Origin: Acidimicrobiales bacterium
GTDB taxonomy: Bacteria > Actinomycetota > Acidimicrobiia > Acidimicrobiales > SHLQ01
Direction: 5' to 3'
Assembly (NCBI GenBank): GCA_020628865.1
Contig: JAHDEJ010000004.1
Span: forward strand, 206,203 to 238,702
DNA: 32,500 nt
In this document: piece after piece, positions 1 through 32,500 of the stretch
Numbering within the stretch: position 1 is the stretch's first letter
How the letters are laid out: every line of letters starts with the position of its first letter
Made by a program: the position numbers and the translations under genes
The notes under the pieces: generated by a model
Seen by the model: the letters and a program-made list of their open reading frames with translations, nothing else
What the model was told of the DNA's origin: nothing
Databases searched by the model: none

Positions 1-50
1 CCCGCCTCGACGGTCACGTCGCCGATCGTGAGCGGCTCGCGTTGTGTCAT
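1..50 (-). CDS. 5' end of a divergent gene, possibly succinylglutamate desuccinylase/aspartoacylase family (partial)
   Basis: An ATG on the minus strand at 50-48 opens a frame that runs off the left edge and reads MTQREPLTIGDVTVEA. It is divergent from the RimK-type gene, 88 bases away. N-termini of this kind (a 'iGdvtV.pG' strand) are typical of zinc-dependent succinylglutamate desuccinylase/aspartoacylase-like proteins, and such genes often neighbour RimK-type ligases. With 16 residues visible, the family call is inference from context; the existence of a start here is moderately supported. No strong ribosome binding site is seen upstream of the ATG. Confidence 0.4.
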   Translation of the reverse strand, partial: MTQREPLTIGDVTVEA

Positions 51-138
51 TGCTTCGTTCTCATCTTGAGTATCCGCCGACCGATCGACACACTGTTCGA
101 GCGACGATCGCCGACGCGTGGACGAAAGGAGGAGTGTA

Positions 139-1326
139 GTGAGGCTTGCCATCCTTTCGCGAGAGCCCCGCAGCTACTCCACCCAACGTCTGAAGCAGGC
201 GGCGATCGAGGCGGATCACCAGGTCCGCATCCTCGACACGCTGCGATTCGCGATCGACCTGAGCGGCTCCGAGCCGGACCTCCACTACTCCGGTCGCCAG
301 CTCTCCGACTACGACGCCGTCCTGCCTCGCGTCGGGTCGTCCATCACGTATTTCGGCACGGCGGTCGTCCGCCAGTTCGAGCAGATGGACGTGTACACGC
401 CCAACACCTCGGCGGGGATCCGCAACAGCCGGGACAAGCTCGCTGCGCATCAGATCCTCGCCCGCCACAACATCGGCATGCCGGCCACGACGTTCGTGCG
501 GGATCGGGCGGACGTGATGCCGGCCATCGAGCGCGTCGGTGGCGCACCGGTGATCGTGAAACTGCTCGAGGGGACCCAAGGGGTCGGCGTTGTGCTGGCG
601 CCGGACATTCCGGTGGCCAAGGCGATGATCGAGACGCTGCTCGCGACCCGGCAGAACGTGTTGGTGCAGGAGTTCGTGGAGGAGTCGCGCGGGAGCGACG
701 TTCGTGCCTTCGTCGTCGGGGACCAGGTGATCGGGGCGATGCGGCGCACGGCATCGGGTGGCGACTTTCGGTCCAACCTGCACCAGGGTGGCGGATCCGA
801 GGCGATCGAGCTGCCGCGCGAGTATCAGGAGACCGCCGTGCGATCGGCCCAGATCCTCGGACTTCGGATCGCCGGTGTGGACATGTTGGAGAGTGACCGA
901 GGGCCGCTGGTGCTCGAGGTGAACTCCTCGCCCGGGCTGCAGGGCATCGAGCGGGCCACGGGGCGCAACATCGCCGCCGACATCGTGTCCTACGTCGACG
1001 ATCAGGTGGCCTTCCCGGAGCTCGACGTTCGACAGCGGCTGTCCGTCAGTACCGGTTACGGCGTCGCCGAACTCCTGGTGCGTGAGGACGGTTCCTTTGT
1101 CGGATCGTCGATCGCCGACAGCGACATTCACGACCGGGACATCACGGTGCTGACCGTGCAACGGGGTACCACCGTCATCCCGAATCCGCGCGCGAGCTTC
1201 GTCTTGAAGGCGAACGACCGGCTGTTGTGCTTCGGAAGCCTCGAGGAGATGCGATCGATGCTGCCGCGGCGCCGTCGTCGTCGTCTCCAGATTCCGCCGC
1301 CTCCGAACGAGTCGGTGCCCGAGTAG
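139..1326 (+). CDS. RimK-type ATP-grasp ligase fused to a C-terminal RCK_C (TrkA-C) domain
   Basis: This is an ATP-grasp amino acid ligase related to RimK, the family that adds glutamate or similar residues to a protein or small-molecule carboxylate. I chose the GTG at 139 because a near-perfect Shine-Dalgarno sequence (AAAGGAGG, 125-132) sits 6 bases before it; the GTG at 118 would place that site inside the gene. Of 395 residues, about 1-90 are the N-terminal RimK domain and about 95-285 the ATP-grasp fold, with VIVKLLEGTQGVGV (138-151), VQEFVEE (176-182), D248, E260 and N262 as metal/ATP ligands. Residues about 298-375 look like an RCK_C/TrkA-C domain (GYGVAELLV ... LKANDRLLCFG), followed by an arginine run (377-382). 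RimK has no such tail in E. coli. The substrate cannot be read from the sequence. It is convergent with marR, with 2 bases between stops. Confidence 0.88.
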   Translation: MRLAILSREPRSYSTQRLKQAAIEADHQVRILDTLRFAIDLSGSEPDLHYSGRQLSDYDAVLPRVGSSITYFGTAVVRQFEQMDVYTPNTSAGIRNSRDKLAAHQILARHNIGMPATTFVRDRADVMPAIERVGGAPVIVKLLEGTQGVGVVLAPDIPVAKAMIETLLATRQNVLVQEFVEESRGSDVRAFVVGDQVIGAMRRTASGGDFRSNLHQGGGSEAIELPREYQETAVRSAQILGLRIAGVDMLESDRGPLVLEVNSSPGLQGIERATGRNIAADIVSYVDDQVAFPELDVRQRLSVSTGYGVAELLVREDGSFVGSSIADSDIHDRDITVLTVQRGTTVIPNPRASFVLKANDRLLCFGSLEEMRSMLPRRRRRRLQIPPPPNESVPE

Positions 1327-1328
1327 CT

Positions 1329-1784
1329 CTACTCGGCTGGGGGAGTGGCGAGCGTTTCGAGAAGCGCGGCGAGATCTTCGCGCTGTCCCGGTGGGATTCG
1401 ATCGATGAGCACCCGGCGCACTTCGGCCAGATGCTGGGGCGCGGCATTGCTGATTGCCGACCATCCCTCGTCGGTGAGCACCGCCCACGTTCCCCGGGCG
1501 TCGTCGTCGCACTTCTCCCGAGCGACCAGGCCGCGGCGTTCCATGCGGTCGATCCGTTGGGTGAGTCGGCTGCGGCTGTGCAGTAGCCGTTCCGAGAGCT
1601 CGCTCATGCGGAGCCGTCGCTCGGGTTCCTCGCTGAGGTGCACCAGGACCTCGTAGTCGTCCAGCGTCAGGGTTGCGACGGCTTTGAGGTCGGCGTCGAT
1701 GGGCTGGAGCACGGCGTTCGTGGCGGCGAGGAATCCGCGCCAGATGCGCATCTCGGTTTCGTCGAGCCACTTCGGTTCCGGCAT
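1329..1784 (-). CDS. MarR-family transcriptional regulator
   Basis: This 151-residue protein is a winged-helix MarR regulator. The core reads LTLDDYEVLVHLSEEPERRL, then the recognition-helix region MSELSERLLHSRSRLTQRIDRM (about 60-81), and the wing RRGLVAREKCDDDARGTWAVLTDEG. Flanking helices provide dimerisation. The length is normal for MarR proteins. It is transcribed away from the yceI-like gene, and the 130-base divergent region holds two near-identical palindromes with TTCAA/TTGAA arms, the usual type of MarR operator, so it very likely represses itself and yceI. The effector is unknown; MarR proteins commonly sense phenolics or oxidants, and the YceI partner would fit lipid or isoprenoid/redox stress. 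The assignment to the family is firm; the target is inference. Confidence 0.93.
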   Translation of the reverse strand: MPEPKWLDETEMRIWRGFLAATNAVLQPIDADLKAVATLTLDDYEVLVHLSEEPERRLRMSELSERLLHSRSRLTQRIDRMERRGLVAREKCDDDARGTWAVLTDEGWSAISNAAPQHLAEVRRVLIDRIPPGQREDLAALLETLATPPAE

Positions 1785-1809
1785 TGGGCGAGTCTACCGG
1801 ACGGAACGG

Positions 1810-1837
1810 TTGCAATAGTTCAAAGTTGAACTATAGT
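1810..1837 (+). promoter_or_regulatory. Putative promoter of the yceI-like gene
   Basis: TTGCAA (1810-1815) and TATAGT (1832-1837) are separated by 16 bases, a plausible sigma-70-type promoter reading toward the yceI-like gene. The first MarR palindrome fills the spacer, so binding would block polymerase. On the other strand TTGAAC (1856-1851) and TATAGT (1835-1830) could serve marR, giving overlapping divergent promoters. Inference from sequence only. Confidence 0.5.
1815..1834. promoter_or_regulatory. MarR operator palindrome, copy 1
   Basis: ATAGTTCAA-AG-TTGAACTAT is a perfect inverted repeat with 9-base arms and a 2-base centre, lying in the marR/yceI divergent region. Its centre is 33 bases, about three helical turns, from that of the second copy, so dimers would bind on the same DNA face. 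The size and dyad symmetry suit a MarR dimer. Confidence 0.75.
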
Positions 1838-1849
1838 GATCAACCAGAT

Positions 1850-1865
1850 AGTTCAACATTGAACT
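1850..1865. promoter_or_regulatory. MarR operator palindrome, copy 2
   Basis: AGTTCAA-CA-TTGAACT is a perfect inverted repeat with 7-base arms, nearly the same sequence as copy 1. It overlaps the likely -35 element of marR and lies downstream of the yceI -10, so occupancy would affect both genes. Confidence 0.72.
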
Positions 1866-1914
1866 TACCCCCTTCCACGTCGCCGCCCCGGCGGCCCGAA
1901 CGAAAGCAACAGAC

Positions 1915-2436
1915 ATGGCAGACCTCACCCCCGGCAACTGGACCATCGAACCCGCACACTCCTCGGTCGGATTCACCGTCCGTCACCTCGGCCTCTCCAA
2001 GGTCCGCGGTCAGTTCAACGACTTCACCGGCGACATCGCCATCGGTGACGATCAGCTCGCCAGCTCCGTCAACGCAACCATCGAGCTGTCCTCGGTCGAC
2101 ACCAACAACGCCGACCGCGACGGCCACCTCCAGAGCACCGACTTCTTCGGCGCCGAGGCCAACCCGCAGATGACCTTCACCTCCACCGGCGTCACCCAGG
2201 GCTCGCTTTCCGGCGACCTCAGCATCAACGGCCAGACCAAGCCGGTTGTGCTCGAACTCGAGTTCCACGGCGTCACCGTCGACGGCTACGGCGTCACCCG
2301 CGCCGGGTTCAGCGCCGAGGGCAGCATCAAGCGCTCCGACTTCGGCATCGAGTTCAACATGCCGGTCGGCCTCGACGGCATGCTCATCAGCGACAAGGTC
2401 GACATCGAACTCGAGATCCAGGCCGTCCCCGCCTGA
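1915..2436 (+). CDS. YceI family lipocalin-like protein
   Basis: This 173-residue protein carries a complete YceI domain, a lipocalin-like beta-barrel that binds polyisoprenoids or other amphiphilic molecules. Diagnostic stretches are WTIEPAHSSVGFTVRHLGLS (about 9-28), RGQFNDFTGDI, SSVDTNNADRDGHLQSTDFF and GDLSINGQTKPVVLELEF, ending FGIEFN. There is no signal peptide, so unlike E. coli YceI it should be cytoplasmic, which is usual in actinobacteria. The ATG at 1915 is the only sensible start; no good Shine-Dalgarno sequence precedes it. It is divergent from a MarR regulator with two operator palindromes between them, so expression is probably derepressed by the MarR ligand. The family is sure; the bound ligand is unknown. 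Confidence 0.93.
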   Translation: MADLTPGNWTIEPAHSSVGFTVRHLGLSKVRGQFNDFTGDIAIGDDQLASSVNATIELSSVDTNNADRDGHLQSTDFFGAEANPQMTFTSTGVTQGSLSGDLSINGQTKPVVLELEFHGVTVDGYGVTRAGFSAEGSIKRSDFGIEFNMPVGLDGMLISDKVDIELEIQAVPA

Positions 2437-2514
2437 ACGCACGCACACCGATCGATCCGAGCCACGTCCGGGAACGAACCAACGCTCCCGGCCGCCACAT
2501 GAAAGGCTGAAGCC

Positions 2515-3015
2515 ATGACAGAACACGGAGATGACGTCGACCGCAGCGACGAGTGGGAGCAGATGCGACAGACGTACATGCTGCCCACCGACCAGCGGCC
2601 GCCCTCGACCGCACGCGGTGTGCACCACGTGGCCCTTCTGTCCTCGGACGTGGCCCGGACGATCGACTTCTACCAAGGCCTCCTGGAGTTCCCGCTGACC
2701 GAACTCTTCGAGAACCGGGACTACACGGGGTCGACCCACTTCTTCTTCGACATCGGCAATGGCAACCAGCTGGCCTTTTTCGACTTCCCCGGCCTCGACC
2801 TTGGCGACTACGCCGAAGTCCTGGGGAGCCTGCACCACCTCGCCATCTCCGTCGAGCCCGAAACCCACGCTCGCCTCAAGCAGAAGATCCTCGACGCCGG
2901 CATGACGCTCGACTTCGAACACAAGACGTCGATCTACTTCACCGGCCCCGATGGCGAACGCATCGAGCTGATCGCCGACGGCCTCGGCGAGATGTACGGC
3001 ACCATCATCGGCTGA
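2515..3015 (+). CDS. VOC (glyoxalase/bleomycin resistance/dioxygenase) superfamily protein
   Basis: This 166-residue protein has one full VOC fold after about 33 lead residues. Visible elements are GVHHVALLSSDVARTIDFYQ (36-55), LHHLAISV (106-113) and IYFTGPDGERIEL (140-152). H37 or H38, H107 or H108, and E151 are the likely metal ligands in the usual VOC pattern. VOC enzymes are metal-dependent lyases, isomerases or ring-cleaving dioxygenases; nothing here fixes the reaction. The ATG at 2515 follows GAAAGG (about 2500-2505). It lies 78 bases after yceI on the same strand and may be read through from it. It is convergent with the P450 gene, and a GC-rich hairpin lies between their ends. Confidence 0.85.
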   Translation: MTEHGDDVDRSDEWEQMRQTYMLPTDQRPPSTARGVHHVALLSSDVARTIDFYQGLLEFPLTELFENRDYTGSTHFFFDIGNGNQLAFFDFPGLDLGDYAEVLGSLHHLAISVEPETHARLKQKILDAGMTLDFEHKTSIYFTGPDGERIELIADGLGEMYGTIIG

Positions 3016-3040
3016 CACCGCCCGCGGCGGGCGCCGTGTC
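3014..3040. terminator. GC-rich hairpin between convergent VOC and P450 genes
   Basis: GACAC (3014-3018) pairs with GTGTC (3036-3040), and inside it GCCCGC (3020-3025) pairs with GCGGGC (3027-3032). It lies at the end of the VOC gene and just before the P450 stop, so it could work as a terminator for both strands. There is no T-tract, and the one-base inner loop means the central pairs would open in RNA, so the role is uncertain. Confidence 0.45.
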
Positions 3041-3045
3041 GCTGA

Positions 3046-4263
3046 TCAGAACCGCATCGGGAGCGACCGCGGGCCACGAACCTGGCCGCCCGCCCACGTC
3101 ACGGCATTCGGATCTGCAAGCTCGAACTCGGGGATCCGCTCGAACCAGGCGCGCAGTGCCACATCCATCTCCAGACGGGCGAGGTTCGATCCGGCGCAGC
3201 GGTGGATGCCCGACCCGAACGCAATGTGCCGATTCCGCTGCCGGTCGATCTGGATCTCCTCGGGGTTCTCGAACACCTCGGGGTCGTGGTTTGCGGCCGG
3301 GAAGTTCATCAACACCTTGTCGCCCTCGCGGATGACGACATCGCCGTAGGTCACGTCCTCCTGCGCAACACGGCCCATCGTCACCGGCGAGTAGTACCGG
3401 AGCATCTCCTCGGTCGCCGTCGGGAACAAGGAGTGGTCGGCCGCCAGCCGTCGACGATCCTCCGAGTGGCTGCCGAAGTGGAACAGCGCCGAACCGATCG
3501 AGCTCCACGTGGTGTCGATGCCCGCGATGAGCAGCAGGTTCGCGATACCGAGAACGACGTGGACCTCCTGACCCTTCATCTCTGGAACATCCAACTGCAA
3601 CAGCTCAGACAGCTTGTCGTCCCGCGGGTTCTCGAATCGGTCGGACACCTCGGCATGGAGGAAACCGATGATCTTCTCCCGATAGTGATTGCGCACCGGC
3701 GGGTTGTTGAGTCCCAGCTCGAGCACGCCGCGCACCCACTCGGTGAACTCGTCGGCTCGGGCCGGATCCAACCCGAGCAGATGGGCGATCACACGCGGCG
3801 GGATCTGTTGGGCGTAGTCGGCCGCCGCATCACACTCGCCCGCTTCGATGAAGCCATCGATCAGCTGATGACACAGTTGTTCGGTGTACGGCTGATACGC
3901 CTGCACGGCCTTCGGGGCGAAGGTCGGCAGGATCATCTTGCGCGTCCACGTCGCCTCCGGCGGGTCGGCCGAGATCGGAGGCGCATTCAGCCCATCGGAG
4001 TTGTCGACCGCAGAGTCGTCCTGATCGATGACGAGCGGCGCCTTCGACGACAGCTCCGGCACCATCTTCGCCATCGCCTGCACGTCGGCGTGACGCGTCG
4101 GCATCCACGAGCCACCCCAACGATCGGTGTGCGCCACCGGGCACTGTTCGCGCATCTCCTGCCACATGGGGACCGGATCGACAACGTACTCGGGGTCGAA
4201 GATGTCGTAGTCCGTCGCCCAGTCCTCGACCGGCGTTGCCTTGTGGACCGGTGTGTCCGTCAT
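3046..4263 (-). CDS. Cytochrome P450
   Basis: This 405-residue soluble bacterial-type P450 has all signature elements: the I-helix oxygen-activation motif AGIDTT (247-252), the K-helix ExxR (E286-R289), and the haem loop FGSGIHRCAG with axial Cys356. It would hydroxylate or otherwise oxidise a small hydrophobic substrate using electrons from a separate ferredoxin and reductase, neither of which is next to it. I start it at the ATG at 4263-4261 because AAGGGGGA lies just upstream; an ATG 60 bases further up would add a non-homologous-looking leader. It stands alone, divergent from the aldolase and convergent with the VOC gene, so context does not suggest a substrate. Haem, I-helix and K-helix residues are intact, so it should be active. 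Confidence 0.95.
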   Translation of the reverse strand: MTDTPVHKATPVEDWATDYDIFDPEYVVDPVPMWQEMREQCPVAHTDRWGGSWMPTRHADVQAMAKMVPELSSKAPLVIDQDDSAVDNSDGLNAPPISADPPEATWTRKMILPTFAPKAVQAYQPYTEQLCHQLIDGFIEAGECDAAADYAQQIPPRVIAHLLGLDPARADEFTEWVRGVLELGLNNPPVRNHYREKIIGFLHAEVSDRFENPRDDKLSELLQLDVPEMKGQEVHVVLGIANLLLIAGIDTTWSSIGSALFHFGSHSEDRRRLAADHSLFPTATEEMLRYYSPVTMGRVAQEDVTYGDVVIREGDKVLMNFPAANHDPEVFENPEEIQIDRQRNRHIAFGSGIHRCAGSNLARLEMDVALRAWFERIPEFELADPNAVTWAGGQVRGPRSLPMRF

Positions 4264-4452
4264 GTGCTGCGTTCCCCCTTGCGTTGCGAGGAACCCGTAC
4301 CTCGCCCGTTCATGGTCGCACATCTCTTCGAGCCATTGAAGTGCCGGGCCCGATTGGAGTTCGCGATATCAGCCCCCTTCGACCCCATTTCCGGTCCGGA
4401 TGGGGGATCGCAGAACTAGATTGAGCGGGACGACCCACGACAGGGAAAGACC

Positions 4453-5340
4453 ATGAACGAACAGCAGCTCGACAAGTTCCGCACCGAATCCGGCTTCATC
4501 GCCGCCCTCGACCAGAGCGGTGGCTCGACCCCGAAGGCACTGCTCGCCTACGGCGTCGAAGAGTCCGAGTACTCCGGTGAAGAGGAGATGTTCGACAAGG
4601 TCCACGAGATGCGCAGCCGCATCATGACCAGCCCGGCCTTCACCGGCGAGCGCGTCATGGGCGCGATCCTCTTCGAGATGACCATGGATCGCCAGGTGCT
4701 CGGTCAGGACACCGGCGACTACTTGTGGAACGAGAAGGGTGTCGTCCCGTTCATCAAGGTCGACAAGGGCCTTGCGGACGAGGAGAACGGCGCGCAGATC
4801 ATGAAGCCGATCCCCGGCCTCGACGACCTCCTGAGCCGCTCGGTCGAAAAGAACATGTTCGGCACGAAGATGCGTTCCGTCGTGAAGATGGCCAACCAGG
4901 CCGGCGTCGATGCCGTCGTCGCCCAGCAGTTCGAGGTCGGTCAGCAGATCATCGGTCATGGCCTCGTCCCGATCATCGAGCCCGAGGTGGACATCAACTC
5001 GCCCGAGAAGGCGGCCGCCGAAGCGATGCTGCGAGCCTCGATCCTCGAGCACCTCGAACAGCTCCCGTCCGACCAGCTCGTCATGCTCAAGCTGACCATC
5101 CCCGAGGAAGCGAACTTCTACGCCGATCTCATTGCGCACCCGCAGGTGGTCAAGGTCGTTGCCCTTTCGGGTGGCTACAGCCGCGACGTCGCCAACGAGC
5201 GACTCGCCCAGAACAACGGAATGATCGCAAGCTTCTCCCGTGCACTCGCCGAAGGCCTGTCCGCCAAGCAGAGCGACGACGACTTCAACGCAACGCTCGA
5301 CGCCACCGTCCAGGCCATCTACGACGCCAGCGCCACCTGA
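4453..5340 (+). CDS. fda: Class I fructose-bisphosphate aldolase
   Basis: This 295-residue enzyme belongs to the Staphylococcus-type class I (Schiff-base) fructose-1,6-bisphosphate aldolases, which reversibly split FBP into dihydroxyacetone phosphate and glyceraldehyde 3-phosphate in glycolysis and gluconeogenesis. The N-terminus GFIAALDQSGGSTPKAL (14-30) and the blocks VVPFIKVDKGLA, GTKMRSV, LVPIIEPEVDI, LVMLKLTIP with Schiff-base Lys213, and LSGGYSRD are all present, and the length is standard. The ATG at 4453 has AGGGAAAG about 10 bases upstream. It is transcribed alone, divergent from the P450. Its stop codon directly abuts the stop of the convergent HisC-like gene (zero bases between). 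In this locus it can process triose/hexose phosphates from the sugar genes downstream, but it is a general housekeeping enzyme. Confidence 0.97.
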   Translation: MNEQQLDKFRTESGFIAALDQSGGSTPKALLAYGVEESEYSGEEEMFDKVHEMRSRIMTSPAFTGERVMGAILFEMTMDRQVLGQDTGDYLWNEKGVVPFIKVDKGLADEENGAQIMKPIPGLDDLLSRSVEKNMFGTKMRSVVKMANQAGVDAVVAQQFEVGQQIIGHGLVPIIEPEVDINSPEKAAAEAMLRASILEHLEQLPSDQLVMLKLTIPEEANFYADLIAHPQVVKVVALSGGYSRDVANERLAQNNGMIASFSRALAEGLSAKQSDDDFNATLDATVQAIYDASAT

Positions 5341-6420
5341 TCAGGCGGTCGCGTCGAGGAATGCTCCAAGCCAGCGATCGTTTTCCTCGGGCGTCGAGAC
5401 GGTGATGCGAAGGCCGACGCCGGGGAAGGGTCGTGTGACGACCCCGGCCTTTTCCATCGAGAGGTAGATCTCGTCGGTCCGGTCGCCGGTCGGGATCCAG
5501 ACGAAGTTCGCGTGCGCCGGCGGCAGCTCCCAGCCGGCAGCCGCGACGGCTGCATGACACCGGTCGCGCTCAGCCGCGAGCTCCGCCACCTTCTCGAGCG
5601 CAGCATCGCGGTGCTCGATCGCCGCAAGGGTCGCCGCTTGCGCAACGTTGTTGACCGAGAAGGCGAGGCGGACCTTGTCGAGCTCGGCGACGACCGCCGG
5701 GTCGGCGATCGCATAGCCGGTACGCAATCCCGCGAGTCCGTAGGCCTTGGAGAACGTGCGGGTCACGACAACGTTTCGATGGCCGGCCTTCAGCAAGTCC
5801 ACCGGGTCGCCGAACGTCGGATCGTTGAACTCCCGATATGCCTCGTCGATCACGACGAGCGTGTCGTCCGAGACGGTCGCCAGCAGTTCGGCCACCGCGT
5901 CCATCGACGTCGAGGTGCCGGTCGGGTTGTTCGGGGTCGCAAGGAAGATGAGTTTCGTCGACTCGGTGACGGCGTCGGCCACGGCCGCCATGTCGAACGC
6001 ATGGTCCACCAGGGGCACCGTGATCGCGTTGGCGTCGAACAGCGTCGAGAACACCGGATAGATCTCGAACGACGGCCACGGGAACACGACGTCGTCCCCG
6101 GCGTCGACGTAGGCGAAGAACAGCTGTTGGAGGATGCCGCTGGAGCCGCAACCCACGGTGAGGTGATCCGCACCGATGCCGATCCACTCGCCGAGCGCCG
6201 TGCGAATGTCGGTCGCGTTGTTGTCGCCGTAGCGGTTCACGCCGGCCAAGGCGTCTGCCATGGCCTGGGCCACCGCTGGAACCGGCGAGTGCGGGTTCTC
6301 GTTGGAGGCCAACTTGATGGCGTTGTCGATGCCGTGCTCCTCCTCCGCCTGGCTCGCGGCCTTGCCGGGCCGATAGCCGGCCAGTCGGAGAACTGCTTCA
6401 CGTGGACGTCCGGGGGTCAT
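5341..6420 (-). CDS. HisC-like PLP aminotransferase (histidinol-phosphate / aromatic aminotransferase)
   Basis: This 359-residue protein is a fold-type I aminotransferase of the histidinol-phosphate aminotransferase family. Motifs are KLASNENPHSP (36-46), the PLP-phosphate region GCGSSGI (90-96), ATPNNPTG (161-168), IDEAYREF (191-198) and TFSKAYGLAGLRTGYA with PLP-binding Lys225. It may act in histidine biosynthesis (imidazole acetol phosphate to histidinol phosphate) or as an aromatic aminotransferase; actinobacteria often carry both, and no other his gene is nearby, which slightly favours a second, aromatic-type role. I use the ATG at 6420-6418, which gives the usual N-terminus; the longer open frame upstream crosses another gene. 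It lies 17 bases after a small membrane protein gene on the same strand and ends flush against the aldolase stop. Confidence 0.93.
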   Translation of the reverse strand: MTPGRPREAVLRLAGYRPGKAASQAEEEHGIDNAIKLASNENPHSPVPAVAQAMADALAGVNRYGDNNATDIRTALGEWIGIGADHLTVGCGSSGILQQLFFAYVDAGDDVVFPWPSFEIYPVFSTLFDANAITVPLVDHAFDMAAVADAVTESTKLIFLATPNNPTGTSTSMDAVAELLATVSDDTLVVIDEAYREFNDPTFGDPVDLLKAGHRNVVVTRTFSKAYGLAGLRTGYAIADPAVVAELDKVRLAFSVNNVAQAATLAAIEHRDAALEKVAELAAERDRCHAAVAAAGWELPPAHANFVWIPTGDRTDEIYLSMEKAGVVTRPFPGVGLRITVSTPEENDRWLGAFLDATA

Positions 6421-6437
6421 GCCCGGAGTGTAGGTCC

Positions 6438-6671
6438 TCAGAGGTGGCGCAGTCGGCGCCGTGCCCACGGCTCGGCCCAGAGTTTCAGCAGGGCGAAACA
6501 CGCCAGGTTCGCGATCACGAAACTGGCTGCCAGAAGCGCCCAGAACGTGATGGTGAGCGTCGTGCTCGGTGCGCCGAGAAGGACACCGATGCTGAACGCT
6601 CCTGCCTGCGCGGCGAGTAGGCCGGAGCCGACGATCAGGAGGGAGATCAGAATGCGTTTCCGGCGGCCCAT
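6438..6671 (-). CDS. Small two-helix membrane protein, function unknown
   Basis: From the ATG at 6671 this reads as a 77-residue protein with a positively charged start (MGRRKR), two hydrophobic segments (about 7-30 and 37-60) and an arginine-rich tail (WARRRLRHL), the layout of a small inner-membrane protein with both ends in the cytoplasm. A GTG at 6725 in the same frame would add 18 residues; neither start has a good ribosome binding site. I do not recognise the family. It lies immediately upstream of the HisC-like gene on the same strand. The hydrophobic pattern and its position in an otherwise empty gap support it as a real gene, but this is not certain. Confidence 0.5.
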   Translation of the reverse strand: MGRRKRILISLLIVGSGLLAAQAGAFSIGVLLGAPSTTLTITFWALLAASFVIANLACFALLKLWAEPWARRRLRHL

Positions 6672-6807
6672 GCCCAAGTGTTGCGCGCTCTGGATGGCGT
6701 GCGCATGGGCCCAGCGAACCGTCACACGATCGGACCGCGTCCGCCGAAGCCGGATCGGCGTTCAAGCCTTCGGCGCCGTGCCGCAGCAGGAGTCACACCG
6801 CCGGGCC

Positions 6808-6836
6808 TTCACGTGCCCGATCGCACGTCGTAGCGT
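6808..6836 (+). promoter_or_regulatory. Putative leaderless promoter of the glutamine amidotransferase gene
   Basis: TTCACG (6808-6813), a 17-base spacer and TAGCGT (6831-6836) precede the ATG at 6845 by 8 bases. No Shine-Dalgarno sequence lies before that ATG, so transcription probably starts at or next to the start codon. The aldo-keto reductase at 25920 has the same geometry. Confidence 0.4.
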
Positions 6837-6844
6837 TGCGCCCG

Positions 6845-7525
6845 ATGCTGATCTTCGTCGACTACGAACATGCCGAGATGTACGAGAAGCCCGACATGGA
6901 GTGGCTGCTCGCGGCTCGGGCGAGGATCACCTACCGGCTCGAAGACCTCTCGGGAATGCCGTGCATGCTCGTGCGCTACAACCGGATCGGTGTCGATCTG
7001 CTCGAGCGGCTCGACGTGAAGGCGATCTTCATCAGCGGGCAAGGCACGGACCCGGACCGATACGACCCGACGGAGACCGCCGCGTTCGAGGACATCGTGC
7101 GAACGTCGGAGCTGCCGATCTTCGGGTTCTGCGGAGGCTGGCAATTCGCGGCGACCGCCTTGGGCGCACGGCTCGAAGCGATCGACGTGCCGTCCGCGCA
7201 CGCGGCGGACGAGATCATCACGGAGTGGCCGGGTGGTCGTTTGGCCGAGTTCGGCTATCACCCGGTGCAGCACGTGGCCGACCATCCGTTGCTCGATGGT
7301 CTCGGTTCAACGTCGACGCATCGGCACGCGCACGCCCTGCACATCCCGGCGCTACCCGAGGGCTTCACGACATTGGCCTCGACGCCGGTGACGCCCGTGC
7401 AGTTGGCGGTGAACGACGACCGACGGATCGTGGGAACCCAGTTCCACCCCGAGTATTGGACCGACGAACACCCCGACGGCCGGCAACTCATCGCCAACTT
7501 CCTCCGCTGGGCCAACGTCCTCTGA
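6845..7525 (+). CDS. Class I glutamine amidotransferase domain protein
   Basis: This 226-residue stand-alone class I (triad) amidotransferase has the nucleophile elbow FGFCGGWQ with Cys96 and the partner motif GTQFHPEYW with His201 and Glu203. Such domains hydrolyse glutamine to deliver ammonia, or act as gamma-glutamyl hydrolases on small substrates. The nucleophile is followed by GGWQ rather than the GHQ seen in most synthetase-linked domains, and the oxyanion strand AIFISGQGTDP (60-70) differs from those too. No synthetase partner is adjacent, so the acceptor is unknown. I start at the ATG at 6845 rather than the TTG nine bases earlier; no ribosome binding site is seen and it may be leaderless. 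It is divergent from the small membrane protein. Confidence 0.85.
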   Translation: MLIFVDYEHAEMYEKPDMEWLLAARARITYRLEDLSGMPCMLVRYNRIGVDLLERLDVKAIFISGQGTDPDRYDPTETAAFEDIVRTSELPIFGFCGGWQFAATALGARLEAIDVPSAHAADEIITEWPGGRLAEFGYHPVQHVADHPLLDGLGSTSTHRHAHALHIPALPEGFTTLASTPVTPVQLAVNDDRRIVGTQFHPEYWTDEHPDGRQLIANFLRWANVL

Positions 7526-7542
7526 AGCGTCCACTTCCGCTT

Positions 7543-7557
7543 AGGTGCCTGGCACCT
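7543..7557. repeat. Extragenic palindrome AGGTGCC-T-GGCACCT
   Basis: Perfect inverted repeat with 7-base arms around one base, 18 bases after the amidotransferase stop. It is the first of three related palindromes in a 157-base gap that holds no gene. Confidence 0.7.
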
Positions 7558-7568
7558 GAGGGGTGCTT

Positions 7569-7583
7569 AGGTGCCAGGTACCT
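7569..7583. repeat. Extragenic palindrome AGGTGCC-A-GGTACCT
   Basis: Second copy of the same element, with one G/T mismatch in the arms. It is separated from the first by 11 bases and, like it, is preceded by TT and followed by TT or TG. Confidence 0.65.
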
Positions 7584-7657
7584 TTCCACAGGGCGCGGCT
7601 CGAATCACTGAGAAATCAGCAGTTTCGTTCTTGAGTTGTGCACAGGCGGCCGCCAAT

Positions 7658-7670
7658 GGTGCCAGGCACC
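7658..7670. repeat. Extragenic palindrome GGTGCC-A-GGCACC
   Basis: Third copy, a perfect 6-base-arm palindrome, 12 bases before the end of the dimethylglycine dehydrogenase-like gene. The stretch between copies 2 and 3 (7584-7657) shows no gene or further structure that I can support. Confidence 0.65.
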
Positions 7671-7682
7671 TGGGTGACGGGC

Positions 7683-10115
7683 CTAGCCGCGGAGTTGGGC
7701 GTTTTCGGGGTCGAAGGCGGGGCCGTCGAGCACGACTGCGGGCTTCTTCTCGCCGAGGATCATGACCTCGAGCTCGGTGCCCGGCGCCGCATGATCGGCG
7801 GTGACATAGGCAAACGCCAGGCTCTTGCCCACCGTGAACCCGTAGCCACCGCTGGTCGTGAGACCGATCGCTTCGTCGCCGGCAAACACGCCCTCGCCGC
7901 CGCCACAGTCCGCTGCACCCTCGACGTCGAGGCCTCCGGCGTCGACATCGAGGTAGACGAGTTTCCACGGGTTGCCCGACGGCGGGCGATCCAACGCGTC
8001 CCGGCCGACGAAGTCGCCCTTGTCCCGCTTCACGAAGAAGTCGACGCCGGCCTGGATCGGGCCGATGTCGTGCGTGAGCTCGTTGCGGGTGAGGTACATC
8101 TTCTCGATGCGCAGCGAGTTCAGGGCGTGGCTGCCGAAGTCTGCGATGCCGTGTGCTTCACCCGCCGCCCAGAGGGCGTCGTAGACGGCTTCCATCTCGT
8201 TGACGTCCATGTGGAGTTCCCAACCGCGTGCGCCGGTGAAGCCGACACGCAGTGCGTACACCATCACGCCGGCGATGCTCATGGGCGTTGCCGACAGGAA
8301 CGGAGCGGCCTCGTTGGACACGTCGGCGTCGGTGCAGGCGGACAGCACGTCGCGGGCGTGGGGGCCCACGAGCACGAGCACGCCGCGGGTCGTCGAGTGG
8401 TCGGTGATCGTGACGTCCTCGCCGTCGGCGACCGACTGGTTGAACCAGTCGAAGTCCCTGCTCTCGCCCATGGCTCCGGACACGATGTAGAACGCGTCGT
8501 CGCCCGCTCGGGTCACGGTGATCTCGGTCTCGACGCGAGCCTGCTCGTTGAGCACGTAGTTGAGGGCGATGCGTCCGAGCTTCGGGATGCGACCGGTGGT
8601 GATGCGGTTGAGGAAGGTCTCGGCGTCGGGGCCGGTGACCTCGTACTTGGAGAACGCGGTGAGGTCCATCATGGCAACGCGCTCACGGACGGCCTTGCAC
8701 TCCTCGGCGACCGCCGGGTACCAGGCCGGGCGACGCCAGCCGTGGGCATCCTCGAGCGGCATGTCTTCGGGCACGAACCACTTCGGCTGTTCCCAACCGT
8801 AGAACTCGGTGAACATGGCGCGCTTGTTCTTGAGCTTGTCGTAGAGGCCCGAGGTGCGGACCGGGCGATGTGCAAGACGCTCCTCGCCGGGCGGGTGGAC
8901 CCGGAACATCCACTCGTAGTCCTCGACGGCCTTCGGGTCGATGTAGTCGTGGTCGGCGAAGCCGAACCGACGCGGGTCGTAGTGGCGGAGGCTCAGCTCG
9001 GTTTCCCCGTGGACGATCCATCGGGCGAGCTCGCGGCCGGCGCCGGGGCCCCAGGCAAGGCCGATGGAGGAGCCGGTGTTCAGCCAGTAGTTCTTCAGGC
9101 CGGGTGCAGGGCCGAGGAGCATGTGGCCGTCGGTCGTGTGCGTGATTGCACCGTGGACCCAACGCTTGATGCCGACCTCGCCCATGGCGGGTGCGCGGTG
9201 GAAGGCTTCCGCCAGCCACGGGGCGATCTTGTCGATGTCTTCCGGGAAGAGGGGATTCTCGGCTTCCCAGGGGACGCCGTCCTTCCAGCACTGCTCGGCG
9301 CCCGTGTGCTCGTAGATGCCGATCAGGCCGGCCGTCTGTTCCTGCCGGATGTAGCCGGCGGCCCGGTTGTCGCGCATGACCGGGAACTCCCAGTCGGGAC
9401 GTTCCGCGAACTCCGGGAGCTCTTCGGTCACGAGGTAGTGGTGGAGCACGTTGGCCTGCGGGACGATGAATCCGCTGAGCGCGGCGACCTGGTCGCCGTA
9501 GCAGCCGGCGGCATCGACGACGTGTTCGCAGGTGACCGTGCCCTTCTCGGTGACGACGGACCATTCGCCGTTCGGCAGCTGGTTGACCTCGACGACACGG
9601 TTGCGGCGGCTGATGGTCGCACCTGCAGCGCGAGCGCCGTTCGCGAACGCCATGGTCACGCCGGACGGATCGACGTGGCCTTCGCCCTCGGTCCAGATGC
9701 CGGCGATGACGTCGTCGAAGTTGTAGAAGGGATTGATCTCGGCGAGCGCGTCCGGACCGAGAAGCTCGATCGGGTAGCCGATGTACTCACCGACGCCGAG
9801 GTGCGTCTTCAACCCATCGAGCTCGTCCTCCGTGTAGGCGACTCGGATTCCGCCGGGCGTGTGGAGCGACACGTCCTGTCCCGTCATGTCGGGCAGCTCG
9901 TGATACAGCTCGAGCGCATAGTGGTGGAAGGCGGCCGTGGTGTAGTCGCCGACCGAGCGGGTGATCTGGCCGGCGGCATGCCAGGTGGATCCCGAGGTCA
10001 GTTCTGCCTTCTCGATGAGGAGGACGTCGGTCCATCCTTCCTGTGTGAGATGCCAGAGAAGTGATGCGCCGTGCACACCACCACCGATGATGACGACGCG
10101 TGCCGTTTCCTGCAT
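7683..10115 (-). CDS. Dimethylglycine/sarcosine dehydrogenase-like FAD enzyme with GcvT-type folate domain
   Basis: This 810-residue two-part enzyme has an N-terminal DAO-type FAD domain (VVIIGGGVHGAS, 7-18) and a C-terminal aminomethyltransferase (GcvT) module from about residue 430. The motif SGSTWHAAG places His46 where dimethylglycine and sarcosine dehydrogenases bind FAD covalently. The GcvT half shows FSKYEVTGPDAETFLNRITT, GFTGARGWELH and LRIEKMYLTRNELTHDIGP, typical of the folate-binding part. The enzyme probably demethylates an N-methylated glycine (betaine breakdown) and passes the one-carbon unit to tetrahydrofolate. Length equals that of the family (about 800-860). The start is the ATG at 10115. 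It is divergent from the cytochrome b561/molybdoenzyme pair. The exact substrate (dimethylglycine, sarcosine or another methylamine) cannot be decided from sequence. Confidence 0.92.
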   Translation of the reverse strand: MQETARVVIIGGGVHGASLLWHLTQEGWTDVLLIEKAELTSGSTWHAAGQITRSVGDYTTAAFHHYALELYHELPDMTGQDVSLHTPGGIRVAYTEDELDGLKTHLGVGEYIGYPIELLGPDALAEINPFYNFDDVIAGIWTEGEGHVDPSGVTMAFANGARAAGATISRRNRVVEVNQLPNGEWSVVTEKGTVTCEHVVDAAGCYGDQVAALSGFIVPQANVLHHYLVTEELPEFAERPDWEFPVMRDNRAAGYIRQEQTAGLIGIYEHTGAEQCWKDGVPWEAENPLFPEDIDKIAPWLAEAFHRAPAMGEVGIKRWVHGAITHTTDGHMLLGPAPGLKNYWLNTGSSIGLAWGPGAGRELARWIVHGETELSLRHYDPRRFGFADHDYIDPKAVEDYEWMFRVHPPGEERLAHRPVRTSGLYDKLKNKRAMFTEFYGWEQPKWFVPEDMPLEDAHGWRRPAWYPAVAEECKAVRERVAMMDLTAFSKYEVTGPDAETFLNRITTGRIPKLGRIALNYVLNEQARVETEITVTRAGDDAFYIVSGAMGESRDFDWFNQSVADGEDVTITDHSTTRGVLVLVGPHARDVLSACTDADVSNEAAPFLSATPMSIAGVMVYALRVGFTGARGWELHMDVNEMEAVYDALWAAGEAHGIADFGSHALNSLRIEKMYLTRNELTHDIGPIQAGVDFFVKRDKGDFVGRDALDRPPSGNPWKLVYLDVDAGGLDVEGAADCGGGEGVFAGDEAIGLTTSGGYGFTVGKSLAFAYVTADHAAPGTELEVMILGEKKPAVVLDGPAFDPENAQLRG

Positions 10116-10211
10116 GTCGAGTGCCTTCCCCTCGGCCAGACTTTGAAGCTCTAACGGAATGGTAAGACCTTCTCACTTGATTTCACCATCCCGGACCGTG
10201 GCCGATGGGGA

Positions 10212-10235
10212 CCGTGAGGTCGGCGGACTTCACGG
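10212..10235 (+). promoter_or_regulatory. Leader hairpin 1 upstream of the cytochrome b561 gene
   Basis: CCGTGAGGTC (10212-10221) pairs with GACTTCACGG (10226-10235) around the loop GGCG; the one mismatch is a G-U wobble in RNA. It could be a 5' leader hairpin or a protein-binding dyad. A T-tract is absent, so it is not a simple terminator. Confidence 0.5.
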
Positions 10236-10252
10236 AAGAAACAACTTCTGAA

Positions 10253-10311
10253 CTCCTTCACACCATGAAACATCGGCGGAGCGAAGGGTGGTTTCGTTGG
10301 TGTGCAAGGAG
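10253..10311 (+). promoter_or_regulatory. Leader hairpin 2 that would sequester the cytochrome b561 ribosome binding site
   Basis: Three blocks on the 5' side, CTCCTT (10253-10258), CACACCA (10259-10265) and GAAAC (10267-10271), are exactly complementary to AAGGAG (10306-10311), TGGTGTG (10298-10304) and GTTTC (10291-10295). This gives 18 pairs broken by a T/GT internal loop and a single bulged C (10305). AAGGAG is the ribosome binding site of the ATG at 10320, so the fold would hide it. The 19-base apical loop is 10272-10290. A role as translational control is inference. Confidence 0.6.
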
Positions 10312-10319
10312 AGACGAAC

Positions 10320-11072
10320 ATGACTGAGCGCATTGCTGTGGAAAAGCATCGGCGCGGGAACCGCTGGATGCACTGGCTCAATTTCCCGTTGCTGACCGTG
10401 ATGATCTGGAGTGGCCTTCGGATCTACTGGGCGGATCTCCGAGATCCGAATGTCCTGGGAATCGGCAGTTGGGAGGTCTTCACCTTCTTCCCCGACTTCA
10501 TCAACGAACCGCTCGGACTCGAACGACGGCTCGCTCGCGGCATGGCCTTCCACTTCAGCTTCGGCTGGCTGTTCCTCATCAACGGCCTCTTCTTCGCGAT
10601 CTATCTGAGTCGGACGAAGGGGTGGCGCAACTTCGTGCCGAACCGTTCGGACTTCCGAAACATCGGCCCGCTGCTCCTCCACGAGATCGGACTGCGCAAG
10701 GAAGCCCCGCCGCAGGGCAAGTACAACGTGATGCAGCAGCTCAGCTACGCCGGTGTGCTCTTCATGGGATTCCTGGCGATCGTCAGCGGCTTCGCCATCT
10801 ACAAGCCGACGCAGCTCAGCCTGCTCACGACCCTGATGGGCGGGTACGAGTCCGCCCGCTTCATCCACTGGCTGGTCACGATCGGCTTCCTCGCATTCTT
10901 CGTGATCCATCTGCTGCAGGTCGCCCGAGCCGGGTTCGGCAACTTCTGGTCGATGGTCACCGGCTACGAACTCATCGAGGTCGAAGCGATCGGCTCGACC
11001 CCGACCACCGACGACGGGTCCACACCGGCCGAACCCCCCACGGTCGACGAGAACGAGGAGGTCCTCGCATGA
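10320..11072 (+). CDS. Cytochrome b561-type membrane haem protein (electron-transfer subunit)
   Basis: This 250-residue integral membrane protein resembles the di-haem cytochrome b561 / hydrogenase-formate dehydrogenase gamma group. Four or five hydrophobic helices are visible, with histidines well placed for two b haems: H18 (RWMHWLNFPL), H78 (GMAFHFSFGW), H183 (ARFIHWLVTIG) and H197 (FFVIHLLQVA). The tail (about 220-250) is acidic and hydrophilic. I start at the ATG at 10320, which follows AAGGAGAG by 6 bases. Its stop overlaps the start of the molybdoenzyme by 4 bases (ATGA), so the two are translationally coupled and very probably form one membrane-anchored redox complex exchanging electrons with quinone. 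The leader carries a hairpin covering the ribosome binding site. Confidence 0.9.
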   Translation: MTERIAVEKHRRGNRWMHWLNFPLLTVMIWSGLRIYWADLRDPNVLGIGSWEVFTFFPDFINEPLGLERRLARGMAFHFSFGWLFLINGLFFAIYLSRTKGWRNFVPNRSDFRNIGPLLLHEIGLRKEAPPQGKYNVMQQLSYAGVLFMGFLAIVSGFAIYKPTQLSLLTTLMGGYESARFIHWLVTIGFLAFFVIHLLQVARAGFGNFWSMVTGYELIEVEAIGSTPTTDDGSTPAEPPTVDENEEVLA

Positions 11073-11857
11073 ACGACGCCCCGAACCTCAACCCGCACGC
11101 CGCGGCGGACAGCACCGGCCGCACCCTGACCGAGGCCGAGTTCAAGGCCCGTTCCCGACGATCCTTCCTGACCGGCCTCGGCGGTGTCGCCGCCGCTGGC
11201 CTCGGCTGGCGCTGGGTCCAGGGACGACCGGAAGCGGACAACATCCCCGACGTGCTCCGCTCCGCCCACGAGCTGAACGAAGAAATCTGGCGAGGCCTCT
11301 TCCGGGACGGAGCGATGGCGCCCACGTTCGACTTCAACGAGTCCTCCATGATGCGGGTCAACGGCCGTCACGGCATCCGCGAAGAGCTCGACATGGACAC
11401 CTGGCAACTCGTCGTTCTCGATGACGATGGCAGCGCACTCGGCGTGCACACGCTCGAGGATCTGCGAGGGCTCCCGCAGGAGGAGACCATCGTCGAACAC
11501 AAGTGTGTCGAGGGATGGTCGCACGTGGTCACGTGGGGCGGACCGACCTTCGCCTCGTTCGTGAACGCCTGGTACCCCGAGCAGGCGAACCGGGCGTTCG
11601 TCGGGCTGTCGACCCCGGATCGCGAGTACAACGTCGGGCTCGAAATGCCGGCGATGCTGCACGCGCAGACGCTGCTGGCCCTCGATCTGCAGCGAGCACC
11701 CCTCACCGAGGAACACGGTGCGCCGGTTCGGCTCTCGACACCGCTCAAGTACGGCATCAAGCAGATCAAGCGCATCGGCACCATTCAGTTCAGCGACACG
11801 CAGCCGGAGAACGACTACTGGACCGTGCGCGGCTACGACTGGTACGCCGCCCTGTGA
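11069..11857 (+). CDS. Tat-exported molybdopterin-dependent oxidoreductase (sulfite oxidase/MsrP-like family)
   Basis: This 262-residue protein has the oxidoreductase-molybdopterin domain of the sulfite oxidase/YedY (MsrP) family. A twin-arginine signal SRRSFLTGLGGVAAAGLG (29-46, with R30-R31) directs it across the membrane after the cofactor is inserted. The molybdenum-coordinating cysteine is Cys146 in EHKCVEGWSH, and the C-terminal part has RLSTPLKYGIKQIKRIGTI. The start is the ATG overlapping the cytochrome stop, preceded by GAGGAGG. It presumably takes electrons from, or gives them to, the cytochrome b partner. MsrP repairs periplasmic methionine sulfoxide, while other members oxidise sulfite; the sequence does not settle which. 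There is no obvious haem c or dimerisation domain. Confidence 0.92.
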   Translation: MNDAPNLNPHAAADSTGRTLTEAEFKARSRRSFLTGLGGVAAAGLGWRWVQGRPEADNIPDVLRSAHELNEEIWRGLFRDGAMAPTFDFNESSMMRVNGRHGIREELDMDTWQLVVLDDDGSALGVHTLEDLRGLPQEETIVEHKCVEGWSHVVTWGGPTFASFVNAWYPEQANRAFVGLSTPDREYNVGLEMPAMLHAQTLLALDLQRAPLTEEHGAPVRLSTPLKYGIKQIKRIGTIQFSDTQPENDYWTVRGYDWYAAL

Positions 11858-11878
11858 TCGTGTGGTGATCCCGGTCGA

Positions 11879-13981
11879 TCAGCCGCAGTTGATCGACTGG
11901 CGATCGCCGTTGAGCCGATAGCGGATCTCCCACGTGTCGCCGGCGGCGCCGTCGGCGTCGAGGTAGGAGGTCTGGTTCGTGGTCGCGACCCACGAGCCGT
12001 TTCGGCGCACCTGCCAGCTGTCGACTCCCGCGACGGCGTCCCAGCTGAGCTGGCGGCCGCCGGCCGCAGCAGCGACGGAGCAGTCGGGTCCGTTGCCCGC
12101 GTCGATCACGACGGGATCCGGTGTGCAGGTGACGTCGGTGTTGACGCCGTCGATCTTCACCCGCACCAGGTAGGTGTGCTGTGCCGCTGCGGGAGCATCG
12201 TCGTACGACGTTGTGGTCACCGTCGCCCGCCAGGATCCGTCCCGGCGCACGATGTAGCGGTTCGCTCCGATGTCGTTCCATTCGACTCGGACGTTGCCGT
12301 TGCCGAGGACCGTGGCGGTGCAGGTCAGCGGATCGTTGCCCGGTCCGTCATCGATGACGATCGGGTCCGGCTGACACGTGGTCTCCACGACGGCGCCGGC
12401 GAGCCGGTGCCGGATCGAGTACGTGTGGGCACCGGCGTCCGGCTGGTCGTCGACGTGGGTGGTGTCGTCCTGCACGGTGGCCAGCCACGAGCCGTTCTTG
12501 CGGACGGACCAACTGCCCACCCCGGGCAGGTCGTTCCAGCTGAGTTCGACATTGCCGTCGCCGCGAAGGCTCGCGGTGCACGAAGGCGTCGGATCGACCG
12601 GCGGTTCGAATGGTGGGGTCACGCCGCCGAAATCGAGGAAGGCGTGGCGTCCGGTGCGGATGTCGTTGATTCGGTCCCGGTCCATTCCGAGGAGGAGGCC
12701 CCGATCGATGAGTTCGATGTCGAAGGTCGCCTCCTGTGCGTTCGTCTTCGGGTTCCAGTCCAGGGCTGCGCCGGTCTGCGGATCGAGTGCCGCGATCTGG
12801 TGACGGGCGTCGAACTCTCCGACGGACGTGTTGCCGCCGCTCACGCAGCCGGTCGGCTTGTTGAACCAGAAGTTCTGATTGACCGCCTGAGCGTCGACCG
12901 GGCCATAGTCCCGGATGAAGCAGAAGTGACCGCCGATGTACACGGCGGCATCGGAGATGCCGACCGAGTAGACCGAGTCGTGCGCAGAGGTGACCCATTT
13001 CGGGTCGTTGCCGGCGCCGTCGTCCGCCGTGTTGAAGGCGACCGCCTTGTCGCAGCGGAAGCCGCCCTTCTCCACGGCGACGAAGAACGAGCCGTCCGGT
13101 GAGAACTCGGCGTCCTGGATCTGGAGTGCGCCAAGCGAACACCACTGCTTGACCAGGCGGAACCAGTCGGTGCGCCATGGGGTGACCGAGTTGTCGCGGA
13201 CATCGATGATCGCCAGGCCGGTGTGCGCGACCGCATGGGGGCCATCGGGTCCGACGAGGTCGTCGCCGTTGTGGGCGACCAGGAGACGGTTCCCATCAGG
13301 GTGGAGGTCGAGCGCCCGAACGGTGTTGGAGCCGGCCTTGCCGGCCACGCCCTCCACGTTGATGGCGAAGGTGTCGTCCACCCGGCCGGTCGTGGCGTCC
13401 ACGGCGCCGATGCGAGCGTGGCGGACACCGTCGAGCGTTTCGAAGTTGCCGCCGAGCCACAGCGTGTTCGGGCCGAGTTCGAGGCTGCGCACGCTGGCGT
13501 CGGCCGCGACGTCGAACACGGGGTCGACGGCGCCGTTCCAGTCGAGCTTTGCGACACGCAGTCGAGTCGTTCCGTCGATGGTCTTGAACTTGCCGCCGAT
13601 GAAGATGTCGCCGGTGTCCTCATCGCCGATCACCGCGCGAACTTCGCCGTCGAGAACCGGGTTGTAGTCCTCGATCAGGGCGCCGGAGTTGATGTCGTAC
13701 GCAAAGATGTGGGTCCGTCCGACCGTCGTGCCATTGCGTCGCTCCACGGTGGTGAAGTTGCCGGCAACGATGACCCGATCGTGCATCTGGATCGTGGCGT
13801 AGACCTTCCCGTCGGCGACGATTGGCGTGTCGCGGCGAGGAGTCTCGGGCACGACCGTGCCGTGGTTGACGTCGGCGGCGCTGGCCGAGCGAAGATTCCA
13901 CGTGGTGATCGCGAGTGCGATCGCACACAGCAACAGGAGGCTGTTTCGGGCAACACGTGGTGTGAAATGAAAGGACGTCAT
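11879..13981 (-). CDS. Secreted beta-propeller (delta-60-type repeat) protein with three C-terminal Cys-bounded modules
   Basis: This 700-residue protein starts at the ATG at 13981-13979 (GGAGA about 9 bases upstream) and has a signal peptide (hydrophobic 13-27, likely cleavage ASA/AD near 35). Residues about 40-460 contain repeated blades of the type VRAVIGDEDTGDIFIGGKF, VRSLELGPNTLWLGGNFE and AVYIGGHFCFIRDYG, as in delta-60/WD-like propellers. The last roughly 235 residues hold three modules of about 70 residues, each opening and closing with cysteine and sharing W-V-R-x-N/D-G-S-W-x-A-T (KNGSWLATV, RDGSWRATV, RNGSWVATT), a fibronectin-III-like layout. No LPxTG or membrane anchor is seen, so it is probably released or bound non-covalently. 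Its function is unknown; binding of a polymer or surface is a guess. It lies next to, but is transcribed away from, the sugar locus. Confidence 0.85.
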   Translation of the reverse strand: MTSFHFTPRVARNSLLLLCAIALAITTWNLRSASAADVNHGTVVPETPRRDTPIVADGKVYATIQMHDRVIVAGNFTTVERRNGTTVGRTHIFAYDINSGALIEDYNPVLDGEVRAVIGDEDTGDIFIGGKFKTIDGTTRLRVAKLDWNGAVDPVFDVAADASVRSLELGPNTLWLGGNFETLDGVRHARIGAVDATTGRVDDTFAINVEGVAGKAGSNTVRALDLHPDGNRLLVAHNGDDLVGPDGPHAVAHTGLAIIDVRDNSVTPWRTDWFRLVKQWCSLGALQIQDAEFSPDGSFFVAVEKGGFRCDKAVAFNTADDGAGNDPKWVTSAHDSVYSVGISDAAVYIGGHFCFIRDYGPVDAQAVNQNFWFNKPTGCVSGGNTSVGEFDARHQIAALDPQTGAALDWNPKTNAQEATFDIELIDRGLLLGMDRDRINDIRTGRHAFLDFGGVTPPFEPPVDPTPSCTASLRGDGNVELSWNDLPGVGSWSVRKNGSWLATVQDDTTHVDDQPDAGAHTYSIRHRLAGAVVETTCQPDPIVIDDGPGNDPLTCTATVLGNGNVRVEWNDIGANRYIVRRDGSWRATVTTTSYDDAPAAAQHTYLVRVKIDGVNTDVTCTPDPVVIDAGNGPDCSVAAAAGGRQLSWDAVAGVDSWQVRRNGSWVATTNQTSYLDADGAAGDTWEIRYRLNGDRQSINCG

Positions 13982-14128
13982 GACGTGGTGTCTCCACTCT
14001 TGGTGCGATTCAGGCCAGCGTAGGTTGCGCAGGGTCGCCGTTCCATGGTTCGTTGTGCTCGCCGGCAATGGGTGAGCGGACGCCCGACTGCCGCCGCAAC
14101 GCGGGATGTATGGGCTTTCCCGGCGCCA

Positions 14129-14142
14129 TGTAAACGGTTACA
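14129..14142. promoter_or_regulatory. LacI-family operator 1 (upstream of GH13)
   Basis: TGTAAACGGTTACA has the arms TGTAA/TTACA and differs at one base from the ideal LacI/CcpA-type palindrome TGTAAACGTTTACA. It lies 34 bases before the GH13 start. Closely related sites occur at 16824 and 25872. The likely ligand is the LacI protein encoded at 15742. Confidence 0.8.
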
Positions 14143-14176
14143 TTCGCGTCGAGTTGCGGTACGAGGAGATGACGGC

Positions 14177-15742
14177 ATGGAGCCTGTCCAACGCTGGTGG
14201 GAACACGCCGTCGGCTACGAGATCTACATTCGCTCGTTCGCTGACGGCACCGGCGATGGGATCGGTGACTTCCCCGGGATGCTCGATCGTCTCGAGCATC
14301 TTGCATGGCTGGGCGTCGACATCATCTGGGTGACGCCGTTCTATGCGTCACCGATGCGCGACTGGGGATACGACGTTGCCGACTACACCGCAATCGATCC
14401 CACCTACGGTTCGCTCGACGACTTCGACGCCGTCGTCGCCCGGGCGCACGAGCTCGGGATGCGGGTGCTGATCGACATCGTTCCGAACCACACGAGCGAC
14501 CAACATCAGTGGTTCCGTGAAGCCCTGAAGGGCCCGGACAATCCGTACCGCGACCACTACATCTGGCGGGACGCTCCCGCCGATGGGTCCCTGCCGAACA
14601 ACTGGGTCGGCTACTTCGGCGGACCGACGTGGACGCTCGACGAAGCGAGCGGCCAGTACTACCTCCACCTCTTCCTTCCCGAACAGCCCGACCTCAACTG
14701 GCGGAACCCGGCTGTCCTCGATGCCTTCGACGACATCCTCCGCTTCTGGTTGGACCGCGGCGTCGACGGGTTCCGCGTCGACGTTGCCCAGGCGATGGTC
14801 AAGGACGCCGAGCTTCGTTCGAACCCGCAGATCGCTCCGAGCGACGAGTCGATGTTCCGGTGGGACCAATGGAACGCATTCGAGCACCGGCACGACATCC
14901 TGCAGCCGGAGAGCGTCGACATCTTTCGACGCTGGAACCGGATCGCCGAGGAGTACGACGCACTGCTGCTCGGCGAGACCTACGACCTGGTGCAGATGGA
15001 CAAGCTGGATCGACTGGTCAGTGGCGGCGACGCCATCCACGTCGGGTTCTGGTTCGGGGCCATGCACATGGAGTGGAACGCCGAGCAGATTCGAGCGGCG
15101 TTCGATCTGCCCCTCACCAACATCAGTGCGGGGCTCGGCTGGGCCCAGGACAGCCACGACGAGCATCGATCCGTCACGCGTTTCGGCGGAGGCGACCTCG
15201 GCCGTCAGCGGGCGCTGTCGTTGACGGTTCTGCTGATGGGCCTGCCCGGCCTGCCCTTCCTGTACCAGGGTCAGGAGCTCGGGCTGGAGTCTGGGGTCAT
15301 TCCGCCCGAGGCCAAGCTCGACCCGGTCGGCGACGACGACCCCAACAGCGGTCGCGACGGCACGCGTACCCCGATCCCCTGGGAACCCGGTCCCGGGATG
15401 GGGTTCACCGACGCGGCCTCCACCTGGCTGCCGTTCGGCGGTCGAACGGACGCCGACACCGTGCTCGTTCAGCGCGAGCTTCCCTCGTCCTCCCTGCATG
15501 TCCATCGTGAACTCCTCGCAGTGCGGAAGGGACTCGGCGAGATCGCGACGGAACCGCTCAAGTGGATTGCCGACGTCGCCGGCGACCTGGTCGCCTTCCG
15601 TCGTGGCGCCATCGCCTTCGTGGCGAACGTCGGCGACGAACCGACCGAACTCCCGGTTGACGGAACCGTGTTGTTCCGTTCGGGGGATGGTTCAGGCGCC
15701 ACCCTTGCAGCCGACGAGGCCGCGATCGTGCGGATCGGCTGA
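14177..15742 (+). CDS. GH13 alpha-glucosidase / oligo-1,6-glucosidase-type glycoside hydrolase
   Basis: This 521-residue cytoplasmic enzyme is a GH13 alpha-amylase-superfamily member of the alpha-glucosidase type, hydrolysing alpha-linked glucose from short oligosaccharides after uptake. It opens with WWEHAVGYEIYIRSFAD (7-23) and carries DIIWVTPFYASP, conserved region I DIVPNHTS (100-107), region II GFRVDVAQAM with nucleophile Asp202, region III LLGETYD with acid/base Glu267, and region IV SHDEHR with Asp328, where the more usual Asn-His-Asp reads Ser-His-Asp. No signal peptide is present. The ATG at 14177 follows GAGGAG by 8 bases. Its stop overlaps the LacI start by one base, so regulator and enzyme are co-translated. 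A LacI-type operator lies in its leader. The preferred linkage or substrate cannot be read from sequence. Confidence 0.93.
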   Translation: MEPVQRWWEHAVGYEIYIRSFADGTGDGIGDFPGMLDRLEHLAWLGVDIIWVTPFYASPMRDWGYDVADYTAIDPTYGSLDDFDAVVARAHELGMRVLIDIVPNHTSDQHQWFREALKGPDNPYRDHYIWRDAPADGSLPNNWVGYFGGPTWTLDEASGQYYLHLFLPEQPDLNWRNPAVLDAFDDILRFWLDRGVDGFRVDVAQAMVKDAELRSNPQIAPSDESMFRWDQWNAFEHRHDILQPESVDIFRRWNRIAEEYDALLLGETYDLVQMDKLDRLVSGGDAIHVGFWFGAMHMEWNAEQIRAAFDLPLTNISAGLGWAQDSHDEHRSVTRFGGGDLGRQRALSLTVLLMGLPGLPFLYQGQELGLESGVIPPEAKLDPVGDDDPNSGRDGTRTPIPWEPGPGMGFTDAASTWLPFGGRTDADTVLVQRELPSSSLHVHRELLAVRKGLGEIATEPLKWIADVAGDLVAFRRGAIAFVANVGDEPTELPVDGTVLFRSGDGSGATLAADEAAIVRIG

Positions 15743-16767
15743 TGCGGGCGCGCGGTCCCTCCATCGAAGACGTTGCGCTGGAAGCCGGCGTCTCGGTCGC
15801 CACGGTGTCCCGTGCGCTCCGGGGTCTGCCCAACGTGGCGGAAGCGACCCGGGCCCGCGTGGAGGAGGTCGCCGCTCGGTTGGACTACCGGGCAGATCCG
15901 AGTGCGGCCCGGTTGGCGACCGGTCGCACCCAACTGGTCGAGATCGCCACGCCGACCGTCGACGGCTGGTACTTCTCCCGCTTTCTCGCCGGTGCCATCG
16001 ACCAACTGATGAGTTCGGGCTACGAGACCATCGCCCGCCCGGTGGAGAGCCCGGAGGAGCGCGAAGAGTTCCTCGCCGACCCGACCCAGCTGAAGAAGCG
16101 CGTCGACGGCGTGATCCTCGTGGATCTGAACATTCCCGAAGACGTTGCGACCCAACTCCACGGCGCCGGCGTGAACACGGTGACCGCCGGCTTCTCGACC
16201 CAGCGGTTCCCCTCGGTGCTGATCGACGATGTTCGGGTCGGGCACCTGGCCACGTCACATCTGATCGAACTCGGTCATCGTCGGATCGGACTGATTTCCG
16301 GCGAGCCGAACCATCCGCTCGCCTTCTCGGTGCCGGGGCTGCGGCTGGCCGGATACAGCGCCGCGATGGGGGAGCACGGCCTCATGATCGACCCGCTGCT
16401 CGAGCAGTCGGGTCGGTTCACGGCCCAGGGCGGACGGATCGCCATGGAACGCCTCCTTGCGCTGCCCGACCCGCCCACCGCCGTCTTCGCCATGTCGGAT
16501 GAGATGGCCTTCGGCGCCTGGCGTGCCATCAACGATGCCGGGCTGCGTTGGCCGGACGACGTGGCCGTCGTCGGCGTCGACGACCACGAACTCGCAGAGA
16601 TGGTGGATCTCACCACGGTCCGGCTGTCGCCGCGTGCGCTCGGCGCCGCCGCAGCCCAACGATTGCTCGATCTCATCGATGGCGAATCCGTGGCCACAAC
16701 CGGCCTTGCCGCCCGGCTCGACGTGGTCGAATTGGTGCCGCGCGCGTCGACGATCGGTTCTGGCTGA
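15742..16767 (+). CDS. LacI-family transcriptional regulator
   Basis: This 341-residue repressor has a helix-turn-helix SIEDVALEAGVSVATVSRAL (7-26), hinge region about 31-60 (ADPSAARLATG) and a periplasmic-binding-protein-like sensor domain (GVILVDLN, SVLIDDVRVGHLATSHLIELG, AVFAMSDEMAFGAW, DDVAVVGVDDHELA). The recognition helix VSVATVSR is of the kind that reads TGNAAACG half-sites, which agrees with the three palindromes at 14129, 16824 and 25872. It sits between the GH13 enzyme and the sugar-binding protein, overlapping the former by one base. It most likely represses the GH13-lacI unit, the transporter, and the divergent Gfo/Idh and aldo-keto reductase units, with a sugar from the pathway as inducer. 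The inducer is unknown. Confidence 0.94.
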   Translation: MRARGPSIEDVALEAGVSVATVSRALRGLPNVAEATRARVEEVAARLDYRADPSAARLATGRTQLVEIATPTVDGWYFSRFLAGAIDQLMSSGYETIARPVESPEEREEFLADPTQLKKRVDGVILVDLNIPEDVATQLHGAGVNTVTAGFSTQRFPSVLIDDVRVGHLATSHLIELGHRRIGLISGEPNHPLAFSVPGLRLAGYSAAMGEHGLMIDPLLEQSGRFTAQGGRIAMERLLALPDPPTAVFAMSDEMAFGAWRAINDAGLRWPDDVAVVGVDDHELAEMVDLTTVRLSPRALGAAAAQRLLDLIDGESVATTGLAARLDVVELVPRASTIGSG

Positions 16768-16788
16768 GCCCAAGTTGGCTCGCGCGGT

Positions 16789-16817
16789 GTGACAACCGGC
16801 ATTCTCCGGGCTATCCT
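16789..16817 (+). promoter_or_regulatory. Putative promoter of the sugar-binding protein gene
   Basis: GTGACA (16789-16794) and TATCCT (16812-16817) have a 17-base spacer. The LacI operator starts 7 bases after the -10, at the expected transcription start, so repressor binding would block initiation. Confidence 0.55.
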
Positions 16818-16823
16818 CGCCTC

Positions 16824-16837
16824 TGCAAACGTTTACA
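16824..16837. promoter_or_regulatory. LacI-family operator 2 (upstream of the sugar-binding protein)
   Basis: TGCAAACGTTTACA is a 14-base dyad one base off a perfect palindrome. Read on the other strand it differs from operator 3 at a single base. It lies at the probable +1 of the transporter transcript. Confidence 0.82.
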
Positions 16838-16890
16838 TCGGCGTTCCAACGTGGAATGACCGGTATCCCAACCAGGAGGGGACCCCTGAG

Positions 16891-18357
16891 ATGACAAGCA
16901 AGTGGATGAAGCTTTTTGCTTCGTTGTTTGCCATTGCACTCGTGGCTGCTGCATGCAGCTCCGACGGTGGCACTGAAACCTCGACCGCCGACAGCGATGC
17001 CGCTGACGCCGCGGCCGCAAGCCTCGAAGAGGCACAGGCCCGCGCTGAGGCCGCCGAGGCTGAGGCCGCCGACGCCGAAGCTCGTGCAGAAGCTGCTGAA
17101 GCAGCCGCTGCCGAAGCTGGCGAAGGTGAAGCCATGGCAGAAGCCCGTGAGTTCGAGGGCCAGGTTGTCCGCATCACCGGCCCGGAGCGCTCCGCTGAAG
17201 AGTGGAACGCCATCGAAGCCGCAATGGTTCCCTTCGAGGAAGAGACCGGTATGGAGGTCATCTACACCGGTTCCGCCGACTGGGAAGCAGAGATCAACGT
17301 GCAGATTGCCGCTGGCAACCCGCCGGACATCTCGATCTTCCCGCAGCCCGGCAAGCTCGCCGACTTCGCCCGTGACGGCTTCGTCAACGAGCTCCCCGGC
17401 GACGTGTTCGACTCGGTGTCGGCCAACTGGTCCGACTCCAACATGGGCTTCGGCCTCGTCGACGGCGCCTTCTACGGCGTGCCGGTCAAGCAGGACCTCA
17501 AGTCCATCGTGTGGCACAAGCCCACGGTCTTCGCCGACAACGGCTACGACATCCCGCAGACCTGGGACGAGCTCAAGGAGCTCACCAACACGATGATCGC
17601 CGACGGCATCACCCCGTGGTGCGTGGGTATCGAGTCCGGCCAGGCAACCGGCTGGGTCTTCACCGACTGGACCGAGGACCTCATGCTCCGCTTCTACGGC
17701 GGCGAGGCCTACGACGAGTGGGTCGCCAACGAGCTGAAGTTCTCGGATGAGCGTGTGACCACCATCTTCCAGGAGATCCTCGATCTCTGGAACACCCCCG
17801 GCGCAGTCTTCGCCGGTGGTGGCACCATCTCCTCGACCCACTTCGCCAACGAGCCGGCTGAGGGCCTGATCAACGACGACTGCGCCATGGTGCGTCAGGC
17901 TTCGTTCTTCGCCAACTTCCTGCCCGAGGGCTCTTCGGACCAGGTCGACGTGTTCTACTTCCCGTCGATCACCGCCGAGGATCGTCCGGTCATGGGTGGC
18001 GGCAACCTCACCGGTGCGTTCAACACGAACGACGCCACGTGGGCCGTCATGACGTACATGGGCTCGCCCGAGTACGCCAACGCTCGCCAGATCGCACAGC
18101 GTGAGGCCAAGGGCGGCGGCATCTCCGGCTTCAACACCGCAAACATCAACGCCGACAGCAGCCTCTGGTCGCCGCTCGGTCAGGGCTTCGTGACCTTCCT
18201 GCAGGAGGCCGAGACCTTCCGCTTCGACGGTTCCGACCTCATGCCCGCCGATGTTGGCGCCGGCGAGTTCTGGACCCAGGCCACCAACATGGTGAACGGC
18301 GATGCCGACGTTGCGACCGCAGCGGCTGCCATCGACGCTGCTTGGCCGTCCGAGTGA
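16891..18357 (+). CDS. ABC sugar transporter, lipoprotein substrate-binding protein (alpha-glucoside AglE-like)
   Basis: This 488-residue solute-binding lipoprotein has a signal peptide with lipobox VAAAC, lipidated at Cys22. Residues about 33-87 are an Ala/Glu-rich heptad-like stretch that should form a coiled coil between the lipid anchor and the binding domain. From about residue 90 a family 1 extracellular sugar-binding fold follows: EEWNAIEAAMVPFEEETGMEV, NPPDISIFPQPGKLADFARDG, YGVPVKQDLKSIVWHK and PQTWDELKELTNTM. The pattern resembles alpha-glucoside (AglE-type) binding proteins. The ATG at 16891 follows AGGAGGGG; a GTG far upstream would lose the signal peptide. A LacI operator covers its promoter and a strong terminator follows it, so it should be made in excess over the permeases. 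The ligand may be a glucoside or a sulfosugar glycoside; the sequence alone does not say. Confidence 0.93.
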   Translation: MTSKWMKLFASLFAIALVAAACSSDGGTETSTADSDAADAAAASLEEAQARAEAAEAEAADAEARAEAAEAAAAEAGEGEAMAEAREFEGQVVRITGPERSAEEWNAIEAAMVPFEEETGMEVIYTGSADWEAEINVQIAAGNPPDISIFPQPGKLADFARDGFVNELPGDVFDSVSANWSDSNMGFGLVDGAFYGVPVKQDLKSIVWHKPTVFADNGYDIPQTWDELKELTNTMIADGITPWCVGIESGQATGWVFTDWTEDLMLRFYGGEAYDEWVANELKFSDERVTTIFQEILDLWNTPGAVFAGGGTISSTHFANEPAEGLINDDCAMVRQASFFANFLPEGSSDQVDVFYFPSITAEDRPVMGGGNLTGAFNTNDATWAVMTYMGSPEYANARQIAQREAKGGGISGFNTANINADSSLWSPLGQGFVTFLQEAETFRFDGSDLMPADVGAGEFWTQATNMVNGDADVATAAAAIDAAWPSE

Positions 18358-18401
18358 TCCAACCGCTCGCCGGGACGCCGGTGAGCTGATGTAGTACCGA
18401 G

Positions 18402-18441
18402 TCCGGGGGCAGGCGAACTGCCTGCCCCCGGATTTGTTTTT
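18402..18441 (+). terminator. Intrinsic terminator/attenuator between binding-protein and permease genes
   Basis: TCCGGGGGCAGGC (18402-18414) pairs perfectly with GCCTGCCCCCGGA (18420-18432) around the loop GAACT, a 13-bp stem, followed at once by TTTGTTTTTC. It lies 44 bases after the binding-protein stop and 35 before the permease start. Partial read-through would give more binding protein than permease, a common arrangement in sugar ABC operons. Confidence 0.9.
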
Positions 18442-18475
18442 CAACTGAGTCGCAAGCGTGGGGGGAGATGACGAC

Positions 18476-20662
18476 ATGGGTCGTCTGGGGACGTCGATTC
18501 CAGCCATCGGAGGGCTGATCGCAGCCGTCATATTCGTCGTGGTGCGTCGGGGAGAACCCGGCTCGCTCGATCTGCTCGAGTCCGTTCAGTGGCTCGCAAC
18601 AGGAGGAATTCTGTGGGGAGCGGGCCTGATGGTCCTGACCCGCGGCTCCGGGTTCCTGCGTGTGTTCTTCGGGCTCGTCCTGTTGATCGCCACATTCTTC
18701 ATCTTCCGAAGTCCCGGTTCCTTCGACCGGCTGGCGTCGACACTGCTCGTGGTGCTCATCGCCGTCGGGCTGATCGGCGGCACCTGGATCGCTGCGAACC
18801 TCATCATGAACCTGGCTCCGAAGAACTGGAGCCTCTTCACCGCCCTGACCGGGGGCACCGTCGCCGCACTGTTCTTCGGCATCCTGCGCGGCAACCGGTC
18901 GATTCTTCCGATCGTGTCGACCGGCGACCCGATCGCCTTCAACGCCGGCGGCGGGTTCCTCGGCCACATCGAGTGGCCGTTGTTCGGTGCGGTCGTCTGG
19001 GGTGGCGGCCTGTTCGTCATGCGGATGCTGCCCAGGGTTCCCCGGCTCGCCCTCGGCGTGGGCATGGGCGTCCTGACCGGGTTCATGATCGGCCAGAACG
19101 TGCAGGCCTGGCATCGAGGCTCGATCGGCCTCGTCGAGGTGATCGTGGCCACCGCAATCGGCATCGCCGTGGGCGCCGGCCTGCGGGTCATGCGCGGCTC
19201 CGATCCCATTCCGGGCGCACTGCTCGGTGCGGCTGTCGGTTGGACCATCGGGTCCTGGTTCCTGTCGCCGTTCGCCGGCAACGCCACCGATGCAACCATT
19301 GCGGCGATCGTGCCGCTGGTCCTGCTCGGGTTGCGGCTTGCCTGGAACGAGAACCCCTCCGATCGACAGCTTGCGGCATTCGACAACCGTGCACGCGCCG
19401 TCATCTTCCTCGGCCCGGCGATCCTCTTCCTCTTCTCTGCGCTGGTCGTGCCGGCGATTCGAACGATCGTCTTGTCGCTTCGCAACCGTGACTCGAGCGA
19501 GTTCGTCGGTTTCGACAACTACGTCGAGCTTTGGAACGACAGCGACTCGTTCGACTTCTCGAACTGGACGAACATGTTCACGTCGCAGCTGTTCTGGGTC
19601 GGCGCCGTGCTGCTCATCTCGGGCGTCGTCATCGGTGTGGTGTCCGGTGTCCGTCGCAACGGTGAGGCCGGCTTCGAGCGCACCGGTTCCTCGGTCGGGC
19701 CGATCCTCGTCGGCCTGTTCCTCTTCGCCTTCGCGGCATTGAGCGTCCTGCGTGGCACGTTCTTCAACAACGTGTGGTGGGTGCTCACCGTGACCACCGT
19801 GTCGGTCGGCCTCGGTCTCACGATCGCCGTGCTGGCCGAGCGGGCCGGTCGCGCCGAGGCGTTTGCCAAGTCGCTGATCTTCATGCCGATGGCGGTTTCG
19901 TTCGTCGGTGCATCGATCGTCTGGCGGCTGCAGTATCAGCCCCGCCCGGCCAACCGCACCCAGACCGGCGTGCTCAACACGGTCTGGGTCGAGCTCGGCA
20001 AACTCAGCCATTCCGGAGCGCCTCGCATCATCGTGCTCGTGGTCCTCGCCGCCATCCTGGCTTCGCTCGGCTACGGGCTCTACAAGAAGGCGATCGTCCG
20101 AGCACCGTTCACGATCAACACGATCGGCATCATCGTCTTCGGCTACCTGTTCATCGAGCTCGCTCGCCGCAGCCTCGGTGGCTTCATCCTCGGTGCCAAC
20201 GGCGAGATCGAGCCGGACATCGTGATCTTCCTGCAGGAACCGCCGTTCAACAACGTGTTCATGATGATCGTGCTCATCTGGATCCAGACCGGCTTCGCCA
20301 TGGTGATCCTGTCAGCCGCGATCAAGGCGGTGCCACAGGAGTTCATCGAGGCAGCCAAGGTCGACGGCGCGACCGAGTCTCAGACCTTCTTCCAGGTGAT
20401 CTTCCCGCAGATCCTCCCGACGGTCGGCGTGGTGACCACCACGCTCATCGTGCTCGTCACCAAGGTGTTCGACATCGTCAAGGTGACGACGGGCGGCAAC
20501 TTCGGCACGAACGTGCTCGCCAACGACATGTTCGAGGTGTCGTTCAGCTTTGCGAACTTCGGCCTCGGGTCGGCGATCGCCGTGTTCATCCTGGTGTCCG
20601 TGCTGCCGGTGATGTTCATCAATGTCAGACGAATGCAGCAGGAGAGGGTGGTGAACCGATGA
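18476..20662 (+). CDS. ABC sugar transporter permease (MalF/AglF-like) with large extra membrane regions
   Basis: This is an inner-membrane permease of 728 residues, more than twice the usual 290-330 of sugar permeases. Residues 1 to about 290 form an additional domain of roughly eight hydrophobic helices. The MalF-like core begins near 305 (RARAVIFLGPAILFLFSALV) and ends with the EAA coupling loop EAAKVDGATESQTFFQVIFP (625-644), the contact site for the ATPase. Inside the core two more helix-rich stretches, about 370-425 and 512-565, appear where typical permeases have none. The ATG at 18476 is preceded by GGGGGAGA at suitable distance; a GTG at 18458 would lie upstream of that site. Its stop overlaps the next permease start by 4 bases. 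The EAA loop is intact, so it should be functional. The role of the added helices is unknown. Confidence 0.9.
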   Translation: MGRLGTSIPAIGGLIAAVIFVVVRRGEPGSLDLLESVQWLATGGILWGAGLMVLTRGSGFLRVFFGLVLLIATFFIFRSPGSFDRLASTLLVVLIAVGLIGGTWIAANLIMNLAPKNWSLFTALTGGTVAALFFGILRGNRSILPIVSTGDPIAFNAGGGFLGHIEWPLFGAVVWGGGLFVMRMLPRVPRLALGVGMGVLTGFMIGQNVQAWHRGSIGLVEVIVATAIGIAVGAGLRVMRGSDPIPGALLGAAVGWTIGSWFLSPFAGNATDATIAAIVPLVLLGLRLAWNENPSDRQLAAFDNRARAVIFLGPAILFLFSALVVPAIRTIVLSLRNRDSSEFVGFDNYVELWNDSDSFDFSNWTNMFTSQLFWVGAVLLISGVVIGVVSGVRRNGEAGFERTGSSVGPILVGLFLFAFAALSVLRGTFFNNVWWVLTVTTVSVGLGLTIAVLAERAGRAEAFAKSLIFMPMAVSFVGASIVWRLQYQPRPANRTQTGVLNTVWVELGKLSHSGAPRIIVLVVLAAILASLGYGLYKKAIVRAPFTINTIGIIVFGYLFIELARRSLGGFILGANGEIEPDIVIFLQEPPFNNVFMMIVLIWIQTGFAMVILSAAIKAVPQEFIEAAKVDGATESQTFFQVIFPQILPTVGVVTTTLIVLVTKVFDIVKVTTGGNFGTNVLANDMFEVSFSFANFGLGSAIAVFILVSVLPVMFINVRRMQQERVVNR

Positions 20663-21609
20663 CGGCCGCAAACGTGAGTGCCGACGAGACACTCGGCCAA
20701 CGCATCTACCGAATGCTCACCAGCGTCCCGATGTGGGCGTTGTGGGGTCTCGTCCTGCTGTGGACGCTGCCGAGCTTCAGCCTGTTCGTGAACTCGTTCC
20801 GGGGTCGTTCCGACCAGCGCAACTCCGGCTTCTGGACCACGCTCGGCGACCCGGACCAGTTCACGCTCGAGAACTACCGCACCGTGCTCATCGAAGGCGG
20901 CGCAACCGACATCTCGGACTCGCTGATCAGCTCGTTCGCCATCGCGATCCCGGCGACGATCATTCCGATCGCGTTCGCGGCGTTTGCGGCGTACGGGTTC
21001 GCGTGGATCGACTTCAAGGGGCGGGAGTGGCTGTTCATCGCCACGGTGTCGTTGCTGGCCGTGCCGCTGCAGGTGGCGCTCATCCCGCTGCTGCAGACCT
21101 ACGTCGGCGGTGCGCACTTCACCGTGTGGGGGACCGAGCGAACGATCACCCTGATCCCGGATCTGGACCTCAACACCCGAGGTGGCATCTCGGTGTGGCT
21201 CACCCACACCGGGTTCGCCATGCCGTTCTCCATCTTCCTGCTGCACAACTACATCTCGGAGCTTCCGAAGGAGGTGTTCGAGTCCGCCCGGATCGATGGT
21301 GCCAGCCACTTCACGATCTTCTGGCGTCTCGTCCTGCCGCTTTCGGTTCCGGCGCTGGCTGCGTTCGCGATCTTTCAGTTCCTGTGGACCTGGAACGACT
21401 TCCTGATCGCGGTGACGATGCTGTCGGGCGGCAACCCGGCCGACCTTCCGACCACAGTGCTCATCGCCAACCTTGCCGGCGACTTCGGCCGGACCGAGCA
21501 TCTGCTCACGGCCGGGGCGTTCGTGCAATCGTTCGTGCCGCTCGTGGTCTTCTTCAGTCTGCAGCGGTACTTCGTGCGAGGCCTGCTCGCCGGCTCCGTC
21601 AAGGGCTGA
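20659..21609 (+). CDS. ABC sugar transporter permease (MalG/AglG-like)
   Basis: This 316-residue permease has the usual six-helix layout of carbohydrate (CUT1) importers. The first helix is about 24-45, and the EAA loop is ESARIDGASHFTIFWRLVLP (208-227), preceded by FAMPFSIFLLHNYISELPKEVF. A loop of about 30 residues (150-180, AHFTVWGTERTITLIPDLDL) is somewhat longer than typical. It starts at the ATG overlapping the upstream permease stop (ATGA), with AGGAGAGGG just before, so the pair is co-translated and should form the heterodimeric channel with it. No ATP-binding subunit follows; as in other actinobacteria a shared MsiK/UgpC-type ATPase encoded elsewhere is expected. Confidence 0.95.
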   Translation: MTAANVSADETLGQRIYRMLTSVPMWALWGLVLLWTLPSFSLFVNSFRGRSDQRNSGFWTTLGDPDQFTLENYRTVLIEGGATDISDSLISSFAIAIPATIIPIAFAAFAAYGFAWIDFKGREWLFIATVSLLAVPLQVALIPLLQTYVGGAHFTVWGTERTITLIPDLDLNTRGGISVWLTHTGFAMPFSIFLLHNYISELPKEVFESARIDGASHFTIFWRLVLPLSVPALAAFAIFQFLWTWNDFLIAVTMLSGGNPADLPTTVLIANLAGDFGRTEHLLTAGAFVQSFVPLVVFFSLQRYFVRGLLAGSVKG

Positions 21610-21616
21610 CGCGGCG

Positions 21617-22540
21617 TTGATCGATCCAACGGCTGCGGCGACGGCGCTCGAAGGCGTCGTTCGTCGCACGCCGGTGGCGTCAGTCGCTCGGGAGGACCTC
21701 GGCCTTGCGCCGGGCCGTCCGATCGAGTTCAAGCTCGAATCGCTCCAGTACTCCGGCACGTTCAAGGCCCGCGGCGCCAGCCACTTCATGGTCCGAAACG
21801 AGATCGGCCCCGCCGGCGTTGTGGCTGCCTCGGGCGGCAACCACGGAGCGGCAGTGGCCTGGGCGGCGAAGGTTCGTGGGCACGACGCCAACATCTTCGT
21901 CCCCACCATCTCCTCACCGGCCAAGGTCGCCCGACTGCGTTCGTACGGCGCAACCGTGCACCAGATCGGCGCCGTCTACAGCGAGTCGCTCGTGGCCAGC
22001 CAGGCGTTTCAGGCGGACTCCGGCGCGACCAGCATTCATGCCTACGACCACCCGGACGTGATCGCAGGAGCCGGCACGGCGAGTCTCGAGTTCGTGCAGC
22101 AGACCGACGGCTTGGACACGATGTTGCTTGCCTGTGGTGGCGGCGGATTGAGCGGCGGTGCTGCGGTTGCGGTCGGCGGCGACGTGAAGATCGTCGTGTG
22201 CGAAGGCCAGACGACCAATGCGTTTTCTGCGGCGCTGGAAGCCGGCGAACCCGTGGACGTTGAGGTCAGCGGGGTGACGGCTGATGCGCTTGGGGCCACC
22301 CGAATCGGGGGTCTTGCATGGGCGGCGTTGAAGGCCGCCGGCGCGGTGTCCGCGCTGGTCGGCGATGCCGAGGTGATGGCGGCTCGCCAGCTCCTCTGGG
22401 ATGCGCTTCGCGTCGTCGTCGAGCCGGCAGTCGCCACGACGGTCGCAGCGCTCACAGCCGGCGTCTACGTGCCCGCCCCCGACGAGCGGGTCGGCGTCGT
22501 GCTGTGCGGAGCGAACACGAGAACGGACGACCTTTCGTGA
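21617..22540 (+). CDS. Threonine/serine dehydratase-like PLP enzyme (fold type II)
   Basis: This 307-residue enzyme belongs to the tryptophan-synthase-beta (fold II) PLP family. It has the lysine motif YSGTFKARGA with Lys50 where threonine dehydratases read TGSFKxRGA, the substrate loop ASGGNHG (71-77), and the PLP-phosphate loop GGGGLSGG (174-181). It probably removes water or ammonia from a hydroxy amino acid such as threonine or serine, or is a related racemase. There is no C-terminal ACT regulatory domain, so it is of the catabolic, short type. I start it at the TTG at 21617, seven bases after the permease stop, with AAGGG at 21601-21605; no ATG or GTG fits in frame near the conserved start. 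It overlaps the next gene by 4 bases. Its presence in a sugar operon is unexplained. Confidence 0.85.
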   Translation: MIDPTAAATALEGVVRRTPVASVAREDLGLAPGRPIEFKLESLQYSGTFKARGASHFMVRNEIGPAGVVAASGGNHGAAVAWAAKVRGHDANIFVPTISSPAKVARLRSYGATVHQIGAVYSESLVASQAFQADSGATSIHAYDHPDVIAGAGTASLEFVQQTDGLDTMLLACGGGGLSGGAAVAVGGDVKIVVCEGQTTNAFSAALEAGEPVDVEVSGVTADALGATRIGGLAWAALKAAGAVSALVGDAEVMAARQLLWDALRVVVEPAVATTVAALTAGVYVPAPDERVGVVLCGANTRTDDLS

Positions 22541-23361
22541 CATCGATCGGGGCAATGATCCGCCGGGAGGTCGCTCCCGAAGATGAAGTTGCACACGCGC
22601 AGATGCTGGCCGAGCGCTTCGACGAGATCTGGATCGTCGAGGACCTTCCGTATGCCGGCGGAATCAGCCAGATGGCTGCCGTGCTCGCCGGCACCGAGGA
22701 CGTCATCGTCGGGCACGGGATCGCCCCGGCGCCGTTTCGAAACCCGGCAGCTCTCGCGATGGAATGGGCCACGCTCGCTCGACTCCACCCGGGTCGCGTG
22801 CGTTGCGGCCTGGGTCACGGCGTCCAGTCCTGGATGCGGGCGATCGGCGAGGGCGTCGATTCGCCACTGACGTTGATCGAAGAGACGTACCACATCGCAC
22901 ACGAGCTCCTGCAGGGACGAACGCCGGAGTTCGAGGGCCGATACCGGCGGATGTCCGGCTGGTCGCTCGAGTTTCCGCCGGCGGTCGTGCCACCGATCAG
23001 CCTTGGTGTGGTCGGCCCGAAGTCGTTGGAGCTTTCCGGTCGAATCGCAGACGGCACGGTGCTCGGCGAGGGGCACGATGCCGATGGGGTCCGTCGGGCG
23101 ATCGCCCACATCGATGCCGGTCGTGGCGCCGCAGGACGAACCGACCCGCATCATCTGACGGTGTTCGTCAGCTTCTTCTGTGGAGACCCGGCCGACGCTC
23201 CGGTTCCGCCACCGGAAACCCCGCAGGGCGGCGAGCTGATCGGCTCGGTCGATGTCATCGAAGCGGGTGTGGCGGCGTTGGGCGCGGCCGGTGCCGACTC
23301 GGTGATTCTGGTTCCCCTCGGTCCCAACCCTGAAGGCCAGATCCAAGCCATCCGCCCCTGA
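22537..23361 (+). CDS. LLM-class (luciferase-like) flavin/F420-dependent oxidoreductase
   Basis: This 274-residue TIM-barrel protein is of the bacterial luciferase-like superfamily. Visible marks are FDEIWIVEDLPYAGGISQMAAVLAGT (strand and helix after residue 28), VIVGHGIAPAPFRNPAALAMEWATLARLHPGRVRCGLGHG, and VVPPISLGVVGPKSLELSGRIADG, a pattern typical of actinobacterial F420- or FMN-dependent members. It starts with GTG inside the upstream stop (GTGA overlap), so it is translationally coupled to the PLP enzyme and is the last gene of the transporter operon. The reaction is unknown; members are F420-dependent dehydrogenases/reductases or flavin monooxygenases. It is not closely similar to the SsuD-like protein at 26863. 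It ends 18 bases before the convergent esterase gene. Confidence 0.85.
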   Translation: MTSIGAMIRREVAPEDEVAHAQMLAERFDEIWIVEDLPYAGGISQMAAVLAGTEDVIVGHGIAPAPFRNPAALAMEWATLARLHPGRVRCGLGHGVQSWMRAIGEGVDSPLTLIEETYHIAHELLQGRTPEFEGRYRRMSGWSLEFPPAVVPPISLGVVGPKSLELSGRIADGTVLGEGHDADGVRRAIAHIDAGRGAAGRTDPHHLTVFVSFFCGDPADAPVPPPETPQGGELIGSVDVIEAGVAALGAAGADSVILVPLGPNPEGQIQAIRP

Positions 23362-23379
23362 GACGGCCGGCGGGCCCGG

Positions 23380-24612
23380 TCAGTCGGTCTCGACGTCGTC
23401 GGGAAGGGATCCGGAGGCGAGCTCGGCGAGCCAGTCGATGAACAGCACGCCGTCGACCTCCTCGGTGTAGACCCGCGGGCTCATCAGGATCGTGTGTTGA
23501 TCGCCAGCGGTACGGAAGCTGGCGATCGGCCGGCTGGCTTCCTCGATCTGGTCTTCGTTGCCGTCCATCAGACCGGGAAGGTCCGAATTGTCGACTCCGG
23601 TCAGCGCAAGGAAGGTCGTCTGGACGTTGTCGTATGCGTCGTCGAAGCGCCCGATGACAATGTCGGGATTGTGGTTCGCCGTCCGGAACACGAGGCCGGG
23701 AAGGCTGTAGTCGGCGGCGGTCACGCCGTCGTACTCGGGCCAGTCCGGCGCCATTCCCGGCGCACCCCAGGTGCCGCCGAGCTGTTCGTTGAGGTCGGGG
23801 ATGTCCGGGTACGCGCCGGAAGCGTCACCGAAGGACACGACACTCGCGTTGGGCATGGCGTCGGCGAGCACGCCGGCGTAGAGCGGTGCGGGGATGGAAC
23901 CGGCGCTCATGCCGGTGACGAAGAGTTCGCTCGTGTCGCCGAGGTTCTCGACGACCCAGTCCATGGCGGCGCCAGCGTTGACTGCGCCCCGGTGCTGGAT
24001 CACGACGTCCTCGCCGTAGGTGACCTCGGCGTTGCCGAGGTGGACGTCTCCGGTGCAGTAGGGGACGAACACGATCGTGTGGTCGGCGAACGGGTTGTCC
24101 GGATTCGAGCGGTCGAAGATGCCGCCGATTGCCCCGAGGTCGAGGGCGTCGTAGCCCTCACGAGTGTCGGACACGGTCTGTTTGTACGGGGCCAGCGCGC
24201 CATTGGGGTCGCAGGTCAGCTCGTTCCAGCAGGCGCCACCACCCTCGAAGAGCACCATCGTCTTCTCGCTGGACGCCCGACTCACGTAGAAGTTCCATGG
24301 GCTGCCGTCGGAGCATTGACACTCGTCCTCGCCCGGCCCGGCGATGTGGTCGACCTTGGTCCATCCCTCGCCGAGTTCGGTCTCGGCATAGCCGGCCTCA
24401 GGTGCATCCGCCTCGTCGGGGGCTTCGGTCGTGGTCGTCGTTTCGGGCTCCGCCTCGGTGGAGGCGGTGGTCGTCTCTGCCACCGTGGTTGCGGGTGCAG
24501 CCGTGGTGGTGTCGGCTGTGTCGTCGGTCGTTGTCGACGTGCTGGAGCATGCTCCGGCGACCAGCAGCAGAGCAGTGGACAGGGAAACGAGACGGCCGTG
24601 AAGCGAGCGCAT
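23380..24612 (-). CDS. Pectinacetylesterase (PAE/Notum) family lipoprotein
   Basis: This 410-residue exported alpha/beta-hydrolase of the pectinacetylesterase/Notum family deacetylates polysaccharides or other esters. The signal peptide ends in VAGAC, giving a lipidated Cys22, and a Thr/Glu-rich linker (about 24-72) holds the enzyme off the membrane. The domain shows MVLFEGGGACWN (119-130), a substrate-cavity block VPYCTGDVHLG (183-193), the nucleophile elbow VTGMSAGS with Ser236, and His373 in AGDQHTI; Asp324 or Asp325 is a candidate third triad member. Six or more cysteines are spaced as for disulfides. It starts at the ATG at 24612 and is convergent with the LLM gene. Placement amid sugar uptake genes suggests it helps release or deacetylate an algal or plant glycan, but it has no LacI operator. 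Confidence 0.9.
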   Translation of the reverse strand: MRSLHGRLVSLSTALLLVAGACSSTSTTTDDTADTTTAAPATTVAETTTASTEAEPETTTTTEAPDEADAPEAGYAETELGEGWTKVDHIAGPGEDECQCSDGSPWNFYVSRASSEKTMVLFEGGGACWNELTCDPNGALAPYKQTVSDTREGYDALDLGAIGGIFDRSNPDNPFADHTIVFVPYCTGDVHLGNAEVTYGEDVVIQHRGAVNAGAAMDWVVENLGDTSELFVTGMSAGSIPAPLYAGVLADAMPNASVVSFGDASGAYPDIPDLNEQLGGTWGAPGMAPDWPEYDGVTAADYSLPGLVFRTANHNPDIVIGRFDDAYDNVQTTFLALTGVDNSDLPGLMDGNEDQIEEASRPIASFRTAGDQHTILMSPRVYTEEVDGVLFIDWLAELASGSLPDDVETD

Positions 24613-24650
24613 CCACCGACCCTAGTGCCCACCGTCAGCGCGGATCCCGT

Positions 24651-24675
24651 CACAATGGGGTCTGACCCCATTGTG
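24651..24675. repeat. Extragenic palindrome with 12-base arms
   Basis: CACAATGGGGTC (24651-24662), one T, and GACCCCATTGTG (24664-24675) form a perfect dyad in the gap between two minus-strand genes. The core GGGGTC-N-GACCCC resembles dispersed extragenic palindromes that I recall from many bacterial genomes. It is too tight for an RNA hairpin at its centre and has no T-tract, so a terminator role is possible but not favoured. Confidence 0.75.
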
Positions 24676-24712
24676 AGCATGCACGCGCGGACGGTGGTTT
24701 TCGTACCTGGTA

Positions 24713-24723
24713 CCGATGTGGGG
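24713..24723. repeat. Extragenic palindrome GTACC-T-GGTAC
   Basis: An 11-base perfect dyad related to the GGTRCC-N-GGYACC palindromes at 7543-7670. It lies 19 bases before the end of the Gfo/Idh gene, much as the copy at 7658 lies just before the end of the flavoenzyme gene. Confidence 0.5.
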
Positions 24724-24742
24724 GAGTGCGCGCGGAGGGTGG

Positions 24743-25828
24743 CTAGTTGGGGAGGAGTTCGTCGAGGCGGACCGGGCGGTTTTCGGCGATGGAGCGGTGC
24801 GCGGCCTCGCCGATTGCGACCGCCAGCCGGCCGTCCTGCAGAGTCACGCCGGCTTCCGAGCCGCTGCGAATGGCCTGCGCGAAGTCGACGTGCTCCAGGT
24901 AGCTCGAGCCGTGGTGGAGGCCCTCGTAGCGGATCTCGTCGTTGACGATGTGACGCGTCTCCACCTTGCCGATGTCGGGCAGGCCCTCGCCGCTGCGGAT
25001 GCCCACGTGCAGTTCGCTCGACGGCACGCGGGCATCGAGCTTCCCGAGCTCGCCCACAACGGACAGCTCCTCCTGGTCCTTCGTGGCCTCGGCGAACATG
25101 CAGAGGTCGAGCATGGCGCGGGCGCCACCCTCGTACTCCACGACGACGAATGCGTTGTCGAGAATGTCGGACTGCTCGCCGTCGTAGACCTCGTCCAGGT
25201 GATTCACGTCCTGGTTGCCGGAGGCGTAGACCTGAACCGGCTTGCGCTGGATGATCAGGTTCATCAGATCGAAGTAGTGGCACGTCTTCTCGACGAGGGT
25301 GCCGCCGGTGTTCCGGGTGAACCGGTTCCAGTCGCCGACCTTCACCAGGAACGGGAACCGATGCTCGCGGATCGCCACCATCTTCACCTCGCCGACGGTG
25401 CCCTTGTGGACCTCGTCGATGAGCGCCTGGACGGCAGGCATGTAGCGGTATTCGAGGCCGACCCAGACCACGCCGGGGTAGCCCTCTGCGAGCTCGATCA
25501 GCGTGGTGCACTCTTCGGTGGTGATGCACAACGGCTTCTCGCACAGCACGTGCTTGCCGCTGGCGAGCACGTCCTTCATGACATCGATGTGGGTGAAGTT
25601 CGGGGTGACGACGACGACCGCGTCGACGTCGTCATCGGCGAGGAGGTCCCGATAGTCGGTGTAGACGGCGGTGCCGGGTCCTGCGGCCGCAAGACCCTGG
25701 TCCCGTGAGGTGGGGTCCGTGTCGGCGATGGCGGTGACGCTGGTGTCGTCGAGGGCGAGAATGTTGCCGATGTGCTCGATGCCCATCATGCCGGTGCCGA
25801 TCACGCCGTAGCGAAGGTGGGTGCTCAT
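24743..25828 (-). CDS. Gfo/Idh/MocA-family NAD(P)-dependent oxidoreductase (candidate NAD-dependent glycosidase)
   Basis: This 361-residue protein has an N-terminal Rossmann domain (YGVIGTGMMG, 7-16), the family signature CEKPL (96-100) and a C-terminal sugar-binding domain with REHRFPFLVKVGDWNRF (154-170) and NTGGTLVEKTCHYFDLMN (173-190), where His184 is the likely catalytic histidine. Family members oxidise sugars or inositols at C1-C3; some use transient NAD oxidation to cleave glycosides (GH109, and GH188 sulfoquinovosidases). ATG at 25828 with AGGATGA upstream. It is divergent from the aldo-keto reductase, SsuD-like and GH1 genes across a LacI operator, so it is likely co-regulated with them. 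A glycosidase role (sulfoquinovoside cleavage) is inference from neighbours; an ordinary sugar dehydrogenase is the main alternative. Confidence 0.9.
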   Translation of the reverse strand: MSTHLRYGVIGTGMMGIEHIGNILALDDTSVTAIADTDPTSRDQGLAAAGPGTAVYTDYRDLLADDDVDAVVVVTPNFTHIDVMKDVLASGKHVLCEKPLCITTEECTTLIELAEGYPGVVWVGLEYRYMPAVQALIDEVHKGTVGEVKMVAIREHRFPFLVKVGDWNRFTRNTGGTLVEKTCHYFDLMNLIIQRKPVQVYASGNQDVNHLDEVYDGEQSDILDNAFVVVEYEGGARAMLDLCMFAEATKDQEELSVVGELGKLDARVPSSELHVGIRSGEGLPDIGKVETRHIVNDEIRYEGLHHGSSYLEHVDFAQAIRSGSEAGVTLQDGRLAVAIGEAAHRSIAENRPVRLDELLPN

Positions 25829-25871
25829 TCAGATCATCCTAGTGGAGACAGAGTTGTTGATTTAACTTGAA

Positions 25872-25885
25872 TGTAAACGCTTGCA
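25872..25885. promoter_or_regulatory. LacI-family operator 3 (between Gfo/Idh and aldo-keto reductase genes)
   Basis: TGTAAACGCTTGCA lies in the 91-base divergent gap and overlaps the probable -35 of the aldo-keto reductase. It differs by one base from the reverse complement of operator 2. One site here could control both directions. Confidence 0.82.
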
Positions 25886-25911
25886 ATGTGGTCGTCCAAC
25901 CGCGCTACTGT
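25881..25911 (+). promoter_or_regulatory. Putative leaderless promoter of the aldo-keto reductase gene
   Basis: TTGCAA (25881-25886), a 19-base spacer and TACTGT (25906-25911) end 8 bases before the ATG at 25920, and no ribosome binding site is present, so the transcript probably begins at the start codon. The -35 overlaps the LacI operator. The 19-base spacer is longer than ideal. Confidence 0.45.
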
Positions 25912-25919
25912 GGTCGTTC

Positions 25920-26828
25920 ATGACCACGAATCTCGTCTCCTCCTCTCCCCGTCGGCTGGGAACGGACGGTCCTGAAGTTGGCGCCCTCGGCTACGGCACC
26001 TGGCGCATGACTTCAACGGACGTCAGTACGAACCAGCGCCTGATCGAGACCGCCCTCGACAGCGGCATCAATCTGATCGACACCGCAGACGTCTACGGCC
26101 TCGATCACGGTGGCACCGGCTTCGGTGAGAACGAGGAGCGACTGGGCCAGGTTCTGGCCGCTGCGCCCTCGCTGCGCGACCGGATGGTGCTCGCCACCAA
26201 GGGCGGCATCATGCCGCCGCTGCCGTACGACAGCAGCCCCGACTACCTGCGATCGGCCGTCGACGCATCGCTCACCCGCCTCGGCGTCGAGCACATCGAC
26301 CTCTGGCAGATCCATCGCCCCGACATGTTCACCCACCCGGCCGATGTTGCGGCGACGCTCGGCGAGCTGCACGCCGCCGGCAAGATCGGCATGGTCGGCA
26401 TCTCCAACTTCACCGTCGACCAGTACGACGCCCTGGCCCATCACCTCACGCTGCCGATCGTCGCCACGCAGCCGGAGTACTCCGTTGGCCAGCTCGCCCC
26501 GCTGCGCGACGGCATGTTCGACCGGGCCATGCGCGACGGCATGGTGCCGCTTGCCTGGAGCCCGTTGGCCGGCGGTCGCCTGCTCAGCGGCGAGGGAATG
26601 CGGAACGAGCTGCTCGACACGGTCGATCGACTGGCCGAGCGGGAAGGAACGGACCGGGCCACGATCGCCATCGCGTTCGTGCTCGCCCATCCGTCTCAGC
26701 CAGTGGCGCTGCTCGGCACGCAGACCCCCGAGCGCCTCGTCGCTTCGCTCAAGGCGTTCGACGTGACGCTCGATCGAAACGACGTGTACGACATCGTCGC
26801 CGCCAGCGAGGGACAGCCGCTTCCGTAG
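25920..26828 (+). CDS. Aldo-keto reductase (SmoB-like candidate)
   Basis: This 302-residue NAD(P)H-dependent aldo-keto reductase has the complete catalytic tetrad: Asp54 and Tyr59 (LIDTADVYG), Lys94 (LATKGG) and His132 (WQIHRPD). The barrel continues with GMVGISNFTVDQYD and IVATQPEYSVGQ, and the cofactor-end motif LLGTQTPERLVASL. It reduces an aldehyde or ketone, or oxidises the alcohol. It is the first gene of a three-gene unit with the SsuD-like monooxygenase (35 bases downstream) and GH1 glycosidase. In the sulfo-ASMO pathway an aldo-keto reductase (SmoB) reduces 6-oxo-glucose, formed by the SsuD-like SmoC, to glucose, and this arrangement fits. That role is inference; the family is certain. 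The ATG at 25920 lacks a ribosome binding site and is probably leaderless. Confidence 0.92.
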   Translation: MTTNLVSSSPRRLGTDGPEVGALGYGTWRMTSTDVSTNQRLIETALDSGINLIDTADVYGLDHGGTGFGENEERLGQVLAAAPSLRDRMVLATKGGIMPPLPYDSSPDYLRSAVDASLTRLGVEHIDLWQIHRPDMFTHPADVAATLGELHAAGKIGMVGISNFTVDQYDALAHHLTLPIVATQPEYSVGQLAPLRDGMFDRAMRDGMVPLAWSPLAGGRLLSGEGMRNELLDTVDRLAEREGTDRATIAIAFVLAHPSQPVALLGTQTPERLVASLKAFDVTLDRNDVYDIVAASEGQPLP

Positions 26829-26862
26829 CGGCCGTTCACCACTCAGAGGAAAGGACCTCTCC

Positions 26863-27975
26863 ATGACTGCTGTCGATTCGCAGGAAACCTCGCCGGGCCC
26901 GGTCGAGATCTCCTGGTTCGGTGCCCTGTGCGACGACGATTACGAGTTTCTCGGTGTTCCAGAGGATCACCTGAAGAGCTCGTGGCCGCACTGCTCGAAC
27001 ATCGTGAAGACGGCCGACCGGCTCGGCTACGACAACGTGCTCCTGCCGTCGGGCTACGACCTCGGCATGGACTCGACCTCGTTCGCCGCCGCCATCGCCA
27101 CCTGCACCGAACAGATCCAGCTGCTGCTCGCCGTTCGGATGGGCGAGATGTGGCTGCCCCAGCTGGCCCGCCAGCTCGCCACCATCGACCAGATGGCGAA
27201 CGGGCGTCTCACCATCAACATCATCTCGAGCGACATCCCGGGCGCACCGCTGGAGAGCGAGCCCCGCTACCAGCGCACCCGGGAATGGATGACCGTGCTG
27301 CGGGCACTGCTCAACGGCGAGTCCATCGACTTCCATGGTGAGTTCGTCGATCTGGTCGTCGATCCGCCTCGGATGCGCACGGTGTCCGGCCACTGCCCGC
27401 CGTTCTACTTCGGTGGCTTCAGCCCGGCGGCGAAGGACACCGCGGCAGAACATGCTGACGTGTTTCTGACCTGGCCCGACAAGGTCGCATCGGTCGGCGA
27501 GACCGTGCAGGAGATGGCTGCGATGGCGGCCGGCTACGACCGGACGCTCAAGTACGGGCTGCGAGCCCACGTCATCGTCCGCGAGACCGAAGCCGAGGCC
27601 CGGGCAGCGGCAACCCGTCTGCTCTCGAAGCTCGATGACGATCAGGGAGAGAAGATCCGTCAGAAGAGCCTCGACACCGCCTCGGCCGGCGTCGCCCGTC
27701 AGAACGCCCTGCGTGAAGCGGCCGAGGACGACGGCTTCGTCGAGGAGAACCTCTGGACCGGTGTCGGCCGGGCGCGCAGCGGCGCGGGTGCTGCAATCGT
27801 TGGCGACCCCGATCAAGTCCTCGCCAAGCTTCAGGCCTATCGTGCCGTTGGCGTCGGTGCGTTCATTCTCTCCGGCTACACCCATGCGGCCGAGGCGGAC
27901 CTGTTCGCCAAGCACGTGCTGCCCAACATCGAACACGGTCCGCTCTACGAGGGCTCCACCACCGTTCCCGGCTGA
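26863..27975 (+). CDS. SsuD-like FMNH2-dependent sulfonate monooxygenase (candidate sulfosugar/SmoC-type)
   Basis: This 370-residue luciferase-like protein resembles alkanesulfonate monooxygenase SsuD along its whole length: ADRLGYDNVLLPSGYD (51-66), RYQRTREWMTVLRALLNGE, FYFGGFSPAAKDTAAEHADVFLTW (181-204), GLRAHVIVRETEAEA (232-246), ENLWTGVGRARSGAGAAIVG and AFILSGYTHAAEADLF. The SsuD active-site residues Trp196, Arg226, His228, Arg297, Tyr331 and His333 map to Trp204, Arg234, His236, Arg305, Tyr339 and His341. SsuD Cys54 is not conserved: the RSCED segment reads YDLGMD. Such enzymes use reduced flavin and oxygen to cleave a C-S bond, giving an aldehyde and sulfite. Lying between an aldo-keto reductase and a GH1 glycosidase, its substrate is probably a sulfosugar. 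No flavin reductase is encoded nearby. ATG 26863 follows AGAGGAAAGGA. Confidence 0.88.
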   Translation: MTAVDSQETSPGPVEISWFGALCDDDYEFLGVPEDHLKSSWPHCSNIVKTADRLGYDNVLLPSGYDLGMDSTSFAAAIATCTEQIQLLLAVRMGEMWLPQLARQLATIDQMANGRLTINIISSDIPGAPLESEPRYQRTREWMTVLRALLNGESIDFHGEFVDLVVDPPRMRTVSGHCPPFYFGGFSPAAKDTAAEHADVFLTWPDKVASVGETVQEMAAMAAGYDRTLKYGLRAHVIVRETEAEARAAATRLLSKLDDDQGEKIRQKSLDTASAGVARQNALREAAEDDGFVEENLWTGVGRARSGAGAAIVGDPDQVLAKLQAYRAVGVGAFILSGYTHAAEADLFAKHVLPNIEHGPLYEGSTTVPG

Positions 27976-27986
27976 CGAGGACATCA

Positions 27987-29309
27987 ATGACCGACACCAT
28001 CGACTTCGGATCGGACTTCTTCTTCGGTTCGGCCACGTCTTCGTTCCAGATCGAGGGACGGTCGGACGCGATTCCGCAGGGTGAATCCATCTGGGACACC
28101 TTTTGCGCCGAGCCCGGGCGGATCGCCGACGGTTCGAACGGACTCGTTGCCTGCGACCACGTGCATCGTTGGGCGGAGGACGTGCAGCTCATGTCCGACC
28201 TCAACCTGGACAAGTACCGATTCTCCGTCGCCTGGCCCAAGGTGATCCCGACCGGCACTGGTGCCGCGAGCGCTCCGGGTCTCGACTTCTACGATCGACT
28301 GGTCGACGAGCTGCTGGGCAAGGGCATCGAGCCGATGCTCACGCTGTACCACTGGGATCTTCCCCAGGCGCTCGACGACGTCGGCGGCTGGCTGAACCGA
28401 GACACGGCGTATGCCTTCGCCGACTACGCGCAGGTGGTCCTCGATCGCCTCGGCGATCGGGTGTCGACGTGGACGACCTTCAACGAGCCGTACGTTTCGG
28501 CGGGCCTCGGCTACGTGACCGGCGAACATGCCCCCGGCCATCGGAACCTGCGCGAAGGCCTCACCGCAGCGCATCACATCCTCTTGGCGCACGGCTTGGG
28601 CATGGAGCGGATTCGGGCCACCGTTCCGGACTCCGATGCGGGCATCGTGCTCAACTTCACGCCGGTCGAGCCGGCCTCGGACGCTCCCGCAGATGTCGCG
28701 GTGGCTGCGGCGCGGCAGGGGTGGGAGAACGAGTGGTATGCCGGCCCGATCTTTCACGGCGCCTACCCGGAAGCGACGGTCGAAGCGCTGGGCTGGGACC
28801 AGTCCGAGGTGCAGGACGGGGATCTGGCGCTCATCTCGGCACCGGTCGACGTGCTCGGCGTCAACTTCTACACGCGGTCGGTCGTTTCGAGTGTGGGTCA
28901 GCAGATTCCGTTCGGCACGCCACGAACCGAGATGGGTTGGGAGATCCATGCGCCGTCGCTCAAGCGCCTGTTGCTCTGGCTGCACGAGACCTACACCCCC
29001 GCCAAGATCGTGATCACCGAGAACGGCTGTGCGATGCCCGACACCGAACGGGTCGACGGGGTCGTGGACGATCAGGATCGCATCGACTACCTGCGCAACC
29101 ATCTGACGATGGTCCACGAGGCTCGGGAGGCCGGAGCGCCGATCGCCGGCTACATGGTGTGGTCGCTCATGGACAATTTCGAGTGGGCGCTCGGCTACGA
29201 GAAGCGATTCGGCATCGTCGAAATCGAGGCCGACACCCTCCGCCGGATCCCGAAGGCCAGCGCTCGATGGTTCGCCGAGCTTGCGAAAACCGGGGTGCTT
29301 CCGGGCTGA
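27987..29309 (+). CDS. GH1 beta-glucosidase-type glycoside hydrolase
   Basis: This 440-residue GH1 retaining glycosidase has the acid/base motif TFNEP with Glu167 and the nucleophile motif ITENG with Glu345. Other family marks are FFFGSATSSFQIEG (11-24, slightly unlike the more common GAATAxYQIEG), DKYRFSVAWPKVIP, LTLYHWDLPQAL and GYMVWSLMDNFEWALGYEKRFG. It has no signal peptide, so it works in the cytoplasm on imported beta-glycosides or their modified forms. The ATG at 27987 follows GAGGAC and lies 11 bases after the SsuD-like stop, so it is the last gene of that unit. It releases glucose or a related hexose for glycolysis. Whether it acts on a beta-glucoside or a sulfonated or 6-modified glucoside cannot be told; aglycone and C6-site residues would need comparison. 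Confidence 0.94.
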   Translation: MTDTIDFGSDFFFGSATSSFQIEGRSDAIPQGESIWDTFCAEPGRIADGSNGLVACDHVHRWAEDVQLMSDLNLDKYRFSVAWPKVIPTGTGAASAPGLDFYDRLVDELLGKGIEPMLTLYHWDLPQALDDVGGWLNRDTAYAFADYAQVVLDRLGDRVSTWTTFNEPYVSAGLGYVTGEHAPGHRNLREGLTAAHHILLAHGLGMERIRATVPDSDAGIVLNFTPVEPASDAPADVAVAAARQGWENEWYAGPIFHGAYPEATVEALGWDQSEVQDGDLALISAPVDVLGVNFYTRSVVSSVGQQIPFGTPRTEMGWEIHAPSLKRLLLWLHETYTPAKIVITENGCAMPDTERVDGVVDDQDRIDYLRNHLTMVHEAREAGAPIAGYMVWSLMDNFEWALGYEKRFGIVEIEADTLRRIPKASARWFAELAKTGVLPG

Positions 29310-29375
29310 CCGGTTTGATTGCAGTCTGGTGACATCGGTTCAACCGCCCCCCGGGGTCCTGCCGATGAGAAAGCC

Positions 29376-29732
29376 ATGGCGGGTGGTGAACGACGCGGCG
29401 AGACCGAGGTTGCCCTGGCGGGGATCCTCGAGTGGCGTTCTGCGTCGCGCCTGAGATTCCGGGCACGTCATTCGGCCGACGTGATCATCGAGAGTCTGTC
29501 GCTCTACGGCACCCGACTTCGGATCCTGAATCACCTGGGGCCGTTCGCCGTCGACCACCGGGTGCGTGTGTGGGTCGATGGGGTCATGTCGAAGGCGCGT
29601 GTGATCTGGACCGATGGCGATCAGATCCGGGTGACATTCATCAACCCGTCGGAAGAGTTTCTCGATGCGCTTCGGGCGATTCTCAAGATTGGCAATCCGG
29701 GCTGGGGAGCGTGGACAAGACCGGCGGCGTGA
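29376..29732 (+). CDS. Small PilZ-like domain protein
   Basis: This 118-residue protein starts at the ATG at 29376 (a TTG at 29319 in frame would add 19 residues; neither has a strong ribosome binding site). The pattern RLRFRARHSADVIIESLSLYGTRLRIL, then VRVWVDGVMSKARVIWTDGDQIRVTFINP, resembles PilZ barrels (a charged N-terminal motif, then 'SLxGxRL', 'V.W.....VGVxF'), the usual cyclic-di-GMP receptor fold. The canonical RxxxR and D/NxSxxG motifs are only partly met, so nucleotide binding is doubtful. A second small protein of similar pattern follows after 27 bases, and together they look like a duplicated unit. It may bind a partner protein instead. It begins 66 bases after the GH1 gene; co-transcription with it is possible but the function appears unrelated. 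Confidence 0.6.
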   Translation: MAGGERRGETEVALAGILEWRSASRLRFRARHSADVIIESLSLYGTRLRILNHLGPFAVDHRVRVWVDGVMSKARVIWTDGDQIRVTFINPSEEFLDALRAILKIGNPGWGAWTRPAA

Positions 29733-29759
29733 CGGTCGAAGGCGGAGCGGGCGGCGGCG

Positions 29760-30122
29760 ATGGAACGGCTCTTCAAGCGAGTCAATGTGCGGGTGGCGGG
29801 AGGTCTCACGGTCGAGTCGCGTTCGCTCATGGGCAAGAAGCTGAAGCGCATCGAGGTGCAAACGGAAGATCTTTCGATCGAGGGCGCTCGGGTCACGCTG
29901 CCCGGTTCGCATTCGTTCAAGCCGGGCCTGCCGGTTGCCCTGGACCTCAACGGCGAGGGGAACACGTTGGCGATCGTCGTGGGATCCGAAAAGGGAAAGG
30001 CCTGGACGACGGTTCGACTTCGGTTCGTCGATCCGGGTCAGACGTTTCTGTCGCAGCTCGTGCCGATCATGAAGTCTCCGGGAGTCTCGGATCAGGACGT
30101 GACGGAGTGGTCCGGCCTCTGA
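29760..30122 (+). CDS. Small PilZ-like domain protein, second copy
   Basis: This 120-residue protein shows VQTEDLSIEGARVTLPGSHSFKPGLPVALDLNG (33-66) followed by LAIVVGSEKGKAWTTVRLRFVDPGQTFLSQLVPIM. The 'xDLSxEGARV' stretch matches the D/NxSxxGxx motif of PilZ domains, and the closing strand VRLRFVDP matches their 'VGVxFxxL'. The arginine motif (RxxxR) is not clear, as RVNVRVAGG near residue 7 is only suggestive. It may therefore bind cyclic-di-GMP or be a degenerate PilZ partner of the upstream protein. The ATG at 29760 is preceded by GGAG. There is no membrane segment or other domain. Confidence 0.6.
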   Translation: MERLFKRVNVRVAGGLTVESRSLMGKKLKRIEVQTEDLSIEGARVTLPGSHSFKPGLPVALDLNGEGNTLAIVVGSEKGKAWTTVRLRFVDPGQTFLSQLVPIMKSPGVSDQDVTEWSGL

Positions 30123-30134
30123 GCGTCACAGGGT

Positions 30135-30147
30135 CGACGTAACGTCG
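30135..30147. promoter_or_regulatory. Palindrome CGACGT-A-ACGTCG before the SSB-like gene
   Basis: A perfect dyad with 6-base arms, 12 bases after the PilZ-like stop and 48 before the SSB-like start. It could be an operator for the SSB-like gene or part of a terminator; no T-tract follows. Confidence 0.4.
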
Positions 30148-30194
30148 GGTTCAGCACTTCCCCCGCTGATCGAAGAGACAACTGAGGAAACACG

Positions 30195-30530
30195 ATGAAC
30201 GTCGTGGTCGTGCAAGGCGTGCTTTCACGCGAACCACAGGAATGGACCCAGCCGGACGGGGTGCTGTCGCTGGACTGGCAGGTCACCACCGGCGAGGTTG
30301 GCGACCGACGAACGGTGCCGGTGCGGTGGATTGATCCGCCGGCCGCAGTCCGGGGCTGCGAGGAGGGAGCGGACGTTCTCTTGTTCGGTTCCGTACACAC
30401 CCGCTGGTTTCGGACCGGAGGCGTCAGCGTCTCGCGGGTGGAGGTCGTCGCCGATGCCTATGCGAACCCGAAGCGCGCCGCGTCCGTGGCCCGTTTGCAT
30501 GCGAAGGCGGAAGCCGCCATGCAACGCTGA
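30195..30530 (+). CDS. Single-stranded DNA-binding (SSB)-like OB-fold protein
   Basis: This 111-residue protein has an OB-fold of the short actinobacterial SSB-like type: MNVVVVQGVLSREPQEWTQPDGVLSLDWQVTT, then RTVPVRWIDPPAAVRGCEEGADVLLFGSVHTRWFRTGGVSVSRVEVVADA, and a basic helix at the end (KRAASVARLHAKAEAAMQR). The acidic C-terminal tail (DDDIPF) of housekeeping SSB, used to recruit repair proteins, is missing, so it is a second or specialised SSB rather than the replication protein. The ATG at 30195 follows GAGGAA by 6 bases. It stands apart from neighbours, with a palindrome upstream. It probably binds ssDNA in repair or uptake; RNA binding is possible. Confidence 0.8.
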   Translation: MNVVVVQGVLSREPQEWTQPDGVLSLDWQVTTGEVGDRRTVPVRWIDPPAAVRGCEEGADVLLFGSVHTRWFRTGGVSVSRVEVVADAYANPKRAASVARLHAKAEAAMQR

Positions 30531-30623
30531 GTTCTGACGGCTGGTCGCCGCCGGGTACGGTCGTGAGACGGACGACGGCCCGGTGGCGGCGTCGCCGTCG
30601 GAACGACACGAGGTGCCTGCCTG

Positions 30624-31775
30624 ATGCGCTTGACGAACCGGACGCTTCGGCAGATGGACTCGCCGATTGGGGCGAACAACCATCTCATCGACCGTATCCC
30701 TGCGGCGACACCGCTGCTGAACCTGTCTCAGGGTGCGCCGGGCTTTCCCCCCGCCCCGGAGGTCAGCGATCGTCTGGTCGAGGTCGCGTCAGAGGAGGAT
30801 GGTGCCCGCTATGCACCACTCTTCGGCCTGCCGGAGCTCCGGGAGGCGTTCGCCGCCGAGATTCGGTCGGTCTATGGCGGGGATGTTTCTGCCGACGACG
30901 TCTGCATCACGTCCGGGTGCAACCAGGCGTTCTGCATGGTGACGTCGGCGTTGGCCGAGCCGGGCGATGCGGTGATGCTCACGCTTCCGTACTACTTCAA
31001 CCACGACATGTGGCTCGGGCTCGACGGTGTTGCCGCGCAGCATCTGGTGCCGGGCGATGGGTTGGAACCAACCGTCGCCGAGGCGGACGCGCTTCTGACG
31101 CCGCAGACGCGGGCCTTGGTGCTGGTCACACCGGGGAATCCGACCGGGCACACGATGGCGGGCGATCGGCTCGAGGCGTTCGCCGAGTTTGCGGCCGATC
31201 GCGGCATCGTCCTAATCGTCGACGAAACGTACCGCTCGTTCGTTCCCGGGGGTGGCGCGCCGCACGCGCTCTTCGAGCGTCCCGAGTGGCGGGAGCACGT
31301 GGTGAGCCTGCACTCGTTCTCCAAGGACCTGGCCATCCCGGGGCATCGGGTTGGTGGTGTGGTCGGCCATCCCGATCTGTTGCGCGAGGTGGCGAAGCTG
31401 ATCGACTGCGTGACGATCTGCGCGCCTCGCGTCGGACAGGAGGCAGCCCTGGCCGGGCTCACGCGGGCACACGAGTGGCGGACGTCCAAGGTGGCGGAGA
31501 TCGCGGCGAAGCAGGAGCGGTTCGAGGCCGTGATGGCCGACCGCCCCGGAGGATTCGAACTGCTTTCCGCCGGCGCGTACTACGGCTGGGTGCGCCATCC
31601 GTTCGCCGAGGAGTCGACCGATCAGCTCGTGCAGCGGATGGTGCTCGAGCAGGGCGTGCTCGTCATCCCGGGTACCGCGTTCATGCCGACGGATGAACGG
31701 CTGCTTCGATTCAGTTTTGCGAACGTCGAGGTCGACCGCATCGACGAGCTCGGGGTTCGCCTTCGGGCACTCTGA
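30624..31775 (+). CDS. Class I/II PLP aminotransferase
   Basis: This 383-residue fold-type I aminotransferase has LLNLSQGAPGFPP (31-43), the cofactor region CITSGCNQAFCM (94-105), TPGNPTGH (169-176), VDETYRSF (199-206) and SFSKDLAIPGHRVG with PLP-binding Lys234. It resembles the aspartate/aromatic aminotransferase subgroup, acting on an amino acid and a 2-oxo acid; the substrate is not readable. The ATG at 30624 is preceded by GAGGTG (about 30611-30616). A distinct family from the HisC-like enzyme at 5341. Its stop is 3 bases from the stop of the convergent HPPD-like gene. Confidence 0.92.
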   Translation: MRLTNRTLRQMDSPIGANNHLIDRIPAATPLLNLSQGAPGFPPAPEVSDRLVEVASEEDGARYAPLFGLPELREAFAAEIRSVYGGDVSADDVCITSGCNQAFCMVTSALAEPGDAVMLTLPYYFNHDMWLGLDGVAAQHLVPGDGLEPTVAEADALLTPQTRALVLVTPGNPTGHTMAGDRLEAFAEFAADRGIVLIVDETYRSFVPGGGAPHALFERPEWREHVVSLHSFSKDLAIPGHRVGGVVGHPDLLREVAKLIDCVTICAPRVGQEAALAGLTRAHEWRTSKVAEIAAKQERFEAVMADRPGGFELLSAGAYYGWVRHPFAEESTDQLVQRMVLEQGVLVIPGTAFMPTDERLLRFSFANVEVDRIDELGVRLRAL

Positions 31776-31778
31776 GGT

Positions 31779-32408
31779 TCAGCGGGTGCCGACGAGCGGG
31801 GTTGCCTCGGGGACTTCCCAGCCTTCGGGCATGCGGGAGAAGTCGAAGAACGGCGCGGTGTCGCCTTCGTCGACGGCGTCGGCAACCTGGTCGTAGAAGC
31901 CCTTTCCGGTTTCCTCGGCGAACGTGATGGACACGTCGTCTGCGGTGTCGGCGTTGGGGCGCTCGACGTATTCGGGGAAGGTTGCTTCGTCGGCCGAGCC
32001 TTCTTCGTAGCCGCGGGCGAACATCTGCTTGAGGACACCGAAGCCGTCGTTGCGCACGAGGGTTTCGCCGCGGGGCGTGCCGCCCATCGCCTTCATGTGT
32101 GCCTGGAACCGTTCGAGGTCGTGGGTGTCGTAGGCGACGTGCTGGACGGAGTGGTCGCCGTGTCGGTCGACGAATGCGGTGACCTGAGACTTCTTCGCCC
32201 GGTCGATGCCTTCGATGAGGGCGACGCCGAACTCACCGAAGTCGATGCACCAGATCTTCATGGAGTCGTCCGGGTCGTCCGGGCGAACGTCGTCGATGCG
32301 GTTGATGAGGCGTCCGCCCTCGACCTCGATGTGGAACCAGGCCCACTTCTCGATGGTGCCGGCGGCGCAGGCGTAGGTGATGTGATCGACGCGCTTGAGG
32401 TGGGACAT
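31779..32408 (-). CDS. 4-hydroxyphenylpyruvate dioxygenase-like VOC protein
   Basis: This 209-residue single-subunit VOC protein resembles the C-terminal half of 4-hydroxyphenylpyruvate dioxygenase. Likely iron ligands are His9 (RVDHITYA), His90 (SVQHVAYDT) and Glu146 (FPEYVER), matching the HPPD 2-His-1-Glu pattern. HPPD proper is about 350-400 residues, so this is either a half-length relative or a different dioxygenase, and a homogentisate-forming role should not be assumed. I start at the ATG at 32408 (GGAGAA upstream); an upstream in-frame ATG at 32498 would add 30 residues that look like untranslated leader. A dyad at 32480-32500 lies upstream and may be its operator. Confidence 0.8.
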   Translation of the reverse strand: MSHLKRVDHITYACAAGTIEKWAWFHIEVEGGRLINRIDDVRPDDPDDSMKIWCIDFGEFGVALIEGIDRAKKSQVTAFVDRHGDHSVQHVAYDTHDLERFQAHMKAMGGTPRGETLVRNDGFGVLKQMFARGYEEGSADEATFPEYVERPNADTADDVSITFAEETGKGFYDQVADAVDEGDTAPFFDFSRMPEGWEVPEATPLVGTR

Positions 32409-32479
32409 CGGGTTCTCCGTTCGACAGATTGACGTAATCGCTCCCTCCAGAGAAACAAATCGTTCAACATTTGCAAGAT

Positions 32480-32500
32480 CATTGAGCAATCTGTTCAATG
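32480..32500. promoter_or_regulatory. Imperfect palindrome upstream of the HPPD-like gene
   Basis: CATTGAGCA-ATC-TGTTCAATG has 9-base arms with one mismatch and ends at the window edge. It is of a size suited to a TetR- or MarR-type dimer. A regulator may be encoded just to the right, outside the window; this is inference. Confidence 0.45.

Follow-up and report, generated by a model that had tools for sequence, protein, structure and literature searches.

A predicted LacI-controlled sulfo-SMO cassette with a GH188-type sulfoquinovosidase in an uncultured actinobacterium of the class Acidimicrobiia

Sulfoquinovose production has been estimated at 10 billion tons per year, and GH188 enzymes are known to partner sulfo-SMO clusters (PMC10755693). 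Two reviews assign the monooxygenase route mainly or largely to alpha- and betaproteobacteria, and a 2026 survey, at the level of phyla, reports sulfo-SMO clusters as frequent in Actinomycetota (PMC13372026); the type of pathway is therefore not new, but it is hardly described in the bacterial group of the host studied here.

We analyzed a window, meaning the whole stretch of 32,500 nucleotides, of the draft genome (5.36 Mb, 95.9% complete, 3.0% contaminated) of an uncultured actinobacterium of the Acidimicrobiales. A preliminary description had reported a Gfo/Idh gene divergent from genes for an aldo-keto reductase (AKR), an SsuD-like monooxygenase and a GH1 enzyme, spanning positions 24743-29309; all four were found intact there by ORF reading, Pfam and NCBIfam, the first on the minus and the others on the plus strand. 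The LacI gene and sugar importer that it placed nearby are indeed present upstream, together with a GH13 gene, and the operator set discussed below extends the cassette to 14129-29309 (Table 1). Between the importer and the GH188 unit lie threonine-dehydratase-like, second luciferase-family and pectinacetylesterase-like genes. The proposed oxidative breakdown of sulfoquinovose through SmoC and SmoB is supported, whereas the two further ideas, that GH1 and GH13 replace the sulfoquinovosidase and that another sulfonated glycoside may be the substrate, are not. In our view the locus is very likely a sulfo-SMO (sulfo-ASMO) cassette under LacI control, with sulfoquinovosyl glycerol or sulfoquinovose as its substrate.

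Table 1. Features of the predicted cassette (positions in the window).
Feature	Position	Strand	Basis
Putative LacI-type operator TGTAAACGGTTACA, before GH13 gene	14129..14142	.	exact TGNAANCGNTTNCA site
GH13 alpha-glucosidase-type enzyme	14177..15742	+	Pfam Alpha-amylase, 341.5 bits; ORF from 14045, start placed after operator
LacI-family protein, presumed to regulate the cassette locally	15742..16767	+	NCBIfam LacI-type matches
Putative LacI-type operator TGCAAACGTTTACA, before importer	16824..16837	.	exact palindrome site
Solute-binding lipoprotein of importer	16891..18357	+	conserved with GH188; predicted fold
ABC permease, long N-terminal extension	18458..20662	+	Pfam BPD_transp_1 at residues 529-722 of 734
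Second ABC permease	20659..21609	+	Pfam BPD_transp_1 in frame 19774-21609; start from translation
Predicted GH188-type NAD+-dependent sulfoquinovosidase, Gfo/Idh fold	24743..25828	-	solved relatives, contact residues
Putative LacI-type operator TGTAAACGCTTGCA, divergent GH188/AKR promoter	25872..25885	.	exact palindrome site
Predicted SmoB/SquF-like AKR (6-dehydroglucose reductase)	25920..26828	+	solved relatives, tetrad motifs
Predicted SmoC/SquD-type FMNH2-dependent sulfoquinovose monooxygenase	26863..27975	+	structure matches, tree
GH1 beta-glucosidase-type enzyme, third gene of AKR-SmoC operon	27987..29309	+	TIGR03356, 574.5 bits (cut-off 478.5)

The monooxygenase, the sole gene of its type in the genome, matched the solved chains 7oh2 and 7olf, which we take to be SmoC and whose PDB labels are alkanesulfonate monooxygenase and methanesulfonate sulfonatase, with 356 and 345 bits, against 224 bits for the best SsuD; its identity is 50.0% to 7oh2 and 36.9% to E. 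coli SsuD. A tree of 64 rows separated 50 SmoC/SquD-side rows, including the window protein, from 14 SsuD-side rows at 100/100, with a warning of long branches as two SsuD-side rows exceed 2 changes per column. Phylogeny had been named beforehand as a possible refutation of the sulfosugar reading, and it places the protein with SmoC/SquD and not with SsuD. As noted earlier, Cys54 of E. coli SsuD is replaced (by Leu67), while Asn106, Trp196, Arg226, His228, Arg297, Tyr331 and His333 are kept; these, together with His11, which falls in an unaligned stretch, are presumably the SsuD active-site residues. Because the SmoC-type chain 7oh2 lacks both Cys54 (Val) and His11 (Cys), the difference is a family trait. 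The top NCBIfam model is the alkanesulfonate monooxygenase TIGR03565, as an SsuD-type enzyme for scavenging sulfur from alkanesulfonates, placed in a sugar locus by accident, might give; its 269 bits are however far below the cut-off of 518, and with the tree, the SmoB-like and GH188 partners, and a separate SsuD (54% to that of E. coli) in a genome of the same order (G035), we regard such an origin as extremely unlikely.

The start of the AKR gene was set at ATG 25920 because TTG 25881 falls within the operator. Its best solved relatives are 7bbz and 7bby (136 bits, 36.1% identity to 7bbz), YdhF being little lower at 121 bits, and it is 47.8% identical to an AKR of Novosphingobium pentaromativorans whose gene adjoins GH31 and LLM genes. 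It carries the AKR tetrad motifs, and we classify it as SmoB/SquF-like on these similarities. The SmoB-like and SmoC-type genes are adjacent, 34 bases apart, and so lie inside the 10-ORF window for SmoB plus SmoC by which the survey defines a sulfo-SMO cluster (PMC13372026).

Neither a GH31 gene nor an adjacent flavin reductase gene was seen among the annotated window genes by Pfam and NCBIfam, as the preliminary description had observed. A YihQ-type GH31 was found in 0 of 395 genomes of the class, host included, with one sphingomonad query at E 1e-60, a search that recovered 2/2 sphingomonads as control and that distant GH31 forms could escape. The seemingly missing glycosidase would be supplied by the Gfo/Idh protein, whose best solved relatives are 8qc3 (342 bits), 8qc2 (340 bits) and 8zn9 (312 bits), the next one having 108 bits, and which is 46.4% identical to ArSqgA. 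All eight mappable ArSqgA contact residues are conserved: the sulfonate-binding Arg166, Leu170 and Lys172 (as R157, L161 and K163) and the catalytic or contact Lys107, Tyr136, Glu189, His193 and His321 (as K98, Y127, E180, H184 and H305); Glu163 is one residue out of register, both proteins having a neighbouring Glu as judged from the alignment. GH1 and GH13 are thus not required as stand-ins, and since this gene itself appears to encode a GH188 sulfoquinovosidase, a known sulfo-SMO partner (PMC10755693), no unknown sulfonated glycoside is needed.

Co-occurrence agrees with this pairing. The monooxygenase is present in 81 of 395 sampled Acidimicrobiia genomes, and GH188 in 74 of these 81 (not found in 7) against 48 of the 314 without it; at genus level the co-occurrence is 43/45. 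Both genes lie within 5 kb in 52 of the 74 genomes, and in the other 22 they are further apart or unlinked, 21 of them with the genes on different contigs of drafts. An AKR gene is near the monooxygenase in 63/65 loci outside Alphaproteobacteria and in 15/15 alphaproteobacterial ones. Sphingomonad clusters pair a similar AKR and monooxygenase with a GH31 that keeps YihQ Arg301, Trp304 and Tyr508 (11/11 cluster members, plus N. pentaromativorans). Carriers of the monooxygenase include a named isolate-type record, Ilumatobacter nonamiensis (L078), with no GH188 in the stretch examined.

The palindrome TGNAANCGNTTNCA, which we take to be a LacI-type operator, has three exact sites in the whole 5.36-Mb genome, all within the window and each before a cassette unit, 34 bases upstream of the GH13 ATG, 53 bases upstream of that of the binding protein, and in the divergent promoter. 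The pattern was built after the 25872 site was seen and its number is at chance level (about 3.3 expected; backward control 2); only its clustering is remarkable. In 80 related loci there are 46 sites, 31 of them at cassette gene starts, which make up 7.0% of the sequence; only 21 of the loci have a site at a cassette gene, and 19 of the 20 GH188 loci that lack SmoC have no such site. Sites occupy the same three places in a genome of the same genus (G368, locus L130; GH13-side site at L130:7592, importer-side site between LacI and binding-protein genes); L042-L044 likewise have a site by the gene for the binding protein, and the site in the GH188/AKR promoter has counterparts in L041-L044, L051, L130 and others. 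A LacI gene is near the monooxygenase in 22/65 loci outside Alphaproteobacteria. From these sites, the GH13, importer, GH188 and AKR-monooxygenase units are very probably regulated jointly by LacI.

Even where relatives lack SmoC, the importer family goes together with GH188: of 53 genomes that carry a binding protein of near full length (at least 48% identity), 47 have GH188, and so do 23 of the 27 among them that lack the monooxygenase. Each permease is found in 36 of 65 comparable loci. Among the best 50 of 1,627 fold matches, the fold predicted for the binding protein (mean pLDDT 86) most resembles general sugar-binding proteins, AcbH for instance, and no SmoF-named match appeared among those 50 or among 17 PDB sequence matches. 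These data bear on whether the locus is made of two neighbours that have nothing to do with each other, a GH188-AKR-SmoC unit and an operon for alpha-glucosides (GH13-LacI-importer), as the three genes separating them could suggest. One palindrome precedes all the units and occurs nowhere else in the genome, G368 repeats the arrangement and has no match for two of the three intervening genes, and the importer accompanies GH188 in genomes without SmoC and, in Ilumatobacter loci where no GH13 was seen (L078, for example), is collinear with AKR-SmoC; we find this separation very improbable.

The GH13 enzyme belongs to the cassette, as had been proposed, because it shares the common operator set, and the GH1 enzyme belongs by its operon position. 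The former, closest to the alpha-glucosidase structures 3wy1-3wy4 (364-366 bits), occurs in 15 of 65 comparable SmoC loci. The latter, with canonical GH1 motifs of the ordinary beta-glucosidase kind, is a lineage-specific accessory (1/65 SmoC loci; 7/20 GH188 loci without SmoC). Their placement, the presence of GH13, GH1 and GH188 together in 6 of the 20 GH188 loci without SmoC, and a tolerance of related sugars that GH188 and SmoC-type enzymes might have would suit a different sulfosugar or sulfonated glycoside, e.g. galacto-configured or an oligosaccharide, with GH1 and GH13 as the true entry glycosidases. We hold this to be quite unlikely, given that all mapped sulfoquinovose contacts of GH188 are conserved, that alphaproteobacterial relatives of the monooxygenase adjoin YihQ-like GH31 proteins, and that the GH1, ordinary in its motifs, is missing from 64/65 loci. 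The trio of GH13, GH1 and GH188, in most cases accompanied by this importer, is also seen in a further Acidimicrobiia family, where searches found no SmoC and no close sulfoquinovose isomerase. A broader salvage of glycerol-linked sugars from photosynthetic cells is a slim prospect: one importer would take up several glycosylglycerols, and under one LacI regulator GH188 would act on sulfoquinovosyl glycerol, GH13 on alpha-glucosylglycerol (unless it is a sulfoquinovosidase of a third kind) and GH1 on beta-galactosyl or beta-glucosyl glycerol. If true, that other family would use an undescribed sulfoquinovose route.

For the sulfo-SMO cassette we propose that the importer, driven by an ATPase whose gene lies elsewhere, would bring the glycoside into the cell, that GH188 would free sulfoquinovose via transient NAD+ oxidation at C3, that the SmoC-type enzyme, with FMNH2 from a flavin reductase encoded elsewhere, would split off sulfite to give 6-dehydroglucose, and that the AKR would reduce this to glucose, retained by the cell. 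What we observed is that the genes belong to these families, keep their active-site residues, co-occur and stand in this order, and that the only three operator sites are clustered before the cassette units; from this we infer all the reactions, what the importer binds, which regulator and effector act, and where reduced flavin comes from. Within the cassette, genes for a flavin reductase, an ATPase, a sulfite oxidase or a sulfite exporter were not recognised; the genome check for a flavin reductase, suggested earlier because total absence would have spoken against the pathway, gave three PF01613 candidates elsewhere, the best 29.4% identical to that of the Ruegeria cluster. A sulfoquinovose-isomerase-like query (E limit 1e-10) had no match in the host genome, thus no competing sulfo-EMP route was seen. 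A complete core with glycosidase, importer and operator set is now placed, by prediction, in Acidimicrobiia; the importer and the palindrome can serve as simple markers, and the presence of GH1 and GH13 raises the concrete question of what else is imported by the regulon.

Compared through reviews, the SmoABC system of Agrobacterium tumefaciens and SquD/SquF of Novosphingobium aromaticivorans share with the window the SmoC/SquD-type monooxygenase and the AKR. The LacI-type regulator is as in sphingomonad relatives, and a cluster without adjacent flavin reductase is known from N. aromaticivorans (PMC9594981). In contrast, the window has GH188 instead of GH31 and an importer not recognisably of SmoF type, and adds a GH13 with its own operator, a GH1 in the operon and an actinobacterial host. 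With the GH188 SqgA NAD+-dependent sulfoquinovosidases (PMC10755693) the Gfo/Idh protein shares 46.4% identity (to ArSqgA), all eight in-register contacts and the sulfo-SMO pairing described there. The Roseobacter-type cluster of Ruegeria sp. TM1040 (L126) also keeps LLM and AKR together (Gfo/Idh 47.2%, monooxygenase 49.7% identical), but has a GntR regulator, a local flavin reductase and a TRAP transporter. In related Acidimicrobiia loci the importer family of the window accompanies an SftI-like isomerase, in some with a YihV-like kinase and a YihT-like aldolase. Finally, GH188 adjoins ABC importer genes both here and in the actinobacterial sulfo-EMP-like clusters (PMC11465081), which follow C-C cleavage, whereas C-S cleavage is predicted for the window cassette.

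The product of the monooxygenase gene was most similar, among solved structures, to 7oh2 (356 bits, 50.0% identity) and 7olf (345 bits, 48.2%), both of which we take to be the sulfoquinovose monooxygenase SmoC; the PDB labels them as alkanesulfonate monooxygenase and methanesulfonate sulfonatase. Structures of the SsuD (alkanesulfonate monooxygenase) type came lower (7jv3, 224 bits; 1nqk, 213 bits), identity to E. coli SsuD was 36.9%, and the NCBIfam SsuD model, with a cut-off of 518 bits, scored it at 269. A phylogenetic tree of 64 rows was split with support 100/100 between 14 SsuD-side rows and 50 rows on the side of SmoC/SquD, with the caveat that two SsuD-side rows are very long-branched and that long branches join at the SsuD/SmoC fork, leaving the exact root unsure; this tree rules out membership of the monooxygenase in SsuD. 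The loss of Cys54, remarked upon in the preliminary description, is also seen in 7oh2. The genome has no second gene of this type; the closest other match shows 30% identity over half the length.

Within the tree, a set of 27 rows (support 96/96) comprised relatives from Actinomycetota or without label plus one contig labelled Deltaproteobacteria, and support was 96/99 when two more actinobacterial rows were included; the nearest sequences outside the actinobacterial set are from Sphingomonadales and Rhizobium. On the Deltaproteobacteria-labelled contig (locus L045) the monooxygenase is 78% identical and falls within the Acidimicrobiia sequences, either by transfer or by mis-binning. The plasmid of Rhizobium sp. 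WSM4643 (L124) has a 62.6% identical relative beside LacI and ABC importer genes, with no annotated aldo-keto reductase (AKR) and an L-arabinonate dehydratase gene nearby, and this enzyme perhaps acts on another sulfonated substrate. Plasmids of Spirosoma (L128) and Emticicia (L138) represent a Bacteroidota branch; one has a soxC-annotated sulfite dehydrogenase and an amidohydrolase close by, the other a GH95 gene.

The window corresponds to positions 206203-238702 of its contig, its right edge coinciding with the contig end, in a draft genome of 5.36 Mb and 113 contigs. All four genes named in the preliminary description are intact, and the cassette extends beyond the limits given there (see table). 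The AKR, monooxygenase and GH1 genes, separated by gaps of 34 and 11 bases respectively, look like a single operon, from which the Gfo/Idh gene is divergent. In G368, which belongs to the same genus, the genes run GH13, LacI, binding protein, two permeases, a dehydratase-like gene, GH188, AKR, monooxygenase and GH1; the stretches around that cassette gave no match to the extra luciferase-family and pectinacetylesterase-like genes of the window. In the window, its closest relatives and some loci of the sulfo-EMP type, threonine dehydratase- or synthase-like genes adjoin the importer.

Positions of the features discussed (window coordinates unless a locus is named)
Feature	Position	Remark
Cytochrome b561 and molybdopterin oxidoreductase genes	10302-11857	15 kb from the sulfite-producing gene
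Cassette	14129-29309
GH13 gene	ATG at 14177	operator-like site 34 bases before ATG
LacI gene	15742
Binding-protein gene	ATG at 16891	operator-like site 53 bases before ATG
First permease gene	18458-20662	long N-terminal extension
Threonine dehydratase- or synthase-like gene	21473-22540	PLP-dependent
Threonine dehydratase- or synthase-like gene in locus L169	4675-5919	PLP-dependent
Monooxygenase gene	26863-27975

The best solved relatives of the Gfo/Idh protein were 8qc3 (342 bits), 8qc2 (340 bits) and 8zn9 (312 bits), the next one reaching 108 bits. The first two are SqgA proteins, described in PMC10755693 as NAD+-dependent sulfoquinovosidases of family GH188 and with their contact residues named. 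Of these nine contacts, eight can be placed in a single register of the solved chain, and the Gfo/Idh protein retains every one of the eight (K98, Y127, R157, L161, K163, E180, H184 and H305 in its own numbering); the ninth, Glu163 in PMC10755693, falls out of register, being Val in the solved chain and Arg in the window protein, with Glu as the next aligned residue in both. The same contacts are kept in 35 clustered GH188 relatives from the 80 loci that we fetched around monooxygenase relatives, except at Leu170 (SqgA numbering), where 31 have Leu and 4 have Gln. Judged by its sequence, the Gfo/Idh protein is the cassette's sulfoquinovosidase, of the GH188 type. Since its contacts are kept and GH188 is found in sulfo-SMO clusters, near-universally in those of Roseobacters according to PMC10755693, the entry enzyme appears to be present and no unusual substrate is needed.

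The distribution of both genes was surveyed in 395 Acidimicrobiia genomes. The monooxygenase (E ≤1e-60) was found in 81, a few of the matches being partial or just 37-48% identical, GH188 (E ≤1e-50) in 122, and both in 74; the two genes lie within 5 kb of each other in 52 of these 74, 1.6 Mb apart on the same contig in one, and on different contigs in 21. Such counts ignore relatedness, which is merely softened by repeating them for the 183 genera, where the monooxygenase occurs in 45, GH188 in 67 and both in 43; GH188 is thus present in 43/45 genera with the monooxygenase vs 24/138 without it.

A different arrangement was seen in 11 of the 15 alphaproteobacterial loci among the 80, with the order TonB receptor, GH31, LacI, AKR and monooxygenase. 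Their GH31 proteins have 42-47% identity to E. coli YihQ, an annotated sulfoquinovosidase, and the single one scanned scored 863 bits with NCBIfam PRK10426 (cut-off 553). Arg301, Trp304, Tyr508 and Gln288 of YihQ are presumably its sulfoquinovose contacts; the first three are kept in the 11 cluster GH31 proteins and in that of Novosphingobium pentaromativorans, and Gln288 is Glu in all 12. A GH31 of this sphingomonad type was found in none of the 395 class genomes in a search that recovered 2/2 positive controls, ruling out a sulfoquinovosidase of that kind elsewhere in the host genome. In N. pentaromativorans the cluster further includes genes for glycerol kinase and glycerol-3-phosphate dehydrogenase, and in 4 Acidimicrobiia loci the cassette is followed by a GlpD-like gene; neighbours of this type would fit with sulfoquinovosyl glycerol as the nutrient.

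The AKR matched best 7bbz and 7bby (136 bits), which we assume to be the reductase SmoB, followed by YdhF (121 bits). Its identity to 7bbz is 36.1%, and it reaches 46.3-47.8% with three sphingomonad AKRs whose clusters contain a YihQ-like GH31 alpha-glucosidase (L125) or a Gfo/Idh gene (L137, L139). An AKR gene lies near the monooxygenase in 63/65 non-alphaproteobacterial and 15/15 alphaproteobacterial loci, and the assignment of this protein as the reductase of the route is based mainly on gene position.

Near the monooxygenase, each permease was found in 36 of the 65 non-alphaproteobacterial loci, the binding protein in 29, LacI in 22 and GH13 in 15; for the 30 loci with at least 8 kb on each side the figures were 21, 21, 14 and 11. 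Ilumatobacter nonamiensis has the importer, AKR and monooxygenase genes, with GH188 absent from the stretch covered. The binding-protein family, for which we counted nearly full-length matches with at least 48% identity (down to E 3.5e-118; rows below 48% excluded), occurs in 53/395 genomes, 47 of which carry GH188; shorter 53-55% matches in three further genomes (G207, G335, G315), all with GH188, were left out. The monooxygenase is missing from 27 of the 53, and 23 of those 27 carry GH188; the binding protein lies within 15 kb of GH188 in 24 genomes, 14 of them without the monooxygenase. The importer therefore tracks the sulfoquinovosidase rather than the monooxygenase, and its likely cargo is accordingly sulfoquinovosyl glycerol or sulfoquinovose. 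The binding protein is predicted to adopt a general sugar-binding fold, with AcbH as its closest match, and the fold search names no ligand. The cassette has no recognised ATPase gene; one is nearby in 33 of the 80 loci, and the host genome has 65-68% identical relatives elsewhere. Clustered relatives of the first permease are 519-891 aa long, contig ends having truncated some of them.

The gap between the GH188 and AKR genes contains TGTAAACGCTTGCA, which to us resembles operators of the LacI family. The pattern TGNAANCGNTTNCA was built after this site was seen, and it occurs exactly 3 times in the window (0.02 expected), the other two sites being independent ones, before the GH13 and binding-protein genes. 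In the whole 5.36-Mb genome there are again exactly 3 sites, all within the cassette. This genome-wide total is no excess, as the backward control gave 2 sites and the rate derived from the window predicts about 3.3; what is remarkable is the clustering, with 3/3 genomic palindrome sites preceding cassette units. In the stretches of G368 covered, 3 sites lie at positions matching those of the window. Across the 80 related loci, 31/46 sites fall at the starts of cassette genes, which cover 7.0% of the sequence, and 21 loci have a site in such a position; 19 of 20 loci with GH188 and without the monooxygenase have no site. Through these shared sites GH13, the importer, GH188 and the AKR-monooxygenase-GH1 operon are linked as a single regulon of this lineage, presumably controlled by the LacI protein.

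GH13 is closest to the alpha-glucosidases 3wy1-3wy4 (364-366 bits), while GH1 is above the cut-off of a beta-glucosidase model, has ordinary motifs, and among the 65 comparable loci was found in one, that of the same genus. One could consider GH13 as a substitute sulfoquinovosidase, a reading that we do not favour, because across the 80 loci GH13 is mostly found alongside GH188 and not in its place. GH13 and GH1 may release glucose from glucosides entering through the same importer.

The 20 loci with GH188 and without SmoC, which we chose from 48 such genomes, have GH188 beside a sulfoquinovose-isomerase-like (SftI-like) protein in eight cases (L167, L169, L170, L175-L177, L185, L186); one such protein was scanned and gave 261 bits with NCBIfam NF048012, below the cut-off of 700. 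A YihV-like kinase was matched in 4 of the 20 and a YihT-like aldolase in 3. Loci joining GH188 and isomerase correspond to sulfo-EMP-type clusters as sketched in PMC11465081. The eight Acidimicrobiia loci mostly have the same importer, some of them also the kinase and the aldolase, and are a sulfo-EMP-type counterpart of the cassette. GH13, GH1 and GH188 occur together in 6 of the 20 (L168, L171-L174, L178), all of family f50, and GH1 without GH13 in one further locus, L175. Five of the six f50 loci have the same importer; no SmoC was found in this group at E 1e-60, and the sole isomerase match, at another place in the genome, is a distant one (26-32%).

Three flavin reductase candidates (PF01613) were found in the genome, none near the cassette, the best having 29.4% identity to the reductase of the Ruegeria cluster. 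Among the genes of the cassette, none was recognised as sulfite-handling. We rejected the cytochrome b561 and molybdopterin oxidoreductase genes as a sulfite oxidase belonging to it, given a weak match (50 bits) to one bacterial sulfite-oxidase fold and no match in the cassette stretches of G368.

The absence of a local flavin reductase is shared with the cluster of N. aromaticivorans, as described in PMC9594981. Two reviews place the monooxygenase route mainly or largely in alpha- and betaproteobacteria, and sulfo-SMO clusters are reported as frequent in Actinomycetota in PMC13372026, the main text of which has no words starting with Acidimicrob or Ilumatobacter. In the open-licence literature, we met sulfoquinovose together with Acidimicrobiia only for biosolid-amended soil and with Ilumatobacter not at all, a sulfoquinovose monooxygenase in Actinomycetota only in PMC13372026, and, for GH188 with Actinomycetota, no title on Acidimicrobiia. 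The pathway and its presence in the phylum Actinomycetota are already known; in that literature we came upon no description of the Acidimicrobiia cassette with GH188, its importer and an operator-defined regulon that includes GH13 and GH1.
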